Shown here piece after piece: positions 1 through 64,000 of a DNA stretch of 64,000 nt. The notes beneath the pieces were generated by a model that saw only the letters and a list, made by a program, of their open reading frames with translations, made no database searches and was not told the origin of the DNA. Position 1 is the first letter of the stretch. Every line of letters begins with the position of its first letter. The DNA is from Archaeoglobus sp. JdFR-27. Its GTDB lineage: Archaea > Halobacteriota > Archaeoglobi > Archaeoglobales > Archaeoglobaceae. The position numbers and the translations under genes were made by a program. The stretch covers positions 62,001 to 126,000 of the forward strand of contig MTMO01000003.1 in assembly GCA_002011235.1 (NCBI GenBank). Reading direction: 5' to 3'.

Positions 1-187
1 CTTCCAGATCACTTCTTTCTAAAATTCTTACTTCTTTTCCCAATAATTTGCTTAATCTATCCACATCGGTCGCCGGTTTTGAAGTATAGAACTCTACATA
101 AACCTCATCTGCATTTTTTGCCGCTTCTAAGCCCCTCAAACTTATATCCATTTCATTCCATATTCCGGTGCCAATGAAAATGAGCAT
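1..187 (-). CDS. dphB: Diphthine synthase, N-terminal 62 residues (runs off the window)
   Basis: The reverse strand opens with ATG at 187 and reads MLIFIGTGIWNEMDISLRG, which matches the start of archaeal/eukaryal diphthine synthases (MLxFIGLGLYDExDISLKG). The following A-DEVYVEFYTS stretch is also typical. The family is a SAM-dependent tetrapyrrole-methylase-fold enzyme that methylates the modified histidine of elongation factor 2 on the way to diphthamide. Only the N-terminal part of the first domain is present because the gene continues beyond base 1. The glycine-rich SAM-binding start FIGTG is visible at residues 4-8. It is divergent from the DRG GTPase, with about 90 bp between the two starts. 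Confidence 0.85.
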   Translation of the reverse strand, partial: MLIFIGTGIWNEMDISLRGLEAAKNADEVYVEFYTSKPATDVDRLSKLLGKEVRILERSDLE

Positions 188-277
188 GAACGAAATTGGA
201 TGCTGAGATTTTAAGGGTTAGGGTGGGCTAAGCATGAGTTGAAAAAACTTTTTTACCATTCTTCTTACTTCCGTTGG

Positions 278-1339
278 ATGAGCATTGAGGAGCAGATAAA
301 ACACCTCGAAGAAGAGATAAAGAACACTCCCTACAACAAAGCTACAGAACATCACATAGGCAGACTTAAGGCGAAGCTGTCAAGGCTAAGAGAAGAGGCT
401 GAAAGGCAGGTAAAGAAGTCAGGAAAACCAGCTTTTGCAATTAAAAAAGAGGGTGATGCAACTGCCGTAATAGTGGGATTTCCATCAGTTGGAAAATCCA
501 CCCTCCTCAATGCTCTGACTGGAGCGAAAAGTGAGGTTGGAGTATATGATTTCACCACTTTAAAGCCAGTACCAGGAATGCTCGAGTACAACGGGGCAAA
601 GATCCAAATAATAGATCTTCCCGGCATGGTTGAGGGGGCATCGAAGGGTAGGGGTAGGGGCAGAGAGATAATCTCAGCAGTCAGGAGTTCAGACCTCGTG
701 ATAATTTTAGCCGACCCCTTCAACCTTCATTCAATAGACATAATCAAAAGAGAGCTCTACAACGGTGGAATACGACTCAATCAAAAGTCCCCTGAGGTCT
801 ACGTTAAAAAAAGAGATAGGGGTGGGATAAAGATTACTTCAACCGTGCCTCTTTCTCTCGATGAGCAAACAATAATTGAAGTGCTGAGAGAGTACAAGAT
901 CCACAATGCCGAGGTCCTCATCAGGGAAGATGTGACTGTTGATAGATTGATTGATGGTGTACTTAGAAATAGAGTTTACATACCAGCAATAATTGCAGTA
1001 AACAAGATAGACCTTTACCAACCTAAGCTTTCTGATGATGTGTTAGCCATTTCAGCCGAAAAAAGAATCAATCTCAATTTACTTGCTAAAAGAATTTATG
1101 AGAGTCTTGACTTCATAAGGATCTATCTAAAACCTCCGGGTGTAAAAGCAAACTTGGATGAACCTATGATCATCCGAAGAGGTTCAACGGTTGGAGATGT
1201 GTGCAAGAAACTCCACAAAAAGATGTACGAGAATTTCAGGTATGCGAAGGTTCGTGGCTCTTCTGTGAAATTTGAGGGGCAGAGAGTGGGCATAGATCAT
1301 GTTCTATACGATGGTGACATTCTCACAATCTACTCTTGA
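278..1339 (+). CDS. DRG-family (Obg superfamily) GTP-binding protein
   Basis: A 353-residue GTPase. The N-terminal helical region with NKATEHHIGRLKAKL is the hallmark of DRG proteins. The G1 loop GFPSVGKST lies near residue 65, the G3 DLPG and the glycine/arginine-rich GASKGRGRGRE follow, and NKID is the G4 motif. A C-terminal TGS domain (from about residue 280) ends the protein. Archaeal and eukaryal DRGs bind ribosomes and act in translation. A TTG at 239 would add 13 residues (KKLFYHSSYF...) not seen in the family, so ATG 278 is preferred. It is monocistronic and divergent from dphB. Confidence 0.9.
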   Translation: MSIEEQIKHLEEEIKNTPYNKATEHHIGRLKAKLSRLREEAERQVKKSGKPAFAIKKEGDATAVIVGFPSVGKSTLLNALTGAKSEVGVYDFTTLKPVPGMLEYNGAKIQIIDLPGMVEGASKGRGRGREIISAVRSSDLVIILADPFNLHSIDIIKRELYNGGIRLNQKSPEVYVKKRDRGGIKITSTVPLSLDEQTIIEVLREYKIHNAEVLIREDVTVDRLIDGVLRNRVYIPAIIAVNKIDLYQPKLSDDVLAISAEKRINLNLLAKRIYESLDFIRIYLKPPGVKANLDEPMIIRRGSTVGDVCKKLHKKMYENFRYAKVRGSSVKFEGQRVGIDHVLYDGDILTIYS

Positions 1340-1371
1340 TAACAGTTTTTAATGAGATTGCAAAAACCGAT

Positions 1372-1384
1372 AAAAGTTTATATA
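1372..1384 (+). promoter_or_regulatory. Archaeal BRE/TATA box for the glutaredoxin-like gene
   Basis: AAAAG followed by TTTATATA lies about 36 bp before the ATG at 1420. A GGTGAT ribosome-binding site sits just upstream of that ATG. The spacing fits a short leader for the 1420-3307 gene cluster. Called by eye. Confidence 0.5.
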
Positions 1385-1419
1385 GTAGAGGGAGCAAAAT
1401 AAGATAATGGTGATGTGAA

Positions 1420-1689
1420 ATGGGAGAACCGATAACGATAAAGTTGTTAACTTCCCCAACATGCCCGTATTGCCCGATGGCAGCAGAGGTTGTGAGGAAA
1501 TACGTGGAGAAGAACAGAGATGTGATAGCCATAGAGATCCCAGTGAATACCGATGAAGGATTGAAGGAGGCGTTGAAATTCGGGATAAGAGGAGTTCCAG
1601 CACTAATAATCAACGATGAAACAGTAATGTTCGGAGTTCCAAAATTGTCCGACCTCGAAAGAGTGGTGGAGAGGTTAAGAGCAAGTTAA
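1420..1689 (+). CDS. Glutaredoxin-like / small archaeal thioredoxin-fold protein
   Basis: An 89-residue single-domain redox protein. The active site CPYC is at residues 15-18, after the first beta strand IKLLTSP. A cis-proline loop (RGVPALII) lies near residue 58. Length and the CPYC motif match the small archaeal glutaredoxin-like thioredoxins (Mj0307 type), which reduce disulfides in the cytoplasm. It heads a redox cluster: thioredoxin, a winged-helix regulator and a small ferredoxin follow on the same strand. The GGTGAT ribosome-binding site upstream supports the start. The in vivo electron donor cannot be told from sequence. Confidence 0.85.
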   Translation: MGEPITIKLLTSPTCPYCPMAAEVVRKYVEKNRDVIAIEIPVNTDEGLKEALKFGIRGVPALIINDETVMFGVPKLSDLERVVERLRAS

Positions 1690-1753
1690 AGTAGCTGATA
1701 TAGTAAAATAGTTAAATTTATTAAATCAGTTAAATCAAAAAAGAGGTGATAGT

Positions 1754-2080
1754 ATGAGAGATCTAAATGAGGGGAATTTTGAGAAAGAAGTGAATAAAAA
1801 GAAATTAGTAGTGGTGGACTTCTGGGCACCTTGGTGCATGCCCTGCAGAATGCTTTCTCCCATACTGGAGAAGCTCGAAAAGGAGTACGACGGAAAGGTG
1901 GAATTTACAATGCTGAACACCGACGAGAACCCAAATATTGCAGCCAGATTTAGTATATTCAGCATTCCAACGGTTATGATGTTCTACGAGGGCAAAATCG
2001 TAAACACATTCATCGGTGCGATGCCAGAGAGTGCTGTAAGACATGAGATTGAGAAAGCCCTTGAGAAAATAGAACCATGA
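1754..2080 (+). CDS. Thioredoxin
   Basis: A 108-residue thioredoxin. The active-site segment FWAPWCMPC carries the redox pair C28/C31 with Met in place of the usual Gly (WCMPC rather than WCGPC). The cis-proline is in SIPTVMMF and the conserved DFWAPW strand precedes the active site. An AGAGGTGATAGT ribosome-binding region leads the ATG. The stop overlaps the next gene (ATGA at 2077-2080), so the thioredoxin and the regulator are translationally coupled. The residue between the active-site cysteines influences redox potential in this family, so the Met may shift its specificity (inference). Confidence 0.92.
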   Translation: MRDLNEGNFEKEVNKKKLVVVDFWAPWCMPCRMLSPILEKLEKEYDGKVEFTMLNTDENPNIAARFSIFSIPTVMMFYEGKIVNTFIGAMPESAVRHEIEKALEKIEP

Positions 2081-2478
2081 AGTCAATAAAAGAGGCTATC
2101 AGTCGGTTGAACTGCGATAACGTGCTTGAATGCTTTTATGGTCTGAATGAAGCAGATATACAGGTATTCAAAACACTCAGAAGACTTAAATCATCGAAAA
2201 TAGATGTTCTAAGTAAAGAGCTGGGAAAAGGTGAGAACTCTATTTACAAATCCCTCCAGAAGATGATGGTTGCTGGTTTGGTGATAAGAGAGAAAAAAAC
2301 GATCGATGATGGTGGATACTATTATCTTTACAGCGTAGAAAGTACCGAGAAACTGGTCGATGAAATGAACAGTCTGCTTGACAGATGGTATTTTAGAATG
2401 AAAAAGGTAATCCAAGAATTTGTAGAGATGGACAAAAAAGAGTTAGAGAATGAAGCAGGAGTAGAAGTGAGAGCTTAA
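2077..2478 (+). CDS. Winged-helix transcriptional regulator (TrmB/MarR-like)
   Basis: A 133-residue protein. Residues about 23-90 form a winged helix-turn-helix: GLNEADIQVFKTLRR, then LSKELGKGENSIYKSLQKM as recognition helix, then a wing with GGYYYLYSV. The C-terminal third is a long amphipathic helix rich in Lys and Glu, suitable for dimerisation. It is close to archaeal TrmB/MarR-type regulators that read GLxxxExxVYxxL. No ligand domain and no conserved cysteine pair is present. Its ATGA overlap with thioredoxin and position before the ferredoxin suggest control of this redox cluster (inference). Confidence 0.75.
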   Translation: MKSIKEAISRLNCDNVLECFYGLNEADIQVFKTLRRLKSSKIDVLSKELGKGENSIYKSLQKMMVAGLVIREKKTIDDGGYYYLYSVESTEKLVDEMNSLLDRWYFRMKKVIQEFVEMDKKELENEAGVEVRA

Positions 2479-2486
2479 AGAGTTCC

Positions 2487-2660
2487 ATGACTATCGCGGT
2501 TTTGAGCTGTCAGGGCTGCGGAACTTGTGACAAGGTCTGCAAATATAGTGCTATAATTCGAAATGGCTCGAAGGTTGCAAAGATAGATGCGGAAAAATGT
2601 CAGGAATGCTACGCTTGTGTAGATGTATGTCCTTACGGGGCTCTTGTGATAATGGACTGA
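2487..2660 (+). CDS. Small 2x[4Fe-4S] ferredoxin
   Basis: A 57-residue gene that is easy to miss. It begins MTIAVLSCQGCGTC and ends CPYGALVIMD. Two CX2CX2CX3C sets are present: C8, C11, C14, C18 and C38, C41, C44, C48. The second cluster is followed by the normal Pro, but the first is followed by Lys where ferredoxins usually have Pro. It starts 8 bp after the regulator and ends 11 bp before the next gene, so it is part of the cluster. It probably carries low-potential electrons in the cytoplasm, possibly linked to the neighbouring thioredoxins (inference). Confidence 0.88.
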   Translation: MTIAVLSCQGCGTCDKVCKYSAIIRNGSKVAKIDAEKCQECYACVDVCPYGALVIMD

Positions 2661-2671
2661 AAAGACCAAAA

Positions 2672-3307
2672 ATGCACAGAATTGATCGAAAAATAGCGGA
2701 GAAGATAATTGGTGATGACGAATACTCTAAAAAAGCTATTGATTTAATTCTAAAAAACAGTAGAAATGGAATAATAAAGCTAAAAAGCCTTAATTCCGAT
2801 GATTTTGAGGTTTTTTTAACTCTTACTCACTTTAAACTTGCCCTTCCACTAAATTCAATAAACGATTCTCTTTCGTGGAACAGTAGAATCTTGAGTTCAA
2901 ATACCAGTAAGCTTGAGATCCCAAACATCATCCGGTTCATCTTTTCTGAGATCTCCGAAAAAGGTGAAGCAAAGCTCGAAGATGCCATAATAAGGTACTT
3001 CAAAAAGATAGGGGAGAAAAACGCTGAAGACTTCGTCAAGATCGTCCAAAAAATATTCGGTGAGGTTGAGAACTTCCTTGTCTGCGGGAACACAATTACC
3101 AAAATATGCCATAAATATGGGAGGGACGGAGGGGTTGTGATTTCAGAGCTAAAAGGAGCAGGAATAATCAGCCCTTTCTCTGGCTGTGGAAATTCCTTCC
3201 AGGCCTATGGAAAAAGGTACGGTTCACCAGTTTACGAGGTGAACAGATTTATTTACGAAGTACTTAAGGTAGATCAAGTTAAGGTAGATCAAGTTAGATC
3301 AATTTAA
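2672..3307 (+). CDS. Protein of unknown function, last gene of the redox cluster
   Basis: A 211-residue protein that I do not recognise. It is mainly charged and helical, with no signal peptide or membrane segment. Two cysteines occur near residue 139 (VCGN) and 147 (KICHKYG), and a third in FSGCGNSF near residue 174. A weakly winged-helix-like stretch is GGVVISELKGAGIISP. ATG 2672 is preferred because an upstream in-frame extension would overlap the ferredoxin. The last residues VDQVKVDQVRSI are encoded by the start of an AT-rich repeat tract, so the natural C-terminus may have been lengthened by repeat expansion. Confidence 0.6.
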   Translation: MHRIDRKIAEKIIGDDEYSKKAIDLILKNSRNGIIKLKSLNSDDFEVFLTLTHFKLALPLNSINDSLSWNSRILSSNTSKLEIPNIIRFIFSEISEKGEAKLEDAIIRYFKKIGEKNAEDFVKIVQKIFGEVENFLVCGNTITKICHKYGRDGGVVISELKGAGIISPFSGCGNSFQAYGKRYGSPVYEVNRFIYEVLKVDQVKVDQVRSI

Positions 3308-3386
3308 ATCAAGTTAAACCATATCAAACCAATTAAACCAAATTAAAACCAAATTAAAACCAAATTAAGATTAATTAAGATTAAAT
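3265..3386. repeat. Degenerate AT-rich short tandem repeats
   Basis: Two perfect 15-mers TAAGGTAGATCAAGT are followed by decaying GATCAA/AAATCAAGTTAAACC units. Then comes a run of AAAACCAAATT 10-11-mers and ATTAATTAAG units. The tract begins inside the 3' end of the preceding gene and ends at the stop codon of the convergent coiled-coil gene. It looks like slippage-driven expansion between two convergent genes, and its T-rich minus strand may also serve as a terminator. Confidence 0.75.
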
Positions 3387-4241
3387 CAGACCTGCCCTCT
3401 GGAGAAGGAGGAGATCTTCTGTTTCCAGCTTTTCCCCTTTCCTAAACATCTCGTAAACTTCTCTGGCTCTTTTCATCAACTCTTCTTTTTCCCTATCAAC
3501 CTTGCTCTTGGCCTGCTTCGCCTTTAAGGCCTTTATAACCTTATCGAGGTCTTTTAGATCCTTTCTGATCTTTATTGTCTCATTATGGAGTCTGTCTGCC
3601 TCTTTCTTGCTGTTTATGAAGTTTTCATGCATCTTATCTGCTTCACTCCTCTTCTCATCGATTATCTTGAAAGTTTTTGTCATCTCTGCATGATAACTAT
3701 CTGCCTTTTCAACATACTCCAGCATCTGCTGATGGAGCTTTCTTGCTTCCTCTTTCAGCTCTCTTATCTTGCTAATTAGTTTTCTAAATTCCTCATGCCG
3801 TTCAAGCTGATCTTTTCTCTCTTCAAGCTCCTTTTTAAGCTTGGCAATCCTTTCAACGAGCGCCCTCTCTTTGTCAATTGTAAGCACAGCCGTTTGCTGC
3901 TTGAATTCGAGTTTTCTTATTTCCTTCTCAATCTCTCCCAAAGGCCTTCCACCTTTGTCAAGGCTTCTTCTGAGTTTGTCAAGATCCCTGTAAAGCTTAT
4001 CTATCTCTCTATGAATTGCATTCCTCTTTGCCTTTATCTCCTTAGCTTTCTGATTATACTCATCCCTCTTTTCCTTGATCTCCTTTACTTTGGCAAGGAG
4101 TTCTTTGAATTCGGCATTGAGCTCATCCCTTCTATCGGCATACTCTCTTGCAGCTCTGTTAAGGCTATCACGTTTCTTTGCAAGCTCCTGAAGTTCATTT
4201 TCAAGTTGCTCTTTTCTTTCGATCAGTTTTTCCAGCATCAT
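3381..4241 (-). CDS. Coiled-coil protein (COG1340-like)
   Basis: A 286-residue protein that is almost entirely heptad-patterned Lys/Glu/Leu/Arg helix, for example KLIERKEQLENELQELAKK at the start. A short non-coil tail EDLLLLQRAGLI ends it. Archaeal members of this group have similar length and the same Leu-rich ending. No enzymatic domain, signal peptide or membrane segment is visible. Function is not known. It could be a structural or ribosome-associated factor. Either of two adjacent ATG codons (4241 or 4238) could start it. It is convergent with the redox cluster. Confidence 0.7.
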   Translation of the reverse strand: MMLEKLIERKEQLENELQELAKKRDSLNRAAREYADRRDELNAEFKELLAKVKEIKEKRDEYNQKAKEIKAKRNAIHREIDKLYRDLDKLRRSLDKGGRPLGEIEKEIRKLEFKQQTAVLTIDKERALVERIAKLKKELEERKDQLERHEEFRKLISKIRELKEEARKLHQQMLEYVEKADSYHAEMTKTFKIIDEKRSEADKMHENFINSKKEADRLHNETIKIRKDLKDLDKVIKALKAKQAKSKVDREKEELMKRAREVYEMFRKGEKLETEDLLLLQRAGLI

Positions 4242-4497
4242 GTTCTCACAACAGGCCGGTTGTACGATTGATTCGGATGGGGTTTTTAAGTTTTCTCAAT
4301 TAATCTTTCCCTCCATTATCATGAACCTAATATTATGACTTTTGATATTTGGACGGGTTCGAGTTTTTTCCCCATCACGGTTTTATCAATTGAGATTTAA
4401 AGTTTTTCTTAAGGTGGAGCGGGATAGGTGGTACATTTTAAATATTTTTCTAATTTCTAATATTTCCAAAAGGATAAAACAAAGATTTCCCTAAGTC

Positions 4498-5769
4498 TCA
4501 TTCCCAGCTGTAAGCCTCTTCTTCTTCGAATGTGTATTTTATTGTCCTAAATTTTTGTTTAAGCTCTTTAACCCTCTGCCTCAGTTTGAATACATCATCT
4601 TCTTTGATGAGACAGGAATGGATTATCTCAGCTATTTCTTCCATTTCATCTTCCCTCATTCCGAGCCTGGTTACCTCTTGGACCCCCATCCTTATTCCAG
4701 AAGGGTCAGGAGACTTGGAGACCTCATCCCATGGAAGAAGATTCTTGTTGAGAACCACATTTATCCTTTCTAAAGACTTTGCAACCTTTGAGCCCCCACC
4801 CAAATCACTTACATCCACAGCAACTTGATGTGAGGCGGTGAATCCTTTACTCTCACCTATAACCTTGAATCCTAAGTCATAGAGTTTTTCCGCAAGCCTC
4901 TTCGCATTTTTAACAACCTGGGATGCGTAATCCTTCCCAAACTCAAGCATCTCGGCAAGAGAGACTACCAAAGCTGTTAACGTGTTGAGGTGGTGATTGC
5001 TGACAACTCCTGGAAAAACAGCCTTATCTATTTCCTCTGCAAGCTCTTTTTTCGAGAGTATGATTGCTCTCTGTGGTCCAAAGAAGGTTTTATGGGTTGA
5101 GGCTGTGACAACATCTGCTCCCTCTCTGAGCGGATCCTGAAATTCTTCCCCAGCTATCAATCCAAGAACGTGACTTGCATCATAGAGTACTTTGGAATCA
5201 AACTCAGATGCAATTTCAGCCAACTCTCTGACTGGTTGAGGAAAGAGAATAAGACTCGAGCCAAGAACAAAAACTCTTGGTCTTAATTTTTCTGCGATTT
5301 TTTTTGTTTCATCGACATCTATCTCCATTTCCTCAACATTGAAGGGATAGTATTCAACTCTCAACCCCCTTATTCCGGCAGCCGAAAACCTGTCATGTGA
5401 AATATGACCTCCACAAGGAATGGAAAGAGCCATAATTAGATCGGATGGTTTCGTAAGTGCAAAAAAAGCGGCTATGTTTGCGACAACACCACTTATGGGC
5501 TGAACATTCGCATGCTCAGCTTTAAAAAGTTTTTTCGTTAAATCTAATGCAAGCTGCTCTATCTCATCTATCGCATCGCAACCTTGGTAGAACCTTTCCC
5601 CAATCTTCCCCTCTGCATATCTATGGCCAAGATCGCTGGAGTAGTACTTTCTTGTAATCGAGCATGTGAGGTTCTCGCTGGCTATGAGGGGAAGGGATTC
5701 TTTGTAAAAACTGTTATGTCTGACTACTGCAGCCTCAAGTTTGCCAAGCACATCCTCATATGAACCCAT
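4498..5769 (-). CDS. glyA: Serine hydroxymethyltransferase
   Basis: A 423-residue PLP enzyme interconverting serine and glycine with transfer of a C1 unit. The N-terminal region SLPLIASENLTCS, the glycine-rich SGVVANIAAFFAL, the PLP-binding Lys in STHKTFFGPQR and the DLGHRYAEGKIGERFYQG segment are all SHMT signatures. In archaea that use tetrahydromethanopterin the C1 carrier is H4MPT rather than folate. The presence of fae-hps and mfnB elsewhere in the window fits that, but the carrier choice is inference. It is monocistronic on the minus strand, separated from the neighbours by 256 and 99 bp. Confidence 0.95.
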   Translation of the reverse strand: MGSYEDVLGKLEAAVVRHNSFYKESLPLIASENLTCSITRKYYSSDLGHRYAEGKIGERFYQGCDAIDEIEQLALDLTKKLFKAEHANVQPISGVVANIAAFFALTKPSDLIMALSIPCGGHISHDRFSAAGIRGLRVEYYPFNVEEMEIDVDETKKIAEKLRPRVFVLGSSLILFPQPVRELAEIASEFDSKVLYDASHVLGLIAGEEFQDPLREGADVVTASTHKTFFGPQRAIILSKKELAEEIDKAVFPGVVSNHHLNTLTALVVSLAEMLEFGKDYASQVVKNAKRLAEKLYDLGFKVIGESKGFTASHQVAVDVSDLGGGSKVAKSLERINVVLNKNLLPWDEVSKSPDPSGIRMGVQEVTRLGMREDEMEEIAEIIHSCLIKEDDVFKLRQRVKELKQKFRTIKYTFEEEEAYSWE

Positions 5770-5868
5770 GAGAAATGGGGGTAGGGGGAATTATATAAGG
5801 GTTTGGAATCCGATGTTGTGAACGGTTAAAACCAACTCAAATCCTTAAATTTTTTTCAAAATTTTGAA

Positions 5869-6225
5869 CTAACAGGTTAGATGAATTGCGAGCACGACTC
5901 GCTTTCCCTGATTTAAAAGATCATTAAACCTCTTCACAGCCTCACTTGACTTCATCTTCTCCACTCTGATTCTTTTTTTCCCAAATAGATCCTCTACCTC
6001 TTTCTCAACCTTCACAACCCCATAATATCCTGTGCCGAAAACAACGATTTCAGGATTGTAGGCTAAAATTTCACGAACGTCGTCTTCATAAACACGATGA
6101 CCTTCTTTCCTCCACCAGTTCGGGTTTATAATGCTATCACTGCCTACTATAACATCCGAAGTGAATTTCTTTCCATCCACGACTATCCTCCCGAACTCAT
6201 AACCTTCGATTCTCATGCTACCCAT
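5869..6225 (-). CDS. Mth938-like domain protein (DUF498)
   Basis: A 118-residue single-domain protein. It shows the family pattern: GRIVVDGKKFTSDVIV at the start, WWRKEGHRVYEDDVREIL in the middle and EIVVFGTGYYGVV near residue 80. The fold is that of Mth938, related to the mitochondrial complex I assembly factor NDUFAF3. The archaeal role is unknown. ATG 6225 or the second ATG (MRIEGYEFG, 6216) could be used. It is divergent from mre11 with about 110 bp between starts. Confidence 0.8.
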   Translation of the reverse strand: MGSMRIEGYEFGRIVVDGKKFTSDVIVGSDSIINPNWWRKEGHRVYEDDVREILAYNPEIVVFGTGYYGVVKVEKEVEDLFGKKRIRVEKMKSSEAVKRFNDLLNQGKRVVLAIHLTC

Positions 6226-6337
6226 AACTTAAATTTTATCTGTTTATTTCTGTTATGTTTATACTTTTGCTATACTTTCAAGTTTAAACTTTCACCCTAG
6301 ACAAAACTAAAATATTATCTCCCCTTTACTAATCATC

Positions 6338-7720
6338 GTGGTAAGATTCGTTCACATAGCTGATGTCCATCTTGGTAACAAGCAGTATGGCAGTGAAGAG
6401 AGGCAGATGGACTTTGCTCAGGCTTTTCTGAATGCAATAAAATTTGCTATAGCGGAGAAAGTTGACTTTATTCTCATAGCTGGAGATCTTTTTCACAAAA
6501 AAACAGAAATGGATCCAGTAACTTTATTGCAGGCAAGAAAAGTTCTCGAGATACCGAAGAAGGAGGAGATCCCAGTTATAGGTGTTGAAGGTAATCATGA
6601 CTCAACCTACTTCAGAGAAAGCTACTCTTGGATGGATTACTTGGCTATTAACGGTCTTATGATTAACTTAAAACCCTCCTTCGAGGATGGGAAATTAAGA
6701 TTAGAGGAATGGGACGGAAAAAGTGGGACATACTATGACTTCAATGGAATCAGGATTTATGGAATGAAATACTATGGCTCGATTTCAGAACGTATCATCG
6801 AGGAATATTTTGCAAAAATGAGGACTTCTAAAAACACAATCTTCATGGCTCATATTGGAGTGGAGGGATACGTAAAGAACATGTACGGCTGCATCCCATC
6901 AGCCAAGATCCACAAGCTTGGCAGAAAAGTTGATTACATCGCCCTAGGCCATGTTCACAAGGCTTTTGTTGAGAAAAATCTGGTTTTCAACCCAGGAAGC
7001 CTTGAAGCATGTGACATAACGGAGACCGCATATGAAAGAGGAGTTTTCGTCGTAGACATGGAAAGTGGTAATCCCAATGCAACACTTAAAAAAGACTTTT
7101 ATGAGCCTAGAGATTTCGTAATTCTGAAGTACAGGGTTAAAAAAGGTATTGAGGAGCTTAAAGGATTTTTAAGCTCAGAGAGGGAGAAAACTAAGCTTAA
7201 AAACAAACCGGTAATCGATCTAACTCTCGATGTGGAGAAATCTTTGAAAAACAGCCTTGAAGAAGACAAGATTAAGGAGTTGATTTCCGAGTATTTTGAT
7301 CCCTTGTTGATAAGACTCCATTGGGATGTAAGAGATCATTTCAGGCCAACAATGCTGGATTTGTCAACTAAGGAGAGCATAGAAAGGAGTGTTGTGGAGC
7401 AACTCCTCGATAACTATAGCTATGGGAAAATAGCTCCTGAGGTTTTAAAGCTAAAAAAGCTGTTTTCCACATCCTTTGATCTTGAAATGGTTGATAGGCT
7501 AATCGACGATTTGCTGTTTGAGAGAGAAGATGCGAAAAGTCCACAAAAAGATTCTGTTTTGACAAGGAACTTAAAAGATCCTGTACCTGAGCCAGAAAAG
7601 TTGTACATAGGAAGGGAAACGGAAAGGAGTGAATCCGATTTAGAGGAAGAGGAAGAAGTTTGGGACTGGAGGAGAGTCCGTGATAAGGGAGGTCGTACTA
7701 GAAAACGTAAAAAGCTATGA
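6338..7720 (+). CDS. mre11: Mre11 nuclease
   Basis: A 460-residue DNA double-strand-break repair nuclease. The metallophosphoesterase motifs are in order: HIADVHLG (I), AGDLFHKK (II), GVEGNHDS (III), MAHIGVEGY (IV) and ALGHVHK (V). A capping domain and a C-terminal Rad50-binding helical region follow. The last 40 residues are strongly charged (Glu run, then RKRKK). Mre11 binds Rad50 and processes DNA ends before HerA-NurA resection. The start is GTG 6338. The gene overlaps rad50 by 41 nt, which implies coupled translation of the complex. Confidence 0.95.
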   Translation: MVRFVHIADVHLGNKQYGSEERQMDFAQAFLNAIKFAIAEKVDFILIAGDLFHKKTEMDPVTLLQARKVLEIPKKEEIPVIGVEGNHDSTYFRESYSWMDYLAINGLMINLKPSFEDGKLRLEEWDGKSGTYYDFNGIRIYGMKYYGSISERIIEEYFAKMRTSKNTIFMAHIGVEGYVKNMYGCIPSAKIHKLGRKVDYIALGHVHKAFVEKNLVFNPGSLEACDITETAYERGVFVVDMESGNPNATLKKDFYEPRDFVILKYRVKKGIEELKGFLSSEREKTKLKNKPVIDLTLDVEKSLKNSLEEDKIKELISEYFDPLLIRLHWDVRDHFRPTMLDLSTKESIERSVVEQLLDNYSYGKIAPEVLKLKKLFSTSFDLEMVDRLIDDLLFEREDAKSPQKDSVLTRNLKDPVPEPEKLYIGRETERSESDLEEEEEVWDWRRVRDKGGRTRKRKKL

Positions 7721-10334
7721 ATTTGAGAGGTTCAACTTCACAGAGGGGCTTAATGCTATAATAGGTGAGAACGGAGCGGGAAAAACTACGATACTTGAGG
7801 CTATCGGCTTTGCTCTCTTCGATTCGTTACCCTATAAGATCTCTGATTTCCTAAGAAAAGGAGCAAAGAAAGGATCGATAAAGATTGCTTTCCTCTCAAG
7901 GGATGGGAGAGAATATGTAGTCGTGAGAAATATAACTGAAACAGGAACAACAGAATTCTACATAAAAGATCAAGAGGTTGGCAGGGTTGCTGAGGGAAAA
8001 GAAGTTTTGAAATGGATTAAACAGGCTTTTGGAATAGAAAGCGATCAGAAGATGTTCTTTGAGAACGCAATTGGAGTTTTACAGGGAAAGATGACAGCCC
8101 AGTTCCTTGAGCCTCCTAGCGTGAGAGATAGAATATTCTCTCCAATAATCGGGATTGAGAGTTACAAAAAGGCTTACGAAAAAAGCAGAGAATATGAAAA
8201 CTACATATCCGAGAAACTTACCGAAGTGGATAAGCAGATTTTTGGATTGGAAAGGGAACTGGAGCTGAAAAAAGAGGTTGAAAAAGAGGTTGAGGAGTTG
8301 GAGAGAAAAGGAGATCAACTCCTGAAAAAGATTAAAATAGCGAAAAAAGAGCTTTCAGAGAAGAATAAAAAATTTGAGGAATTTGAGGATCTTAAAAAAG
8401 AGATTGAGGACCTGTCTAGAAAAATCGTCGAACTCCAAGAGAAGATCTTATTCCATAGGAAGAATCTAAGCGCTACAGAGGAGAGACTCGAGAAAATCGA
8501 GGAGATCGAGAAAAGATTGAAAGAAATCGAGAGGGAATATAAAGAGTACGTTGAAATCGAGGAAAAGATTAAAGAATTTGAGAAGGAAGAGAGAGAGCTG
8601 TCTAAAAAAGCAGAAGAATTCCTTAAAAAGAAGAACGAATTGTATGCTCTCGAAGAAAGGATGAAATCTATTTTTAAGGAGATTTCAGAGATATCTGAGA
8701 AGGAAGAAAAATTAGGTGAGCTAAGAGAGCTTACAAAAAAAGAAAAAGAGCTGGCTGAAAGGACTCAAAAGATTGAGGTTGCTGAGGTTGAGTTCAAGCA
8801 GCTAACAGAACAGAAAAGCAAAGCCGAGATAGAAATTTCAAAAATAACCTTAAGGGTTAAAGAGCTCAGAGTAAGAAAGGAAAAACTTATGAAAGCGGTT
8901 AAAAGCCTGGAAAAACTTAAAGGCTTGGAGGAAAAGCGTGATGCTCTCATCAAGAAGCTAACCGAAATTGAAAGCGAGAAGAACAGGCTTAAAGAGGAAC
9001 TGAATTATCTTAAAGAGAGTATTTGCCCGATTTTAAAGGAAGAATGCGATCGGATTTCAGGAAAAAGGTCAGAAGTAGAAAAGAGATTCAGCGAGCTCGA
9101 AAAGCTTTCATCAGATCTGGAGAAGAAGCTTAAAAAACTAAACGAACTCTATGAGGTAAAAAGAAAACTGGAAAATGCGGCACAGAAACTTTCAGGTGAG
9201 ATTAAAAATTTTGAAGAGTTGGAAAGAGAACTGGAATCGAAAAAGGAGGAAGTCAAGAATATTTCCGCTAAATTAGATGAACTCAAAGAGATTGTAAAGG
9301 ATAAAGAGTTAATTTTAAAGGAGTACGAAAAGGTAAAAGGGAGCACTGAAAAACTAGCGGGAATTGAAGTACTCTTAACTGAAAAGGAAAAGAAGAAGAT
9401 CGAGTTGGAAAAAATTGGTGACACCATAAAAAAGCTTGAAAAAGAGCTAGCTGACCTTCAGCCTGAAGTAGAAAGATACGAAAAGATTAAAGATGAGATA
9501 AGTGATTCTAGAAAGAAGAAAGAGGCAAAAAAAAGATTTTATGAAGAATATATCGCTGGAATAGCCTTATTAAGAGAAAAGAGTAAGATTGAAAACGAGA
9601 TTGCAGAGTTAAGAATAAACATCAAGGAGTTAGAGGAACAAATAAAAAAACATGAAAATGATCTCTCTTCAAAAGAGTCCAAATTCGATGAAAAAGAATA
9701 TGATGGTATCAAAAAAGAGATTATCGAGTTAACTTCTCTTATAGGTAACATTGAGGGTCAGCTAGAGAGCAACAAAAAAACAATTGATGAGAGAAAGAGA
9801 AAAATCGAGGAGCTCAAAAAAAGGGAGACTGAATATAAAGCTTTGTCCAAAGAAAGGAACACTCTAAAAAGAAAACTCGATTTCATCAAAGACCTGAGGG
9901 AAATTTTTAAGCTCGCGATACCCGAGATAACAAAAGCCTACGTCGAATCCGTTTCCATCGAAGCCAACAGAATTTTCTGCGAGATTATGGGTGATTATAG
10001 CTGGGAGCTCAGATGGACGGAAGATTACGGGATTAAAACAAAGTACAGGGGAAGAGAAATCGATTTCGCACAGATGAGCGGGGGTGAGCAGATGTGTGCC
10101 GCTATAGCGGTTAGACTTGCATTGCTGAACATTCTGTCCGATGTTGGCATAGCTTTTTTTGATGAGCCAACGCAAAACATGGACGAAAGAAGGAGAAGGA
10201 ATCTCGCCACCCAGCTTTCCAGAATAGATGGTTTCAAACAGATCTTCGTGATAAGCCACGACGACACGTTTGAGGAAATGGTTGAGAATGCGATAAAGGT
10301 AACAAAGGAGAATGGGGTTTCGAGGGTACAGTAG
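7680..10334 (+). CDS. rad50: Rad50 ATPase of the Mre11-Rad50 complex
   Basis: An 884-residue SMC-like ATPase. The Walker A GENGAGKTT is at residues 29-37, the signature MSGGEQMCAAIA near 800, Walker B IAFFDEPTQNMD next, and the H-loop VISHDD at the end. Between them lie two long antiparallel coiled coils. At the midpoint, where the CXXC zinc hook belongs, the sequence is CPILKEEC (C449, C456), so the two cysteines are six residues apart instead of two. GTG 7680 is preceded by GGAGGAG and starts inside mre11. Rad50 tethers DNA ends and gates Mre11 activity. Confidence 0.95.
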   Translation: MIREVVLENVKSYEFERFNFTEGLNAIIGENGAGKTTILEAIGFALFDSLPYKISDFLRKGAKKGSIKIAFLSRDGREYVVVRNITETGTTEFYIKDQEVGRVAEGKEVLKWIKQAFGIESDQKMFFENAIGVLQGKMTAQFLEPPSVRDRIFSPIIGIESYKKAYEKSREYENYISEKLTEVDKQIFGLERELELKKEVEKEVEELERKGDQLLKKIKIAKKELSEKNKKFEEFEDLKKEIEDLSRKIVELQEKILFHRKNLSATEERLEKIEEIEKRLKEIEREYKEYVEIEEKIKEFEKEERELSKKAEEFLKKKNELYALEERMKSIFKEISEISEKEEKLGELRELTKKEKELAERTQKIEVAEVEFKQLTEQKSKAEIEISKITLRVKELRVRKEKLMKAVKSLEKLKGLEEKRDALIKKLTEIESEKNRLKEELNYLKESICPILKEECDRISGKRSEVEKRFSELEKLSSDLEKKLKKLNELYEVKRKLENAAQKLSGEIKNFEELERELESKKEEVKNISAKLDELKEIVKDKELILKEYEKVKGSTEKLAGIEVLLTEKEKKKIELEKIGDTIKKLEKELADLQPEVERYEKIKDEISDSRKKKEAKKRFYEEYIAGIALLREKSKIENEIAELRINIKELEEQIKKHENDLSSKESKFDEKEYDGIKKEIIELTSLIGNIEGQLESNKKTIDERKRKIEELKKRETEYKALSKERNTLKRKLDFIKDLREIFKLAIPEITKAYVESVSIEANRIFCEIMGDYSWELRWTEDYGIKTKYRGREIDFAQMSGGEQMCAAIAVRLALLNILSDVGIAFFDEPTQNMDERRRRNLATQLSRIDGFKQIFVISHDDTFEEMVENAIKVTKENGVSRVQ

Positions 10335-10354
10335 GTGATGTTAGGTGATAGGAA

Positions 10355-11284
10355 ATGGATTTTGAAATAGGAAAAGTGATTGAAACGAAAGTTTTCGATT
10401 CAATACCGGAGTTTCTCAAATTCGTTAAGGGAATGGAGTCCTTTGAGTACGAAATCGAGGTTGAGAAGGCAAGAATAACAAGGATAGAACTTGAGGGAAA
10501 AGAATGGTATCTGAATGTTCTGAATGGGAAAAAGGTTACCGGAGTTGACGGTAGCCAACTCAGACATCTCAGAGAGTTTGGAATACCATTCGGGGCGGTT
10601 CAAATTGCGAGATTCAGTGTTGTGCATGGTGCTAAAGATTACTCCCTAAAATTCAAGTCTAAATGGGTTGGACTCGAACACGATTTAGATCTCGAGCGAT
10701 TCAATTTAGAGATAGATGTCCTCATCGAAGAAATGGGAACGGGAGACAGCTATCTCTTCTACGATGGAAGCTTCGTTCTTTCCTTCATATCACAGCTGAG
10801 AAAGGATTTGAGAGCAGCCTATACTGAAGCAATAAACAGAATGTTGGAGAGGAGCGAAGAGACCTCAACCCCCGTATTCGGTTTTGTGGAAAAAAGCTTT
10901 GCAAGAGATATTTCCGATCTCATTTACGATGCTCTCGCTTTAAGGGAAATACTGAACATATTCGAATACACCAAGCCATTGCCATGTAAAAGGGAGATTA
11001 CGAAGGAATACAAAAAAAGGGTTTATTTCTCATACCTCTCACTCAACAGACTCTTTCCCGTTAGAATCGAGTTTCCAGAGTGGATGGTGGATGAAATCGA
11101 TAGATTTGCAGAATTAACAGCAGCGGAATGCCTGCTTGGAAGTACGAGAAACTATCCATACGTTCTTGAGAGGGCGCACAAGTACGCGATCGTAAGAGAG
11201 GTTGAAAGGGAAGCGATAGGTAGGATGTTCTCGAAAGTTGCAACAGCCGGCACATCCTTCAAATGGATTTCAAAAAAGATGTAA
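10355..11284 (+). CDS. nurA: NurA 5'-3' nuclease
   Basis: A 309-residue nuclease. The N-terminal metal-binding motif TGVDGSQ gives Asp65, and a second acidic site is in FYDGSFV near residue 138. Both are characteristic of NurA. NurA pairs with the HerA hexamer to resect DNA ends and create 3' single strands for RadA. It starts 21 bp after rad50 in the same operon. The length agrees with archaeal NurA proteins (about 300-450 residues), on the compact side. Confidence 0.9.
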   Translation: MDFEIGKVIETKVFDSIPEFLKFVKGMESFEYEIEVEKARITRIELEGKEWYLNVLNGKKVTGVDGSQLRHLREFGIPFGAVQIARFSVVHGAKDYSLKFKSKWVGLEHDLDLERFNLEIDVLIEEMGTGDSYLFYDGSFVLSFISQLRKDLRAAYTEAINRMLERSEETSTPVFGFVEKSFARDISDLIYDALALREILNIFEYTKPLPCKREITKEYKKRVYFSYLSLNRLFPVRIEFPEWMVDEIDRFAELTAAECLLGSTRNYPYVLERAHKYAIVREVEREAIGRMFSKVATAGTSFKWISKKM

Positions 11285-11357
11285 ATGAATGCAGAAATAG
11301 AGGGGCTGAGAAAGTTGGAAGGAGTTAGAAGTTTGAAAAAGTTGGAAAGGTGAAAGT

Positions 11358-11831
11358 ATGAAGATTTTAAGGCTTCTGAGCGATGATGAGTTCGAGGTTG
11401 AGGGGGAGCTAAATGTGGGCGATGTGATTAAAACGGCAGAAAGTCTGGCGATTGTTCTTTCCCTTTATCACGAAGATTCAGAGATAAGCAAATATTTCGG
11501 AATGGAGGCTGGAAAAATAAAGGAATTTATGCCAGATCTTGCTGGTGGGGAGAGAATTGCGAAATGCTTCGTTTTGCATTGTAAAAACCTTCCAAAACCA
11601 GGCGAAGAGGTTGAGCTTGCTGATGATAAGGAGCTAAGATGTATCCACCTTATAGATGGTGAGTTTTCCGTCCCTTACCTAATAGCGCTCATGAAGAAAT
11701 GCAGAGACAGGTTATGGGTTGTAAGGGACTACCTGAACAGGCTGATGAGGGCAATTCCCGAGGAGAAGGAAGTAATTGAGATCATAAAGGCTGAAGTAGA
11801 ATATCGGATGCTGAAAAGTATGGAGATGTAG
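11358..11831 (+). CDS. Unknown protein between nurA and herA
   Basis: A 157-residue protein that I cannot assign to a named family. Its first 50 residues (DEFEVEGELNVGDVIKT, then IVLSLYHEDS) resemble a small beta-barrel and recall the HAS-barrel at the HerA N-terminus. This is a weak impression only. The C-terminal half is helical and charged and contains KKCRDRLWVVRDYLNRLMR. Three more cysteines are present (KCFVLHC and ELRC). A GGAAAGGTGA ribosome-binding site precedes the ATG. It lies 14 bp before herA, so it is co-transcribed with the resection machinery and may be an accessory subunit (inference). Confidence 0.7.
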   Translation: MKILRLLSDDEFEVEGELNVGDVIKTAESLAIVLSLYHEDSEISKYFGMEAGKIKEFMPDLAGGERIAKCFVLHCKNLPKPGEEVELADDKELRCIHLIDGEFSVPYLIALMKKCRDRLWVVRDYLNRLMRAIPEEKEVIEIIKAEVEYRMLKSMEM

Positions 11832-11845
11832 GAAAGGGGATTAAA

Positions 11846-13426
11846 ATGGTAAGTAAATCGAAGCCTGTAGGTTTAGTTAAAGGACCTTCAGAGGGATTTA
11901 ATTTTAAATTCATAACTCCAGACAAGACTTCTTTGAAAATAGGTGATTTCGTTTACTATATGTACAATGGAAGGAAGGTTATTTGCAGGATTGTTAAAAG
12001 GGATCCCCTTAGACTCTTTCCCAATGTGTATCTTTCCAACCCGAGTATAAATCCTGAAAGGATCTTAAAGGCTATAGGAATGAGTGCAACCGAGTTCGAG
12101 CTTTTTGAAATAAAAGCAAGCATAATTGGGTATTATGATGATATTTTAGGATTCGTAAATCCTAGAATAACTCCTGAGCCCGGAAAAGAGATCTATCTTG
12201 CTGAGAAAGAGGTCATTGAAGAGTCGTTGCTGAAGAAAAAGGTAAGCGAGGGGGGGTCAATCCACCTCGGATACCTTCTCAACAGAGAAGATGATGTGGC
12301 GGTTGTTTTGGATACCTCCCTTGTTGTCAGCGAACACATGTGCATTCTTGCCTCAACTGGAAGCGGAAAGAGTTACCTAGCCGGGGTTCTTGTCGAGGAG
12401 CTCCTTAAACCCTACAATTCTGCAGCCGTACTGATTCTCGATCCCCACAGCGAATACCACACACTTAAGGAGATTGAGGGATTAGAGGAGTACAACTCCA
12501 ACGGATACAGAGCAATGGTAAAGATCTTTGGAAAGGATGAGATAAAGATAAGACTTTGCGAGCTTGAATATGATGAGTTGATTAACGTTCTTCCCTCACT
12601 CAGCGATAAAATGGAGGCTATACTGAATGTCGTTTACAGAGAGCTTGAGGGGGAGAAGTTCACGGTCGACGATCTTGTAGATGCTATCAAAGCGAGGGCT
12701 GAGGATGAGAGAGATATTACTGCAAAGGCCCTTACATGGAGAATCAGGAGGTACATCGAGAACGTTGACATAATCGATGACTACATCCACTTAGAGCTAA
12801 AAGATATTCTAAAGCCGGGGATGGCTGCCGTACTCCAAATGTCCGAGATGAGTGATCTTGAACAGCAGCTTTTAACCTCCGTACTCTTGAAAAGGATTTT
12901 AAACGCAAGAATAAATGCTGAGAAGGGAATGGATGGTGAGAAGCTGGAGTATCCGGTCTTCGTTATCGTTGAAGAGGCTCACAGATTTGCCTCTCGAGAA
13001 TCAAGAAGCTTTGACGTGCTTAAAACAATCCTATCTGAGGGTAGAAAATTTGGAGTGGGCATTTGTTTAATAAGCCAGAGACCCTCAAAGATCGACTCCG
13101 ACATACTCAGCCAGTGTATGACCCAAGTTATAATGCGGATAGTAAATCCAGCGGACCAAGAAAATATCAGAGCTTCAGTTGAAAGCGTTGGGAGGGAGCT
13201 AATAGAAGAGTTGCCCGGATTGACGAAGGGTCAGGCTTTGGTCGCTGGCGTTGCAATAAATTCTCCGATCCTGATGAGGGTAAGAAGGAGGCTCACCTCC
13301 CACGGAGGAGTTAGCAAGAATGCTCCAAAGGAGTGGAGACAACACTTTGAGCGCCCAGACGCTGAAAATACTAAAGATATAGAGATTCCATCATCAGGTC
13401 AGAAAAGGCTTTTCTGGGATGAGTGA
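11846..13426 (+). CDS. herA: HerA DNA translocase/helicase
   Basis: A 526-residue hexameric FtsK/HerA-type ATPase. The N-terminal HAS barrel (about residues 10-140, with KIGDFVYYMYNGR) is followed by Walker A STGSGKSYL at about residue 170, Walker B VFVIVEEAHRFA and the conserved SEGRKFGVGICLISQRPSKID region with its arginine finger. HerA drives DNA through NurA during end resection. The C-terminal 40 residues are a charged tail. It is the last gene of the mre11-rad50-nurA-X-herA operon, and a T-rich stretch follows the stop. Confidence 0.95.
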   Translation: MVSKSKPVGLVKGPSEGFNFKFITPDKTSLKIGDFVYYMYNGRKVICRIVKRDPLRLFPNVYLSNPSINPERILKAIGMSATEFELFEIKASIIGYYDDILGFVNPRITPEPGKEIYLAEKEVIEESLLKKKVSEGGSIHLGYLLNREDDVAVVLDTSLVVSEHMCILASTGSGKSYLAGVLVEELLKPYNSAAVLILDPHSEYHTLKEIEGLEEYNSNGYRAMVKIFGKDEIKIRLCELEYDELINVLPSLSDKMEAILNVVYRELEGEKFTVDDLVDAIKARAEDERDITAKALTWRIRRYIENVDIIDDYIHLELKDILKPGMAAVLQMSEMSDLEQQLLTSVLLKRILNARINAEKGMDGEKLEYPVFVIVEEAHRFASRESRSFDVLKTILSEGRKFGVGICLISQRPSKIDSDILSQCMTQVIMRIVNPADQENIRASVESVGRELIEELPGLTKGQALVAGVAINSPILMRVRRRLTSHGGVSKNAPKEWRQHFERPDAENTKDIEIPSSGQKRLFWDE

Positions 13427-13450
13427 TTTTTCTTTTACTTTTCATCCCTA
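13427..13450 (+). terminator. T-rich terminator after herA
   Basis: Immediately after the herA stop the sequence runs GATTTTTCTTTTACTTTTC. Three consecutive T4-5 runs in the coding strand are the usual form of an archaeal intrinsic terminator. It separates the resection operon from the next TATA box at 13467. Confidence 0.5.
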
Positions 13451-13466
13451 ATTTTACTAAAAAAGA

Positions 13467-13475
13467 TTTATAAAG
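13467..13475 (+). promoter_or_regulatory. TATA box of the bactofilin-like gene
   Basis: TTTATAAAG preceded by an A-rich BRE-like AAAAAAGA lies 20 bp before the ATG at 13496. The expected start of transcription therefore coincides with the start codon, which suggests a leaderless mRNA. Confidence 0.5.
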
Positions 13476-13495
13476 ATGCATTCCGAAGAGGTTGT

Positions 13496-14512
13496 ATGGG
13501 TCGCTTTATCAGCTTTACCAGATTTTTGACTATCCTTTTTCTAACACTTGCTTTAGCTATTCCTGTAGCTTCAATCGAGATCAAATCCGGTGGACGGATA
13601 GTGATTGAACAGCCAAAAGAGGATCTCATCGTCTCAGGTGGAAGGGTGATAGTGAGTGCTCCAATTAAAGGAGATTTAATCGTTGCTGGTGGAGAGGTTG
13701 AGGTTTTGGATAACGTAGGCGGTGATTTGATAGCCACAGGCGGAAGAATTGATTTAAGAGGAGATGTAGGCAGAAAGCTGATTGTTGCCGGAGGGAGTGT
13801 AAAAATCAGCGGACACGTAGAGAAGTTCGTTATTGCCAGCGGGGGTGAGGTTACAATAGGCGAGACATCCAAAATCAACGGCGATGTTCTCGTGGCTGGA
13901 GGAAAAATTGAAAATAGAGGAGTTGTAGATGGTAATTTTACCGCCTTTGGAGGGTCATTTGAAAATAAAGGGACGATAATAGGGGAACAAATCTTTAAAA
14001 AGGCTAAAATTCTGCCACCCTACTTTTCTGAAATATTCGCTTTTGGATTTCTCATCTTGGGATTTTTGCTAATACGGTTTGAATCTAGCTGGTTTGAAAG
14101 GGTGAATGCAGAAATTAAAGTAAGAGGGATTGAGCTCATGAAACGAATCCTTTTAGGATTCGTGGGAATAATAATCTCAGGAATAGTGATCGTACTGCTA
14201 CTTATAACGATAATCGGTATACCTTCAGCATTGTTAATTCTCGCCGCATTTGTGATCGCATTACTCCTATCGAACGTCTTCGTTTCCTACACCATCGGGG
14301 AGACCCTCATTTCCTCTAAAAAACAGAATCCGTACCTTTACCTTATAACAGGATTTGTGATTCTCTTTATCGCCTTCAAACTCCCATATATTGGAGATCT
14401 GATCAGATTGATTACAACGAGTCTGGGTTTCGCAGGAATGGTTTATGTGTTGAGGGATTGGAGGAAATCAAGAGAATCGAGAAAATCAATTAAGAATATC
14501 GACGAGACTTAA
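13496..14512 (+). CDS. Bactofilin-like polymer-forming membrane protein with signal peptide
   Basis: A 338-residue exported protein. Residues 1-26 form a signal peptide (FLTILFLTLALAIPVAS). Residues about 28-165 are a right-handed beta-helix of about 20-residue turns, with repeated motifs such as GDLIVAGGEV, GDLIATGGRI, KLIVAGGSV and GDVLVAGGKI. Residues about 180-320 hold four hydrophobic membrane segments (AFGFLILGFLLI, LLGFVGIIISGIVIVLLL, ALLILAAFVIALLL, YLITGFVILFIAF). The repeat domain is related to bactofilin/polymer-forming cytoskeletal proteins and would face the cell exterior. The ligand is unknown. It heads a unit with the TlyA-like gene 9 bp downstream. Confidence 0.75.
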   Translation: MGRFISFTRFLTILFLTLALAIPVASIEIKSGGRIVIEQPKEDLIVSGGRVIVSAPIKGDLIVAGGEVEVLDNVGGDLIATGGRIDLRGDVGRKLIVAGGSVKISGHVEKFVIASGGEVTIGETSKINGDVLVAGGKIENRGVVDGNFTAFGGSFENKGTIIGEQIFKKAKILPPYFSEIFAFGFLILGFLLIRFESSWFERVNAEIKVRGIELMKRILLGFVGIIISGIVIVLLLITIIGIPSALLILAAFVIALLLSNVFVSYTIGETLISSKKQNPYLYLITGFVILFIAFKLPYIGDLIRLITTSLGFAGMVYVLRDWRKSRESRKSIKNIDET

Positions 14513-14521
14513 ACAGAAAAA

Positions 14522-15181
14522 ATGAGGGTCGACGAGCTGCTCGTAAAAAGGGGTTTTTATTCCACGAGGCAGAAAGCGAAGGAAGCTATAAAAAGAGGAG
14601 AGGTTTTTGTTAACGGAAGAAGAGTTAAGAAATACTCTGAAGACATCGACTTCTCAGCAAAAATAGAGGTCTTTGGGGAGGAAAGGCCGAAAGGATACTG
14701 GAAGCTTAAGGAGCTGAATGAGAAGTGGAACTTCATTAAAAAAGGTAAAGTTCTTGATTTAGGCAGCAGTGCTGGAGGATTCTTGCTTTATGCAAAGGAG
14801 ATTGCTGATTTTGTTCTAGGAATCGAGTACAGTGATGAGTTCAGAGATGAACTCAGAAGGATTGAGAGAGAAAATAAAAACGTGAAAGTCATTTTTGGCG
14901 ATGTATTCAAACTTGATTTGGACATAATATATGAATATGAAAAGTTTGACGTGATTCTGGATGACCTCACTGTTGATCCTAAAAGTTCATACAAAGCCTT
15001 AAAGAGGTTTTTGCCTTCGTTGAAGGAAAATGGATTCGTGCTCTTCATAGCAAAAACCGGATTGGACGATACTCTACCAAAATTTGACTTAAGAATTATC
15101 AGATCAGAAAAGGCTAAAGACAGGGATGAGATCTACTTTTTGCTTGGTGATAAATTAGCCAGTAAACCAGAGTTAAAATAA
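14522..15181 (+). CDS. TlyA-like S4-domain RNA methyltransferase
   Basis: A 219-residue protein. Residues 1-60 are an S4 RNA-binding domain (RVDELLVKRGFYSTRQKAKEAIKRGEVFVNG). Residues about 75-210 are a class I SAM methyltransferase with motif I VLDLGSSAGGFLLYA and motif IV-like DVILDDLTVDP. Bacterial TlyA and FtsJ-like relatives 2'-O-methylate rRNA. The typical FtsJ K-D-K-E set is not clearly complete here (DDLTV in place of SD-A/P), so the target and even the activity are uncertain. It is likely cytoplasmic and probably co-transcribed with the preceding gene. Confidence 0.75.
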   Translation: MRVDELLVKRGFYSTRQKAKEAIKRGEVFVNGRRVKKYSEDIDFSAKIEVFGEERPKGYWKLKELNEKWNFIKKGKVLDLGSSAGGFLLYAKEIADFVLGIEYSDEFRDELRRIERENKNVKVIFGDVFKLDLDIIYEYEKFDVILDDLTVDPKSSYKALKRFLPSLKENGFVLFIAKTGLDDTLPKFDLRIIRSEKAKDRDEIYFLLGDKLASKPELK

Positions 15182-15193
15182 ATCAGGGTTAAA

Positions 15194-15204
15194 CTTTTAA
15201 ATAG
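15194..15204 (+). promoter_or_regulatory. TATA box of leuDB
   Basis: CTTTTAAATAG lies 18-28 bp before the leuD ATG at 15223, the distance of a leaderless archaeal promoter. Confidence 0.4.
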
Positions 15205-15222
15205 CTGAGATTTCTGCACTTC

Positions 15223-15714
15223 ATGGGAAGGGTTTGGAAGTTCGGAGATGATATCGATACCGATGTAATAATCCAAGGAAAGTACCTCGTCATCAACGAT
15301 CCAGTTGAGCTGGCAAAACACGTTTTTGATAATATCCGCCCGGAATTTGCAAAGAATGTAAAGCCCGGAGACTTTATCGTTGCCGGAGAAAACTTTGGTT
15401 GCGGGAGCAGCAGAGAGCACGCTCCACTTGCATTAAAAGCAACTGGAATTGAGGCCGTGATAGCAAAATCCTTTGCAAGAATATTTTTCAGAAATGCGAT
15501 AAATCTGGCTTTGAAGGTTATAGAATGTAAAGATGCCGACAAAATTGATGAGGGGGATGAAATCAAAGTTGATTATAAAGGAGGCATAATCTATAACCTC
15601 ACAAAGAGAGAAGAGTATAAGACAACACCACTTCCCGATTTTCTTGAAAGAATACTTGAAAAGGGAGGTTTGGTAAACTTTTCTAAGGAGACGTACAAAC
15701 AGGAGACTAGATAA
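15223..15714 (+). CDS. leuD: 3-Isopropylmalate dehydratase small subunit
   Basis: A 163-residue swivel domain of the aconitase superfamily. [18 protein letters not shown] is the conserved phosphate/carboxylate-binding segment. The substrate-selecting loop reads KYLVIND. In methanogen studies the YLV(hydrophobic) form marks isopropylmalate dehydratase, whereas YLRT marks homoaconitase, so leucine biosynthesis is favoured. The catalytic large subunit (LeuC) is not in this window. leuB begins 26 bp downstream in the same operon. Confidence 0.9.
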
Positions 15715-15740
15715 GAGAGAAAACAAGACAAGGTGAGAAA

Positions 15741-16730
15741 ATGAAGAGAATAGCCGTCATCCCCGGTGATGGAATAGGAGAAGAGGTTATAGATGGTGCC
15801 CTTGAGGTCCTCAATGCTTTCAGCTTTCCCTTCAAATACGAATGGGGAGAGGCTGGGGATGCTGTTAAGGAGCGAAAGGGAGTAGCTTTGCCTGAAGAGA
15901 CTCTTGAACTCTGTAAAGAGAGCGATGCCGTTCTTTTTGGAGCAGTAGGAGAGACTGCTGCAGATGTAATTATAAAATTAAGAATGGAACTCCAAACCTT
16001 TGCAAACATCAGGCCTGCAAAATCCTTCAAAGGTGTTAAATCCCTATACGATGACGTTGATATAGTCATAGTAAGAGAGAACACGGAATGTCTTTACAAG
16101 GGGTTAGAATTTGAGGTTGCCGATGGTATTACTGAGGGGATAAGGATTATCACACGGAACGCCTCGGAAAAGATAGCCCATTATGCCTTCGAACTTGCGA
16201 AAAAAGAAAGGAGAAAGAAGGTTACCGCCTTACACAAGGCGAATGTGATGAGAAAAACCTGTGCTCTTTTCAGAGACGTTTGCAGAACTGTGGCGAAAGA
16301 GTATCCGGAAATCGAGTTCAACGATTACTACATCGATGCCGCATGCATGTATTTGGTGATGGACCCCTGGAGGTTTGACGTTATCGTTACAACGAACATG
16401 TTTGGAGATATCGTCTCAGACCTCGCTGCTGGTCTGGTAGGTGGGCTTGGTTTAGCACCCTCGGGCAACATAGGTGAAAAGAGTGCTATCTTCGAGCCGG
16501 TCCATGGATCCGCTCCAGACATAGCCGGCAAAGGAATAGCAAATCCTTCAGCGGCGATACTGTCTGCAACGATGATGCTAAAACACTTCGGATTCATCGA
16601 TGAGGCAAATAAAATTGAGAAAACCCTTGAAAAAGTAATTTTAGAAGGAAAAACAACTCCTGATCTAGGAGGAAAGCTCAAAACAGATGAAATGGTAAGA
16701 GAAATTACAAAAAATCTCGAGTTGTCTTAA
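15741..16730 (+). CDS. leuB: 3-Isopropylmalate dehydrogenase
   Basis: A 329-residue NAD-dependent beta-decarboxylating dehydrogenase. VIPGDGIGEEV opens the protein. LRMELQTFANIRP, VIVRENTECLYKGLE, and TNMFGDIVSDLAAGLVGGLG are the metal/substrate motifs. EPVHGSAPDIAGKGIANP is the nucleotide-binding loop. It oxidises 3-isopropylmalate in leucine synthesis. The operon with leuD supports this over homoisocitrate dehydrogenase, although the two are hard to separate by sequence. Confidence 0.9.
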   Translation: MKRIAVIPGDGIGEEVIDGALEVLNAFSFPFKYEWGEAGDAVKERKGVALPEETLELCKESDAVLFGAVGETAADVIIKLRMELQTFANIRPAKSFKGVKSLYDDVDIVIVRENTECLYKGLEFEVADGITEGIRIITRNASEKIAHYAFELAKKERRKKVTALHKANVMRKTCALFRDVCRTVAKEYPEIEFNDYYIDAACMYLVMDPWRFDVIVTTNMFGDIVSDLAAGLVGGLGLAPSGNIGEKSAIFEPVHGSAPDIAGKGIANPSAAILSATMMLKHFGFIDEANKIEKTLEKVILEGKTTPDLGGKLKTDEMVREITKNLELS

Positions 16731-16741
16731 ATCAATACTCT

Positions 16742-16975
16742 CTATTCTTTTCTCTCAATCTCCTTTTTTATTTTCGCCATTACGCCATCAATCTCCCTCT
16801 CAAGATCCGACACCATATCCAGGAGCTTTATAAAATCAAACTCCTCAAATTCATCTTTCATATCGGGGTGAGACGCTATAAAGTCTTTCAAATTCAATGC
16901 TATTGTTCTCGCATCTCCAAATGCATAATTCAAAACTCCTAGCATCAGCAAAAGTCGAGTTTTTCTGTCAAACAC
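16742..16975 (-). CDS. Small helical protein of unknown function downstream of tpiA
   Basis: A 77-residue protein that I do not recognise. It has a Leu-rich first half (RLLLMLGVLNYAFGDARTIALNL) and an acidic then basic helical second half ending IKKEIERKE. There is no signal peptide and no cysteine. It starts 4 bp after the tpiA stop, so it is translated from the same mRNA as fae-hps and tpiA. The stop lies 11 bp from the leuB stop on the opposite strand. Confidence 0.65.
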   Translation of the reverse strand: MFDRKTRLLLMLGVLNYAFGDARTIALNLKDFIASHPDMKDEFEEFDFIKLLDMVSDLEREIDGVMAKIKKEIERKE

Positions 16976-16979
16976 CCGA

Positions 16980-17642
16980 TCACCTTAATCCAACCAGCTC
17001 TTCTAACGCCTTTTTCTGATCTTCTGCTTTAACAATTCCACTGGCGAGCAAAACGCCATCTGCTCCAAGATCGAGGGCTGTAATGTAATCTTCATGCTTG
17101 CTTATGCCAGCGCCGCATAAAACCATTACTTCTTTGTTTACGTCCTTCGCTGCTTTAACAGAATTTTCCACGATTTCTGGTTCCGCCTTCGAAACTGGAA
17201 TGCCACTTCCGATCAATTCAGGAGGTTCAATCGCTACGTAGTCGGGGGAGAGAGCTGAGGCTGCTGCAGTTGTCGCAACATTGTTTGTGCAAACGACAGA
17301 CGTTAGGCTTAATTCCTTGAACTTCGACACAAGAAAGTCGATGTCAGCAAGCCTCAATCTTCTTTCTGAATGATTTATGAGGCTGCCCTTAGCTCCTTTT
17401 TCCTTCAAAACCTCAGCAGTAATTCTGCTAGTGTGGCTTCCAAAGGTTACAGCATCTACATGTTGAGCGAAAACGTCAACGTTAAACTTTGAAACAATTT
17501 CAGGAATGTCAAGGAAGTTTGGAGCCACGGCGATATAATCATCAACTTTAGATGAGACTTCTTCCACTATTTCTGCAAGTTTTAAAGCCTGTTTCCCGCT
17601 TCCCTCTCTGTATGCTTTGAAATTTATTATGATAACACCCAT
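16980..17642 (-). CDS. tpiA: Triosephosphate isomerase (archaeal type)
   Basis: A 220-residue TIM, the short form typical of Archaea. NFKAYREGSGKQAL carries the catalytic Asn/Lys position (N-x-K), the His region is INHSERR and the catalytic Glu is in YVAIEPPELIGSG. The phosphate loop is LCGAGISKHED. It interconverts dihydroxyacetone phosphate and glyceraldehyde-3-phosphate. It lies 30 bp behind fae-hps on the same strand, linking C1/pentose chemistry with triose metabolism. Confidence 0.93.
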   Translation of the reverse strand: MGVIIINFKAYREGSGKQALKLAEIVEEVSSKVDDYIAVAPNFLDIPEIVSKFNVDVFAQHVDAVTFGSHTSRITAEVLKEKGAKGSLINHSERRLRLADIDFLVSKFKELSLTSVVCTNNVATTAAASALSPDYVAIEPPELIGSGIPVSKAEPEIVENSVKAAKDVNKEVMVLCGAGISKHEDYITALDLGADGVLLASGIVKAEDQKKALEELVGLR

Positions 17643-17672
17643 GATTTCACCTGTGATTAAATAATTAAAAAG

Positions 17673-18854
17673 TTAAAAATCGGTCATAATTCTGAACTGA
17701 TCTGTATCTGGCTTCATGTATTGCAGAAATCTCCTAACCGCTCCTTCAACATCTCTTGCTTTCGTAATTGACCTTCCAACCACAAGAATGTCGGCCCCCT
17801 CGTTTATCGCCTGATTGATATTTTCAGGCCTCAAACCTCCGGCAACAGCGACAAGTACGTTGAAAGAGCCTTTTACTTCAGATATTTTCACCCATGGTGG
17901 CCTCTCTTTGTTCTCAACATCAATAGCCCTATGAAGTTCGACAACATCAGGCATAACGCCCTCTTTTTCTAATTTTTCCAGAACACTATCCGGGTTGCTT
18001 ACGTTCAACATGTCAACAACCGAGAGAATTCCAGTTTTCTTCGCTTCTTTTATCGCTTTAACAATTGTCGGAATTGGTGCCAAACCTGAGACGACAACAG
18101 CATTGGCAGTTGCATCTGCAGCCATTCTCGCTTCAAGATTGCCCGTATCAAGAGTTTTCAGATCCAGAACAAAGAATCCATCAGGTCTTTCCTTTCGAAG
18201 TTCTAAAATGACTTCAGCCCCATATCTCTTTACGAGTGGAGTTCCGATTTCAAAGATTATGTGGTCGCTTGGGGGGATCTTCCCCAAAACTGATTTAACC
18301 TCTTCCAAATCAGGCAGATCGATAGCAATCTGTAAGTATGGCGGATCCCAGAGTTTGGTAAGCTTTCTTCCCACAAATGGATGGACACTTCTATCTTTTT
18401 CATACAGCATCGTATCAACATCCGGAAAACCTTCCATCGCACGCCTCAGAGCGAGTTTTGTTGCACCGTAGTTATAATAGTAAATTTTATCCCTATTACT
18501 CGCTTTAGGATGGATGAAAACACTCACAATTACAACCAGATTCTCTGCCTCTTCCGTTGGAACGATTCCCTCCTCAACAGCATCAGCTATCGCCTTTGCA
18601 ACGGCTGCTTGAGCGGGACCAAAAATGAGTTCTGCCTGTTCCATTTCCCTTACGGTCACTTTTGGTATTATCAATGCTGCTGGTTTTGTAATTAAGTTCG
18701 GCCTAATTACCGCAAGTAACGGTGTGTGACCAACAGAAAGTTGAGAGAGACTGTTTGCAAAAGCCATACCAACAGGCCCATTTTTCTCTCCGACAATAAG
18801 ATCAACGTGCGCAACCTCATATCCTTCTCCGATTAAAGCTTCTCCAATCCTCAT
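17673..18854 (-). CDS. fae-hps: Bifunctional formaldehyde-activating enzyme / 3-hexulose-6-phosphate synthase
   Basis: A 393-residue fusion. Residues 1-165 are Fae: MRIGEALIGEGYEVAHVDLI contains the catalytic His. This half condenses formaldehyde with tetrahydromethanopterin. Residues about 175-393 are Hps, an OMP-decarboxylase-like barrel, with LDLKTLDTGNLE and VAVAGGLRPENI. It forms or cleaves hexulose-6-phosphate and so links formaldehyde with ribulose-5-phosphate. In archaea the pathway mainly runs toward ribulose phosphate. ATG 18854 starts the Fae signature; an upstream ATG (18881) adds nine residues not found in the family. Lead gene of a unit with tpiA. Confidence 0.93.
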   Translation of the reverse strand: MRIGEALIGEGYEVAHVDLIVGEKNGPVGMAFANSLSQLSVGHTPLLAVIRPNLITKPAALIIPKVTVREMEQAELIFGPAQAAVAKAIADAVEEGIVPTEEAENLVVIVSVFIHPKASNRDKIYYYNYGATKLALRRAMEGFPDVDTMLYEKDRSVHPFVGRKLTKLWDPPYLQIAIDLPDLEEVKSVLGKIPPSDHIIFEIGTPLVKRYGAEVILELRKERPDGFFVLDLKTLDTGNLEARMAADATANAVVVSGLAPIPTIVKAIKEAKKTGILSVVDMLNVSNPDSVLEKLEKEGVMPDVVELHRAIDVENKERPPWVKISEVKGSFNVLVAVAGGLRPENINQAINEGADILVVGRSITKARDVEGAVRRFLQYMKPDTDQFRIMTDF

Positions 18855-19137
18855 GACTCTTACACCTTTTCTATATTTCAACTATTTTTAAGTCTTCTTT
18901 ATTTAATTTCTGTTTATTCTTAAGTTTAATTCAAGCCTTAGAAATAATAAAAGTTTTTGGGTTTTCCTAATTTCTTCTCAGCTTTTGAATCCTAATTTAT
19001 GAAGTTTATAAATCATGAAATCTTCTTTATTTCCAAATAATACGGGGGTAAAAATCCTACAGTTCGTTCGAGAATTTTAGGGATGGATTTTTTATAGGGT
19101 GCAGAAAAAACTCTATAAAATATGTGGAGATAGAAAA
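18855..19137. other. Intergenic region between fae-hps and the cupin pseudogene
   Basis: An AT-rich stretch without a convincing gene. It contains the promoter region of the minus-strand fae-hps unit. TTTTTTATAGG near 19087-19097 is a possible TATA box for the cupin on the plus strand. Confidence 0.5.
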
Positions 19138-19473
19138 ATGTGCAAAAAACAAGAAGAATTTGAAAAGCCATTATCGGTAAAATTGATTGATCTTATTGAG
19201 TATCAAGAAGGCGCTATAGTTAGCAGAACCATAATACATAAAAAAAGGGACCGTAACCCTTTTTGCCTTTGATGTCGAGCAAGGTTTAAGTGAACATATT
19301 GCTCCATTTGATGCTTTAGTCTACGCTTTGGATGGTGAGGCAGAAGTTGTTATATCCGGGCCGAGGCTATCCATCTGAAAAGCGGTGAGATGGTTGTAAT
19401 GCCTGCAAATAAACCTCATGCCATTCGGGCTTTGACAAAATTCAAAATGATCTTGATAATGATACGATCTTGA
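19138..19473 (+). pseudogene. Cupin-domain protein with two frameshifts
   Basis: From ATG 19138 the reading starts MCKKQEEFEKPLSVKLIDL and continues to VSRTIIHKK. It shifts at an A7 run near 19239 (one base too many), reads on in another frame as TVTLFAFDVEQGL, then HIAPFDALVYALDGEAEVVIS. At a GGG near 19360 it returns to the first frame (one base too few) with AIHLKSGEMVVMPANKPHAI and ALTKFKMILIMIRS to the stop at 19471. The pieces together match a complete small cupin of about 110 residues, with metal-binding positions EHIAPF and the GEMVVMPANKPH motif. The two indels compensate and both lie at homopolymers, so sequencing error, true decay and programmed shifting are all possible. Confidence 0.75.
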
Positions 19474-19526
19474 AATACGATCTTGAAAAATGTGAGAACA
19501 GATCCCTCTTTTCAACCCCCTGAAAA

Positions 19527-19536
19527 TAATATATAC
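19527..19536 (+). promoter_or_regulatory. TATA box of the SCP-2 gene
   Basis: AATATATAC about 31 bp before the ATG at 19567, followed by an ACAGGTGAT ribosome-binding site. Fits a promoter separate from the cupin. Confidence 0.45.
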
Positions 19537-19566
19537 TTTTGATTTAGAAATTGAACAGGTGATACC

Positions 19567-19968
19567 ATGCCGAAGTTTTTCAGTCAAGAGTGGATAGAGA
19601 AATTTGTAGAGGCCGTAAATTCCAATGAGGAGTATGAAAAAGCAGCTAAAGGCTGGGAAGGAGATTTTCTTTTTGTCGTTGAACCTGATGACGAACTTGA
19701 GAAACCCATGTATGCTTACATAGACCTCTACCACGGGAAAGCAAGAAAGGGTTATGTTGTCGAGGATCCTTCCCAAGTCAAGACTGCTTTTGAGTTTAGG
19801 GGAAAGTTTTCGGACTGGAAGAAGTTACTCGCAGGAGAAATTGACCCGATTAAAGGGCTAGTGACGAGAAAGTTCCAGCTAAAAGGAAACATGGCAATGG
19901 TTATGAGATATGCAAAGGCTGCAAAACTGCTGGTCGAGTGTACGAAGCAGGTTGAGACTGAGTTCTAG
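19567..19968 (+). CDS. SCP-2 (sterol carrier) family protein
   Basis: A 133-residue single-domain lipid-binding-type protein. MPKFFSQEWIEKFVEAVNSN starts the domain. FLFVVEPDD, YAYIDLYHGKARKGYVV and the C-terminal helix LKGNMAMVMRYAKAAKLLVEC follow the SCP2 pattern. The family binds hydrophobic acyl or sterol-like ligands in the cytoplasm. The archaeal ligand is unknown. It is followed on the same strand by Fe-ADH and AOR genes, so a role in handling a hydrophobic alcohol/aldehyde substrate is conceivable (inference). Confidence 0.8.
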   Translation: MPKFFSQEWIEKFVEAVNSNEEYEKAAKGWEGDFLFVVEPDDELEKPMYAYIDLYHGKARKGYVVEDPSQVKTAFEFRGKFSDWKKLLAGEIDPIKGLVTRKFQLKGNMAMVMRYAKAAKLLVECTKQVETEF

Positions 19969-20026
19969 ATCTCCAAATTCAATGAAACCGAAGTGAAATA
20001 GATCGCATAAAAATCGTGTGATAACC

Positions 20027-21184
20027 ATGTGGTGGTTTTCGTCCCCCAGAATAGCCTTCGGTGAGGATTCTCTGGAGTTTTTGGAGACTCTTGAGGGTAG
20101 ATTTCTGATTGTAACCGATACGAATTTGGTCAAGGCTGGGATCGTTGAAAAAGTTACGAGGTATTTGAAGGGAGAATATGAAATCTTCGACAGAGTTGAG
20201 CCGGATCCTTCATTTGAGATTGTCGAAGAGGGAGTTATAGTTGCTCAGAGTTTCAAACCAGATTACATAATCGGTGTAGGTGGGGGTTCTTCGCTAGATG
20301 TTGCAAAAGGGGTAAGAATCATCTATGAGAACCCTGACCTTGATCCAGAGGAGATTTCTCCGTGGACAGATGTTGAAGAGAAGGGTGTTAAACTGATTCT
20401 GATTCCAACTGCAAGTGGGAGTGGAAGCGAGGGTTCAAATGCGATAGTTCTCACAAAAAAGGATGAAAGTAGGAAAATAGCCTCAATCCATCCACGAATA
20501 ATGGCAGATTATGCGATTGTCGATCCAGAAATGGTGAATGACTTGCCCGAGAAGGTTGCAGCCTTTACAGGTTTAGATGCTCTGTCACATGCGATCGATG
20601 CCTATGTTTCAGCATGGAAGAACGATTTTGCTGACGGACTTTGCATTCAGGCTTGCAAACTTCTTTTCAACTACTTACCAAGGGCATGCAAGGATAGAAA
20701 CGATAGAGAGGCTGTTGAAAAAGTGCATAATGCTGCAACACTTGCCGGGCTTGCAATTGGAAGCTCCCAGGCTGGCCTATCCCATTCCCTTGGTCACTCG
20801 ATAGGCGGTGTTTTCCATATTCCCCACGGATTCGCATGTGGAATTTCTCTGCCTTACACAACCAAATACTACTCGAGATTTGCGATGGAATATTACGAGG
20901 AGCTTGCTTATCACCTTGGTATTCAAGCAAAGGGGGAAGAGGCTATAGATGAACTTGTAAAGAAAATAAAATCCCTTCTTGCTTCGCTAAACGTTCCTGA
21001 TAACCTCAGGGGTATCTTCAAGGAGTATGGAATTGAGGAAAAGGAATTCTACGACAAGCTCGATAAACTCATTTACAACTCCAGCACCGATAATACAGTT
21101 CTAACGCTTGTCGACATTCCATCTGAGGAGGATTTTGAGAGGCTTTTCATCTATGCTTTTGAGGGGAGAGAAATCGATTTCTAA
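20027..21184 (+). CDS. Iron-containing alcohol dehydrogenase
   Basis: A 385-residue group III ADH. MWWFSSPRIAFGEDSLEFLE is the usual archaeal start. IGVGGGSSLDVAKG binds NAD(P) and PTASGSGSEGSN is the second glycine-rich loop. Metal ligands are visible in DALSHAIDAY and SHSLGHSIGGVFHIPHG. It interconverts alcohols with aldehydes or ketones. GTG 20018 would add three residues; ATG 20027 is preferred. It precedes the AOR gene by 48 bp, so the pair could take an alcohol to a carboxylate. Confidence 0.9.
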   Translation: MWWFSSPRIAFGEDSLEFLETLEGRFLIVTDTNLVKAGIVEKVTRYLKGEYEIFDRVEPDPSFEIVEEGVIVAQSFKPDYIIGVGGGSSLDVAKGVRIIYENPDLDPEEISPWTDVEEKGVKLILIPTASGSGSEGSNAIVLTKKDESRKIASIHPRIMADYAIVDPEMVNDLPEKVAAFTGLDALSHAIDAYVSAWKNDFADGLCIQACKLLFNYLPRACKDRNDREAVEKVHNAATLAGLAIGSSQAGLSHSLGHSIGGVFHIPHGFACGISLPYTTKYYSRFAMEYYEELAYHLGIQAKGEEAIDELVKKIKSLLASLNVPDNLRGIFKEYGIEEKEFYDKLDKLIYNSSTDNTVLTLVDIPSEEDFERLFIYAFEGREIDF

Positions 21185-21231
21185 TTTCTGCTTATGATTC
21201 CAGTTTCAAGTTTCAAACCGGAGGTGTTTGA

Positions 21232-23022
21232 ATGTACGCATATGCTAGGAAAATTCTTCGAGTAGACCTTTCTGACAAATCTTCTGAAGTTATAAAACTT
21301 GAAAAGGATGTTGCAGAAAAGTACATAGGTGGCAGTGGTATTGCAGCTTACTTCCTCTACAAGTTAGGTGTATTTGGAGTGGATGCTTTATCCAAAGAAA
21401 ATATTCTAGCAATCTTTAATGGCCCTCTCTCGGGCACCTCAGCTCCCTCAACGAGCAGGGTTGAATTTTGCGCAAAGTCACCACTAACAGGTATATGGGG
21501 AGAATCGAATGCTGGAGGAAAGCTTGCCGCTTTTTTGAAGTTTGCAGGATGGGATGGATTGATCATTGAAGGAGCATCCAATGATCCAGTTTACCTTCTT
21601 GTAGATTCAAACGGAGCTGAGATTAAAGATGCCGAAGGAATTTGGGGCAAGGGATGCTACGAAGCTCAAGATCTGATCGAGAAGGATATTAGAGAGAAAG
21701 CCTCAATCTCCGTGATAGGGCCTGCCGGCGAGAATCTCGTAAAATATGCCTGCGTTCAGGTGGATAACTCGAGGCACGCAGGAAGAACTGGAATGGGGGC
21801 TGTAATGGGGTCAAAGAGGTTGAAAGGGATTGCTGTAACCTACGATACTCGCGAAATTGAGATCGCAAACCCCGATGATTTCGAGAACGAAGTCAAGGCT
21901 TTGAGGGACAGGATAGATAACAACTTCACATGTAACATGTTCAAAGAACTGGGAACGAGTGGATATGTAGAAACATCAGAGATGTTCGGTGATCTGCCGA
22001 TAAAATACTTCACCCAAGGAACGTTCGAAAAGGCTTCAGAGATCTCGGGTTCAAAGATGGCTTCGACCTTTCTTAAGAAAAACGATGGTTGCTTTGGATG
22101 CAGGATAAGGTGTGGAAGAGTTGTAGAAGTGGATGGAAAGGTTATTCACGGCCCAGAATACGAAACCCTATCCAGTTTCGGCCCCCTTCAGCTCATAGAT
22201 GATCTCAAAGTACTGATAGAGATCAACTACCTTGCAAATGACCTCGGGCTGGACACGATAAGCGCTGGGGTAACCATAGCCTATGCGATGTTTCTAACTG
22301 AGAAGGGTGTATACGATTTTGGAATAAAGTGGGGAGATGCTGAAAGTGTCAAAGAGATTCTAAAGGAGATAGCCTTCAGAAAAGATAGGGGTGAAATTCT
22401 TTCAGAGGGGGCAAGATTTCTGAGCAATAAATTCGAAGATAGAGATGCAGCCCACGTTAAAGGACTTGAAATTCCAATGCACGATCCGAGGGCTTTCTCG
22501 AGTCTGGCTGCTGCCTACGCGATGCACAACCGCGGAGCTTGCCATCTCCCACATCAGATGTACAACATCGAGATGGGGCTCTCGATAAGGGAATACGACA
22601 TAAAAAGCGAGGACAGATTCACTTCGAAAAATAAGGGAGTGATAGCTGCGAGGATGCAGAACTTCGCTGAACTCTTCAACTGCATTACGATGTGTGCCTT
22701 TATTCCGATAAAACCGACTATGATGGCGAACTTGCTTAAACATGCAACGGGCTTCGATTTTACTCCTGAAAGGATCTACTCAGCTGGAGAGAGGATCTAC
22801 AACCTTAAAAGGATGTTCAACGTGAAATGCGGAATCAACAGCAGCCATGACACCCTTCCCGCTTTGATCCTGAAACCGCTGGAAGGTGGGAGCGAGGGAA
22901 ACATTCCCGATCTGGAACTTCAGAAAAAGGAATACTATGCTGAAAGAGACTGGAATGAAAACGGAATACCGTCGAAAGAAAAATTGAAGTCTTTAGAGCT
23001 TGAATGGATTCTGAAAGAATAG
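21232..23022 (+). CDS. aor: Aldehyde:ferredoxin oxidoreductase (tungsten enzyme)
   Basis: A 596-residue member of the AOR family. N-terminal GGSGIAAYFLYKLGV and NGPLSGTSAPSTSR bind the bis-pterin tungsten cofactor. The [4Fe-4S] ligands are CFGCRIRC (near residue 286-293) and a later Cys in CITMCAF. VQVDNSRHAGRTGMGAVMGSK is another cofactor loop. It oxidises aldehydes to acids, reducing ferredoxin in the cytoplasm. CCGGAGGTG gives a strong ribosome-binding site. Which of the AOR subfamilies it belongs to cannot be settled by eye. Confidence 0.92.
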   Translation: MYAYARKILRVDLSDKSSEVIKLEKDVAEKYIGGSGIAAYFLYKLGVFGVDALSKENILAIFNGPLSGTSAPSTSRVEFCAKSPLTGIWGESNAGGKLAAFLKFAGWDGLIIEGASNDPVYLLVDSNGAEIKDAEGIWGKGCYEAQDLIEKDIREKASISVIGPAGENLVKYACVQVDNSRHAGRTGMGAVMGSKRLKGIAVTYDTREIEIANPDDFENEVKALRDRIDNNFTCNMFKELGTSGYVETSEMFGDLPIKYFTQGTFEKASEISGSKMASTFLKKNDGCFGCRIRCGRVVEVDGKVIHGPEYETLSSFGPLQLIDDLKVLIEINYLANDLGLDTISAGVTIAYAMFLTEKGVYDFGIKWGDAESVKEILKEIAFRKDRGEILSEGARFLSNKFEDRDAAHVKGLEIPMHDPRAFSSLAAAYAMHNRGACHLPHQMYNIEMGLSIREYDIKSEDRFTSKNKGVIAARMQNFAELFNCITMCAFIPIKPTMMANLLKHATGFDFTPERIYSAGERIYNLKRMFNVKCGINSSHDTLPALILKPLEGGSEGNIPDLELQKKEYYAERDWNENGIPSKEKLKSLELEWILKE

Positions 23023-23088
23023 ATCTGGAAGAGAAAATTGGATTGGGAAAAACGTAAATTAAATTAAATACCACCTTCTCCCTTTTTT

Positions 23089-24315
23089 ATGCATCCTTTC
23101 GACCTGGACCAAAAAGCTAAATCAAATCGATCTGGCTTAAGGAACATAGAGCCCTCAAATCGTTCAAATCCTGATCCCCTTGAGCTGACGAAGGAACTCA
23201 TCAAGATAGATTCGAGGAACCCTCCGGGAATTACAACTGATGTTGCAGAATTTTTAGAGGGGATATTTTCAAGCTATAAAACCAGAATAATTGAAAAGGA
23301 AGAAGGAAAGCCCAACCTTATTATTGAAATTAACAAAGGTAAGCCGGAACTTTTGCTGACATCTCACATGGACACGGTTCCGGCTAAAGATGCGTTGCTC
23401 AATCCAGTGATCGTTGACGGAAAACTTTATGGTCGGGGAGCTTGTGATGCAAAAGGATGCATAGCATCAATTATCCACGCTTCTTTAACTTCATCCACTT
23501 TGGAATGTGGTCTTAAACTTGCCTTCACCTCTGACGAGGAGGTGGGAGGCATAAATGGGCTTGGATTCGTTTTTGAGAGAATGAAGTCAGATTACGTAAT
23601 AATAGGTGAGCCTTTTGGGGCAGATAGAATAGGTGTTTTGCAGGCAGCTGTAGTTTCAGCAGATATCACAGTTAAAGGAAACTCGGGGCATACTGCAACG
23701 CTTGATGCAAGGGAAGGGGCCATCTACAAGGCCAGCGAATACATAATCAAGGTTATAGAGGAGTTTTCAAATCTCAAATCTGACTATTCGGCTTTTGCTG
23801 AGAAGTTCAGGCGAATTGGGCTTGAGTTGGAGTTTAGGGGAATAAACCATGCGGTTTTTAACCCCGCGATAATCAAAGGTGGAATTAAGAGAAACGTCGT
23901 CGCTCCGGAATGCCAGATTCAGTGCGATATTAGATTTGCACCGTGGATTGAGCAGGAGAAGATAAGAGAAATCCTCACCGGGGACGTTGATTTTAAGATC
24001 AACGGAGTTCTCAAGCCCTATGGACTCTTTGTTGATGAGGTAGAGGTTGAAAGGGATCTGGAGATCCTCGAAATTCTGATTGAGTCTGTTAGATCACAGG
24101 GCATGAGACCTTGCGCTGTCTGCAGCATTGGAGTAGGAGATACGAGACACGTGAGGAAACACGGGGTTCCGGCTTTTTATTACGGCCCAAAAGGGCATGG
24201 ATTACACGGGGAAGAAGAGTATGTGATGATCAGGGAACTTTACAAAAGCTCGAATGTTTTGAAGGAAGTAATTAGGAAATTCGATGAAAAATTTGGAAAT
24301 GAGGTGAGAGGATGA
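23089..24315 (+). CDS. M20-family deacylase (ArgE/DapE/ACY1-like)
   Basis: A 408-residue zinc peptidase/deacylase. Metal ligands follow the family order: LTSHMDTVPA, GRGACDAKGC, TSDEEVGG, IGEPFG and GHGLHGEEE. The dimerisation insert lies between VKGNSGHTA and QCDIRF. Substrate could be N-succinyl-diaminopimelate, N-acetylornithine or an acyl amino acid; sequence alone does not decide. The first 30 residues (KSNRSGLRNIEPSNRS) are an unusual Asn/Ser-rich lead before the domain, but no later in-frame ATG precedes the conserved start. It overlaps the next gene (ATGA). Confidence 0.85.
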   Translation: MHPFDLDQKAKSNRSGLRNIEPSNRSNPDPLELTKELIKIDSRNPPGITTDVAEFLEGIFSSYKTRIIEKEEGKPNLIIEINKGKPELLLTSHMDTVPAKDALLNPVIVDGKLYGRGACDAKGCIASIIHASLTSSTLECGLKLAFTSDEEVGGINGLGFVFERMKSDYVIIGEPFGADRIGVLQAAVVSADITVKGNSGHTATLDAREGAIYKASEYIIKVIEEFSNLKSDYSAFAEKFRRIGLELEFRGINHAVFNPAIIKGGIKRNVVAPECQIQCDIRFAPWIEQEKIREILTGDVDFKINGVLKPYGLFVDEVEVERDLEILEILIESVRSQGMRPCAVCSIGVGDTRHVRKHGVPAFYYGPKGHGLHGEEEYVMIRELYKSSNVLKEVIRKFDEKFGNEVRG

Positions 24316-24584
24316 AAACGATAGAAATAACGGTGGATGAGTTTGAGGACTGGCTTCTTCAGAGAGGTTACGATAACCTGATGGGAGACGAGCATTTCCG
24401 GATGTTTCTTCAGCTTGGTATGGCATCGCTTTTCTTCACCAACAGCGCATTGCTCATGAGCTGCATTTACAGCAAGCTTGGTCTGCAGTCGGAAAGGATT
24501 GATCTGAGGGCGAGATTTGCGATAGCAAGAAAGGTGAGGGAAATCAGGGCTGATAAGTACAGAATAAGCATTCTTCTTGAATAG
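24312..24584 (+). CDS. Small protein of unknown function, coupled to the M20 deacylase
   Basis: A 90-residue protein without a recognised family. It begins MKTIEITVDEFEDWLLQRGYD, then has a hydrophobic middle LQLGMASLFFTNSALLMSC that may be a buried helix, and ends with a basic amphipathic stretch (RARFAIARKVREIRADKYR). The ATGA overlap with the preceding deacylase gene shows translational coupling. No conserved metal site is evident. It could be a partner of the deacylase (inference). Confidence 0.6.
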   Translation: MKTIEITVDEFEDWLLQRGYDNLMGDEHFRMFLQLGMASLFFTNSALLMSCIYSKLGLQSERIDLRARFAIARKVREIRADKYRISILLE

Positions 24585-24614
24585 AATGAGATCTAAATCT
24601 ATGCGGGCAGTTCT

Positions 24615-26306
24615 ATGGAACCCGTTGTGAAACATCCTTTGAAGATGAACTCGGATGTTCAGAGAATCTTTAGAAGGTTACTCTCTCTTATCAGTTCTAA
24701 GATAAGATTCGAGGAGAGCAAAAAGCTCATTCTCAAGTTCTATCCTGTCAGTGACATTTCTGAAATAAAAAGGAGGCAGGAGTATCTCAAAAAGATGTTT
24801 GAAAAGGCAGCCAAAGTGGATAGGATTGCTGAAATTGAAAAACCCAAGTTCAGGTTTAAAAGGGTAAGCGACAGAGTTTTAATAGTTAAGAAGGAAGATT
24901 ACGAGAAGGCGGTGAAGCTTGGAATTTGTGATGTGAATTTAGAAGGGGACTACGATTTGGTTCTCGGCTCAAAGATTCATATTGATGAGCTCTCTGTTGA
25001 AGAAATCCTACCAGAAATATTTGTAACTGAACTTTATGAGAAAAAAGACTCTTTAAGAGAGGTTTTGAGGGTTATACAGTTGCTTGGGGTAAATAGTGTT
25101 ATTCCGGCTATTTTGAGTGAGGTTGAACAAATCAAAGACCATCTGGAGATGCTCGATGCTGTTAACTACTTCGAGGACTTTGTTTACAGGAAACTGGAGG
25201 AAATCAGAGAAGCAATTGAAAGAAGAATCGAGAGAGAAAGGATAGTTTTGGAGGGCAAAGAGATCCTTGAACTTCTGGAAAAGCAGGATGGTGTTTTTCA
25301 AACAAAGGTCTACGAAGTCGAGGAGATGATAGTCGAGGAAATCGAAAAGGCGGAGAAGGAGATAGCTGAAAAGTTCGGTATAACTTATGAGCTCTTTACA
25401 CGTCAAGGTTTGCCGCGGGTAAATTTGGAGGGGATGGAGAGGGCAAGAAGGGAAGTTGAAAGGAGTGCGAAGCTTGAGTTCTACTTAAAGGCAAGGGAAG
25501 TTTTGCGGAAGATAAAACCCCTGCTTCCTAAATTGGAAGATGAATTCCACTTGATTTTTGAGATCGAAATGGTGAAAGGCTTGGAAGGCCTCTTTAAGGA
25601 CTACAGCTTTCCTGAATTTCAGGAGGGAATTATTTCGTTTGTTGAAGGAAGGAACCTTTTCATCGAGGATCCTCAGCCAGTGAGTTACATCATAGGTAAC
25701 GGGATGTTGTCGGATTTCGAGAGTAATGAGAGGGTCGTTGTGCTGACAGGTGCAAACAGTGGTGGAAAAACCTCTCTTCTAAATCTAATTGTTCAGATCC
25801 AGCTTCTTGCTCAGATGGGTTTTCCTGTTCCTACAAAGGTTTCAAGCTTGGATATTCTGGATGAAATCTACTTTTTCAGAAGGAAAAAATCGGTTTATGG
25901 GGCAGGAGCTTTTGAATCAACCCTAAAGAACTTTACAACGGCTTTGAGTGGTGAAGGAAAGAAACTGGTTCTTGTGGATGAGTTCGAGGCGATAACTGAG
26001 CCCGGAGCAGCGACGAAGATGCTTTCAGCCTTTTTGAGAATTGCATACGAACGGAAATTCTACATGGTTGTCGTATCTCACATGGCGGAAAATCTGAAGC
26101 TCGATTTTGTCAGGATCGATGGTATCGAGGCCTCAGGTTTGGATGAGAAACTCGAACTAATAGTCGATCGGCAGCCGAAGTTCGGGGTTATTGGCAAAAG
26201 TACTCCAGAGCTGATAGTAGAGAGGGTTTACAGAATGAGTAAGGGAAATAAGAAGGAGGTTCTCGAAAAGGTACTTGAGGTTTTCAAAGGTTCAGAATTA
26301 AAATGA
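24615..26306 (+). CDS. MutS-like ATPase (archaeal MutS2-type)
   Basis: A 563-residue protein with a MutS ATPase at the C-terminus. Walker A is LTGANSGGKTSLL near residue 385, the SFxS/F-like region is VYGAGAFESTLKNFTTAL and Walker B is KLVLVDEFEAIT, followed by VVVSHMAENL. The N-terminal part is helical and holds the lever/clamp region. No N-terminal mismatch-recognition domain and no C-terminal Smr nuclease domain are visible. Such short MutS homologues are usually grouped with MutS2/MSH4-5-like proteins that act on recombination intermediates or stalled ribosomes rather than mismatch repair. Confidence 0.85.
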   Translation: MEPVVKHPLKMNSDVQRIFRRLLSLISSKIRFEESKKLILKFYPVSDISEIKRRQEYLKKMFEKAAKVDRIAEIEKPKFRFKRVSDRVLIVKKEDYEKAVKLGICDVNLEGDYDLVLGSKIHIDELSVEEILPEIFVTELYEKKDSLREVLRVIQLLGVNSVIPAILSEVEQIKDHLEMLDAVNYFEDFVYRKLEEIREAIERRIERERIVLEGKEILELLEKQDGVFQTKVYEVEEMIVEEIEKAEKEIAEKFGITYELFTRQGLPRVNLEGMERARREVERSAKLEFYLKAREVLRKIKPLLPKLEDEFHLIFEIEMVKGLEGLFKDYSFPEFQEGIISFVEGRNLFIEDPQPVSYIIGNGMLSDFESNERVVVLTGANSGGKTSLLNLIVQIQLLAQMGFPVPTKVSSLDILDEIYFFRRKKSVYGAGAFESTLKNFTTALSGEGKKLVLVDEFEAITEPGAATKMLSAFLRIAYERKFYMVVVSHMAENLKLDFVRIDGIEASGLDEKLELIVDRQPKFGVIGKSTPELIVERVYRMSKGNKKEVLEKVLEVFKGSELK

Positions 26307-26322
26307 ATTACGACTGAAAAGA

Positions 26323-27021
26323 ATGACAGCGCTAACCCAATACAATTTTATATTCCTGAACAAAACTAATATCGTGGAAGTTAGGCAATTGAGGTCAAGG
26401 GGTTGCAATGTCTATTTTTTAGAAAGAGATGGAGAGAGCTTTTTGATTGACACGGGAACTCCAGCTTCTGGAAGGCTAATCGAGTCACAAATTAAAAGTG
26501 TTGATGGAATCCTCATCACACACGCACACTTCGATCACATTGGTTCAGCAGCATTTCTACAGAAGAAATTCGGCTGTGAGGTTTTCGCTCACGAAAGAGA
26601 TTTACCATACTTAAGGGGTATCGATAAATTGAAGTACTCGGGATTTCTTGGAAAGTTTGCATCCTTTGCAGAGAAATTTTTCAGAGTTGAGTACCCAAAA
26701 GTAGTTAAGTCAATTGATGAGATTGCAGAAGTATTTTCCACCGAAGAGATCAAAGATGCTAACAACAAAGATTTCGCAGTTATTCATACCCCTGGACATA
26801 CTCCCGGAAGCGTATGTATCAAAGTGAGAGAAAAACTGATCTGTGGTGATCTCTTCAGAAAAAGGAGAAAAGTCGGACTCTCCCCTAAGGCTTTCTGTAG
26901 TGATTATTCCGCTTATCTCAATTCCATCAAAGCGGTAATGACGCTCGATTTCATCTTTGCCCTTCCTGGCCACGGTAGCTCAATAACGAAAGAAGAGATA
27001 GAAGTAGTTTCGAAATTATAG
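26323..27021 (+). CDS. Metallo-beta-lactamase-fold hydrolase
   Basis: A 232-residue MBL protein. The metal motif is THAHFDHIGS, the second His is in HTPGHTPGSVC, the bridging Asp in ICGDLF, and the last His in LPGHGSSI. Length and layout are those of glyoxalase II-like hydrolases. Substrate is unknown. It lies 17 bp after the MutS-like gene and may be co-transcribed with it. Confidence 0.85.
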   Translation: MTALTQYNFIFLNKTNIVEVRQLRSRGCNVYFLERDGESFLIDTGTPASGRLIESQIKSVDGILITHAHFDHIGSAAFLQKKFGCEVFAHERDLPYLRGIDKLKYSGFLGKFASFAEKFFRVEYPKVVKSIDEIAEVFSTEEIKDANNKDFAVIHTPGHTPGSVCIKVREKLICGDLFRKRRKVGLSPKAFCSDYSAYLNSIKAVMTLDFIFALPGHGSSITKEEIEVVSKL

Positions 27022-27137
27022 CATTTAAATAAATTAAGTTCAAAAATTGAAAGATTTGGTATCCTCATTCTTTAAAATTGCTCAGCAGATCAATTGAGTG
27101 GCAAACAGGACTAAACCATACCAAACATAAGCAGCTC

Positions 27138-27767
27138 TCAGAAATGGCTCGGATTTAAAATCGTTACAACTCCAAGAGTTATTAGCCCTGCCAACATCAT
27201 CCTCAAACCTGCAATTAAGATGTTCCTCTTTGAAATCTTTCCCATAAAGGCTCCTACCACAAAAAGAGAGGATAAGCCCATAACAACAGCTGGAATTAAA
27301 GCCTCTTCAACCTCCATGAAGAAGTAAGGGATCAGTGGTATGAAAGCTGCTGGAATCGGAGCGAATGCATGTACGAGTGATGAAATGTAGGTTGCAAATA
27401 CGTGGGCTTTGGATACAGCAGAACTTTTCTCCACCAGCATGGCTTTCTGTTTTTCCCTCATCATTATCGTCTGCTCTATTTTTTCTGCCTCATAAGCTCC
27501 CCAACCACTGGAAATCCCCAAAGCAAGGCCAGTAGCAATTCCCGCTGAGATTATTAATTGTGGGGTTGCTTGACCACTCAAATGAGCCCCCATGATCATT
27601 CCAAGAATTGTAAGAACGCCGTCAAAGAAGCCGATAACGAAGTATCTTCTGGAAGTGGAAGAAAGGTCTGTAATGCAAGAATACATCCTATACTTCTCCA
27701 ACCTATCTTCGAACTTTTTCTTAAATGAGTTGGCTTTCTTCTTTTCCGGTTCTTCAGTTTTATCCAC
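27138..27767 (-). CDS. VIT1/CCC1-family membrane transporter
   Basis: A 209-residue membrane protein with about five transmembrane segments. RYFVIGFFDGVLTILGMIMGAH is the conserved first helix with the family Asp. GISSGWGAYEAEKIEQTIM corresponds to the metal-binding loop. Three more hydrophobic segments follow (HAFAPIPAAFIPLIPYF, AVVMGLSSLFVVGAFMG, MMLAGLITLGVVTI). The N-terminal 40 residues are a Lys/Glu-rich cytoplasmic tail. Relatives move Fe2+ or Mn2+. It is divergent from cysS with a short spacer. Confidence 0.8.
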   Translation of the reverse strand: MDKTEEPEKKKANSFKKKFEDRLEKYRMYSCITDLSSTSRRYFVIGFFDGVLTILGMIMGAHLSGQATPQLIISAGIATGLALGISSGWGAYEAEKIEQTIMMREKQKAMLVEKSSAVSKAHVFATYISSLVHAFAPIPAAFIPLIPYFFMEVEEALIPAVVMGLSSLFVVGAFMGKISKRNILIAGLRMMLAGLITLGVVTILNPSHF

Positions 27768-27825
27768 AATAATTCTCAGCCCGGATTAATTTTAAGATTT
27801 TCGAATTCTCCAAAAGAAAACGAAA

Positions 27826-27837
27826 TTTTATTTAAAG
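27826..27837 (+). promoter_or_regulatory. TATA box of cysS
   Basis: TTTTATTTAAAG located 18-30 bp before the cysS ATG at 27856, consistent with a leaderless or very short leader transcript. Confidence 0.45.
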
Positions 27838-27855
27838 CAAACCCAGAATAGTGGC

Positions 27856-29325
27856 ATGGATTTATCTGATTTGCCGCTTAAGATGTACAACACCTTTTCA
27901 AAAAAAGAGGAAACGCTGGAGCTTGGAGAGGTTGTAAAGATCTATGTCTGCGGCATTACAGCCTACGATTACTCCCATATAGGCCATGCAAGAAGTTCTG
28001 TAGTTTTCGATACCTTCAGACGATACCTTGAATTTCTGGGAAAGAAGGTGATTTACGTTCAGAATTTTACCGACGTGGATGATAAGATTATCAGAAGGGC
28101 CGTATCTGAGGGAAGAACGCAGAAAGAGATAGCCGAAGAGTACATCCAGAAATACTTCGAGGACATGGAAAAACTGAATGTGAGGAAGGCAGATTTTCAT
28201 CCGAAGGTAACCGAAAACATACCGGAGATAATCGAGGCTGTTAAGAAGATCATAGAAAAGGGTTATGCCTACGAGGTGGGTGAGGGCAAAGAGGCTGGAA
28301 AAGAATCCAAGGACGTGTATTTCCACGTACCAAGCTTTCCAGAATATGGTAGGCTTTCAGGAATGAGTCTTGAAGAGCTCAACAGGCATAGAATCGAGCC
28401 TGATCCGAGGAAAAAAGATCCAAAGGATTTTGCCCTCTGGAAGGCTGCAAAAGAAGAAGATTACAAGGCTAAATCCTATTTCGACTCTCCTTGGGGCGAG
28501 GGGAGGCCTGGATGGCATATTGAATGCTCAGTCCTTGCGACAAAGTATCTCGGGGCTCCCTTTGATATCCATGGTGGCGGAAAAGACCTGATATTCCCCC
28601 ATCACGAGAATGAACGGGCTCAGAGCTACGCTCTCTTCGATGTTGAGCCAGTGAGATACTGGATCCACAACGATTTCGTCACAATCAACGGCGAGAAGAT
28701 GAGCAAGAGCCTCGGAAACATCATAAAGATAAGAGATGTTCTCTCAAGGTTTGATGGAGAGGTTTTGAGATATTTTCTGCTCTCAGCCCATTACAGAAGT
28801 CCCCTCGATTACTCAGAAGAGGCAATTAAAAGAGCGGAAAGATCATATAATTCGATAAAAAATGCAATTGAGAACTTAGATATGGAGATAGCTGCACTGA
28901 GGACATTTGGTATAGATAAGGAAGACGAAGAAAGAAAAAAGACAGAAGTTCTTAAAGAGATGGAGAGATTTGAGGAAGAATTCAGAAAAGCTATGAATGA
29001 TGATTTAAACACTCCAAAGGCTTTAGCTGTTCTCCATGAGCTTGCAAGCTTCATAAATCAGGTTGTTTCAAGCGGTACCTTTTCCATCCATACCCTTGAA
29101 GAGCTTTTTAAGAGATCAATAACTTTATACAAGGTGCTTGGATTCCTAGAGAAGTATGAGAGAATTCCTGAACTATATGAGTTCAAAGATCTAATCAAAG
29201 AAAGGGAAGAGGCAAGAAAGGTTAAGAATTTCCAGAGGGCTGATGAGATAAGGAGAGAACTAAAAGGAGAGGGTATAATTCTTATTGATACCCCGAGGGG
29301 CACCAGATGGAAAATGGCTAAATGA
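27856..29325 (+). CDS. cysS: Cysteinyl-tRNA synthetase
   Basis: A 489-residue class I synthetase. KIYVCGITAYDYSHIGHARS gives the first zinc ligand Cys and the HIGH motif. WHIECSVLA and HHENERAQS provide the other zinc ligands. The KMSKS loop is NGEKMSKSLGN. The C-terminal helical anticodon-binding domain starts near residue 350. The enzyme charges tRNA-Cys directly, so this organism need not use the SepRS/SepCysS route for this step. Confidence 0.96.
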   Translation: MDLSDLPLKMYNTFSKKEETLELGEVVKIYVCGITAYDYSHIGHARSSVVFDTFRRYLEFLGKKVIYVQNFTDVDDKIIRRAVSEGRTQKEIAEEYIQKYFEDMEKLNVRKADFHPKVTENIPEIIEAVKKIIEKGYAYEVGEGKEAGKESKDVYFHVPSFPEYGRLSGMSLEELNRHRIEPDPRKKDPKDFALWKAAKEEDYKAKSYFDSPWGEGRPGWHIECSVLATKYLGAPFDIHGGGKDLIFPHHENERAQSYALFDVEPVRYWIHNDFVTINGEKMSKSLGNIIKIRDVLSRFDGEVLRYFLLSAHYRSPLDYSEEAIKRAERSYNSIKNAIENLDMEIAALRTFGIDKEDEERKKTEVLKEMERFEEEFRKAMNDDLNTPKALAVLHELASFINQVVSSGTFSIHTLEELFKRSITLYKVLGFLEKYERIPELYEFKDLIKEREEARKVKNFQRADEIRRELKGEGIILIDTPRGTRWKMAK

Positions 29326-29388
29326 GTTTGATTTTCCAGATGTTTCCATATTCAATTTTATCCCATCCTTGTCTCATCCAATCGGAAA

Positions 29389-30582
29389 TCAATCCAAAAG
29401 CCTTGCAATTATCGCCTTTTCTTCTTTCTTGAAAAGATAGAGCCATTCTTCACCTTCTAAACCCGATTCGAGTTTAGTTCTTACCTCCCAATAGTCAGAA
29501 GGTGGGAGAGAAAATCTGAGGGTTATCTTTCCGGCTCTGAGTTTTTTTAGTTTATCGTTAATCTCACTGAAACTGAAGTTGCAAACTTCTTCAACGAAGT
29601 AATCTTTCACGAAATTGGACGAAGATCGGGTATTTGAAGAGAGGATAACCCTCTTTCCATCATCTATAACGATGTCAGCGTGCAAATCCAGCTTTCCTAG
29701 AAGATTTGGGAGAAGTCCAGCCTTTATGATGGTAAAATCAACCTCATGCAAAAAATCTTTTATCCCATCTGATACTGGCTGAATTCTCTCGATTTCATTT
29801 GTCACCCTCTCCATCGATGGAATGCTGACGGCAGAAAGCTCGCATTCAGCCAGCTCATTGCAGTAAAGGGCCAGTCTGTTAAGTCTGAAGTTAAGGGAGG
29901 TGTATTCTTTCTCCCCTTCTATCGGAATTCTCTCAGGCGGTAACTGAGGGGGAAGTTCAAATGCAATTTTCGATGTGATTTTTGAATACCTCTCAATAAC
30001 CTTCTCTGGGGGTGGCTCAAGGTTTTCCAAGCTTCTCACCTCTTCCTGAGGTGGTCTTGATGGGTCTGAGAAAACGATCTCTGCATCGATTTGCTTGATG
30101 ATTTCCTCACTCAGTGCATCTCCAACGATGATCTCAGCATCCTCACCCATTGCCATCAAATTTAGTTTTGCGATGTACGCCCTCTTCCTGTCAAGTTCTA
30201 CCCCAACTGCTTTCTCACTCTCTTTTGCAAAATAAACCAGCTGAGATCCTACCCCACAGCTTACATCAGCAATTGAATTGGTCTTCAGCCTCTTTGCCCT
30301 GTATTCGGCAACCGATGGTGGTGTCGAATATCTCAACCCATCTTCATCAAAGAAAAGCTTTGCCGCAAATTCCCCAAATTTTTCCTTAGCTCTAATTCTG
30401 TTTCTGGCAATCTCAAAGATATCTTCTTCATTAAGAATCTTACCTTTAAGTTTGAGTTTCTTGTTAAATTTTCTGAGTTCTCTTAAAATCCTTTCCTTGC
30501 TGTAGCCTTTTCTTATCCTCTTTAATGAGAATCCAACAGCTTTTTCAATCTTAATGTATTCTCCCTTTATGGACTGTTCCAT
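29389..30582 (-). CDS. Class I SAM-dependent methyltransferase with THUMP-like C-terminal domain
   Basis: A 397-residue predicted RNA methyltransferase. The N-terminal helical region leads to motif I ADVSCGVGSQLVYFA near residue 130, an acidic SAM contact GVELDRKRA and the catalytic-type motif FSDPSRPP. The C-terminal third contains IIKAGLLPNLLGKLDLHADI, as in the archaeal/bacterial THUMP-like methyltransferase group. The target is unknown. It is the downstream partner of mbf1 (33 bp apart, same strand). Confidence 0.75.
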   Translation of the reverse strand: MEQSIKGEYIKIEKAVGFSLKRIRKGYSKERILRELRKFNKKLKLKGKILNEEDIFEIARNRIRAKEKFGEFAAKLFFDEDGLRYSTPPSVAEYRAKRLKTNSIADVSCGVGSQLVYFAKESEKAVGVELDRKRAYIAKLNLMAMGEDAEIIVGDALSEEIIKQIDAEIVFSDPSRPPQEEVRSLENLEPPPEKVIERYSKITSKIAFELPPQLPPERIPIEGEKEYTSLNFRLNRLALYCNELAECELSAVSIPSMERVTNEIERIQPVSDGIKDFLHEVDFTIIKAGLLPNLLGKLDLHADIVIDDGKRVILSSNTRSSSNFVKDYFVEEVCNFSFSEINDKLKKLRAGKITLRFSLPPSDYWEVRTKLESGLEGEEWLYLFKKEEKAIIARLLD

Positions 30583-30614
30583 CTTTACCCTATCTTTACC
30601 TATCTTTACTCCAT

Positions 30615-31085
30615 CTATTGCTTTTTCCGTTTAATCTCAACAATATCGCCCAGTGTAGGTGTGAGGCTTTTCCTACCAAAATCAAATTTAACCTCGGTAA
30701 CTTTCTCCCTCAATTTCAGATTGAAGAGCCTTTCAAGCTTATCTATCACAGATGGTTCAGGAGTGATTTCAGCATTTTCAATTTTCCGAATTAAAGATTC
30801 CTTTTCCTGAATTTTTTTCGCAAGAACCTCCTGACTCCAACCTCTCTTTTCCCTCTCCCTCTTTATTATCAAGTTATAATTTTCCAGCAATTCCTCCTCA
30901 AATTCAATAGGTCTAGTTCTTTTTCTCCTGAAAATGATTTTCTTAACCCCTTTCTGAGAGATCTTCTCAACTGGCTTCTCACTGCCAAGGCTCTTACATG
31001 ACTTGCAAACCGTTACCTCACTCCCCTCAATTAAAACCTTGTAGCCTCTTCCCTTCAGTTCTCTACCGCAAACCTCACATTCCAT
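30615..31085 (-). CDS. Multiprotein bridging factor 1 (archaeal MBF1)
   Basis: A 156-residue protein. It has an N-terminal zinc ribbon (MECEVCGRELKG then VCKSCKS) and a C-terminal cro/C1-type HTH (SQEVLAKKIQEKESLIRKIE) near residues 85-140. This is the archaeal MBF1 arrangement, and the protein bridges TBP/transcription or the ribosome. ATG 31085 is chosen because GGGTGG sits just upstream and the zinc ribbon begins there; an ATG at 31130 would add 15 residues. The product is cytoplasmic. Confidence 0.9.
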   Translation of the reverse strand: MECEVCGRELKGRGYKVLIEGSEVTVCKSCKSLGSEKPVEKISQKGVKKIIFRRKRTRPIEFEEELLENYNLIIKREREKRGWSQEVLAKKIQEKESLIRKIENAEITPEPSVIDKLERLFNLKLREKVTEVKFDFGRKSLTPTLGDIVEIKRKKQ

Positions 31086-31365
31086 CGCATCCACCCTTAG
31101 CTCTGTATATCTTGTATATTTTCCATTCACTCATTGTCAAAGTATTTTAATTTTGTAGTTCTTGATGTTCTTGATGTTAGTTTACAATACCCTTTGCATC
31201 AGGTCAAAATAAATTTAAATAGTATAATTTAATTCTATTTCTATTCTCTTTATTTTCTTTCCCGATATAAATCCTAAATATTCCTCTTTTGGAATTTTAA
31301 ACATCATGAAATCTCCAATAATTTCATATACCAGAACATCCTAAGTATAAATTGGAGGCCACAGT

Positions 31366-32601
31366 GTGACGGTTGAAGAAGGTGGAACAAAATCCCTGAA
31401 GGAAAATAGCAATGTAGATTTATCTGAATACCTTATAGACAGATTGAAACAACTTGAAGAAGAGTACGTTAGATTAAAAAACCTATACAGAAGACTTGAA
31501 GATGAAAAAAGATTTGTTGAGACTGAAAGAATAAGATATGAAAGAGAAGTTAGACGATTAAGAAGTGAAATTGAACGATTAAGATCACCACCTCTCATTG
31601 TTGGAATCGTTTCCGACGTCCTTGATGATGGAAGAGTTGTTGTTAAGAGCAGTACAGGCCCAAAATTTGTGGTCCACTCCTCACAAGCAATAGATTTGAC
31701 CCAACTTAAGCCTGGAACGAGAGTTTCATTAAATCAGCAAACCTTAGCCGTAATCGGAGTTTTACCACCTCCAAAGGATCCTTCCGTTTACGGATTTGAG
31801 GTAGATGAAAAGCCAGATGTAAGCTATGGAGATATTGGAGGCTTAGAACAACAGATTGAAGAGATCAGAGAAGCTGTTGAACTTCCATTATTAAAACCAA
31901 AACTTTTCGAAGAAGTTGGCATAGAACCGCCCAAGGGAATAATGCTCTACGGCCCTCCGGGCACAGGAAAAACCTTGCTAGCTAAGGCGGTCGCTAAACA
32001 CACGAAGGCAACGTTCATCAGGATTGTAGGGAGTGAATTCGTGCAGAAGTATATCGGCGAAGGAGCAAGACTTGTAAGAGAAGTATTCCAGCTTGCAAAG
32101 GAGAAAGCACCGTCCATAGTTTTCATAGATGAACTCGATGCCATCGCGGCGAGAAGAACGAGCAGCGATACGAGCGGAGACAGAGAAGTACAGAGGACGC
32201 TCATGCAGCTACTTTCAGAGATGGACGGATTCGATCCAAGGGGAGATGTGAAGCTCATAGGAGCGACAAACAGAATTGATATACTAGATCCAGCAATCCT
32301 CAGACCAGGTAGATTTGACAGAATAATTGAGGTTCCAATGCCATCCCTCGAGGCAAGAATCCAGATATTCAAGATTCACACAAGAAAGATGAATTTAGCA
32401 GAAAACGTTGACTTCAAAGAGCTGGCTTCACTTACAGAAGGTGCAAGTGGTGCAGACATCAAGGCTATCGTTACCGAAGCCGGGATGTTCGCCATCCGCA
32501 CCGACAGAACAAAGGTTACGAGGGAAGATTTCCTGAAAGCCTTGGAAAAAGTGCTTAAAAAGAGTGTAAGGGATGAACCGAAAGGTGTGATGTTCGTCTG
32601 A
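31366..32601 (+). CDS. pan: Proteasome-activating nucleotidase
   Basis: A 411-residue AAA+ ATPase that unfolds substrates for the 20S proteasome. Residues about 18-75 form an N-terminal coiled coil, followed by an OB domain with [17 protein letters not shown]. Walker A is GPPGTGKT, Walker [10 protein letters not shown] and the second region of homology LRPGRFDR. The C-terminus is MFV; PAN proteins normally end in a hydrophobic-Tyr-X motif, so Tyr is replaced by Phe. The start is GTG 31366 with GGAGG upstream. No proteasome subunit gene lies next to it. Confidence 0.95.
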
Positions 32602-32693
32602 TTCGGTGAACACTGAACATTTGGGCCTCCACTTTTTATTCCTTTTTGTATTCCAAAGTAAACTATTTTATCCAAGAAAGAATTTAGCATCTT

Positions 32694-33413
32694 ATGAGAT
32701 TTCTTGTCATTCCAGCCATCGACCTGAAAGACGAGAAGGTTACGAGGCTCGAACAGGGAGATTTTAACAGAATAACAGTTCGGCTGGATAATCCTGTTGA
32801 TGTGGCTGCGAAGTGGGTCAAAGAGGGAGCTAAATGCCTGCATGTCATCGATCTTGACGGAGCATACCATGGAAGACTCAGACACCACGATGTTATTTTG
32901 GAAATTCGAAGAAGATGCGATGCCGAAATTCAAGTTGGTGGAGGATTGAGGAACAAAGCAGAAATTGAGAATCTTATTGAGGAAGGAATAACGAGAGTGA
33001 TTCTTGGAACAATTGCAATAGAGAGGCCTGATTTAACCATGGGATTGGTAGAATCCTATCCAGGAAGAATTATGATAGCCATAGATTCAAGAGGGGGAAA
33101 GGTTGCTGTCGATGGATGGAGAAGGCAATCAAATCTAACGCCAATTGAAATAATAAATGAATTCGATGATTATGATGTTTCATTCCTGTACACGAACATA
33201 GATGTGGAAGGGTTAGTTTCCGGCACCGATTATGGAAAGATTGAAGAGATAATAAACTCAACTTCCCGTAACGTTTACGTCGCAGGTGGAATATCGAGTT
33301 TAGAAGATATAGAGTTTGCAAGGAAAAGTGGGGCTGCAGGCGTAATAATAGGCTCAGCTTTATATACTGGAAAAATAGATTTCAAGCAGGCAGTTAAGCT
33401 TCAGGTGGTTTGA
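32694..33413 (+). CDS. hisA: HisA, ProFAR isomerase
   Basis: A 239-residue TIM barrel in histidine synthesis. AIDLKDEKVTRLEQGDF holds the first catalytic Asp, VIDLDGAYHG the next strand, EIQVGGGLRNKAEIE and YVAGGISSLEDIE the two phosphate-binding sites, and YTNIDVEGLVSGTDY the second catalytic Asp region. It isomerises ProFAR to PRFAR. Its TGA overlaps the hisB ATG by one base. Confidence 0.93.
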   Translation: MRFLVIPAIDLKDEKVTRLEQGDFNRITVRLDNPVDVAAKWVKEGAKCLHVIDLDGAYHGRLRHHDVILEIRRRCDAEIQVGGGLRNKAEIENLIEEGITRVILGTIAIERPDLTMGLVESYPGRIMIAIDSRGGKVAVDGWRRQSNLTPIEIINEFDDYDVSFLYTNIDVEGLVSGTDYGKIEEIINSTSRNVYVAGGISSLEDIEFARKSGAAGVIIGSALYTGKIDFKQAVKLQVV

Positions 33414-33994
33414 TGGTTAAAAGGAAGGAAAGGTATGAGAGGAAAACGAAGGAAACGAATATCTCTGTCAAGATAGATCTAAATTCTGCAGATTACGAAA
33501 TTTCAACACCAATACCCTTCTTTACCCACATGCTTGAGAATTTAGCAAAGCATTCTGGCATTGGAATGAAAATCTCGGCAAAAGGAGATGTGGAGGTTGA
33601 TGAACACCACACAGTCGAGGATACAGCAATAGCCATTGGAAGAGCTTTAAGTAAAGCGTTAGGAGACAAAAAAGGAATTGAGAGGTTCGGCCATGCGATT
33701 TTGCCAATGGACGAGAGTGTTGCCATATGTGGCATAGATATCAGTGGGAGAGGGATCTTTAGATTTGAAGGAGATGTGAGAGGAGAGATTAAAAACTTCA
33801 AAGGAGAGAATTTCATCCATTTCTTCGAAACCCTCTCAAGAGAGTCTGGAATAAACATCTATCTTGAGATAAAGGGCTTTAACCTCCACCACAAGATGGA
33901 GGCTGGTTTTAAGGCTTTCGCCATTGCTTTGAAAAATGCAGTGAAAATGAGTGTTGAAGGAGATGTAAAGAGCACCAAAGGAAGTTTAGATTGA
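33413..33994 (+). CDS. hisB: Imidazoleglycerol-phosphate dehydratase
   Basis: A 193-residue enzyme. The metal motifs PFFTHMLENLAKHSG, VDEHHTVEDTAIAIG and LHHKMEAGFKAFA are all present. It converts imidazoleglycerol phosphate to imidazoleacetol phosphate. ATG 33413 shares its A with the hisA stop, so the two genes are translationally coupled. A TTG three bases earlier is possible but unlikely. It is a single-domain protein without the bacterial phosphatase fusion. Confidence 0.94.
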   Translation: MVKRKERYERKTKETNISVKIDLNSADYEISTPIPFFTHMLENLAKHSGIGMKISAKGDVEVDEHHTVEDTAIAIGRALSKALGDKKGIERFGHAILPMDESVAICGIDISGRGIFRFEGDVRGEIKNFKGENFIHFFETLSRESGINIYLEIKGFNLHHKMEAGFKAFAIALKNAVKMSVEGDVKSTKGSLD

Positions 33995-33998
33995 TTTT

Positions 33999-34042
33999 AG
34001 ACGTTTTTATTCTTGAGATGTTTTTATTCATTTAAATTTTTG
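33999..34042 (+). terminator. T-rich terminator after hisB
   Basis: Three T5 runs occur between hisB and the convergent prs gene: GTTTTTATTC, GTTTTTATTC again, and AAATTTTTGG. The pattern ACGTTTTTATTC / ATGTTTTTATTC is a short imperfect repeat of 18 bp spacing. Confidence 0.5.
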
Positions 34043-34097
34043 GTACAATATTTGGTAAATAATAAATTAAAATCAACTCAGGATTTGATTTTAAGCT

Positions 34098-34940
34098 TCA
34101 ATCAAAATTTTCCAGTGCAGTAGCAATTTCATCTGCCACCGTAATCTTACTGATGATTCTTTCTATGGTGTCAGTCGCTAAAACATCATCTATACCTGAA
34201 TTGTAAAGCTTTGAAAGAGCATAGTTAGCTAGAACGGCATGAACGCAAACAGCTTCAACCCTTTTTGCTCCTAGTTGCTTAAGAATATTCGTTGCTTCAA
34301 TTATCGTCCCCCCCGTGCTTATTATGTCGTCCACGATTACCACATGTTTTCCTTCCACATCAATTTCTTTGGGGCTTATTTCAACATGGTCTGCGTCGAT
34401 TCTCTTTTTCTCCAAGTAATCGAACTCGCAATTCGCGTGCTTTGCAGCCACTTTAACTCTCTCTACTGATCCGAAATCGGGGGAGATCATCACAATATCC
34501 TTGTCTTTGTACATCCTCCCGATCAGGGGCATCGCATCGATCTCGTAGATGTTCTTGAAATAACTTTTTGCCATCTCGCTATGCAAGTTTACAGTGATGA
34601 TTTTGTCGGTGTAGCCCTCTATCAGCCTGGCAATTGCCCTGATGCTTACCCCCTCTCCCTCCTTGAATTTTCTATCCTGCCTTGCATAACCAAAGTAAGG
34701 AACCACCACGATTTTTTCTGCATCTTCCAAAGCATCCAATAAGAGAAGGAGGAAGACCAAGTCATCATTCGAGCAAACGCTTTGGATTACTGCAACTCCA
34801 TCCTTGATGTCATCCAAAACCCTTACATAAAGCTCACCATCAGGGAATTTTTTGATTTCAACCCCGATAAGCTTGTTTCCAGCTTTGGTCGAGATTTTCT
34901 TACCTAAAGTTGGTGAGGAGAGACCAGAAATGATGTTCAT
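34098..34940 (-). CDS. prs: Ribose-phosphate pyrophosphokinase
   Basis: A 280-residue PRPP synthetase. KKFPDGELYVRV, the catalytic flexible-loop region GYARQDRKFKEGE, and VNLHSEMAKSYF are conserved. VIVDDIISTGGTI is the PRPP-binding loop. It makes PRPP from ribose-5-phosphate and ATP, feeding histidine and nucleotide synthesis; hisA-hisB lie convergent next to it. ATG 34940 (MNIISGLSSPTLG) is preferred, because an upstream extension would add 35 hydrophobic residues that the family lacks. Confidence 0.93.
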   Translation of the reverse strand: MNIISGLSSPTLGKKISTKAGNKLIGVEIKKFPDGELYVRVLDDIKDGVAVIQSVCSNDDLVFLLLLLDALEDAEKIVVVPYFGYARQDRKFKEGEGVSIRAIARLIEGYTDKIITVNLHSEMAKSYFKNIYEIDAMPLIGRMYKDKDIVMISPDFGSVERVKVAAKHANCEFDYLEKKRIDADHVEISPKEIDVEGKHVVIVDDIISTGGTIIEATNILKQLGAKRVEAVCVHAVLANYALSKLYNSGIDDVLATDTIERIISKITVADEIATALENFD

Positions 34941-35159
34941 GATACAAACTCTTGTCAGAAATATTAAAATTTTGTCAATTTTGATTTTGATTGCAATGGC
35001 TGAATTTATAGCCAAACTCGATGAAAAGGTACCTCTTAGTTCCAATCAAGCTGTAAGCCGGGAAATAAGTGTTACCAGCTACTAAAGAAACTGTAGAAAT
35101 CAGGATTAAGTAAGACCTTAAAAAAACTAAAAAAACCATAATGAAAATACAAGGGTGAG

Positions 35160-35660
35160 ATGGTTGAGCTAGCCTACATCGAAGTCCTTCGCAAAATTTA
35201 TACCCGGCTAAAAGACAGTGATGTGAACTGGGCAGTCACAGGCAGTCTTGGTTTCGCATTGCAGGGTGTGCCCGTTACAGTTCATGACATTGATATTCAA
35301 ACTGACAAGTCTGGAGCTTACAAGATTGAGGACCTCCTTTCAGAATTCGTAATAAGTAAGGTTACCTTTTCATCCGCAGAAAAAATCCGCTCTCACTTTG
35401 GCAAACTGATGATTGATGAAATCAAAGTAGAGATTATGGGGGATATTCAAAAACGGTGTGAGGATGGAAGCTGGGAAGAACCTGTGGACCTGAGCAAGTA
35501 CAAAAGAGTTGTTGAAATACAAGGAATGAAAATACCCGTTCTGTCTTTGGAATATGAATATCAAGCATATCTGAGGTTGGGTAGAGTGGATAAAGCAGAG
35601 ATGTTGAGGGAATATTTGCAAAGCTCACATAAAACTGAGACCGTTGATAACACTAGTTAA
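35160..35660 (+). CDS. Nucleotidyltransferase-superfamily protein
   Basis: A 166-residue protein with the nucleotidyltransferase-fold signature GSLGFALQGVPVTVHDIDIQ near residues 27-46. The DID pair gives two metal-binding acids, and a third may be EIKVEIMGD. Such short proteins resemble aminoglycoside-adenylyltransferase/AbiEii-like proteins, but no antitoxin partner gene is seen next to it. Target unknown. ATG is preceded by GGGTGAG. It is flanked by prs and a convergent HisA-like gene. Confidence 0.7.
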   Translation: MVELAYIEVLRKIYTRLKDSDVNWAVTGSLGFALQGVPVTVHDIDIQTDKSGAYKIEDLLSEFVISKVTFSSAEKIRSHFGKLMIDEIKVEIMGDIQKRCEDGSWEEPVDLSKYKRVVEIQGMKIPVLSLEYEYQAYLRLGRVDKAEMLREYLQSSHKTETVDNTS

Positions 35661-35709
35661 CAGGCAATACCAACCTTTCGCTCAATTCCCTCTATAGAAT
35701 TTCAAAAAA

Positions 35710-36402
35710 TTAAAGATATCCTCTCTGGATTGTTCCCAGAGGTATTTTCCCCAAGTGAACAGCGGTAGAGACAAGCAACGCATAACATCCAATCTCTTTC
35801 GCCTTTTCAACATCCTCCAAGCTTCTAACGCCACCTCCTCCAAAAACGGGGTTGGTTGAAACTTCGATAGCTTTTTCCAGCAATCTCCAGTCGAGGGAGG
35901 AGGAGGTTCCCACTTTTTTAAGGGTTAGAATAATCGTGCCCTTTAATCTAAACGAATTAAGAAAATCAACCATATCTAACCAGCTTTTAAACGATGATGA
36001 GGCATCCAGAATTGAATCAAGGATATCTATACTTACCACCACATTTTGAGGATTCTCGATTCGTTCAAGCTGCCTGATGTCAAATGTCTCCGTTCCCAAA
36101 ACTGGACTGAATTTTAGTTTTTTTATTTCAGAAGGATCTTTAAAGCCGCAATCCGCTATGAGATCATCAACAAAGGTTGTAAGTTTCCCAATCGTATCAA
36201 TATTATCTCCTTTTCCCATTATTCTATCCAGATCTGCAACATACAGGTTTTTCGGCTTTATGAATTCAATCACTTCGATCGGGTTAGAAGATGGCAGGCT
36301 TAACTCCGACTCGAGGTTCACGGGTTTGTATTCTTGTCTTTTCCCGCTCATCCCCCTGACAACTAAACCGTTAAGCAAATCTGTAACGAAATAGAGCTTC
36401 AT
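35710..36402 (-). CDS. HisA/HisF-related TIM-barrel protein (not HisA itself)
   Basis: A 230-residue barrel. It opens with KLYFVTDLLNGLVVRG, keeps YVADLDRI and both glycine-rich phosphate loops (VFGGGGVRSLEDVEK near the end), but lacks the second catalytic Asp region of real HisA. A genuine hisA exists at 32694, so this is a paralogue. It is divergent from mfnB with 76 bp between starts. HisA-like proteins occur near methanofuran genes in other C1 organisms, so a role there is possible (inference). Confidence 0.75.
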   Translation of the reverse strand: MKLYFVTDLLNGLVVRGMSGKRQEYKPVNLESELSLPSSNPIEVIEFIKPKNLYVADLDRIMGKGDNIDTIGKLTTFVDDLIADCGFKDPSEIKKLKFSPVLGTETFDIRQLERIENPQNVVVSIDILDSILDASSSFKSWLDMVDFLNSFRLKGTIILTLKKVGTSSSLDWRLLEKAIEVSTNPVFGGGGVRSLEDVEKAKEIGCYALLVSTAVHLGKIPLGTIQRGYL

Positions 36403-36446
36403 AAAATACCCTGATTTTCACGTTATAAAAGCCTTAAAATCAACAC

Positions 36447-36455
36447 CTATAAATA
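36447..36455 (+). promoter_or_regulatory. TATA box of mfnB
   Basis: CTATAAATA lies about 24 bp before the ATG at 36479, pointing to a leaderless mRNA. It sits in the 76-bp divergent spacer shared with the HisA-like gene. Confidence 0.5.
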
Positions 36456-36478
36456 CACCATTTTTTCAGCAATCTGTG

Positions 36479-37189
36479 ATGATCAGAGTCCTTGTAAGTC
36501 CCATGAGTTATGAAGAGGCGATTGAATGCCTTAGCGGTGGAGCAGATATAATCGACGTTAAAAATCCAAAAGAGGGGTCTCTTGGTGCAAATTTCCCGTG
36601 GATAATCAGCAATATTGGAAAGCTCGTCAAAGAGAACGGAAAGGAGCTTAGTGCTACTACAGGAGATCTCGACTTTAAACCCGGCACAGCGAGTCTCGCA
36701 GCCCTTGGAGCAGCAGTGGCGGGAGCTGACTACATAAAGGTTGGATTGTACGGGATTAAAGACGCTGATCAGGCTTATGAAATACTCCGAGGAGTGGCCA
36801 AATCCGTAAAGGATTATGATGAGAACAAAAAGGTTGTTGGAGCTGCTTACGCAGACTATACGAGGATAAATGCAATATCCCCATTTGATTTGCCCGATGC
36901 AGCCCAGAAGGCAGAAGTTGATGGAATAATGATAGACACAGCTATTAAGGATGGTCTAACACTTTTTGATCATCTGAATCTCGAGCAATTGGAGAGATTT
37001 GTTGAAATTGCAAGGGAAAACGGCATGTTTTGTGCGCTTGCAGGCTCGATAAACTGGAGTCACCTTGAGGTTTTGAAGAAAATATCTCCTGACATAATAG
37101 GTGTGAGGACGATAGTTTGCGAGAGCGGAAGACAGTCGAAGATCAAGCGAGAGCTCGTTGAAAGGCTTATGAGAGAGATGAGATTTTAA
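36479..37189 (+). CDS. mfnB: (5-Formylfuran-3-yl)methyl phosphate synthase (methanofuran biosynthesis, DUF556)
   Basis: A 236-residue TIM-barrel aldolase-like enzyme. DIIDVKNPKEGSLGANFPW contains the Schiff-base Lys region and DYIKVGLYG another conserved Lys. AYADYTRINAISP and DTAIKDGLTLFDHL are family motifs. MfnB joins two glyceraldehyde-3-phosphate molecules to make the furan ring of methanofuran. GTG 36476 directly before the ATG is an alternative start. Its presence agrees with an H4MPT/methanofuran C1 pathway. Confidence 0.9.
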   Translation: MIRVLVSPMSYEEAIECLSGGADIIDVKNPKEGSLGANFPWIISNIGKLVKENGKELSATTGDLDFKPGTASLAALGAAVAGADYIKVGLYGIKDADQAYEILRGVAKSVKDYDENKKVVGAAYADYTRINAISPFDLPDAAQKAEVDGIMIDTAIKDGLTLFDHLNLEQLERFVEIARENGMFCALAGSINWSHLEVLKKISPDIIGVRTIVCESGRQSKIKRELVERLMREMRF

Positions 37190-37198
37190 TTTAATCTA

Positions 37199-38383
37199 TT
37201 AGGTGGTAAGTCTAACCGAGCAAAGATTTTTCAGCAAATCAACTCCCTCTCGAGTTCCTTTAGCTATTATCAGATCTCCCTTTGAGAGCTTTGTTGTTGC
37301 TCCGGGTTTGGTTATCCATCTGTTGTCCCTTTTTATAGCAACAACATGCATTCCAGTGTTCGTTTCAACCCTTGCCTCTCCTAACGTTACTCCATCGAGA
37401 TCACAGCTCTTGCCAACCTCAATCATAACAATTACTTCGTCTGTTTCTTTCATAGCTTCCATGAAAATCGGATGGATCTCCATTTTTTCGACAACTATCT
37501 CAGCTATGTCTCTTGCTGCATCAGCAATATTTTCGGAGGCCGTTGATAGTTCGAGCAAAGCTACTAGACCTTTTAGTGTTTCGTCACTGACCTTTTTGGA
37601 GCTCTTGAGAACCCAGTGCTTAAGGTCGTATTTCAGATTGTCGAGCTTCTCTTCCAGATATATTACCTCATGGGCAACATCTTCATTCTGATAGAGAAGA
37701 GATGAATAGCTCAAATCAACAGCAAGTTCAGAGAGGTCTTTCATCTCTATAACTGTGTCAACTGCATTGTCCAAATCTTCAAGCTCTAACTCAAATTTCT
37801 CCTCATGAAATGTGATCTTCTCTCCAGAAACGATCTCATAAAAGGTGGGCAATCCAGTTATGTCCCCTCTCGCAAAAAGAATATCACCCTTAAGGATCTT
37901 TGAATCTCTATTAGGATTAAAAATCCAGTCAAAACCTCTTTTAATCGCAATAACCCTCATTCCAGTTCTTGTGTGAAGTCTTGTCTCACCAAGAGTCTTA
38001 TCAGCGATTTCGCTATCCTCTGAGACTCTCACTTTAGCAGCCGTTTCCTCAGAATGTCTTAAAATCAACCTCACAACATCTTTTGGGAGCTTAAATCCCC
38101 TCAAAACTAGAGAGGCAATATCTCCGGCGGATGATCCCAATTTCTGAGCTGCAGTTGCTATCTGCAGAATTGTCGATACCGATTCTGCCTCATCAACTCT
38201 CCTTGCAGAAAGAATCGAGACTATCCTCATTTGTTTAAGCATTTCTGAAAGAATGTTTTCAAGATCGAGAACTTCTTCAGCTATATCTTCGTTATCAAAC
38301 AGAATAGCTGAATAAGCGAGATCGACAACTATCTCAGATGTATCTTTGATTTCAATCAAAAGGTCTTTTACGGTACGCCGCAT
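37199..38383 (-). CDS. Tandem PhoU-TrkA_C domain protein
   Basis: A 394-residue protein made of two copies of one module. Copy 1 (about 1-190) is a PhoU-like helical bundle (SEIVVDLAYSAILFDNEDIAEEV) plus TrkA_C (GETRLHTRTGMRVIAIKRG...KGDILFARG). Copy 2 (about 205-394) repeats it (SELAVDLSYSSLLYQNEDVAHEV, then GEARVETNTGMHVVAIKRD...KGDLIIAKG). TrkA_C domains bind ligands such as cyclic di-AMP or ATP in potassium transport regulators. Partner channel or transporter is not in view. It is monocistronic and convergent with mfnB, 9 bp from its stop. Confidence 0.85.
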   Translation of the reverse strand: MRRTVKDLLIEIKDTSEIVVDLAYSAILFDNEDIAEEVLDLENILSEMLKQMRIVSILSARRVDEAESVSTILQIATAAQKLGSSAGDIASLVLRGFKLPKDVVRLILRHSEETAAKVRVSEDSEIADKTLGETRLHTRTGMRVIAIKRGFDWIFNPNRDSKILKGDILFARGDITGLPTFYEIVSGEKITFHEEKFELELEDLDNAVDTVIEMKDLSELAVDLSYSSLLYQNEDVAHEVIYLEEKLDNLKYDLKHWVLKSSKKVSDETLKGLVALLELSTASENIADAARDIAEIVVEKMEIHPIFMEAMKETDEVIVMIEVGKSCDLDGVTLGEARVETNTGMHVVAIKRDNRWITKPGATTKLSKGDLIIAKGTREGVDLLKNLCSVRLTT

Positions 38384-38544
38384 TTTGACTCAAATTTTTA
38401 TACGACACCGTAATTTATAAGATTTTCCATAAAATGAGTATTTGCTCGATTCAACAGATTTCAATCAATCCTCCGTTTCCATTACTCATCTTAGATCAGT
38501 TATATAGCTACACAACCATTAAAAATCATCCAGTATTTCATTGG

Positions 38545-38584
38545 GTTAATGGAGGTTAATGGAGGTAATCGTCAAATGGAGGTA
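38545..38584 (+). repeat. Triplicated ATGGAGGTAAT segment at the endA start
   Basis: TTAATGGAGG occurs twice back to back and AATGGAGGTAATC recurs at the chosen start. Three ATG codons (38549, 38559, 38576) each carry GGAGGT right after them, so the first two copies place a ribosome-binding site upstream of the third. Confidence 0.7.
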
Positions 38585-39514
38585 ATCTTCGAAAGAGGTA
38601 GATATCTTGCTGAACCACATCAAATGCTAAGAAGGAGAAAGTTTGGGGTGGTTGTAGGGGAGAAGTTAGAACTTCATCCTGTTGAGGTTGGCTACCTTCT
38701 CATAAAAGATTTAGTAAAAATTAAAAAAAATGGAAGTTATCTCAGTTTTGAGGATTTTTTGAGTGAGGTTTCGAAAGATGAGGATTTTCTACCCTTCTTT
38801 TTTGTCTATGTGGACTTAAGAGATAGAGGGAAGAGGGTTAAGCCGGAAGGTAGATTTCTTTATGGAGACAGAATTTATCTTCCGATATCGGAGAGGAAAG
38901 AAATCTCGATCCCAGAACTATACCAGATTTACGAGGAGAAAGGAGAGTACATTTTGGCAGTTGTTGATGAGGAGAGTGAGATAACCTATTATAAAGTATT
39001 TGAGCCAGAACTCAAAGGAGGGGCTGAGACGGTCAAAATGAGAATCAAAGGCATTTTTGCCGGTGACAGGGTTGTTACCGAGAGCAGAGAATTGTTTGAG
39101 AGATTTTTTTACGGGAGCGAGAAGGATGGTTTTGTTGCCCTTTCAATTCTGGAGGCTCTTTATCTTTATGAGAAGGGCATTTTGGAGATCGAAGAGGACT
39201 TAAGAAAAGTAGCGGAGAAAATAGAGAGGGATTTTAGAGAGAGGTATGAATTGTACACCGATCTAAAGGACAGGGGGATGGTCGTTAAAACAGGATTTAA
39301 ATTCGGTTCTGATTTCAGGGTTTACGATGAGATTACCGATGTAAGCCAGCTACCACACAGCAAGTATCTAGTTTCAAATACCAAGGGTAAACTCGAATTG
39401 CCTGAGATTTCAAGAGCTGTAAGGCTTGCAAACAGCGTAAGAAAGAAGATGATCTTTTCTTTTAAGTCAGAGAGAAATATAAAGTACTTGGTTTTGGATA
39501 GGGTTAAAGTTTAA
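38576..39514 (+). CDS. endA: tRNA-splicing endonuclease (homodimeric alpha2 form)
   Basis: A 312-residue protein of the long alpha2 type, as known from Archaeoglobus: an N-terminal pseudo-copy (residues 1-150) fused to a catalytic copy. The catalytic half has GFKFGSDFRVYDE (Tyr), LPHSKYLV (His) and the Lys in RNIKYLVLDRVK or RKKMIFSFK. It cuts bulge-helix-bulge introns such as that in tRNA-Trp at 62294. ATG 38576 is chosen because GGAGGT stands 10 bp upstream; the earlier in-frame ATG at 38549 adds nine residues from a short repeat. Confidence 0.92.
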   Translation: MEVIFERGRYLAEPHQMLRRRKFGVVVGEKLELHPVEVGYLLIKDLVKIKKNGSYLSFEDFLSEVSKDEDFLPFFFVYVDLRDRGKRVKPEGRFLYGDRIYLPISERKEISIPELYQIYEEKGEYILAVVDEESEITYYKVFEPELKGGAETVKMRIKGIFAGDRVVTESRELFERFFYGSEKDGFVALSILEALYLYEKGILEIEEDLRKVAEKIERDFRERYELYTDLKDRGMVVKTGFKFGSDFRVYDEITDVSQLPHSKYLVSNTKGKLELPEISRAVRLANSVRKKMIFSFKSERNIKYLVLDRVKV

Positions 39515-39730
39515 AGTTTTAGGCGAAATCCCAACTAGCCAACTAGAATTCTATTATGCTATCAATTAGCGTCTGTCGACTCAGAGGAGTGATGTAGGCA
39601 ATCCATAGGAATTTTGTGTTTTCTCTTTTTTGTCCATCTTTATCTTTGCCAACCTTATCATTATGCACTCTTTTTGAATATGAGCAATCTAAGCGCTACC
39701 AAATGTTTATGCGACGTCCTGACCAAAATT
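39515..39730. other. Noncoding stretch with a remnant of the neighbouring gene
   Basis: Apart from the repeat at 39670-39708 I see no gene. The segment lies between the convergent endA and the NTF2-like gene. Confidence 0.5.
39670..39708 (-). repeat. Decayed copy of the 3' end of the gene at 40116-40472
   Basis: Read on the minus strand this region gives CATTTGGTAGCGCTTAGATTGCT, then ATATTCAAAAAG, while the intact gene reads CACTTTGGTAGCCCTTGGATTGCT then GTATTCAAGAAA. The copies agree at roughly four bases in five over about 40 bp with one or two single-base gaps. The remnant is no longer open. The two copies flank the NTF2-like gene as imperfect direct repeats. Confidence 0.6.
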
Positions 39731-40123
39731 CTATTTCGGCACGTAGGAAAAGTGTCCATGAATAATCCTCCATTCATTTTCCTTTTTGAGAAAAATCAAA
39801 GTGACTCTGCTGGTCTTAACTTCCCCATCTTCACTCTGGTCACGCAACGAGACAGTATAGGCAACTTCTGGCGAGAGTATATGTACCTTTGTATCATAGA
39901 ACTTCATTTTCCATCCGGGCTTTTGATACTTTCTAATCCAATCCATTATCGCGAGAAACCTTTCACGACCAAAGGGCTCTGGAATGTGATTCTCCACTTC
40001 GATAAAACGAGAGTCATCAATCCAGAACAGGCTTTGCATTAAGTCAGCATCTGCAGATTCAAAAGCTTTGACATAAGTTTCAATAATTTCCAGAATTTTG
40101 CGTTTTTCTTCTCTCTCATTCAT
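39731..40123 (-). CDS. NTF2/SnoaL-like protein
   Basis: A 130-residue protein with the alpha+beta barrel pattern of NTF2-like (SnoaL/DUF4440) proteins: N-terminal helix KRKILEIIETYVKAFESADADLMQSLFW, central GRERFLAIMDWIRK, and strands KFYDTKVHILSPEVAYTVS, then TSRVTLIFLKKENEWRIIHGHFSYV. Such proteins are small cavity-bearing enzymes or binding domains. Function is not known. Its start overlaps the 3' end of the upstream gene by 8 bp, and direct repeats flank it. Confidence 0.75.
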   Translation of the reverse strand: MNEREEKRKILEIIETYVKAFESADADLMQSLFWIDDSRFIEVENHIPEPFGRERFLAIMDWIRKYQKPGWKMKFYDTKVHILSPEVAYTVSLRDQSEDGEVKTSRVTLIFLKKENEWRIIHGHFSYVPK

Positions 40124-40472
40124 TTTCTACTTCCTCCTTTTTCTTGAATACAGCAATCCAAGGGCTACCAAAGTGCTTTCGTTCTTCCTTAGTGACTTTC
40201 CTGTAATCTTTAAACTTACCCTCACTGTATCGTGTGAAAGGGAGCAGAAGGGAATAGGGCTTTCTAGAGTACAAATCAAGCCGATTGGAAAGATAAGTAG
40301 TTACAGTATATCTCCGCTTCTCACCGAATTGTCCAAATCGCTTGACTAATCGTTTCCAATCCTGCGGATATAACTCTTTGAAGACATCTATAAAATCAAG
40401 GACGGTGAATGAACTTTGCGATATCCTTTTGATTGTTTCCTCGATTTTTTTCTCTTCTAGAAGCGTCTTCAT
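40116..40472 (-). CDS. Conserved-looking protein of unknown function
   Basis: A 118-residue basic protein. It contains FTVLDFIDVFKELYPQDW, then FGQFGEKRRYTVTTYLSNRL and a C-terminal KHFGSPWIAVFKKK. The regular spacing of aromatic and basic residues suggests a nucleic-acid-binding or small regulatory protein, but I cannot name a family. ATG 40472 has AAGGTGAG 10 bases upstream; an in-frame ATG at 40508 would add 12 residues. A decayed copy of its 3' end lies beyond the NTF2-like gene. Confidence 0.65.
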   Translation of the reverse strand: MKTLLEEKKIEETIKRISQSSFTVLDFIDVFKELYPQDWKRLVKRFGQFGEKRRYTVTTYLSNRLDLYSRKPYSLLLPFTRYSEGKFKDYRKVTKEERKHFGSPWIAVFKKKEEVENE

Positions 40473-40615
40473 TGCTATCTCACCTTGTTTCCATTCTCGG
40501 GATGCCACTTATATCTCTTGACACTTTTAATTCTCGCAATGTAATCAAGATTGTATTGGAATTTAACTATGATGCTATTGCCGTTTCTTTCAATCTTTAT
40601 CAATTTGTCAATTCA

Positions 40616-41172
40616 TCAATCATGTATCCCACCTTCATATCCGCAAACACCGCATCTTGGAGAGTTAACGACTGGCAAAAGAATCTCTTCTCCGCACTCG
40701 TGCTCTTTTGCACATTCATCGCAGAAATAGCAATCCTCATCCATTTTCTCCATAAGACATACCGGGCAGACCCAGCTAGCTTTTTCACTACAATCGCATC
40801 TTACATGTGGTGGATCATTCCTTGCAAGGATTCTTACCTTCTCTTTCAGCGTCCCCATCCTCTCTCCTACAACCTCAAGCCTCAGCTCTGTAGAAGTACC
40901 GAAGTCGTAAATGTGGTAGAACTCCATTCCCACGCTCAGAACTCTACCCAGTTTGAAGTGCATACCTCTTTCGTTTTCAGGCTCTGAATAATACTCAACC
41001 CCATCGATCTCGAATGCACTCAGATGCCCGCTGGGCTGATGCAAACCATAAACCATGATGTAGTAAAGCTTTGTACTACCAGCACTTTCTTTCTGCAAGT
41101 GTGTTTTCGGGTGTTTTTTTGTCATTCCAGCCTTGCTGAATATTTTACCGCAAATATAGCATTTACCCCCAT
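40616..41172 (-). pseudogene. pRiA4b ORF-3-family protein with N-terminal C2H2 finger, frameshifted at the start
   Basis: The main frame encodes a pRiA4b ORF-3-like domain (GLHQPSGHLSAFEIDGVEYY, then MEFYHIYDFGTSTELRLEVV) and a C-terminal cysteine-rich region with CPVC, CYFCDEC and CGVCGYEG pairs. Upstream in the same frame lies KCYICGKIFSKAG then MTKKHPKTH, a C-X2-C-X12-H-X3-H zinc finger typical of the family N-terminus. No start codon precedes it in frame: a TGA is three codons before the Lys. With one extra G in the G5 run at 41166-41170 the ATG at 41172 would read MGGKCYICG. It is thus either a pseudogene or a single-base sequence error. Translation from the internal ATG (41125) would lose the finger. 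Confidence 0.7.
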
Positions 41173-41385
41173 ATCAACTCTCTACAGCTTGAAAAATAAA
41201 TCACTGTCAATTTTCATCATCTTCTTCTCTCTTATCTACAGGCCAAGCAATCAGTGCCTAATAAACACAACTCTCTCGGAGAAGTCTGAAACTTTTTTGG
41301 AATATTTTATTTTTCCATCTTAATAATCATAGTTCAACAGAACAGGGAACAAAAGATATTAAAACATCTCCACCAGCCAAAGAGC

Positions 41386-42681
41386 ATGCAGAAAAACGAG
41401 AACAATGATATGATCGTCACACCTTGGGAAGTCGAGGGTGTAATAGACTACGCGAAGCTCATAAAGGAGTTCGGGATGCAATCAATCTCTGACATTCTGC
41501 ATGACATTCCAGAGCCAAACTGGCTGATGAGAAGGGGAATCGTATTCGGCCATAGAGACTACCAGAGAATCGTTAATGCGATGAAAAACAAAACACCATG
41601 GGCCGTTATGTCGGGTTTCATGCCCTCTGGTTTGCCACATTTCGGCCATAAGATGACTATGGATGAGATAATATGGCATCAGCAGATGGGTGGAAAGGCG
41701 TTCGTTGGGATAGCAGATATGGAATCTTTCGTTGTGAGAGGTTTTTCGTGGGAAAAAGCCAAGGAAATTGGGATGGAATACGTGAAGACGATAATAGCTC
41801 TCGGATTGAAGGAGGATGCAATAATCTACTTCCAGTCAGCCAGCACAATTGTGAAGGATCTTGCCTTTGAGTTGGCAGCCGAAGTAAACTTCAGCGAGCT
41901 CAAAGCAATATACGGTTTTATGCCCGAAACAAATCTGGCAAAGATGTTTGTAACGTCAATTCAGGCGGCAGATATCTTACATCCCCAGCTAAAGGCATTT
42001 GGTGGTCCAAAACCTGTTGTTGTACCTGTAGGGGCAGATCAAGACCCTCATATCAGGCTTACCCGAGATCTAGCTTCTAGAGCAAGTATATTCTCCTTCG
42101 AACGGTTAAAAGAAGGAGTAAGAATACGAAGCAGGAAAGGAATAGAGTATCTTCAACGCCTCTCAGGAGAGCTTGACTTTGATAAAATAATTTATGAAGA
42201 GCACATCGATGTTTTTGGGGATCCTGAAGAGATCGAAGAGAATACTAGGAAAATAGAACTTGAACTGGGTGGTAAGGCTCTGATACCACCATCTTCAACC
42301 TACCATCGCTTTATCTCTGGTCTTACAGGGGGAAAGATGAGTTCTAGTAAGCCAGAAAGCTTCATCTCCCTGATGGATTCTCCCGAAGACGCATCGAGTA
42401 AGATCATAAAAGCCGTAACCGGAGGAAGAGTTACCGCTGAAGAGCAGAGGGAGCTAGGTGGAGAGCCGGAGAAATGTGCAGTATTTGAATTCTACAACTT
42501 CCATCTCGTAAAAGAGGATAAGGAACTAAGGGAGATCGAATCAGAGTGTAAGGAGGGAAGAATTCTTTGCGGACAATGTAAGAAGAGGGCCGCAGAGATG
42601 ATCTCAAATTTCCTCAAAGAACATCAGGAAAAGATGAAAGAGGCTGAAAGCAAACTAGATTTATACAATATAGTAGTTTAA
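41386..42681 (+). CDS. trpS: Tryptophanyl-tRNA synthetase
   Basis: A 431-residue class Ic synthetase of archaeal/eukaryal type. SGFMPSGLPHFGHKM contains the HIGH-like motif, GGPKPVVVPVGADQDPHIRLTRD the tryptophan/ATP pocket and GGKMSSSKPES the KMSKS loop. A C-terminal helical anticodon-binding part follows with a CGQCKK pair. It charges tRNA-Trp, whose gene (with intron) lies at 62294. The stop overlaps the convergent methyltransferase gene by 4 bp. Confidence 0.95.
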   Translation: MQKNENNDMIVTPWEVEGVIDYAKLIKEFGMQSISDILHDIPEPNWLMRRGIVFGHRDYQRIVNAMKNKTPWAVMSGFMPSGLPHFGHKMTMDEIIWHQQMGGKAFVGIADMESFVVRGFSWEKAKEIGMEYVKTIIALGLKEDAIIYFQSASTIVKDLAFELAAEVNFSELKAIYGFMPETNLAKMFVTSIQAADILHPQLKAFGGPKPVVVPVGADQDPHIRLTRDLASRASIFSFERLKEGVRIRSRKGIEYLQRLSGELDFDKIIYEEHIDVFGDPEEIEENTRKIELELGGKALIPPSSTYHRFISGLTGGKMSSSKPESFISLMDSPEDASSKIIKAVTGGRVTAEEQRELGGEPEKCAVFEFYNFHLVKEDKELREIESECKEGRILCGQCKKRAAEMISNFLKEHQEKMKEAESKLDLYNIVV

Positions 42682-43115
42682 CTATGTTTTTTCGGAACTG
42701 GGAACAAGAAGGGTGTTCTCTTCTTATTGTCAATATAATCCTCTCCGAATCTTTCTTCTAACTCCTTTTCCTCAACGAGCTTTATGTATATTACGAGTAA
42801 AACCATAAAAATGAAGACTAACCCGATGAAAGAGAGCGAGTCCATCCAAATTCCAATTCCAAGATAGAACAACAGTATTCCAAAGCTCATTGGATTTCGA
42901 GAATACGTATAGGGCCCTTCAATCACGAGCTTCTGAGTTGGCATAGTAACTGTGGTTCCCTTACCTGCTCTAAATTGATTCCAACCTGACCAGGCAGAGA
43001 GCAAAAATCCTAGCGGGATTAGAAATATTGCTATAAAGTTAAAGAATCTCAATTTTGGTAAATCTAGCAGATCGTCAATAAAATAGGAGATCGTATGGGA
43101 GATGAAAGGTATCAC
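42678..43115 (-). CDS. Isoprenylcysteine/phospholipid methyltransferase-family membrane protein
   Basis: A 145-residue membrane protein. Hydrophobic segments are FIAIFLIPLGFLLSAW, SFGILLFYLGIGIWM and FIGLVFIFMVLLVIYI. The SAM-binding signature EGPYTYSRNPMSFG and the C-terminal EEKELEERFGEDYIDNKKRT are those of the ICMT/PEMT-like methyltransferases. The likely start is GTG 43115. The codons just upstream continue hydrophobic (AFLFAL) up to a TAA, so the gene may have lost its first helix or starts at a weak codon. Substrate unknown. Confidence 0.75.
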   Translation of the reverse strand: MIPFISHTISYFIDDLLDLPKLRFFNFIAIFLIPLGFLLSAWSGWNQFRAGKGTTVTMPTQKLVIEGPYTYSRNPMSFGILLFYLGIGIWMDSLSFIGLVFIFMVLLVIYIKLVEEKELEERFGEDYIDNKKRTPFLFPVPKKHS

Positions 43116-43201
43116 TAACGCAAAAAGAAAAGCTTAAGGAATCAAAGTGAGGATTCTCTGCTTTTTAGAATACCCCTTCTTTGACCATTTTAAGATTTTA
43201 T

Positions 43202-43258
43202 CTTTCATATCTTTCATATCTTCCATTTACCATTTACCATTTACTCTTTACTCTTTAC
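43202..43258. repeat. Heptad tandem repeat CATTTAC/TCTTTAC
   Basis: Three copies of CATTTAC (43224-43244) are followed by two of TCTTTAC (43245-43258). Just before them CTTTCATAT occurs twice in tandem (43202-43219). It lies in the 224-bp space between a methyltransferase gene and a PfkB kinase gene, both on the minus strand. Confidence 0.8.
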
Positions 43259-43339
43259 TCGGATTCGAGTTTTAGTATTCTAGTAGTATTATGAATATTT
43301 TCCCGCAACCGAAAGGGATTTCACACAACTACATATTAT

Positions 43340-44215
43340 TCATATTAAGCCCAGAAAACTATCCAGTTCCTTTTTCTCTGGAAAGTTTCTAGCTCCGAAA
43401 TACTGGACGTTCTTTGAGGCTACAAAGTTACCTGATTTAAGACAGGTTTCAATATCAAGGCCTTTTAAGTACGAGTATATGAAGCCCGCTGCAAAGGCAT
43501 CTCCAGCTCCGGTTGTGTCCACTACTTCAATCTCAAAGGCCTTTGCGTAGTACTCCTCTTCTCCAGCAAAGGCCATACTGCCATCTTTTCCCAGGGTTAT
43601 TACCAGCAACTTAACACGATTTTGCAAATCCTTCACAGAAAAATTCTTCATTTCATCCTTTGACATAAAGACGATATCACAGTAAACCAGTATCTTAGAA
43701 AGAGTTTCCAGTCCAAGAGAGGTGTATGGAAAACCCGGATTGATAATAACACCACATCCTCTCCGCTTCCCCCTCCTCGCGATATCCAAATGGAATTCGA
43801 AGCTCTCTTTTGCTGGAAAAGGATCAAGATAGAGGTAATCTATCTCTTCCAATTCAGAATCACTGATTTGCAGGATAATCCTGCCGGCAGCATTCGGATG
43901 GACGAAAAATGTTCTTTCGCCATTTTCATCAACATAAATATTGCATTTTCCTGTTTCATGGTGAGAAACAGCATATCTAACATCTACTCCATTCTTCTCC
44001 AGGCTGGAAATGTAAAGTTCAGCATCATCATCTTCTCCCACAGTTGTGTAGAACCTGCAATCGACTCCGAACTTTGATAGACCAAAAATAACATTCCCGG
44101 CTGCTCCTCCGGGCATCACCATCGACGATTTTACAACGGCATGTCCACCAGGAGGTGGGTAGTTCTCTATTCTATGGATGTGGTCAACCAACGCCGGTCC
44201 GATTCCTGCGATCAT
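43340..44215 (-). CDS. PfkB-family carbohydrate/nucleoside kinase
   Basis: A 291-residue kinase. MIAGIGPALVDHI opens it, MPGGAAGNVIFGLSKFG is the substrate-binding PfkB motif 1 and VVDTTGAGDAFAAGF the catalytic Asp and anion-hole motif 2. KCNIYVDENGERTFFVHP is typical for ribokinase/adenosine kinase-like members. Sugar or nucleoside specificity cannot be read from sequence. It is divergent from the flavoprotein gene at 44330. Confidence 0.88.
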   Translation of the reverse strand: MIAGIGPALVDHIHRIENYPPPGGHAVVKSSMVMPGGAAGNVIFGLSKFGVDCRFYTTVGEDDDAELYISSLEKNGVDVRYAVSHHETGKCNIYVDENGERTFFVHPNAAGRIILQISDSELEEIDYLYLDPFPAKESFEFHLDIARRGKRRGCGVIINPGFPYTSLGLETLSKILVYCDIVFMSKDEMKNFSVKDLQNRVKLLVITLGKDGSMAFAGEEEYYAKAFEIEVVDTTGAGDAFAAGFIYSYLKGLDIETCLKSGNFVASKNVQYFGARNFPEKKELDSFLGLI

Positions 44216-44329
44216 AGACCTTACCCTCCCCCAAACAATATTATCTTTCCGTAATTTGAGAGGTAATTTTTATTAAAATAAACCCTAAAAATTAAATACT
44301 AATCGTTAATAATTAAAGAAGGTGATAAT

Positions 44330-45664
44330 TTGAAAATTGCGATCATCGGTGGGGGAGCTGCTGGTATGACAGCAGCATCCCGAATTAAACGATTAAGACC
44401 TGGCTGGGATGTAAAGGTATTTGAGAGGGCTGCATACGTTAGTCACGCTCCGTGTGGTGTTCCTTTTTATGTTTCAGGTTTTGTTAGAGATATATCGGAG
44501 TTATGCGCCTATGAAATTGATTTTTTCAAGGAGAAAAGAGGAATTGATGTACATCCTAGGGCCAGGGTTGTAAAAGTGGGCAGAGGATTTCTCAAAGTCA
44601 TCGAAAAGAGAAATAACGAGAGCTACGAGAACACTTACGAATGGGACAGACTTCTCTTTGCCACGGGAACGAGAGCTAGCCCTCTGAATGTAAACTGTGA
44701 AGAGCTCGAGGGAGTGTTATGTATTCACTACATAGAGAACGGTGAGAGAGTCAAAAAAATGGCTACTAAGATTGAAAAAATAGTTATCATCGGTTCAGGT
44801 TACATTGGGGTCGAGATGAGTGAGGCTTTTTCGCGATTAGGGAAAAAAGTAATACTTATTGAGAAAGAAAAGAAGCCCATTCCAGATTTCGATCCTGAAA
44901 TAGGCTCAATTTTGAAAAGAAAACTTGAAGAAAAAGTTAAAGCCAGATTTAATGAAGAAGTGATCTCTATTGAAGGGAAAGACAAAGTAGAGAAGGTTGT
45001 CACTGATAAAGGAAAGTACAAATGCGAGATGGTTATCATTGCTGTAGGAGAGGTTCCAAATGTTGAGCTGGCAAAAGATCTAGGCGTTAAACTGGGGAAA
45101 AGTGGGGCAATAGAGACGAACAGCAGGATGGAGACAAACATTAAAGGTGTCTATGCAGCCGGTGACTGCGCCGAAACTGTGAATATCGTCACTGGAGAGA
45201 AGGACTGGATTCCTCTCGCAGCCCCCGCAAACAAAATGGGCTACGTTGCCGGAGTTAACATCGCTGGTTATGAAATGGAGTTTCCGGGAGCGGTGAGAAG
45301 TCAGCTGACATCTTTCTACAACCTCGAAATCGGAAGGGCAGGATTAAGTGAAAAGGAGGCTTTAAAGAAGGGATTCGATCCGATTTCAGCTACAATAACT
45401 ATGAAATCAACTGCCAAATACATACCAAACGGAGACATCACGATAAAGCTTGTTGCAGATTCAAACGGGAAGGTACTGGGAGTTCAGGCTGCTGGTACAG
45501 GAGTTGCCAAAAGGATATACGCAGCTGCATCACTCCTTTATAAAAAATCAACTGTCGAAGATTTTTTCTTTGCCGATCTACCATACTACCCACCCGAATC
45601 AAGGGTTTGGGACCCGCTGGTAGTTGCTGCCAGAAACCTCTTCAGGAAGTTAGGAATGCCTTGA
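44330..45664 (+). CDS. CoA-disulfide reductase / NADH oxidase-type flavoprotein
   Basis: A 444-residue FAD/NAD-dependent disulfide reductase. GGGAAGMTAASRI binds FAD, and SHAPCGVPFYVSGF holds the single redox Cys of CoADR/Npsr/Nox enzymes. VIIGSGYIGVEMSEAF binds NAD(P)H and GVYAAGDCAE is the second FAD motif. The C-terminal dimer domain ends FADLPYYPPESRVWDPL. Relatives reduce CoA disulfide, polysulfide or oxygen, and several paralogues are usual in Archaeoglobales. TTG 44330 is preceded by GAAGGTGAT, so the rare start is well supported. Confidence 0.88.
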   Translation: MKIAIIGGGAAGMTAASRIKRLRPGWDVKVFERAAYVSHAPCGVPFYVSGFVRDISELCAYEIDFFKEKRGIDVHPRARVVKVGRGFLKVIEKRNNESYENTYEWDRLLFATGTRASPLNVNCEELEGVLCIHYIENGERVKKMATKIEKIVIIGSGYIGVEMSEAFSRLGKKVILIEKEKKPIPDFDPEIGSILKRKLEEKVKARFNEEVISIEGKDKVEKVVTDKGKYKCEMVIIAVGEVPNVELAKDLGVKLGKSGAIETNSRMETNIKGVYAAGDCAETVNIVTGEKDWIPLAAPANKMGYVAGVNIAGYEMEFPGAVRSQLTSFYNLEIGRAGLSEKEALKKGFDPISATITMKSTAKYIPNGDITIKLVADSNGKVLGVQAAGTGVAKRIYAAASLLYKKSTVEDFFFADLPYYPPESRVWDPLVVAARNLFRKLGMP

Positions 45665-45666
45665 CA

Positions 45667-46383
45667 TTATCTCAATCTTAAGAGTTCCAACACTCTCTTT
45701 TTATACAGATTAAAATCGGGAGAAGTTCGATCCCTAGGCCTTTCAAGTTCGATCTCCACCTCCCCAGCAACCTTGGAGGGTCTCGGAGTTAGAACTATCA
45801 CCCTCGAAGCCAAGAATACCGCCTCCTCGATTGAATGAGTGACAAAGATGACGGTTTTCTTTTCTTTTTCCCAGATCTCTACGAGTTCCTCCTGCATTTT
45901 TGCTCTCGATAGTTCATCGAGGGATGCGAATGGCTCATCCATCAGCAAGATCTCTGGTTGGATCGCTATAGCCCTTGCTATTCCTAAACGTTGCCTCATA
46001 CCTCCAGAAAGTTCCTTGGGATAGTAATTTTCGAAACCTTGGAGGCCAACACTCCTTAAAATCTCTTTAGCAAGCTTAAAATCTTCCTCAGAGACTTTTT
46101 TTCTTATTTCAATTCCGAACAGAACGTTTCCAATCGCCGTCCTCCACGGAAGAAGTCTATCATCTTGAAAAACAAATCCAATTGATCTTCTGTCTAATAT
46201 CTTGCCTCTGTAGGTTATTCTTCCTTCAAAGCTCTCCAAACCGGCGATAATTCTCAGCAACGTGGTTTTTCCGCAGCCGCTCTCTCCAACCACACACACA
46301 AACTCTCCAGGATAGGTTTTAAATTCAATGTTCTCTATAACTTTTAATCCATCAAAGCTTTTGCTCACAGAAATTTCAAGCAA
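45667..46383 (-). CDS. ABC transporter ATP-binding protein (SsuB/TauB type)
   Basis: A 238-residue ATPase. Walker A is GESGCGKTTLLR, signature ELSGGMRQRLGIARA, Walker B ILLMDEPFASLDE and the H-loop FVTHSIEEA. It is closest to the nitrate/sulfonate/taurine import ATPases. It follows the permease directly (stop and start adjoin) and the substrate-binding lipoprotein, giving the order SBP, permease, ATPase. The operon ends 2 bp from the convergent flavoprotein stop. Confidence 0.9.
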   Translation of the reverse strand: MLEISVSKSFDGLKVIENIEFKTYPGEFVCVVGESGCGKTTLLRIIAGLESFEGRITYRGKILDRRSIGFVFQDDRLLPWRTAIGNVLFGIEIRKKVSEEDFKLAKEILRSVGLQGFENYYPKELSGGMRQRLGIARAIAIQPEILLMDEPFASLDELSRAKMQEELVEIWEKEKKTVIFVTHSIEEAVFLASRVIVLTPRPSKVAGEVEIELERPRDRTSPDFNLYKKRVLELLRLR

Positions 46384-47148
46384 TTATCTCCACCTCAGAA
46401 GCTTTTTTTCAGCCAAAATAACAACCTCGTTCATGAGATAGCCTATCAAGCCGATCATGATCATACCGCTGATGATTTCTGCAACCCTCCCTCCCACCTC
46501 ATACATGACCATTATGAAGTAACCCAAGCCCGAACCGGAGGTCGCAAGCATCTCGGCTGCAACTATCGTCATCCAGCCAATCCCAAGACCTATTCTTATC
46601 CCAGCAAGAATTCCAGGAAGAGAGCTTGGAATTACGATCTTTCTCAAAACCTCCGAATCGCTCGCACCAAACGCACAAGCCATTTCTAAGAGGTTCTTGT
46701 CGGTCGCTCTGGCGAACTCTCTCGTTGAGAGAAGACAGGGGAAGAAGGCTCCAAGGAAGACTATGAATATCTGAGCAAGCTGAACTGGGTTTGCAAATCC
46801 TGCAAAGATTATATATGCGAGAGGAATCCATGCAAGAGGCGGAATCGGCCTGAAAACCTCGAGCATCGTGGAAAAGTAGGTATCCAACTTGAGATTCCAA
46901 CCTACAATTATTCCCAAAGGTATGGCAAGAATAAAGGCAATCGAAGAGCCAACCATTACCCTCACAAGACTTGCAAGGGAGTGTTGAATTAGATTTTTTC
47001 CCAAAACCGGTTCGGGATTGACCAAAAGATCCAATAACTTTTCTCCAACCTCATGGGGTAGAGGCAAGGTAAGGATTTTCAAACCAACGACAGCGTACCA
47101 CAGGAAGATTATCGTAAAAAAAGCAAGAAGCTTTAACCTACTGTTCAT
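46384..47148 (-). CDS. ABC transporter permease (SsuC/TauC type)
   Basis: A 254-residue membrane protein with about six transmembrane helices, starting LLAFFTIIFLWYAVVG. The EAA loop is ACAFGASDSEVLRKIVIPSSLPGILAGIRIGLG. PIPPLAWIPLAYIIFAG is the typical TauC/SsuC motif. It forms the channel of the importer with the ATPase and binding protein. Gaps to both neighbours are very short (30 bp or none), so all three are co-transcribed. Confidence 0.9.
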   Translation of the reverse strand: MNSRLKLLAFFTIIFLWYAVVGLKILTLPLPHEVGEKLLDLLVNPEPVLGKNLIQHSLASLVRVMVGSSIAFILAIPLGIIVGWNLKLDTYFSTMLEVFRPIPPLAWIPLAYIIFAGFANPVQLAQIFIVFLGAFFPCLLSTREFARATDKNLLEMACAFGASDSEVLRKIVIPSSLPGILAGIRIGLGIGWMTIVAAEMLATSGSGLGYFIMVMYEVGGRVAEIISGMIMIGLIGYLMNEVVILAEKKLLRWR

Positions 47149-47179
47149 ATTTTATTTACAATTTTGTTTACAATTACGC

Positions 47180-48169
47180 CTACTTTGATACAACCTGCAT
47201 CCCATACTTCTCTGCCACAATTCTCAGTAGGAAGTCTTGAACTGTTCCGTATCCTGGAATTGCAATCGTTTTCCCCTTCAGATCCTCAATGCTGTTTATG
47301 TCCTTTTGGACCACTATCGCGCTCCCCTCATTGTTCGCTCCGGCGATTATCCTTATTTTAATATTATCATTTATCCTTTTAAGCGTTGCAGGGGCTCCTC
47401 CAAGATATGCTACATCGATTTCACCAGCTTTGAAGGCTTCCATCACAGCTACGCCATTCTTGTACTGTTTTAGCTCATAATCCATGCCCGTTTCATCCAA
47501 GTAGCCTTCCCTTACCGCAACGTAGAGTGCAAGCTGGTGGAGATCTGCCGTTAAATAACCAATTCTGACCTTCCCATTATATTTTGGAGGGTCATTCATT
47601 CCTTTAGCGGACTCATAGATATCTTTCCTTAGAAAATCTGAAAAGAATTCTCCATCATCCTTAAATCCTAAATCAATGAGTTTCCTTGTAAGTAAACCGT
47701 ATTTTTTAAGCTTTTCGAAATAAAACTTGAATTCTTTCTCGTCTGGATAGGTTGTATATTCGATGTTATCAATCGCTTTCGCTACCACATCTCTTTCAAG
47801 CCCGGTAAATTCTGACGCGTATCCAATCACCTTTTCTCTGTTTTTTCCATCATTTATAAACTCTGTAGCTTTCACGTGTGCCCAGACAATAGATTTTAGT
47901 GCTTCTTCCCCTCTAAACTCGACTGAATAAGCAACCACGCAACAAGGATGATGTTTCCAGATGTCTGAAGATGCCATCAAAACCTTCCCTCCAATCCCAA
48001 CACCTTTAGTTACAAAAGGTTCCCATGCAACAAAACCATCAATTTGCTTCAATTTAAATTGTTCAATCATGTCAGGAGGAGAGAGTTTAACAACGTATAT
48101 CCCTTCATCCTGAGTACAGCCTAAAGTTAACACAGAAACAACAACGATTAGAATGAGTCTTAGATCCAT
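47180..48169 (-). CDS. Substrate-binding lipoprotein of the ABC importer, halves in swapped order
   Basis: A 329-residue binding protein of the SsuA/TauA/NMT1 kind. Residues 1-18 are a lipoprotein signal ending LTLGC (lipidated Cys18). Ordinary members begin with VRIGYL...HQLALYVA...GEIDVAYLGGAPA...EDLKGKTIAIPG and continue into VVKLSPPDM...QIDGFVAWEPF...HPCCVV. Here the second part comes first (residues 25-190) and the VRIGYL part last (201-329), so the sequence looks circularly permuted. ATG 48169 is preferred because upstream residues precede the signal sequence. It is divergent from the HTH regulator. Ligand is unknown; organosulfur or nitrogen compounds are candidates by family. Confidence 0.8.
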   Translation of the reverse strand: MDLRLILIVVVSVLTLGCTQDEGIYVVKLSPPDMIEQFKLKQIDGFVAWEPFVTKGVGIGGKVLMASSDIWKHHPCCVVAYSVEFRGEEALKSIVWAHVKATEFINDGKNREKVIGYASEFTGLERDVVAKAIDNIEYTTYPDEKEFKFYFEKLKKYGLLTRKLIDLGFKDDGEFFSDFLRKDIYESAKGMNDPPKYNGKVRIGYLTADLHQLALYVAVREGYLDETGMDYELKQYKNGVAVMEAFKAGEIDVAYLGGAPATLKRINDNIKIRIIAGANNEGSAIVVQKDINSIEDLKGKTIAIPGYGTVQDFLLRIVAEKYGMQVVSK

Positions 48170-48268
48170 ACACGCTTTACATGATTTACTTCTTAAAAAA
48201 TTTTCCGAAAGGAAATTTAAAAATCCCAATTGGGTAAATTTAAAAAACTTTAAAACCTATTTGGAAAT

Positions 48269-48760
48269 ATGATAAGCAGACTCGTAAAGGCACTTCTCAA
48301 AAGCGAAGACGAATTTTCCAAAGAACTTGAAAAGATTATTAAGGAGAGTGGAATAGATCTTTCCGACTTTGCAAAGAGGTGCGGAGTTCCTTACTCAACC
48401 TTCTACAAGATAGTCAAGGGTCAGAGGTCACCAACATTGGGTACGGTAAGAAAGATACTATCGGCATTCAAGACGGAAGAGGGTTTTCTAGCAGTTATTG
48501 CAGCAAGACACATTCTTGAGGAGATTTCTCCCTTTAGAGAGAGAATTCCCGTAAAAAACTATCCTGCAATTAACTTCGAGGAGGCTCTAATTATGGCATT
48601 AAGAGCCGAAAAGGAGGGAGCTATTGCAATAGTTTGTGCTCCAGTTTTAAGTACAACAATTGAGAAGCTTGTCGATATCCCCGTTTTTACAATGAGGCCA
48701 AAGAACAGTATTATCAAGGCCGTTGAGCAAGCTGTTGAAAAGCTTTCTTCTCAGCTTTAA
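48269..48760 (+). CDS. XRE-type HTH regulator with C-terminal ligand-like domain
   Basis: A 163-residue regulator. Residues about 24-70 are a cro/C1-type HTH (LSDFAKRCGVPYSTFYKIVKG). The C-terminal half (residues 95-160) reads NFEEALIMALRAEKEGAIAIVC, then KLVDIPVFTMRPKNSIIKAVEQA, a pattern like the receptor half-domain of PrpR-type sensors. It is divergent from the ABC importer operon and therefore a likely regulator of it (inference). Convergent overlap of 4 bp with the TFE gene. Confidence 0.8.
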   Translation: MISRLVKALLKSEDEFSKELEKIIKESGIDLSDFAKRCGVPYSTFYKIVKGQRSPTLGTVRKILSAFKTEEGFLAVIAARHILEEISPFRERIPVKNYPAINFEEALIMALRAEKEGAIAIVCAPVLSTTIEKLVDIPVFTMRPKNSIIKAVEQAVEKLSSQL

Positions 48761-49284
48761 TTGTTTCTCTCATGCCTGAGATTTTTTATGATCTCATCAA
48801 TCTTTCCCATCTCTTCAATTAGTTTCTGTTTGGCTTTTGAGCTGTCGAGATAATCGAGAGGGGCACCACATCTTATACATGAAAAGTTCATCTCCATGGC
48901 AGTTTCGTATTTAACCTTTAAGCACCCATTAATGCAAATGTAATATACTGCAGAGTCCTCCATTTCAAGTTTTTCCTGTAATTTCCTTTTTGTTTTAAGA
49001 AGTTCTCTTAGAAGGACTTCTCTTTCTTTATTGTAGTTTATTTTCCAATAGTACTCCATCCAACCTGTTTCCTCATCCCTTTTTCTTCGGTACTCAGCTA
49101 TTCCTAACTCGTATAGAGAGAATAATGCCTTTCTCACTTCGTTTATTTCAATACCAAGCTCCTGAGAGATCTCCTCATCGGTAAACTCCCTCTGAGGTCT
49201 CAAAGAATAAACAATTACGCCAACCTCTCCAGCAACTCTCTCTACAAGCTCGTTAATAAGCTCTTCACTCTGAGGTACTTCCAC
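48757..49284 (-). CDS. tfe: Transcription factor E (TFE alpha)
   Basis: A 175-residue general transcription factor. Residues 1-90 are an extended winged helix (FTDEEISQELGIEINEVRKALFSLYELGIAEY). Residues 120-150 are a zinc ribbon with YYICINGCLKVKYETAMEMNFSCIRCG. The first cysteine pair is spaced CX3C rather than CX2C. TFE helps open promoters with RNA polymerase, TBP and TFB. The tail ends in a helical segment with ELIDEIIKNLRH-like pattern. The stop overlaps that of the convergent regulator. Confidence 0.9.
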   Translation of the reverse strand: MEVPQSEELINELVERVAGEVGVIVYSLRPQREFTDEEISQELGIEINEVRKALFSLYELGIAEYRRKRDEETGWMEYYWKINYNKEREVLLRELLKTKRKLQEKLEMEDSAVYYICINGCLKVKYETAMEMNFSCIRCGAPLDYLDSSKAKQKLIEEMGKIDEIIKNLRHERNN

Positions 49285-49616
49285 AGAACTTTTTATGTAA
49301 CTAACCCTTATTTAATTTTGCGGAAGTTTAACTTTTGATATTCTGAGAAATTACTAACACTGAATTTAATTTTATTGTTGTAAAAGAGTGCTCTACCTCA
49401 TTTAAGCTGTGAGAAAATTGAATAAATCAATTTATAATTTAACTGCTTTTAATTCCCTTATTGCACCCTAGAATGCCCTTCCTTTATCCATGTCACGAAT
49501 AACTATTTATAATACAAGTGAAAAGTATCTTATGGTTCTCTAGGACAGCAGAGAATTGTAAAAAAGTGTAAAAGAAGTGAAAAACAACGAATAAGTAAGG
49601 AGGCTGAGAAAAAGGA
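49285..49616. other. 332-bp divergent intergenic region between tfe and dnaG
   Basis: It contains AT-rich promoter sequence for both genes. TTTATAATAC at 49506-49515 is the best TATA box for dnaG and implies a leader of about 85 nt. Within that leader TTCTCT and AGAGAA (49536-49541, 49550-49555) can form a 6-bp hairpin. No small gene or known RNA was found. Confidence 0.5.
49506..49515 (+). promoter_or_regulatory. TATA box of dnaG
   Basis: TTTATAATAC, about 105 bp before the dnaG start. Unlike most genes here, this would give a long untranslated leader. Confidence 0.4.
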
Positions 49617-49619
49617 GTG

Positions 49620-50858
49620 ATGGCTATGAAGGCACCAAGCGATACTACAAAATATCTCATTTATGCTGAGATCATAGCTGAAGGTGTTGTTGAGAGGCCT
49701 GATGTGGTCGGGGCGATTTTCGGACAGACCGAGGGCTTACTTGGAGATGAACTTGACCTCAGAGAACTTCAGAAAACGGGTAGAATAGGTAGAATAGAGG
49801 TTAAAATAGAGAGTAAAGGTGGGAGAAGCTACGGAGAGATTAAGGTTCCATCAAGTCTAGATAAAATCGAGACTGCAATACTGGCAGCTGCTCTTGAGAC
49901 AATTGAGAGGGTTGGTCCATGCGCTGCGAAAATCAAGGTGATTAAGATCGAAGACGTGAGGGCCACTAAAAGAAGGAAAATCGTTGAGAGGGCCAAGGAT
50001 GTGCTCAGAGATCTTTTTGAGGAGCCAGAGATAGAGTCTGAGAAAATCGGAGATCTTGTAAGACAGGCTGCAAGGGCTGAAGAGATAATCGAGTACGGAG
50101 AGGAGAGATTACCTGCTGGCCCAACTGTTGATGAGTCCGATGCAATAATCGTTGTAGAGGGGAGAGCAGATGTCTTAAATCTACTGAAGACAGGTATAAG
50201 GAATGTTATCGCTGTTGAAGGTACAAATGTTCCTAAAACAATCATTGACCTTAGCAAAAAGAAAACGGTGACAGCCTTCCTCGATGGTGATCGAGGGGGA
50301 GACTTAATCCTAAAGGAGCTTCTTCAAGTGGCAGAGATTGACTATGTTGCAAGAGCTCCTGAAGGCAAGGGTGTAGAAGATTTAACCCAGAAAGAGATAA
50401 TCAAATCCCTGAGAAATAAGATTCCTATTGAGCAGGTCCATCTGGTAAAGATTAAAGATGTTAAAGAGAATCGCAGAGATAGAGAAAAGGAGAGAGAGAT
50501 CGAGAGAGAGTCTAAGGAGATAAGAGAAGCTAAGGAGGAAAAAGAGGCTAAAGAGGAAAAGAGAGAAGATATACTCAGCATCTTCAGAAGGCATAAGGAA
50601 GAGGTTGAGGGAAAGCTTATTGCAAGGATTCTCGACAAAGGACACAACCTTGTAAGGGAGATTCCAGTTAGAGATCTTGTAAAAACACTGAAGTCGAACA
50701 ACACAAAAGGCGAAACAATCGTATTCGATGGGGTTATAACCCAGAGAGTCGTTGATTTAGCTGCTAAGAGAAATATAAGTTACCTAATTGGCGTGAGATT
50801 GGGTAGCGTGGTTAAAGTCCCGACCAGTATCAGAATAATCACGTTCGATGAGCTTTAA
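49620..50858 (+). CDS. dnaG: DnaG-like primase (archaeal, exosome-associated)
   Basis: A 412-residue protein. The N-terminal domain (KYLIYAEIIAEGVVERPDVVGAIFGQTEGLLG) is specific for archaeal DnaG. The Toprim domain has DAIIVVEGRADVL and TAFLDGDRGG. A Glu/Lys/Arg-rich linker (residues about 285-320) precedes a small C-terminal domain. Archaeal DnaG associates with the RNA exosome and can make short primers. GAGAAAAAGGAGTG forms the ribosome-binding site; GTG 49617 or ATG 49626 are alternative starts. Confidence 0.93.
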   Translation: MAMKAPSDTTKYLIYAEIIAEGVVERPDVVGAIFGQTEGLLGDELDLRELQKTGRIGRIEVKIESKGGRSYGEIKVPSSLDKIETAILAAALETIERVGPCAAKIKVIKIEDVRATKRRKIVERAKDVLRDLFEEPEIESEKIGDLVRQAARAEEIIEYGEERLPAGPTVDESDAIIVVEGRADVLNLLKTGIRNVIAVEGTNVPKTIIDLSKKKTVTAFLDGDRGGDLILKELLQVAEIDYVARAPEGKGVEDLTQKEIIKSLRNKIPIEQVHLVKIKDVKENRRDREKEREIERESKEIREAKEEKEAKEEKREDILSIFRRHKEEVEGKLIARILDKGHNLVREIPVRDLVKTLKSNNTKGETIVFDGVITQRVVDLAAKRNISYLIGVRLGSVVKVPTSIRIITFDEL

Positions 50859-50867
50859 ATCTCATCA

Positions 50868-50880
50868 TTTTTATTTTTTT
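50868..50880 (+). terminator. T-rich terminator after dnaG
   Basis: ATTTTTATTTTTTT directly after the dnaG stop and before the priS operon, a T5 and a T7 run on the coding strand. Confidence 0.55.
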
Positions 50881-50946
50881 AATTAACTCCAAATTAACTT
50901 TAAACCCTGAGGTTAAAATTTTATAGTTTTTTAAAAAAGATCTCTC

Positions 50947-52074
50947 GTGGACGAGCTCACGAAAGTCTATCTTTCAAAGAAATTCAGAGAGTACTACTCC
51001 AAAGCCAACCTCACTCCCCCACCTGATTTTGAAAAAAGGGAATGGGCATTCGTTCCCTTCGAGAAGCTCCCGGATTTTTTCATGCAAAGACACATCAGTT
51101 TTGATTCCCCAGAAGAACTAAAAGGCTACATTCTTTCCACACCCCCAGCCCATGTTTTTTATTCATCAGCCTGTTATCTTAGCCCAAAAGAACCAATGGA
51201 GAAGAAAGGATGGCTTTATGCCGATCTCATCTTCGACATAGATGCCGATCATCTACCTTTAAGACCTGGAACACCCATGAGTGAGGCTATCGAGATTGCC
51301 AAAAAGGAAATAGTCTATCTATCTGAGATCCTTGAAAGTGATTTCGGGATCGAAAAAAGAAAAATAAAAATTGTTTTTTCTGGTGGAAGGGGATATCATC
51401 TGCATGTTTATCAGGAAGAGTTTAGATGTTTGGGATCTCCTGAGAGGAGGGAGATCGTTGATTACCTTTCAATTAATTCTTTTGATGTTTTCTCAAAAGG
51501 TACGCAGATGATGAGGGTCAGGAAATGTTTTCTTAACTTTATAAAAGAATTGAAAAAGAGAGGTTTACTCGAGAAGTTCATCAAATCCCATGGAATCAAA
51601 AAAGATGTTGTTAAGAAGATAGAGAGAGGTCTTGATATCATAATTTCCGATAAAAATATCTCAAGAAGCTTTATTCTTGGGAATTACAATCTCAAAAAAG
51701 TTAGCAAAAGCAAGAAATTCGAAGAGTTGTGTGACAAGGTCTTAAATTTCTGTATATCTAAAGCTTCCGTGCACATAGATGCTCCAGTTACTGCAGATGT
51801 CAAAAGGCTCATAAGATTTCCCGGCTCAATCCATGGAAAAAGCGGGTTGAAAACTATGGAGATCGATCTTAACTCAATTGATGAATTTGATCCCTTCACG
51901 GATGCAATCGCTTTCGAGGATGAAAAGATTAAATTAACAATACTACCAGAAAAGGATGTAAGGGTTCAAATGGGAGGCGAAGAGTTTCGTTTTAAAGCTG
52001 GAGAAAAGGTTGTTGCACCGGAGTTTGTTGCAGTCCATCTCCTATGCAGGGGGGTAGCGAGATATGGACATTGA
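50947..52074 (+). CDS. priS: DNA primase small (catalytic) subunit
   Basis: A 375-residue archaeal/eukaryal primase. The catalytic acids are in DLIFDIDADHL, the phosphate contact in VFSGGRGYHLHVY, and the later conserved region is RLIRFPGSIHGKSGL. The enzyme makes primers together with PriL. The start is GTG 50947. It overlaps gins51 by 11 nt and heads the priS-gins51-rpl44e-rps27e operon, an order frequently conserved in Euryarchaeota. Confidence 0.94.
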   Translation: MDELTKVYLSKKFREYYSKANLTPPPDFEKREWAFVPFEKLPDFFMQRHISFDSPEELKGYILSTPPAHVFYSSACYLSPKEPMEKKGWLYADLIFDIDADHLPLRPGTPMSEAIEIAKKEIVYLSEILESDFGIEKRKIKIVFSGGRGYHLHVYQEEFRCLGSPERREIVDYLSINSFDVFSKGTQMMRVRKCFLNFIKELKKRGLLEKFIKSHGIKKDVVKKIERGLDIIISDKNISRSFILGNYNLKKVSKSKKFEELCDKVLNFCISKASVHIDAPVTADVKRLIRFPGSIHGKSGLKTMEIDLNSIDEFDPFTDAIAFEDEKIKLTILPEKDVRVQMGGEEFRFKAGEKVVAPEFVAVHLLCRGVARYGH

Positions 52075-52639
52075 TGAGCTCCTCATAGTTCTCGAAAAGA
52101 ACAGATCTAAGCTCACAAAGCTCGAAGATGATTTTTACCAGCAGATTCGGAAAAGAATATCGGAACTTGAGAAATTAAGAAGAGAGGCAGACGATTATGA
52201 GGCATCAAGGATCGATGACGAGATTAGAACGATAAAGAGGATCCAGAGGAAGATTTTCGAGACAAGAACAAGCAAGATAATAAGGGCGGCATGGGCAAAG
52301 GTTTGCGGTGAGGCTGTAAGCGTTGAAAATCTTACATCGGCTGAGAGAGATCTGTTAACAAAACTAACCGATTTAATTTCGGAATTTAGAGATGTTTTGA
52401 CCGGGGAAGTAAGTCCAGAAGGCGAGAATACCAATGCTCAAGCAAACGAAGGTTATGGTAAAAATAGTCGCGATTATGAGCTTATAAGAGTTAAAACAAA
52501 CATAGGCAAATTCGAGGGGGTTGATGGAAAAACATATAAATTGAGTAGGGAAGACGTGGTAACGCTCCCAAAGTTGAATGCCAAGGCTCTGATTAAGGCC
52601 GATGCTGCCGAGCCGATAACCTGGGGTGATGAGCAATGA
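52064..52639 (+). CDS. GINS complex subunit Gins51
   Basis: A 191-residue replication factor. The N-terminal A domain is helical ([29 protein letters not shown]) and the C-terminal B domain is small beta ([30 protein letters not shown]). The A-then-B order identifies the Gins51 (Sld5/Psf1-like) subunit. GINS couples MCM, Cdc45/GAN and primase. Both ends overlap their neighbours (priS by 11 nt, rpl44e by 4 nt), so the translation is coupled. Confidence 0.9.
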
Positions 52640-52911
52640 AGTATCCAAAGAAAGTAAGAACCTACTGCAAGTATTGCGGAAAGCACACGGTCCATGAGGT
52701 TGAAAAGGTTAGCAAGGGTAAGCCGAGCTCTCTGAGGTGGATTAACAGGCAGAAGGCAAGAAGAGGTAAGGTTGGGAATCTCGGTAAGTTCAGCAAGGTT
52801 CCTGGCGGAGATAAACCAACAAAGAGAGTTAACATCAGATATAGATGCATGGAATGTAAGAAAGCTGAACACAGACCTACGTGGAGGGCGAAGAGATTTG
52901 AACTCGTTTAG
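52636..52911 (+). CDS. rpl44e: Large-subunit ribosomal protein L44e
   Basis: A 91-residue zinc-ribbon ribosomal protein. [23 protein letters not shown] and [13 protein letters not shown] carry the two CX2C pairs. [20 protein letters not shown] is the conserved L44e middle. Start overlaps the gins51 stop (ATGA). Confidence 0.97.
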
Positions 52912-52921
52912 AGGTGAGATC

Positions 52922-53098
52922 GTGGGAGTGAAGAAGAGCAAATTCGTAAAAGTGAAGTGTCCGGATTGCGAAAACCTTCAGATAGTCTTCGATCACCCCT
53001 CTATAGATGTGAAATGCCTCATTTGTGGGAGAACCTTGGTTGAGCATACCGGTGGGAAAGGAATAATCAAGGCTGAAGTTGTTGAAGTCCTTGAGTAA
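52922..53098 (+). CDS. rps27e: Small-subunit ribosomal protein S27e
   Basis: A 58-residue zinc-ribbon protein. [19 protein letters not shown] and [17 protein letters not shown] have the two CX2C pairs. GTG 52922 is preceded by GAGGTGAG; GTG 52928 is a close alternative. The usual archaeal followers of this gene (aIF2 alpha, Nop10) are not present; an OGG-type glycosylase comes next after about 55 bp. Confidence 0.95.
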
Positions 53099-53153
53099 TG
53101 TTTATTCTAGTTTTTCACTCCTTCAGCCCTAACAGATTTTGACTCAGATTCAC

Positions 53154-53780
53154 ATGTCAAATGATCTGGTTGAAAAGATAGAAAGACTAAAACCTGTCAT
53201 TGGTGACCAGGTAAAAAAAAGAATCGATGAGTTTCTTTCTTTTAAGGATAAAGATTCTAGAGAGTGGTTTAGTGAGCTTTGCTTCTGTATTTTAACAGCA
53301 AATTCCTCTGCAGAGATGGGAATTAAGATTCAAAATGTGCTCAAATTCAATGGTTTTGCGATGCTTAACGAAAAAGAGTTGGCAAGAAAGCTGAAAGAGT
53401 TAGGATACAGATTTTACAATGTTAGAGCCAGATACATCGTTGAGGTGAGAAAATTCATTAACATCAAGGAAATAGTTACCTCGTTTAAGGAACCTTGGGA
53501 ATCGAGGGAATGGCTTGTTGAAAATGTAAAAGGCTTAGGTTACAAAGAGGCAAGTCACTTTCTTAGAAACACCGGCTTTCTCGACTTTGCGATCCTTGAC
53601 AGGCACATTCTGAGGATAATGGAGGGGGCCAGAATCACTAGGGTTCCTAAAAATATCTCAAGAAATATGTATCTTGAAATTGAAAAAAAGTTTATAGAAA
53701 TTTCAGAAAGGTTGGAGATGAAACCAGGAGAGCTTGATCTCTATCTCTGGTATCTCTCCACTGGTAAGATCTTGAAGTAA
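53154..53780 (+). CDS. 8-Oxoguanine DNA glycosylase/AP lyase, Ogg2 type
   Basis: A 208-residue HhH-GPD glycosylase. Its helix-hairpin-helix VKGLGYKEASHFLRNTGF carries the catalytic Lys, and FAILDRHILRIM the catalytic Asp. Length and the absence of an N-terminal TBP-like domain fit the archaeal Ogg2 class, which removes 8-oxoguanine. It has no iron-sulfur cluster motif at the C-terminus. A TTG at 53139 would add five residues. Confidence 0.88.
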   Translation: MSNDLVEKIERLKPVIGDQVKKRIDEFLSFKDKDSREWFSELCFCILTANSSAEMGIKIQNVLKFNGFAMLNEKELARKLKELGYRFYNVRARYIVEVRKFINIKEIVTSFKEPWESREWLVENVKGLGYKEASHFLRNTGFLDFAILDRHILRIMEGARITRVPKNISRNMYLEIEKKFIEISERLEMKPGELDLYLWYLSTGKILK

Positions 53781-53837
53781 TTTACCAAGAAGCTAAGAAG
53801 CAATAACGTTTAAAAATCAGAAGCGAATTTAATTCTG

Positions 53838-55082
53838 ATGGATCCAAAAAAAATCCTTTTTGTTGTAATAGATGGGGTTTCAGACAGACCAATAGAAGGG
53901 AAAACACCCCTTGACTCTGCTTCAACCCCGAATCTGGATTATCTTGCGAAAGTTGGAATCAACGGAATAATGGATACTATAGCTCCTGGCATCAGACCGG
54001 GAAGTGATACTTCACACCTTGCCCTTTTTGGCTATGACCCTTTTGAGTGTTATTCGGGAAGGGGGCCTATTGAGGCTGCAGGAGCTGGAATAAAGCTTGA
54101 AGATGGTGACCTTGCTTTTAGAGTCAATTTTGGCACCGTTGAAGGCAAGGGAAGTGTCTTTGATAAGATCGTGGTCGATAGAAGGGCAGGAAGAATAGAC
54201 GATACCGATGATCTTGTAGAGGCTGTGAGAAAGATCGATCTCAGCAGCTTCGGAATTGATTTCGTTTTTGAAAGGGGTTCAGGGCATAGAGGTGCTATCG
54301 TTTTCAGAGGCATAAACGTCTCAGATAGAGTTTCAGACACGGATCCAAAAGAGATGGGTCTGAAGGTTAAAAAGGCCAAACCCCTGGATGAAAGTGAAGA
54401 GGCAAAGATTACAGCTGAAGCTATAAACTACTTCATGGAAGAGTCTCATAAAATCCTTGAAGAGCATCCAAAAAATCATGAAAGGGGAAAAAAGGGGCTT
54501 TTGAAGGCAAATGTTCTTCTCCTTAGAGGTGGAGGAAAAGTCAGAAAGGTTCAACCCTTTGAGGAGAAATTTGGAATGAGGCTTGCTTTCATAACAGGAA
54601 CAACTCTGATCAAAGGAATTGGGAAATTTATAGGAGCTGATCTTATTGAGGTGAAGGGGGCAACAGGAAACAAGAATACGAACCTTAAAGGAAAGTTTGA
54701 GGCAGCTATTACGGCTTTAGATAGTCATGATGTCGTTTTGCTTCATATAAAAGCGGCAGATGAATTTGGGCACGATGGAGACTTCGATGGCAAGATGGAA
54801 TTTATCCAGAGAGTTGACGATGAAGCAGAGATTCTTAAAGAGCTTGATTTCTCAAAGGTTTGTCTTATAGTAACGGCGGACCATTCTACACCGATAAAAG
54901 CCAGAGACCACACGGCAGACCCAGTTCCAGTTACAATAGTGCATGAAGGGGTTAGAGTGGATGAAATTGATAGATTTTCAGAACTTATTGCCTATAAAGG
55001 TGGGCTTTGCAGAATAAGAGGTGTAGATCTGTTAAATATAGCCCTAGATCTTACAAATAGAGCGAAGAAGTTTGGTGCATGA
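53838..55082 (+). CDS. apgM: 2,3-Bisphosphoglycerate-independent phosphoglycerate mutase (archaeal)
   Basis: A 414-residue member of the alkaline phosphatase superfamily. FVVIDGVSDRPIEGKTPLDSA holds the first metal Asp, GIRPGSDTSHLALFGYDP the catalytic Ser region, DEFGHDGDFDGK and VTADHSTPI the distal metal sites. It interconverts 2- and 3-phosphoglycerate in glycolysis/gluconeogenesis. TATA-like GTTTAAAAATC lies at 53808. A short Met/Phe/Gly-coding frame overlaps its stop. Confidence 0.93.
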   Translation: MDPKKILFVVIDGVSDRPIEGKTPLDSASTPNLDYLAKVGINGIMDTIAPGIRPGSDTSHLALFGYDPFECYSGRGPIEAAGAGIKLEDGDLAFRVNFGTVEGKGSVFDKIVVDRRAGRIDDTDDLVEAVRKIDLSSFGIDFVFERGSGHRGAIVFRGINVSDRVSDTDPKEMGLKVKKAKPLDESEEAKITAEAINYFMEESHKILEEHPKNHERGKKGLLKANVLLLRGGGKVRKVQPFEEKFGMRLAFITGTTLIKGIGKFIGADLIEVKGATGNKNTNLKGKFEAAITALDSHDVVLLHIKAADEFGHDGDFDGKMEFIQRVDDEAEILKELDFSKVCLIVTADHSTPIKARDHTADPVPVTIVHEGVRVDEIDRFSELIAYKGGLCRIRGVDLLNIALDLTNRAKKFGA

Positions 55083-55121
55083 TGTTTGACATGATGTTTG
55101 GCATGTTTGGCGGTGGATTGA

Positions 55122-56315
55122 ATGGAAGAGATAAAAGATCTTCCCAAAATTAAAGAGAGAGTGGATGAAGTAAAGGATGAGGAGGAATTTGCTTACAACA
55201 AACTAATCATCCCTCCCAACACAAAGTTTGAGGAGAGAAACATCGTCGTTGAAAAAGATATTGTTGTTGGAGCAGGATGCAACATCGGTTATGGGCTGAT
55301 GGGAAGAAAGGTGATAGTTGGTGAGAAAACAACGGTCGCTGGAGATGTTGTTGGCGATGAAATAAGGCTGGATTCCTGGAATACAGTTAAAGGAAATGTG
55401 ATCTGCAAAGGTGATGCTTACATAGGGGAGTTCACCACAATAGAAGGAAGATTGACCGTCTTTGGAGACCTCGAAATAGGCAGAAACGTAAAGCTCAAGA
55501 GCGGTTTTGAGGCAAAGGGACTAATAACGATCCAAGATCCTTTACCTGTACTTATTTTCCTATTCCTTTATCTTCTTGAGCTTCTAAGGCTTGGAAGGCT
55601 TGAGGAGGCTGAGAAATTATTCGAAGTGGTCGATGAGATCGAAAGTCCTCTCGTCATTCCCGAAAATAGCAACGTAAATCTTGAGACGATCCAATCAAAC
55701 TCAGATTTTGAAGCTGTTGGAAGTAGAATACTAGGAAATATAAGGGTTAAAAATCTAAAGGCTGAAGGTTGCGAGATCTTTGGGAGTATAAGGGCGAAGA
55801 ATATTTCTGTGGATGGTTGCAGAGTCCATGGATCGATAGAAGGAAAGGACATCTATTTGATAAACGGTTCGGAGGTTTACGGAGCGGTGAAAGGCGAGAG
55901 AATATTTATGGAAGACAAATGCTCAGTTGAATCATCGATAATTGGAAAGAGTGGTGTGTGGATAAAAAGGCAGATCGAGCTCCCAGACAGATCCATAACT
56001 CAGATTCTCGAAGATACTGAAAGAAAGGCCAAAGAGGTAGTCGGGAAGATAGCTAAAGTTGAGGTTGTTGTTGAGGAAGAGAGTAAAAGAGAGGGGGATG
56101 AGGTCAAACCTAAAAAAGCTAAAATTAAAAGAAGAAAATCCAAAACAAAGAAGAAAAGAGTGAGATCTGGACGAAGTAAAAGAAAAAAGAGAAAGAGTAG
56201 AAAGAGCGGAGTAAAAGGAGGCATTAAAGATAAGAGGAAGGAAAAGAAAAAAGACAGAGCAGAGGAAGAAAAGAAAAAGAGCAAAACTAAAACCAAAGGG
56301 AAAACAAAGAAATAG
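55122..56315 (+). CDS. Bactofilin/hexapeptide-like beta-helix protein with a long Lys/Arg tail
   Basis: A 397-residue protein. Residues about 25-150 and 180-275 form left/right-handed beta-helix turns (for example VIVGEKTTVAGDVVGDEIRL, NVKLKSGFEAKG; later GCEIFGSIRAKNIS, GCRVHGSIEGKDIY). A hydrophobic helix PVLIFLFLYLLELLRL with a charged helix sits between. Residues about 325-397 are over half Lys/Arg (KKAKIKRRKSKTKKKRV and similar). It has no signal peptide, so it is cytoplasmic, unlike the other bactofilin-like gene at 13496. The tail could bind nucleic acid or membranes (inference). Confidence 0.7.
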   Translation: MEEIKDLPKIKERVDEVKDEEEFAYNKLIIPPNTKFEERNIVVEKDIVVGAGCNIGYGLMGRKVIVGEKTTVAGDVVGDEIRLDSWNTVKGNVICKGDAYIGEFTTIEGRLTVFGDLEIGRNVKLKSGFEAKGLITIQDPLPVLIFLFLYLLELLRLGRLEEAEKLFEVVDEIESPLVIPENSNVNLETIQSNSDFEAVGSRILGNIRVKNLKAEGCEIFGSIRAKNISVDGCRVHGSIEGKDIYLINGSEVYGAVKGERIFMEDKCSVESSIIGKSGVWIKRQIELPDRSITQILEDTERKAKEVVGKIAKVEVVVEEESKREGDEVKPKKAKIKRRKSKTKKKRVRSGRSKRKKRKSRKSGVKGGIKDKRKEKKKDRAEEEKKKSKTKTKGKTKK

Positions 56316-56343
56316 TTTTGAGTTCAAATTCTGAGTGATAAAG

Positions 56344-56607
56344 ATGCTTGAATGGGAGTTGAAGAAATTCAAGAAGATGTTTCCGAACCTAAAGCATGAG
56401 GTTGAGGGGACAAAGATACCCACCATCCTCGATCACTTCGAGAAGTGTAAGAGTGATGAAGATGCTCTTGAGCTCATTGACTTCTTTGAGAAGAATGGAG
56501 AGATTTCCGTAGAGATGGCAAACTATCTGAGAAAAAACCTATCAAAGTACAGAGGACTCTTTGGAACGAGAACTCAAGGAGAATACGAGAGAAGAGGGAT
56601 AATATAA
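56344..56607 (+). CDS. DUF2095-family protein
   Basis: An 87-residue archaeal protein. MLEWELKKFKKMFPNLKHE starts it, with HFEKCKSDEDALELIDFFEKNGEIS and MANYLRKNL following, and the tail TRTQGEYERRGII is the conserved end of the family. Function unknown; length matches other members. GTG 56335 is an alternative start. It lies between the beta-helix gene and ychF, probably co-transcribed with ychF. Confidence 0.8.
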   Translation: MLEWELKKFKKMFPNLKHEVEGTKIPTILDHFEKCKSDEDALELIDFFEKNGEISVEMANYLRKNLSKYRGLFGTRTQGEYERRGII

Positions 56608-56628
56608 TAGACTTTAGGGGGAGTTCAA

Positions 56629-57795
56629 TTGATTGAGATTGGACTTGCAGGAAAGCCGAATGCTGGAAAATCAACTTTCTTCAAGGCTGCAACCCTTGCA
56701 GAGGTGGAGATCGCAAGCTACCCATTCACAACAATCCAGCCAAATGTGGGTGTGGCTTATGTAAGAAGCCAATGCGTCTGCAAAGAGCTTGGAGTGGAGT
56801 GCAAAGAGTGCGTTGATGGCAGGAGATACATCCCGATTAAGCTTATCGATGTTGCTGGCTTGGTTCCTGAGGCCCACAAAGGAAGAGGATTGGGGAACGA
56901 ATTCTTGGATAACCTGAGGCAGAGTGAGGCAATCATTCACGTTGTTGACGCATCAGGCTCTACAGATGCTGAAGGAAATGAGGTTGGAATAGGTGAGAGG
57001 GACCCAATTGAAGATGTGAAGTTCCTGTATCACGAACTCGACATGTGGGTCTTTAATATCCTAAAAAGGAACTGGGCAAGGCTTGTTAGAAGGATTAGTA
57101 TGGAAAAAATCCCTGCGTACCGCCTTATAGCTGAGCAGCTCGGTGGATTGGGATTTGATGAGATACAAGTGAAGGAGTCGCTTCGAACTGTAGGCAAGGA
57201 AGTTGAGAAAATTTCAGATGATGACCTGCTTGCTTTCGCCTCTGAATTGAGGAAAAGGAGAATGAAGATGCTTATAGCAGCCAATAAAGCTGATAAAGCT
57301 CCGGATGAGCTGATAAAGAGGATGTTAAACCTTGAAGAGATCGTTGTTCCCGTCTCGGCTGAGGTCGAGTTGACTCTAAGAATGGCAAGCAAAAATGGAT
57401 ACATCAGGTATTATCTAGGAGACAGAGATTTTGAGATCATAAAAGAGTTAAACGAAAAGCAGCTAAAAGCTTTAGAGCTCATAAGAAGATTTATGAGAAA
57501 GAACAATGGTACTGGAGTACAGGAGGCCCTCAACCGCATAGTATTCGATTTGCTTGATTACATCGTTGTTTATCCCGTGGAAGATGAGAACAAATTCACC
57601 GACACGAAGGGAAATGTTTTGCCCGATGCTCTGCTTGTAAAGAAGGGGACCACAGCAAAGGAGTTGGCTTTCCTTATCCATACAGATATTGGTAAGAATT
57701 TCATCCATGCTATCGATGCAAGAAAAAAGATGAGAATTGCCGATGATTACGAGCTTAAAAACAACGATGTGATTAAAATCGTCTCTTCTGCCTAG
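56629..57795 (+). CDS. YchF/Ola1-type P-loop ATPase/GTPase
   Basis: A 388-residue Obg-superfamily protein. The G1 loop is GLAGKPNAGKSTFFKA, a switch region is YPFTTIQPN and G3 is DVAGLVPEAHKGRGLG. ANKADKAP takes the G4 place, and a TGS domain ends the protein. It carries the archaeal insert CVCKELGVECKECVDG with two CXC/CXXC-like pairs. Relatives bind ribosomes and act in stress responses. The start is TTG 56629 with GGGGGAG upstream. Confidence 0.9.
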   Translation: MIEIGLAGKPNAGKSTFFKAATLAEVEIASYPFTTIQPNVGVAYVRSQCVCKELGVECKECVDGRRYIPIKLIDVAGLVPEAHKGRGLGNEFLDNLRQSEAIIHVVDASGSTDAEGNEVGIGERDPIEDVKFLYHELDMWVFNILKRNWARLVRRISMEKIPAYRLIAEQLGGLGFDEIQVKESLRTVGKEVEKISDDDLLAFASELRKRRMKMLIAANKADKAPDELIKRMLNLEEIVVPVSAEVELTLRMASKNGYIRYYLGDRDFEIIKELNEKQLKALELIRRFMRKNNGTGVQEALNRIVFDLLDYIVVYPVEDENKFTDTKGNVLPDALLVKKGTTAKELAFLIHTDIGKNFIHAIDARKKMRIADDYELKNNDVIKIVSSA

Positions 57796-57847
57796 TTTAA
57801 TGTTTTAATGTTCAGCATACTTAGTATTTACTCTACTTCCGTTTTCC

Positions 57848-58771
57848 TCATTCCCCAAATGCTATAAGTGGAGCTGTTGCAATTCTTCTTCCACCCATCT
57901 CTCTGATAATTGGCTTCAAAAACTTAACTTTGGCTCTGTCAAGAATGATGTGGATGGCTACACCTCCTTTGGCCAACTTGGAAACGGTCGGATCAAAACC
58001 CTCCTTTGTAAGAAATTCTATTATTCCTGGAATGTCTTTTTCATCTGGAACGTTGAATAAAAAGCTTATAAGGTTTTTCGAGTCCACCACTTCTTTAATA
58101 TCTGTTATAACATTCTCCATCAGCTTTCTTTTTTCAGGATTTTTAAAAGAATCTCTGTTTGCGATGAAAACAGAATGCACAGTCTCCTTTACAACATCAA
58201 TTATTCTGCACCCGTTCTCGCGAAGGGTGGTGCCAAATTCGGTTACCTCAAGTATCAGATCCGCTTCAGGATCTGGTGGGAGAATTGAGGCTTCGGTTTT
58301 CCCAATGGGATCGAAGACCACTGCATTAATCCCCTTTTCCATACAGTACTTTTTTGCAAGTTCCGGGAATTCAGAGGCAAACATCAGCTCCTTATCCCCC
58401 ACAACCCGCTTCAGATCGTCGATCGATTTCACATCTGGGTACATCTCTTCTGATATAGCAACGACAAGTTTAGTTGGTCTAAAAGGAAGTTTTTCAACTA
58501 CAATAACCTTTTCCTCAAGTTTTTCATATCTCAATATGGAATTCTCAAGTATGTCCTCGCCCGTGAAACCCCCATCACCCTTCCCTCTCATGACGTAGAA
58601 GGGCATGATTTGGGGTCTTACCTGCTTTAAAATAAGATTCGGATGATCTACGCTGATGTGATAACCTCTCTCACTTTTTTTCAGCTTGTATCCTGCTTTA
58701 ACCATTGCATCCCACACGGGTTTTTCCAGATGGCCGTCAGGGAAGTAGATTTTTGTAATCGTGTTTGACAT
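57848..58771 (-). CDS. HisG-family ATP phosphoribosyltransferase, divergent
   Basis: A 307-residue protein of the long HisG layout. FPDGHLEKPVWDAMVKAGY stands where HisG has PKGRL, GGFTGEDILENSI corresponds to GITGxDxV, and EVTEFGTTLRENGC replaces the PRPP loop D(V/I)STGxTLRxNGL. The C-terminal regulatory domain (FDPTVSKLAKGGVAIHIILDRAKVKFLKPII) is present. The first catalytic motif and the PRPP loop Asp are altered, so activity may differ. It may be the only HisG of the organism or a paralogue; no other copy is in the window. Confidence 0.75.
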   Translation of the reverse strand: MSNTITKIYFPDGHLEKPVWDAMVKAGYKLKKSERGYHISVDHPNLILKQVRPQIMPFYVMRGKGDGGFTGEDILENSILRYEKLEEKVIVVEKLPFRPTKLVVAISEEMYPDVKSIDDLKRVVGDKELMFASEFPELAKKYCMEKGINAVVFDPIGKTEASILPPDPEADLILEVTEFGTTLRENGCRIIDVVKETVHSVFIANRDSFKNPEKRKLMENVITDIKEVVDSKNLISFLFNVPDEKDIPGIIEFLTKEGFDPTVSKLAKGGVAIHIILDRAKVKFLKPIIREMGGRRIATAPLIAFGE

Positions 58772-58974
58772 CCTGAATTCAAATACCTTTGCTTCTTATA
58801 ACTTTTTTGTTGTTCATCTTCTGTTGTCAGGGAGTCGTGTTTCAAACCAACTGGTTTTCTTTAAGATAAATTTTTTAATAAATTTTAGATATAGTTAGAT
58901 GTAATGTAAAAGTCGCGAGAACGAACAATATTTTAAAAATTTTCAAGATTTTAGGTTATATTTCAAACTATACT

Positions 58975-59154
58975 CTATTCAATTGTAATCGCTCCTTCTG
59001 GACAGTTTTCAGCTGCCTCTTCACAGCAATCAGCATCTTCACAATCTCCAATTACACGACTTATCCCGTTATCATCAAGCTGAAAGACTTCTGGACACGT
59101 TTCTTCACAAAGTCCACATCCTGAGCAAAGATTCTCGTCAACTTTTGCTGGCAT
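58975..59154 (-). CDS. Monocluster [4Fe-4S] ferredoxin
   Basis: A 59-residue protein, absent from long-ORF lists because it is short. MPAKVDENLCSGCGLCEETCPEVF gives C10, C13, C16 and C20. DCEDADCCEEAAENCPEGAITIE gives C38, C43, C44 and C52. C10, C13, C16 and C52 are the expected cluster ligands; C20 with C44 is the usual disulfide pair of hyperthermophile ferredoxins. It lies between hisG and a radical SAM gene, to which it might donate electrons (inference). Confidence 0.88.
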   Translation of the reverse strand: MPAKVDENLCSGCGLCEETCPEVFQLDDNGISRVIGDCEDADCCEEAAENCPEGAITIE

Positions 59155-59348
59155 AAAATTTTCTTATAAACCAAATTCATTATATGTATTTCCCCGAAAG
59201 ATTTCAACTTCTGATCTTGTCATCTCTTCTACATACCTAAGTGAATAGGATCTTACGTCGTAAGGATCTGTAACTTGAATGTTTACTTTACCTTTAGTTT
59301 AATAGTATGTCTCTTTTGGTAGAAGAAAACATCGTCCAATGAGATATT

Positions 59349-60362
59349 CTAAATCTTAAAAATTCCACTTATTTTCCTACCACACCTGTAACATCTTGCC
59401 ATCCCATTTCTCACGATCAATCTATTTTCAACTGAGCTAAAACCCCTTCTGATAATTAAAATCGCTCCACAATCAGGGCAGAAGGTATTTTCAAATCTGT
59501 GAGGAACATTTCCTATGTACACATAACTTATCCCAGCTTTTCTCGCTTTAATAACTGCTCCTTCCAGCAATCTTATCGGTGTGGACGGATCTTTTGTTAG
59601 GTGGGCTGGAAAATATCTGGTGAAATGAATAGGTACTTCAGCATCCAAATATTTTAAATGATTTTCAATAACCTCATCAATTACTTCAGGATTTTTATAT
59701 ATGGGTGGAGAGAGCAAACTGACCATCTCAACATGAATTCCTTTCTTCCTAGCAAATCTGGCATTTCTCCAGATGTATTCACTTTTCCCCTTTGAGATCT
59801 CTGCATAAACCTGATCATCTCCCTTAATGTCAAAGTTTGCCGCATCCAAGCCAGAATCGATTAACATCTTCAACGCCTTTGGCGTCATGTAGCCATTTGA
59901 GACGATCGTATTTTTGAGGTTGTTTTCTTTTGCAAGTGGAAAAAGATCTAGAAGGAATTCAAACAGCAAAGTTGGTTCATTGAAGCTTGCACAGGTGCTC
60001 TCATCACCATTCTTTATGGCAACCTCTACTATTTTCTTAGGAGATATCTGATCGAACTCCACAGGTGGCGGTCTCTTTGAAAGATGCCAGTTCTGGCACC
60101 ACGGGCAGTTAAGATTGCATGAATAAGTTGAAAACGTTATGCTGGTCGTGCCAGGAAGAAAGTGGAAGAATGGCTTTATTTCAACCGGTCTACTTTCCAT
60201 CGCACTTATGTTTCCATACGTGAGAGTTTTAAGAAGTCCATTTTCATTATATCTTACGTTACAGTATCCGAAGTCGCTCTCTGCTATCAAACACCTGTTC
60301 CAGCATAAATAGCACACGATTTCCCCATTCTTTTTCCGGTAAAGTTTGGCCTTTGAACTCAC
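59349..60362 (-). CDS. AmmeMemoRadiSam-type radical SAM protein (PflA-like)
   Basis: A 337-residue radical SAM enzyme. The cluster motif CNLNCPWCQNW is at about residues 82-92. An N-terminal CYLCWNRC and later CPDC and CYRCG pairs near the C-terminus suggest extra zinc or iron-sulfur sites. PVEIKPFFHFLPG and GDESTCASFNEPTLLFE are the conserved features of the AMMECR1/MEMO-linked family. The AMMECR1 and MEMO partner genes are not in the window. Substrate is unknown. Confidence 0.85.
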   Translation of the reverse strand: MSSKAKLYRKKNGEIVCYLCWNRCLIAESDFGYCNVRYNENGLLKTLTYGNISAMESRPVEIKPFFHFLPGTTSITFSTYSCNLNCPWCQNWHLSKRPPPVEFDQISPKKIVEVAIKNGDESTCASFNEPTLLFEFLLDLFPLAKENNLKNTIVSNGYMTPKALKMLIDSGLDAANFDIKGDDQVYAEISKGKSEYIWRNARFARKKGIHVEMVSLLSPPIYKNPEVIDEVIENHLKYLDAEVPIHFTRYFPAHLTKDPSTPIRLLEGAVIKARKAGISYVYIGNVPHRFENTFCPDCGAILIIRRGFSSVENRLIVRNGMARCYRCGRKISGIFKI

Positions 60363-60559
60363 TTTAAAAAATAAGGTGACAAAGATTAATAAATTTAGTA
60401 TTGCGAAGCTTCATGTATCTAGGCTCCCGGATATCGATCATTAATTCTTTAATCCTTAAATTAAACGTAAACAGTCTTCCCTATACGACACGAAATCAAA
60501 ACCTTTGATTAAGTTTTCATTTCTTTCTTGAGTTCCTTTTTGAATTAAAATCCACCAAA

Positions 60560-61267
60560 TCATTCGAAATCAACAAAAACTGGAAGATCAGGATTTACCA
60601 GAACAACTGAGTTATCTGACGGTCTGTAAAAAAGATTAATTGCTTTGATTCTTACTCCAATTTTCCTTGCCCGACGAAGCAGATTTCCAATAACCGGATC
60701 CGCTTCCCAGTTTGGTTTGAAGGCCTTCACTCCAGGAACTGCAGCTATGAAAAGAATATAGGCCTTATACTCTTTGGATATCTTTATTAACTTAATTAAC
60801 TTAGATATATGCTTCCTTCCCCTCAAAGAGGGGCAATCGGGATACAGGGATAGGTCTCCCACCCTTAAAGCAGCACTTTTTACTTCTAGATAAATTGGTT
60901 CAGGACAAAAAAAGAGATAGTCGATGAGGGAGTCGTCTAATTTCTGGTTTCTCTTAAAATCCACACAATTAAGCCATGGAATTAAGCCTAACTCCAAACA
61001 TTTTTCAAAAGCCCTCATTTGAAACTGCGTGTCTATAAGAGCTGCATATACTCTATCTTCGACGGCAAAAACTCTATAATTTGTTTTTCTAGGCCTTGTT
61101 TGGATACAATAAGCTTTATTGCCCTCGATCAGATATTCTGCCAGCCTTCCAGTATTGTTTACGTGGGCTCTTTCGGTTTTTGCGTCAATTTTTATTTCCA
61201 CAACAAATCGGTTGATTCTCTGGAGAATCTCACATTCTATTCCAGGGATTTCGAATAACCGCTTCAC
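60560..61267 (-). CDS. sfsA: SfsA-family protein
   Basis: A 235-residue protein. The SfsA features are VNNTGRLAEYLIEGNKAYC, PIYLEVKSAALRVGD, DCPSLRGRKHISKLIKL and KAFKPNWEADPVIGNLLRRA. The family has a nuclease-like fold with an acidic/Lys motif E-x-K and was linked to sugar fermentation genes in E. coli; its biochemical role is unsettled. Divergent from the UspA gene, with about 50 bp between starts. Confidence 0.9.
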   Translation of the reverse strand: MKRLFEIPGIECEILQRINRFVVEIKIDAKTERAHVNNTGRLAEYLIEGNKAYCIQTRPRKTNYRVFAVEDRVYAALIDTQFQMRAFEKCLELGLIPWLNCVDFKRNQKLDDSLIDYLFFCPEPIYLEVKSAALRVGDLSLYPDCPSLRGRKHISKLIKLIKISKEYKAYILFIAAVPGVKAFKPNWEADPVIGNLLRRARKIGVRIKAINLFYRPSDNSVVLVNPDLPVFVDFE

Positions 61268-61319
61268 AACCCCCCTTTTTCAACCAAAAATTTAAGTATT
61301 TTCCACAAATTTTAAAACC

Positions 61320-62201
61320 ATGGTTTCATCGGATGGGCCTGTCTTTCAAAGAGTTTTACTTCCCACCGACTTTTCGAGGTATTCAAAGAGGACTCTCGAA
61401 TGTGGTGCAGAGCTCGTCGATATTGGAGTTGAAGAAGTGATCTTGCTTCATGTTGGAACTTATGATCCCTTTATTCTGTCTCTCGTCAGAGTAGATGTTG
61501 AGGAATTCATAGAGAAACTTAAAGAAGATAGTACTGAAAAATTAGAAGAAGCAGCAAGAATATTTGAGGGAGGAAAGGTCAAAGTAAAGAGGCTGTTTTA
61601 TGCAGTTTCGGGAGATCCAGCAGAGAAAATTCTCGAGGTGGCAGAGGAGGAAAAAGTGGATTTAATACTCTTGGGCTCGAGAGGACATGGTTTACTAAGA
61701 AGTAAGCTCATTGGCGGTATTTCAGAATCTGTAGTCAGGAAGTCAAATGTACCTGTTCTTATTGTAAAGTTCGAGGTTGTGGAAGAGGCTGGAGAATATC
61801 ACTGCCAAAAAACTTTCTCACGCTTGTTTGAAAAAATAATTTTCGCAACCGACACATCTCCTATTGATCCTGACCTCATGACTTTTCTTAAAATGGTTAA
61901 AAGTATTGGAGAAGTGTATTTTGTTCACGTTGTGGAGGAGATCAAAGAAGATAAAATTGAGACAGAAGTTGAGAAAACGGCCGAAATCCTCGCAGCCTTA
62001 AAATCCAAAATAGGAGGGGGTGAAATAAAGATTACGTGGGGGAATCCCATAAAGGAGATTCTGAAAATCGCAAATGAAGAGGGGGTTTCTCTGATCGTCA
62101 TTAAATCTACAGGGAAAAACGAAAGTGAGAGAGAGAAACTTGGTAAAACAGCCGATTCAATAATAAGGCATTCAAAGATTCCTGTGTTGGTATTTAAGTA
62201 A
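61320..62201 (+). CDS. Tandem universal stress protein (UspA)
   Basis: A 293-residue protein of two Usp domains. Domain 1 (10-150) begins RVLLPTDFSRYSKRTLECG and keeps the ATP-binding loop LLGSRGHGLLRSKLIGGIS. Domain 2 (160-293) begins KIIFATDTSPIDPDL and ends IVIKSTGKNESEREKLGKT, a loop that lacks the full G-X2-G-X9-G(S/T) pattern, so it may not bind ATP. Cytoplasmic. The end of the coding sequence and stop lie inside a recent perfect 17-bp duplication. Confidence 0.88.
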   Translation: MVSSDGPVFQRVLLPTDFSRYSKRTLECGAELVDIGVEEVILLHVGTYDPFILSLVRVDVEEFIEKLKEDSTEKLEEAARIFEGGKVKVKRLFYAVSGDPAEKILEVAEEEKVDLILLGSRGHGLLRSKLIGGISESVVRKSNVPVLIVKFEVVEEAGEYHCQKTFSRLFEKIIFATDTSPIDPDLMTFLKMVKSIGEVYFVHVVEEIKEDKIETEVEKTAEILAALKSKIGGGEIKITWGNPIKEILKIANEEGVSLIVIKSTGKNESEREKLGKTADSIIRHSKIPVLVFK

Positions 62202-62220
62202 GCTTGGTATTTAAGTAAGC
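62187..62220 (+). repeat. Perfect tandem duplication of 17 bp over the uspA stop
   Basis: TTGGTATTTAAGTAAGC occurs at 62187-62203 and again at 62204-62220 without a single difference. The first copy contains the uspA stop (TAA 62199-62201). The second lies in the spacer before tRNA-Trp. Confidence 0.9.
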
Positions 62221-62293
62221 GATACCAATTTGATTTTAAGGATTCGCCCACGAATCGCAATAGTTATATTCAAAAAGATTTAGCTTATTTAGA

Positions 62294-62430
62294 GGGGTCG
62301 TGGCGTAGCCAGGAAGCGCGGCGGGCTCCAGCGGTAATGATGATAGACGGGTCTGCTGAGCAATGATGATCCGTTGGAGCGCTGACCCGAAGAGACCCGC
62401 CAGTCGTGGGTTCAAATCCCACCGACCCCA
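62294..62430 (+). tRNA. trnW: tRNA-Trp (CCA anticodon) with intron
   Basis: Exon 1 is 62294-62331: acceptor GGGGTCG, D-arm GCGT...GCGC, anticodon stem GCGGG and loop CTCCAG with anticodon CCA at 62328-62330. Exon 2 is 62395-62430: A, CCCGC, variable CAGTC, T-arm GTGGG-TTCAAAT-CCCAC, acceptor CGACCCC and discriminator A. All stems pair. The intron of 63 nt sits after position 37, the standard archaeal site, and would be removed by the EndA endonuclease encoded at 38576. No CCA end is encoded. Confidence 0.96.
62332..62394 (+). ncRNA. Box C/D guide RNA inside the tRNA-Trp intron
   Basis: The intron contains box C ATGATGA (62337-62343), box D' CTGA (62356-62359), box C' ATGATGA (62363-62369) and box D CTGA (62382-62385) in correct order. 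The guide before box D (TGGAGCG) pairs with exon 1 and, by the fifth-nucleotide rule, targets C34 of the anticodon. The guide before D' (GGGTCTG) pairs with AGACCC in exon 2 and targets C39. Such self-modifying introns are established for tRNA-Trp in haloarchaea, Archaeoglobales and relatives. Confidence 0.92.
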
Positions 62431-62451
62431 CTTTATCATGGGTTCGGAAAA

Positions 62452-62460
62452 TTTTTATAG
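62452..62460 (+). promoter_or_regulatory. TATA box of the integrase gene
   Basis: TTTTTATAG lies 22-30 bp before the integrase ATG at 62482, a leaderless arrangement, only 21 bp after the tRNA-Trp 3' end. Confidence 0.45.
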
Positions 62461-62481
62461 GATTAGTTACTACTATCCTCG

Positions 62482-63834
62482 ATGCCTTACAAGAGCTGGG
62501 AAAGTCTTAATGTTGAAGAGGAATGTGTTCGTGAGTGGGCATCCGATTTAAGTCTAAATACTGCTAGGAGTTTTGTTTATTACTTTCTACAATATCTCAA
62601 ATGGGTTAAAGAAAAGGGATACTGGCGATCAGCTCAGGAAATGCTTGATGATTGTAGGAAATTGCCTCAGGAAGAGAGATACAAGCATTTGGACGTCCTT
62701 CTAAAGTATATCAAATCTCTTAAAACTGGTGTAAGCGATAGAAAAAACAGATTTACAGCTGTTAGAAACTTTTACGATTATCACAGGGTTCCGCTTCCCA
62801 GACCGTCAAAGGCTGATATTGCAAGATGTTTCAGACCTTCAGAAGCAGACAAGAGAAGAGCGATAGATGCAAAGCCTTTAGAGATTGATGAAATAAGAAG
62901 AATAATTCTCAACGCTTCCCAACCGTACAAAGCTGCTTTTATGGTAATGTTTCAAAGTGCAATGGGATTGAGTGAATTCGAGCAGTTTAACACGATTTCT
63001 TGGAAGAAGGTTATTAAAGAACTTGATAGGGAAGGTCCTATCAGAGTTGACTTAGTGAGGGAAAAGACGAGTAGACAGAGCATAAGGAAATACTATACAT
63101 TTATCGGAGAGGATGCAAAGATGCTAATAAAAGAATGGCTTGATATGAGACCCAACGTCAAAATAGATGCTCTCTTTGTTACGTATAATAAAAACAAGAA
63201 AGAATGGGTTCCTTTAACTGGAAGACTCATTTCGAACATGCTCACGAAAGTTGCAAAAAAAGTTGGGTTAATCACTCCTAATGGTCTGAACAGATATCAT
63301 ATCCACACACACGAATTCAGAGACTTATTCAAGTCTCTCTGCACACTAAACGGTGTTAATCAAGTAGCTTCTGAGTTTTTCCTGGGTCATACGATCGATA
63401 AGTTGGGTTACGACAAATCTCCGCAGTATGATGAGGAATGGTTCAGACAAGAATACATGAAAGTCGAGCCTGTGCTTAACATCCTGTCCAATCCAGAGGG
63501 AAGGAAGAAGACAGAGGAGGAGATAAAAAAGGAGGCGGTGCTCGAAGCGATAAGGAGTCTTGCTAGCGCCTTTGGTATAGATCCGATGAGGATAAAAATC
63601 GAGAAGCAGAAAGAACTGGGGAAGGAGTTGACGTTTGAGGAAGAGATGGAATTACTGCAGTATGAAATTAAGAAACTGAGGGAGCCGACATTGAACAATT
63701 CAGGAAAAATTTACACAAGCAAAATAGTGACTGAAGATGAATTAACGGATTACGTCGATGAAGGGTGGGAAGTGGTTAAGGAATTAAATAATGGGAAGTT
63801 TTTGGTGAGAAAAACCAATTTCAACAGATTTTAA
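62482..63834 (+). CDS. int: Tyrosine recombinase/integrase
   Basis: A 450-residue archaeal integrase. Residues about 20-120 are the core-binding (SAM-like) domain. The catalytic domain holds the Lys region VREKTSR, HTHEFRDLFKS (H-x-x-R), FFLGHTID (G-H) and the Tyr in DKSPQYDEEWFRQEY. At the first Arg position, normally TGLR, the sequence reads MGLSEFEQF. A C-terminal domain with KIVTEDELTDYVDEGWEVVKELNNGKFLVR is shared by other archaeal integrases. It begins 51 bp after the tRNA-Trp gene, the expected site of element insertion. Confidence 0.85.
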   Translation: MPYKSWESLNVEEECVREWASDLSLNTARSFVYYFLQYLKWVKEKGYWRSAQEMLDDCRKLPQEERYKHLDVLLKYIKSLKTGVSDRKNRFTAVRNFYDYHRVPLPRPSKADIARCFRPSEADKRRAIDAKPLEIDEIRRIILNASQPYKAAFMVMFQSAMGLSEFEQFNTISWKKVIKELDREGPIRVDLVREKTSRQSIRKYYTFIGEDAKMLIKEWLDMRPNVKIDALFVTYNKNKKEWVPLTGRLISNMLTKVAKKVGLITPNGLNRYHIHTHEFRDLFKSLCTLNGVNQVASEFFLGHTIDKLGYDKSPQYDEEWFRQEYMKVEPVLNILSNPEGRKKTEEEIKKEAVLEAIRSLASAFGIDPMRIKIEKQKELGKELTFEEEMELLQYEIKKLREPTLNNSGKIYTSKIVTEDELTDYVDEGWEVVKELNNGKFLVRKTNFNRF

Positions 63835-63886
63835 GGATTTTAGGAAGAATTCTGAAAAACATTATATCCAAATTTGACAGGAAAAC

Positions 63887-63895
63887 CTTATAAAA
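63887..63895 (+). promoter_or_regulatory. TATA box upstream of the last gene
   Basis: CTTATAAAA lies 23-31 bp before the ATG at 63918. A T-poor spacer and leaderless layout match the other plus-strand promoters in the window. Confidence 0.45.
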
Positions 63896-63917
63896 AAGAG
63901 CATTAAAAGCCAATATA

Positions 63918-64000
63918 ATGAGTACGGCAATCAGAGTAGTAGGCGGTAGAAACATCTTTATTAATAGAGTTGTGACACAAGGATTTAAGACAGGAATCGA
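63918..64000 (+). CDS. 5' end of an unidentified gene (runs off the window)
   Basis: An open frame from ATG 63918 to the window end, 27 codons, reading STAIRVVGGRNIFINRVV then TQGFKTGI. I do not recognise it. Its own TATA box and location right behind the integrase suggest that it belongs to the same integrated element (inference). Confidence 0.5.
   Translation, partial: MSTAIRVVGGRNIFINRVVTQGFKTGI

Follow-up and report, generated by a model that had tools for sequence, protein, structure and literature searches.

A predicted stand-alone HAS-barrel protein encoded between nurA and herA in Archaeoglobus, a candidate third subunit of one NurA-HerA lineage

The window, a stretch of 64,000 nucleotides from Archaeoglobus sp. 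JdFR-27, contains a resection operon of five genes, four of known families and one, termed X, without a family assignment (Table 1). The gene order mre11-rad50-nurA-X-herA, as proposed in the original prediction, is borne out by above-cut-off Pfam matches to Metallophos, AAA_21, NurA and DUF87, with the SMC_N, HerA_C and HAS-barrel matches in the operon lying below their respective cut-offs. X begins 73 bp downstream of the nurA stop codon, and its ORF coordinates confirm the placement 14 bp before the herA ATG. The HerA of the operon retains an N-terminal HAS barrel of its own (PF09378, E 0.034, under the cut-off). A second HerA-like ATPase is encoded elsewhere in the same genome (G000:C16:56628-57929; L172:2431-4014) and is 34% identical to the window HerA; BLAST shows no NurA-like gene beside it in 6.5 kb.

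Table 1. Genes of the resection operon in the window
Gene	Coordinates	Strand	Product	Basis
mre11	6338..7720	+		PF00149, E 1.4e-17
rad50	7680..10334	+		AAA_21 above cut-off, SMC_N below; operon position
nurA	10355..11284	+	nuclease, 309 aa	PF09376, E 1.4e-17
X	11358..11831	+	stand-alone HAS-barrel protein (predicted), 157 aa	ORF, ATG start
herA	11846..13426	+	DNA translocase ATPase, 526 aa, X-type lineage	PF01935, E 5.2e-39

X is a genuine conserved gene under purifying constraint. Five of six hand-chosen pairs of orthologues show dN/dS values of 0.02 to 0.12, with dS saturated in the sixth. These values, together with the occurrence of X in 29 of the 57 genomes of the window's order (the window genome counted), rule out a spurious ORF, and the constraint combined with an occurrence in 53 of 392 genomes of the phylum rules out a decayed HerA fragment. 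Searches with the single protein return little. The window X has no match in Pfam, and its best matches in NCBIfam (dihydroorotase, E 0.072, 11.7 bits where the cut-off is 576) and among PDB sequences (E 0.49) are at chance level. The X proteins of the window and of the archaeon DL31 plasmid match nothing among the PADLOC models at E 0.01. The absence of a recognised domain noted in the original prediction thus holds for curated families, but not for profile comparison and fold prediction, which both lead to the HAS barrel.

The fold of X is predicted with high confidence by AlphaFold2 (mean pLDDT 90.9, pTM 0.81). In the model, a barrel spans residues ∼1 to 96 and carries an inserted α1 segment at ∼41 to 62, followed by a junction at 97 to 107 with the conserved residues H97, G101 and Y107 and by a helical tail at 108 to 156. 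Helices are placed at 42 to 62, inserted in the barrel, and at 90 to 97, 108 to 114, 119 to 132 and 134 to 156. The best Foldseek match in the PDB is the Thermococcus HerA (9x1m_A, E 3.3e-4), with the Sulfolobus HerA (4d2i, E 8.6e-4) at ranks 2 and 3; these three matches show TM scores of ∼0.46 to 0.47 on the query X, and other HerA-like motors and F1-ATPase chains follow them in the list. In VIA-align, the F1 barrels (Z 10.1 over ∼60 residues) tie with the Sulfolobus HerA 4d2i_B (Z 10.0 over 126 residues, rmsd 4.8). The VIA-align comparison mostly covers residues 1 to 108, so that the helical tail is hardly compared with known folds.

Sequence profiles point to the same domain. An hhalign comparison of X with the N-termini of 18 HerA proteins extends over 128 columns at a probability of 92.4, a score of 48.5 and an E value of 5.1e-7, whereas the best of 200 column-shuffled controls reaches 17.8 and two reversed controls reach 13.2 and 12.5. 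Against PDB sequences, the X profile matches residues 21 to 123 of the Sulfolobus HerA (E 4.6e-5), with the next match at E 0.28, and the alignment runs through the barrel as far as the DG junction preceding the ATPase domain. X therefore shows both a HAS-type β-barrel fold in the model and homology to the HerA N-terminus; where HerA continues into its motor, X ends in a helical tail. The 157 residues contain no match to an ATPase family in Pfam or NCBIfam, the tail being predicted as helical, and none to the NurA domain PF09376, the predicted fold being that of a HAS barrel. In 10 diverse X relatives, PF09378 is matched below the cut-off in 5 (best E 6.8e-4, 20.1 bits against 25.2) and not at all in the other 5; X is thus not a member of PF09378 as Pfam draws that family. 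Other weak matches of the relatives are set aside as lying under their cut-offs: the EstV lipase in the same set of 10 (NCBIfam, E 6.5e-4, 19.4 bits against 300), RimM (NCBIfam, E 0.009 and 0.055) and the PRC barrel (Pfam, E 0.036). On profile and modelled fold, X is a homologue of the NurA-docking domain of HerA that exists as a HAS barrel on its own. This rules out an unrelated family, whether known or novel; the resemblance to the HAS barrel was rightly noticed at the outset, although it was described as a short segment and extends over the 128 aligned profile columns.

Conservation within X is concentrated in a few positions. G21, Y46, P59, D60, G82, H97, Y107 and L129 are invariant in the 29 orthologues of the order, and G21, H97 and Y107 remain invariant in 22 diverse members. 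The cysteines remarked upon in the original prediction are present in the window protein as C70, C75, C95 and C115, but these positions hold Cys in only 22, 5, 1 and 17 of the 29 close orthologues and in 7, 2, 1 and 3 of the 22 diverse members, respectively. The remark is accordingly without weight, and a cysteine metal site is ruled out by this poor conservation.

The linkage of X to nurA and herA is conserved far beyond the window. Within the order, X is found in 9 of 15 genera. A profile built from its 29 sequences matches in 42 of the 392 genomes of the phylum, and all 13 matches outside the order lie directly upstream of herA, with nurA on the same locus in 12; the exception (L120, genome G387) carries NurA elsewhere in the genome. 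A wider profile of 22 rows, which includes matches from outside the order, finds the 53 genomes given above. Among these, nurA adjoins X in 46, herA in 39 and both, with X in between, in 36. In 8 of the 53 genomes X lies beside nurA with herA elsewhere, in 2 beside nurA with no herA at the threshold, in 2 beside herA with nurA within 3 kb and in 1 (G387) beside herA with nurA elsewhere. X stands apart from both genes in 4 of 53, four genomes of genus g11 in which the three genes are nevertheless all retained. Extra sequence separates nurA from X in 2 of the 53 genomes. Apparent 4-bp overlaps occur between X and herA at 20 of 39 loci and between nurA and X at 13 of 48, counts that are approximate, being based on the first possible start codon. 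The position of X in the nurA-herA gap is therefore kept in relatives even outside the order, in 36 of the 53 genomes of the phylum. A scan of viral contigs with one distant X shows no relative, and a scan of genome contigs with the X of Archaeoglobus sp. JdFR-37 returns the query's own record only.

NurA is present in all 53 genomes with X and in 250 of the 392 genomes overall. X thus marks one kind of NurA-HerA rather than NurA in general. An association of X with short NurA proteins is rejected: the NurA beside X measures ∼285 to 340 aa in Archaeoglobi and mostly 350 to 450 aa at other X loci.

X is inherited together with one HerA lineage. When an X-type HerA is defined by a match to the HerA of the window with an E value of at most 1e-70, which holds for 56 of 392 genomes, 51 genomes carry both X and this HerA, 5 only the HerA, 2 only X and 334 neither. 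Fisher's test gives p ∼1e-55, which is nominal because the genomes are related. Among the five genomes with the HerA only, two have herA at a contig start (G029, G056), one, 81% complete, has only a fragment of herA at the end of a contig (G036), one also has no nurA (G041) and one encodes a divergent HerA (G169); an assembly gap likely accounts for the missing X in the first four. Genome G023 has NurA but neither X nor X-type HerA, in an assembly of 320 contigs, and its genus includes an X carrier. A HerA tree of 37 rows separates the 31 X-type rows from the 4 X-less rows by a branch with 100/100 support, with the X-type rows alone forming a fork at 89/90. The HerA of G169 and the second HerA of the window genome remain ungrouped on long branches of uncertain place.

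The absence of X in close relatives, which would have spoken against the original prediction, is seen in genera g2, g3, g9, g10, g13 and g15, with X present in the other nine. In g2, g3 and g13, the absence fits with another HerA lineage, and in g2 and g13 also with a different gene order. For the single genomes of g15 and g10, a contig start cutting the X-type herA may explain the missing X. Three loci (L169, L170, L173) of genera g2 and g13 in the window's family show the X-less module herA-mre11-rad50-nurA, which consists of the same four genes as in the window in another order, without X and with a HerA 27 to 30% identical to the window HerA. In genome G014 of g3, herA is separate from rad50-nurA. 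One archaeal family thus holds two alternative mre11/rad50/nurA/herA modules with distant HerA types, and X occurs in only one of them. Since the X-less lineages possess NurA and HerA, X is dispensable for NurA-HerA in general, and its natural presence and absence within one family would offer a genetic handle.

Outside the order, the five-gene cassette is found on haloarchaeal chromosomes and plasmids. X is present on four haloarchaeal plasmid records (archaeon DL31, Halobaculum, Natrinema and Halorussus), annotated as "hypothetical protein", and three of these four records were examined. On plasmid phalar01 of archaeon DL31 (L177, CP002989.1 160000-200000; positions 10803-24791), mre11-rad50-nurA-X-herA follows directly after SngA-SngB-SngC, whose genes match the PADLOC models SngA, SngB and SngC at E 6.6e-88, 2.9e-172 and 9.2e-270. 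SngABC is described as the Shango system (PMC11096173). Natrinema zhouii carries SngB/SngC-like genes at the corresponding position before the module; the observations on Sng-flanked and haloarchaeal modules cover L175 and L176 besides L177. In 20 of 23 loci, the five genes are uninterrupted by BLAST label, counting ORFs of at least 100 aa, and L188 is a twenty-first if its 411-aa ORF is NurA, as a Pfam match there indicates. At L181 (G073), nurA and X are separated by ORFs; L184 (G387) retains X-herA without mre11, rad50 and nurA alongside. The flanks vary and the module stays mostly intact, which argues for the five-gene module as the unit and for Shango as an occasional neighbour.

Further features were observed at these loci. 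In Halobaculum marinum, a gene of the phospholipase D family lies immediately before the module (L178:8162-10228), and ORFs resembling it are found near the module at L188 and L189. The window Rad50 shows a C-x6-C arrangement (Cys449/Cys456) in place of the CxxC zinc hook. For the Rad50 proteins of X modules outside the order (L175, L176, L178, L179-L198), 9 of 22 have no CxxC and 13 of 22 have CPTC, including those of three named haloarchaeal plasmids. Matches to PF09376 are present in Haloferax volcanii, whereas a review states that HerA and NurA are absent from this species (PMC7776575).

A model of NurA together with X, judged on its pLDDT and pTM, suggests a contact. The NurA-X stretch of a locus from the same genus (L004, genome G012) was folded by AlphaFold2 as one chain with the stop codons read as Gly, whereby the 28 residues between NurA and X serve as an artificial linker. 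This read-through model, with 6 of its 47 alignment rows paired and no negative control beside it, reaches a pLDDT of 89.2 and a pTM of 0.81, and linker residues 323 to 344 are disordered (pLDDT below 50). For independently placed NurA and X, a simple estimate of our own gives an expected pTM of ∼0.53 to 0.66, and a value of 0.81 demands a mean NurA-to-X error of ∼3 to 5 Å. In the α1 blocks of X, pLDDT increases from 69 and 67 for the isolated protein to 86, 86 and 89 in the presence of NurA, a comparison that spans two different orthologues and their separate alignments. False docking can occur when two proteins are joined in one chain. Known folds matched by the model are NurA, Argonaute and RNase H-like chains, a result that is uninformative on the interface. 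X is thus predicted to bind NurA, plausibly via its α1 segment. In the Thermococcus complex, it is the HAS α1 helices of HerA and their preceding loops that are reported to hold NurA (PMC12977600), and the HAS barrels of drHerA and ssoHerA are likewise reported to mediate NurA binding (PMC9960219).

The idea of an undescribed accessory subunit of NurA-HerA is supported by linkage, co-inheritance and HAS homology, together with the predicted binding. X is probably a dedicated third subunit of one NurA-HerA lineage, acting as a NurA-bound adaptor; given the caveats of the single-chain model, the adaptor role is put forward as a proposal. That X persists where herA lies outside the operon (8 of 53) or where both partners are distant (4 of 53) counts for the subunit, and since a HAS-domain gene travels with one NurA-HerA lineage, the machine there is probably three-part. 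X may have arisen from HerA by duplication and truncation, a direction suggested rather than fixed, with the HAS barrel and the ATPase junction retained and a helical tail in place of the ATPase. The NurA-X unit would dock onto the HAS ring of the HerA hexamer, with X as the adaptor joining the NurA dimer to the six-fold ring, and the helical tail might contact HerA or Mre11-Rad50. DNA pumped by HerA would then exit the ring via a collar including X before reaching NurA.

The main rival to this adaptor reading also starts from the predicted position of a HAS-barrel homologue on NurA. X could be a mimic of HerA and a regulator, holding the HAS-docking site of NurA and restraining the nuclease, kept off both motor and DNA, until HerA or Mre11-Rad50 displaces it. 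Such a role suits the 10 of 53 genomes that keep X beside nurA but have herA at another locus or no herA at the threshold. Restraint could also make sense for a nuclease like TkNurA, which on its own is reported to be slow, non-directional and ssDNA-specific (PMC12977600). The co-occurrence of X with a HerA lineage and the frequent X/herA overlaps better fit a joint complex, however, and restraint is considered unlikely. Less probable still is a protein that mainly binds HerA, its barrel joining or capping the HAS ring of the hexamer and altering ring opening or loading. In the rings of HerA and F1, neighbouring HAS barrels pack against each other, the predicted fold of X matches theirs, herA adjoins X in 39 of the 53 genomes and in G387 X lies beside herA with nurA elsewhere; against this, X has nurA as its neighbour in more genomes (46) than herA (39).

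It is scarcely credible that X is merely co-transcribed, or a small DNA-binding barrel serving the module from outside the NurA-HerA complex. A HAS-like barrel is indeed described as a DNA-binding module in BrxHI (PMC12839542), and the haloarchaeal module can occur on plasmids beside defence genes. This reading is opposed by the retention of X where it is unlinked from both genes (4 of 53), by its relationship to the docking domain of HerA and by the pTM of 0.81 with NurA in the read-through model.

A more far-reaching version of the adaptor reading, which seems possible though somewhat doubtful, is an obligate three-part machine. Here, a motor-derived HAS barrel would sit permanently on the nuclease and form a hetero-HAS collar where DNA leaves the pump, with X setting the way in which NurA dimer and HerA hexamer come together and the moment at which the nuclease is fed, for repair in Archaeoglobi and for foreign-DNA destruction in haloarchaea. 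The presence of the cassette on haloarchaeal chromosomes and plasmids, once behind Shango, suggests that the adaptor may serve both purposes. NurA-HerA has so far been studied as a two-protein machine. If a third subunit exists, two-protein reconstitutions miss a part in X-carrying archaea, and X is relevant to the symmetry mismatch between a two-fold nuclease and a six-fold ring. Recent Thermococcus work finds end resection by the complex hard to explain (PMC12977600). A separate HAS-barrel subunit does not appear in the titles and abstract openings listed in the literature search; the older herA work (PMC390275, PMC521647) might mention one.

Several known systems share elements with X. The N-terminal barrels of the α and β chains of the rotary F1-ATPase show the same fold, with the F1 barrel forming part of the ATPase chain, and we know of no functional link between them and X. 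The HerA-like motor chains of the TdpAB, SIR2-HerA and HerA-DUF4297 defence complexes match the X model; to our knowledge, none of these complexes has a separate HAS-barrel subunit. The two-component NurA-HerA of Sulfolobus, Thermococcus kodakarensis and Deinococcus is built from the same nuclease and motor families as the system of the window, and in archaea it is likewise encoded with mre11 and rad50. It is composed of six HerA and two NurA subunits according to two studies (PMC12977600, PMC9960219). The X-type HerA groups separately from the HerAs that occur without X in the window's family. Compared with the HAS barrel of HerA (PF09378; 4d2i, 9x1m), X has the same barrel in its model, a helical insert at the corresponding place and homology up to the ATPase junction, and it differs in having no ATPase domain, in its helical tail, in a score below the Pfam cut-off and in being encoded by a gene of its own.

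Follow-up and report, generated by a model that had tools for sequence, protein, structure and literature searches.

Archaeoglobus sp. JdFR-27 encodes a 329 amino acid lipoprotein that is related to NMT1/SsuA-like ABC binding proteins by a genuine circular permutation. The gene lies in the window, the whole 64,000 nucleotide stretch of DNA that was analysed, and coordinates given here without a locus prefix refer to this stretch. Taking sequence comparison and structure prediction together, we consider it very likely that the protein is a working, membrane-tethered type II substrate-binding protein (SBP) belonging to an ABC importer of three genes controlled by a divergent HTH regulator, and this judgement includes the origin and cargo proposed below. 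The open reading frame starts with an ATG at 48169, ends with a stop codon at 47180-47182 on the minus strand, and is made up of the following parts:

47183-48169, minus strand: lipoprotein coding sequence, 329 aa, circularly permuted NMT1/SsuA-like ABC binding protein
48116..48169, minus strand: signal peptide and lipobox (residues 1-18, ...TLGC), read from the sequence and joined straight to segment c
47600..48103, minus strand: segment c (residues 23-190), from NMT1_2 positions 150-248, the segment HMM and the AlphaFold model (strand 23-28 onward)
47939..47950, minus strand: HPCC motif (residues 74-77), invariant in alignment A1 and common to the canonical archaeal relatives
47576..47599, minus strand: linker (residues 191-198) bridging the former C- and N-termini, located where segment c meets segment a
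47288..47575, minus strand: segment a (residues 199-294), from NMT1 positions 6-118 and the segment HMM, homologue of the canonical N-terminal part
47183..47287, minus strand: segment b (residues 295-329, LKGKTIAIPGYGTVQD...KYGMQVVSK), from the segment HMM and the AlphaFold model (strand 301-304, helix 310-321)

Segment c is the homologue of the C-terminal part of canonical NMT1/SsuA proteins and begins with the strand IYVVKLSPPDM, while segment b is the first strand-helix of lobe 2 and is where the protein now terminates. The lipobox is LGC at residues 16-18 (VLTLGC18), so that the protein belongs by sequence to the lipoproteins, its lipid modification being predicted. Both M1 and C18 are invariant across the 20 permuted relatives of alignment A1.

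Rotated order and predicted fold

Both Pfam families score well above their gathering thresholds, at 92.5 against 24.7 bits for NMT1_2 (PF13379) and 46.1 against 20.5 bits for NMT1 (PF09084). Positions 150-248 of NMT1_2, from its C-terminal part, match the early residues 20-115, and positions 6-118 of NMT1, from its N-terminal part, match the late residues 214-325, so the halves stand in reversed order. The TIGR01728 (SsuA_fam) profile shows the same inversion. To rotate the protein we moved residues 195-329 ahead of residues 19-194, and only in this form does it follow the order of the NMT1-like family profile. Rotation joins the two NMT1_2 stretches into one covering positions 7-248 of 252, with a rise from 92.5 to 104.4 bits, and likewise joins the two SsuA_fam stretches into one covering positions 1-244 of 290. 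PDB chains of TauA, SsuA and a nitrate-transport protein also give better and longer matches with the rotated sequence. Scores remain below the curated cut-offs, both for SsuA_fam TIGR01728 (123.7 bits native and 133.4 rotated, against 163.5) and for TauA TIGR01729 (47.6 native and 55.8 rotated, against 304.25).

Against profile A3, built from 16 canonical archaeal relatives, the rotated form outscores the native form in all 40 permuted proteins, the mean best-domain score rising from 95 to 184 bits, a gain well outside chance expectation. HMMs for the individual segments (c, residues 23-186; a, 198-291; b, 295-329) arrange the permuted set as c-a-b and the canonical relatives as a-b-c. Each part is present once, the order is rotated, no segment is missing and the rotated sequence aligns in one piece. 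The preliminary description had read the protein as a circular permutant with swapped halves that keeps its lipobox and has no missing half hidden downstream, and on each point it was right: domain order, rotation and relatives agree, LGC with its invariant cysteine is in place, and the permease starts at 47148 after a gap of 31 bp. The direct and rotated alignments, the structure prediction and the search for relatives with the same order, all of which it had proposed as checks, bear it out as well. Matches to glutamate dehydrogenase were discarded as coincidental, spanning just the Rossmann-like strand LKGKTIAIPGYG.

AlphaFold, run with A1, gives a confident model of the permuted protein (mean pLDDT 92.7, pTM 0.86), comparable figures for the canonical relative L150 being pLDDT 89.2 and pTM 0.80. 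The list of strands and helices in the permuted model is the L150 list rotated, with a single cut between canonical helix 170-181 and strand 191-194; the models thus describe a predicted complete fold with the canonical elements in rotated order, the likeness being judged by secondary-structure order rather than by coordinate superposition. A Foldseek search with the canonical L150 model finds SsuA, TauA and CmpA in the PDB, with TM scores by target of 0.79-0.86 and E values of about 1e-20. The permuted model reaches TM scores of just 0.2-0.5 in this order-dependent search, its weak global matches being headed by Bacillus subtilis OpuAC. Its sequence and the canonical relative's fold both place the protein among type II, NMT1/SsuA-like SBPs, and the lobes to which we assign its termini are those of the general type II fold rather than read from coordinates.

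Candidate site residues H211, S283, Q311, S67, H74, C76 and C77 are common to the permuted and the canonical archaeal members. Conservation in the permuted and canonical proteins is respectively 100% and 100% for H74, 92% and 100% for C76, and 100% and 98% for C77. These shared residues, which would line the cleft, argue for its conservation.

The importer locus and its probable cargo

The SBP gene is flanked by the other genes of the proposed importer and by a regulator:

46384..47148, minus strand: ABC permease (SaoP/TauC/NtrB-like), BPD_transp_1 1.9e-19, NF040733 and PRK10160 below cut-off
45667..46383, minus strand: ABC ATPase (SaoA/TauB-like), ABC_tran 2.7e-30, NF040729 and PRK11248 below cut-off
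48269..48760, plus strand: divergent HTH_3 regulator, HTH_3 1.9e-8

This locus of divergent HTH regulator, SBP, permease and ATPase is found in most canonical and permuted genomes. The permease is conserved beside SBPs of both kinds, the ATPase in most loci, and the regulator family accompanies c-a-b, b-c-a (described below) and canonical SBPs alike, making it a co-conserved marker of the locus. The regulator, which has a C-terminal domain of about 90 amino acids with a weak PrpR_N match, is co-conserved with the transporter across the phylum and is a candidate sensor of coenzyme M (CoM) or a sulfonate. A scan of the divergent intergenic region for a shared inverted-repeat operator gave none that was convincing. 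On the other side, a plus-strand gene for a pyridine nucleotide-disulphide oxidoreductase (44330-45664) converges on the ABC operon and is kept as a neighbour in L039-L041 and L058. In four Archaeoglobaceae genomes (L043-L046) genes resembling MtrH and RamA precede the permuted SBP operon, and UroD-like methyltransferases, a corrinoid protein and a cobalamin adenosyltransferase are encoded in the vicinity.

The best characterised matches are SsuA and TauA (TIGR01728, TIGR01729; PDB 2x26, 6ssy), which share the fold and the aligned segments but have the order a-b-c instead of c-a-b; their curated cut-offs are missed even after rotation, and the Escherichia coli TauA and SsuA lack the archaeal site signature (H211, Q311, HPCC). 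Canonical archaeal CoM-type SsuABC loci (such as L142-L144 and L147-L152), which would correspond to the Methanosarcina acetivorans ssuABC genes, have the same layout, regulator family and site residues, and are unpermuted. Some canonical members of the family are fused into long open reading frames. In L145 (3815-7324, minus strand) the SBP is part of a 1169 amino acid open reading frame with N-terminal NosD-like repeats, and in L146 (3193-5601, plus strand) it is part of one of 802 amino acids with C-terminal extensions that contain PT repeats. L142 carries about six copies of an 18 bp tandem repeat (GATAATTATCAGCACATG) just upstream of the canonical SBP start at 5670 on the minus strand.

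A fused sulfopyruvate decarboxylase (ComDE) adjoins the SBP gene, or lies at most two genes away, in L055, L109 and L111, which are permuted, and in L154, which is canonical. In L055 a cysteate synthase scoring above its curated cut-off adjoins the permuted SBP as well. Methanogen ssuABC has been described as a coenzyme M transporter, and CoM starvation raises ssuA and ssuC together with cs and comDE (PMC12068725, PMC10658910). The neighbouring coenzyme M biosynthesis genes and the kinship with SsuA and TauA suggest a sulfonate importer. No sulfonate or CoM genes adjoin the Archaeoglobus locus, MCR is absent from the window genome and from the sampled members of its family, and the window genome and close relatives give weak model matches to CoM synthase but none at full score; without MCR and a full-score CoM synthase match, coenzyme M is an unlikely cargo in Archaeoglobus. 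As a hypothesis, the cargo would be an organosulfonate, probably CoM or a precursor in methanogens and some other sulfonate in Archaeoglobus.

The main competitor, to which we give a substantial share of the probability but somewhat under half, is that the importer carries a non-sulfonate cargo such as another small anion or a thiamine-like precursor. NMT1, NrtA, CmpA and ThiY folds have a common architecture, and CmpA, NrtA, PqqT and Thi5 also stand high in the Foldseek results for the canonical relative. The missed SsuA and TauA cut-offs, the lack of adjoining sulfonate or CoM genes in Archaeoglobus, and the MtrH-like, UroD-like, RamA-like and adenosyltransferase-like neighbours in L043-L046 all lend this reading weight. 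Against it, the best characterised sequence matches are to the TauA and SsuA families, and several lineages, with SBPs of both the permuted and the canonical form, have cysteate synthase and ComDE next to the SBP.

Genomes G051, G042 and G037 contain MCR and no full-score match to coenzyme M synthase (MMP16); they may import CoM or rely on a different route, and the permuted SBP is present in G051 and G037. In L055 an SBP-like protein with no evident signal peptide (7450-8328, plus strand) is encoded between ComDE and the permuted SBP, with distant relatives in L033 and L035, and could be a cytosolic enzyme or sensor tied to coenzyme M.

Independent permutants and the route between orders

Besides the c-a-b order of the Archaeoglobus protein (type A) there is a second rotated order, b-c-a (type B), with a different cut point. 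It was found in just two genes among 393 genomes:

L110:4371-5453, plus strand: type B permutant of genome G074, b-c-a by segment HMMs, with an RR signal and a lipobox
L111:4936-6081, minus strand: type B permutant of genome G322, segment b below the HMM threshold and located by visual inspection and an alignment with L146

A tree built from the rotated sequences pairs L110 with its canonical congener L144 as sisters (support 100). L111 falls inside a canonical clade, and the branches starred in this tree force two changes for type B. The topology indicates two independent type B permutation events, of which L111 is the weaker case, G322 being an incomplete bin with 79% completeness and 6% contamination. 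The C-terminus of the L111 protein has TPGF, a membrane helix and RRR in an archaeosortase (PGF-CTERM)-like arrangement, and this copy may be C-terminally anchored.

Comparison of L110 with L144 shows an exact split, residues 56-257 of L110 aligning to 144-346 of L144 with 69% identity and residues 267-359 aligning to 51-143 with 85%. At the DNA level the regulator, the signal-peptide region and the downstream permease and ATPase are collinear, and the sole relocated DNA is a stretch of about 278 bp, from 4337-4614 in L144 to 5169-5446 in L110. L110 keeps the original flanks of start and stop, and its linker resembles the former C-terminus with a piece of the former leader behind it. This pattern fits an internal tandem duplication with two subsequent deletions, and a single segment relocation would fit it as well. 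The preliminary description had taken duplication followed by loss of both ends as the likely route; the flanks and linker of L110 agree with this, and it is unproven, no tandem-duplicate intermediate having been found. The cytosolic-looking SBP-like gene directly upstream in L055 was considered as a duplication partner and rejected, as its branch in the tree is long and distant from the permuted proteins and it is no close donor.

We envisage that an in-frame tandem duplication inside the gene came first, after which the first copy lost its 5' part and the second copy its 3' part. Such a duplication-deletion would have happened once in the c-a-b ancestor and at least two more times, giving b-c-a, elsewhere. 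In the type A protein the old termini, both on lobe 1, would be joined by the short linker, and the new termini would fall within lobe 2, at the break between the helix that follows KGKTIAIPG and the strand VVKLSPPDM. The site of lipid anchoring would thereby have shifted from lobe 1 to lobe 2 with the ligand cleft unchanged. More tentatively, and with doubt outweighing belief, we suggest that the importer locus is a hot spot where permutation took place independently at least three times (an ancient c-a-b event and two recent b-c-a events), each time carrying the anchor over from lobe 1 into lobe 2 or releasing the N-terminus from lobe 1, which would suggest selection on the place of the tether over neutral drift.

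A chance fusion of two half-domains or genes from different parents is improbable. The authors of work on Treponema pallidum Tp0684 did weigh acquisition of its permuted part from another gene (PMC4990184), which lends the idea a precedent, but here both halves match one canonical family without overlap, the rotated whole aligns in one piece, and in L110 both segments come from one orthologous gene, at 69% and 85% identity to L144. Tp0684 (TpMglB-2) is itself a natural permutant, of a glucose-binding ABC lipoprotein, which keeps its binding and membrane anchor and is conserved in its clade (PMC4990184). It differs in its Type I, cluster B fold, where the cut falls within the N lobe, and the Type Ic assignment made for it does not apply to the type II protein described here. 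The permuted part of Tp0684 is also poorly conserved in sequence, whereas the relation here is clear in sequence and, for L110, in DNA. OpuAC, which tops the Foldseek list of our permuted model, is related to other betaine- and molybdate-binding proteins by a natural circular permutation of the type II fold, in a family whose pairs share less than 24% sequence identity and were found by structure; the section of that report drawn on here (PMC2395249) describes no event that was recent or happened in place and left permuted and unpermuted forms at a single orthologous locus. Our literature search, whose coverage left out most subscription journals, returned no report of circular permutation for the NMT1/SsuA family or for archaea. 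Permuted ABC binding proteins are thus already known, and the surprise is the recurrence at one orthologous locus together with a base-level record of a recent event.

Natural circular permutations have mostly been found through distant structure comparison, with the path between the two orders lost. Here permuted and unpermuted forms occupy the same locus, and because L110 and its unpermuted congener L144 are 69-85% identical and have collinear flanking DNA, the event can be traced at single-base resolution. The system is a natural experiment in protein rewiring, and lets the effect of the tethered lobe on the work of binding protein and transporter be tested. It also bears on annotation: pipelines split or under-score such permutants, and order-dependent structure searches miss their true relatives.

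Conservation among relatives

A protein search of 60 relatives gave one-piece, full-length matches at each rank from genus through family and order to class, and outside the class too, and canonical proteins matched the query in two pieces in the opposite order. Profile A1, made from the 20 permuted proteins, was then searched across 393 Halobacteriota genomes and gave, by our own count, 74 full-length one-piece matches in 72 genomes and 13 families, plus one match cut by a contig end; canonical relatives matched A1 in halves only and with far weaker E values. With the order kept in about 72 genomes, c-a-b is a feature of long standing in the family rather than a local peculiarity. The likelihood rose when all 38 type A rows of the tree were constrained to one clade (p-AU 0.80), so the data are compatible with a single origin of type A. 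The window genome holds no close unpermuted copy, only distant canonical paralogues of 24-28% identity, and a plasmid search gave no match covering 80% of the query.

An assembly or binning artefact, in which a canonical gene was rearranged in silico, is refuted for type A: the window genome is split into 67 contigs and the assemblies of several relatives are fragmented too, but the one-piece order recurs in the genomes just counted, with single-contig carriers such as G005, G015, G035, G171 and G209 among them, and the lipobox start, the protein end and the flanking genes agree between genomes. Nor does a degenerating pseudogene, for which nothing but the unusual order would speak, survive the zero internal stops across the full-length matches, the invariant site residues, the intact operon and the strong purifying selection shown by dN/dS values of 0.03-0.07 in the three pairs with measurable dS (dS being saturated in the other three). 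In the roughly 13 codons around the linker, dN exceeds that of the domains in four of the six pairs.
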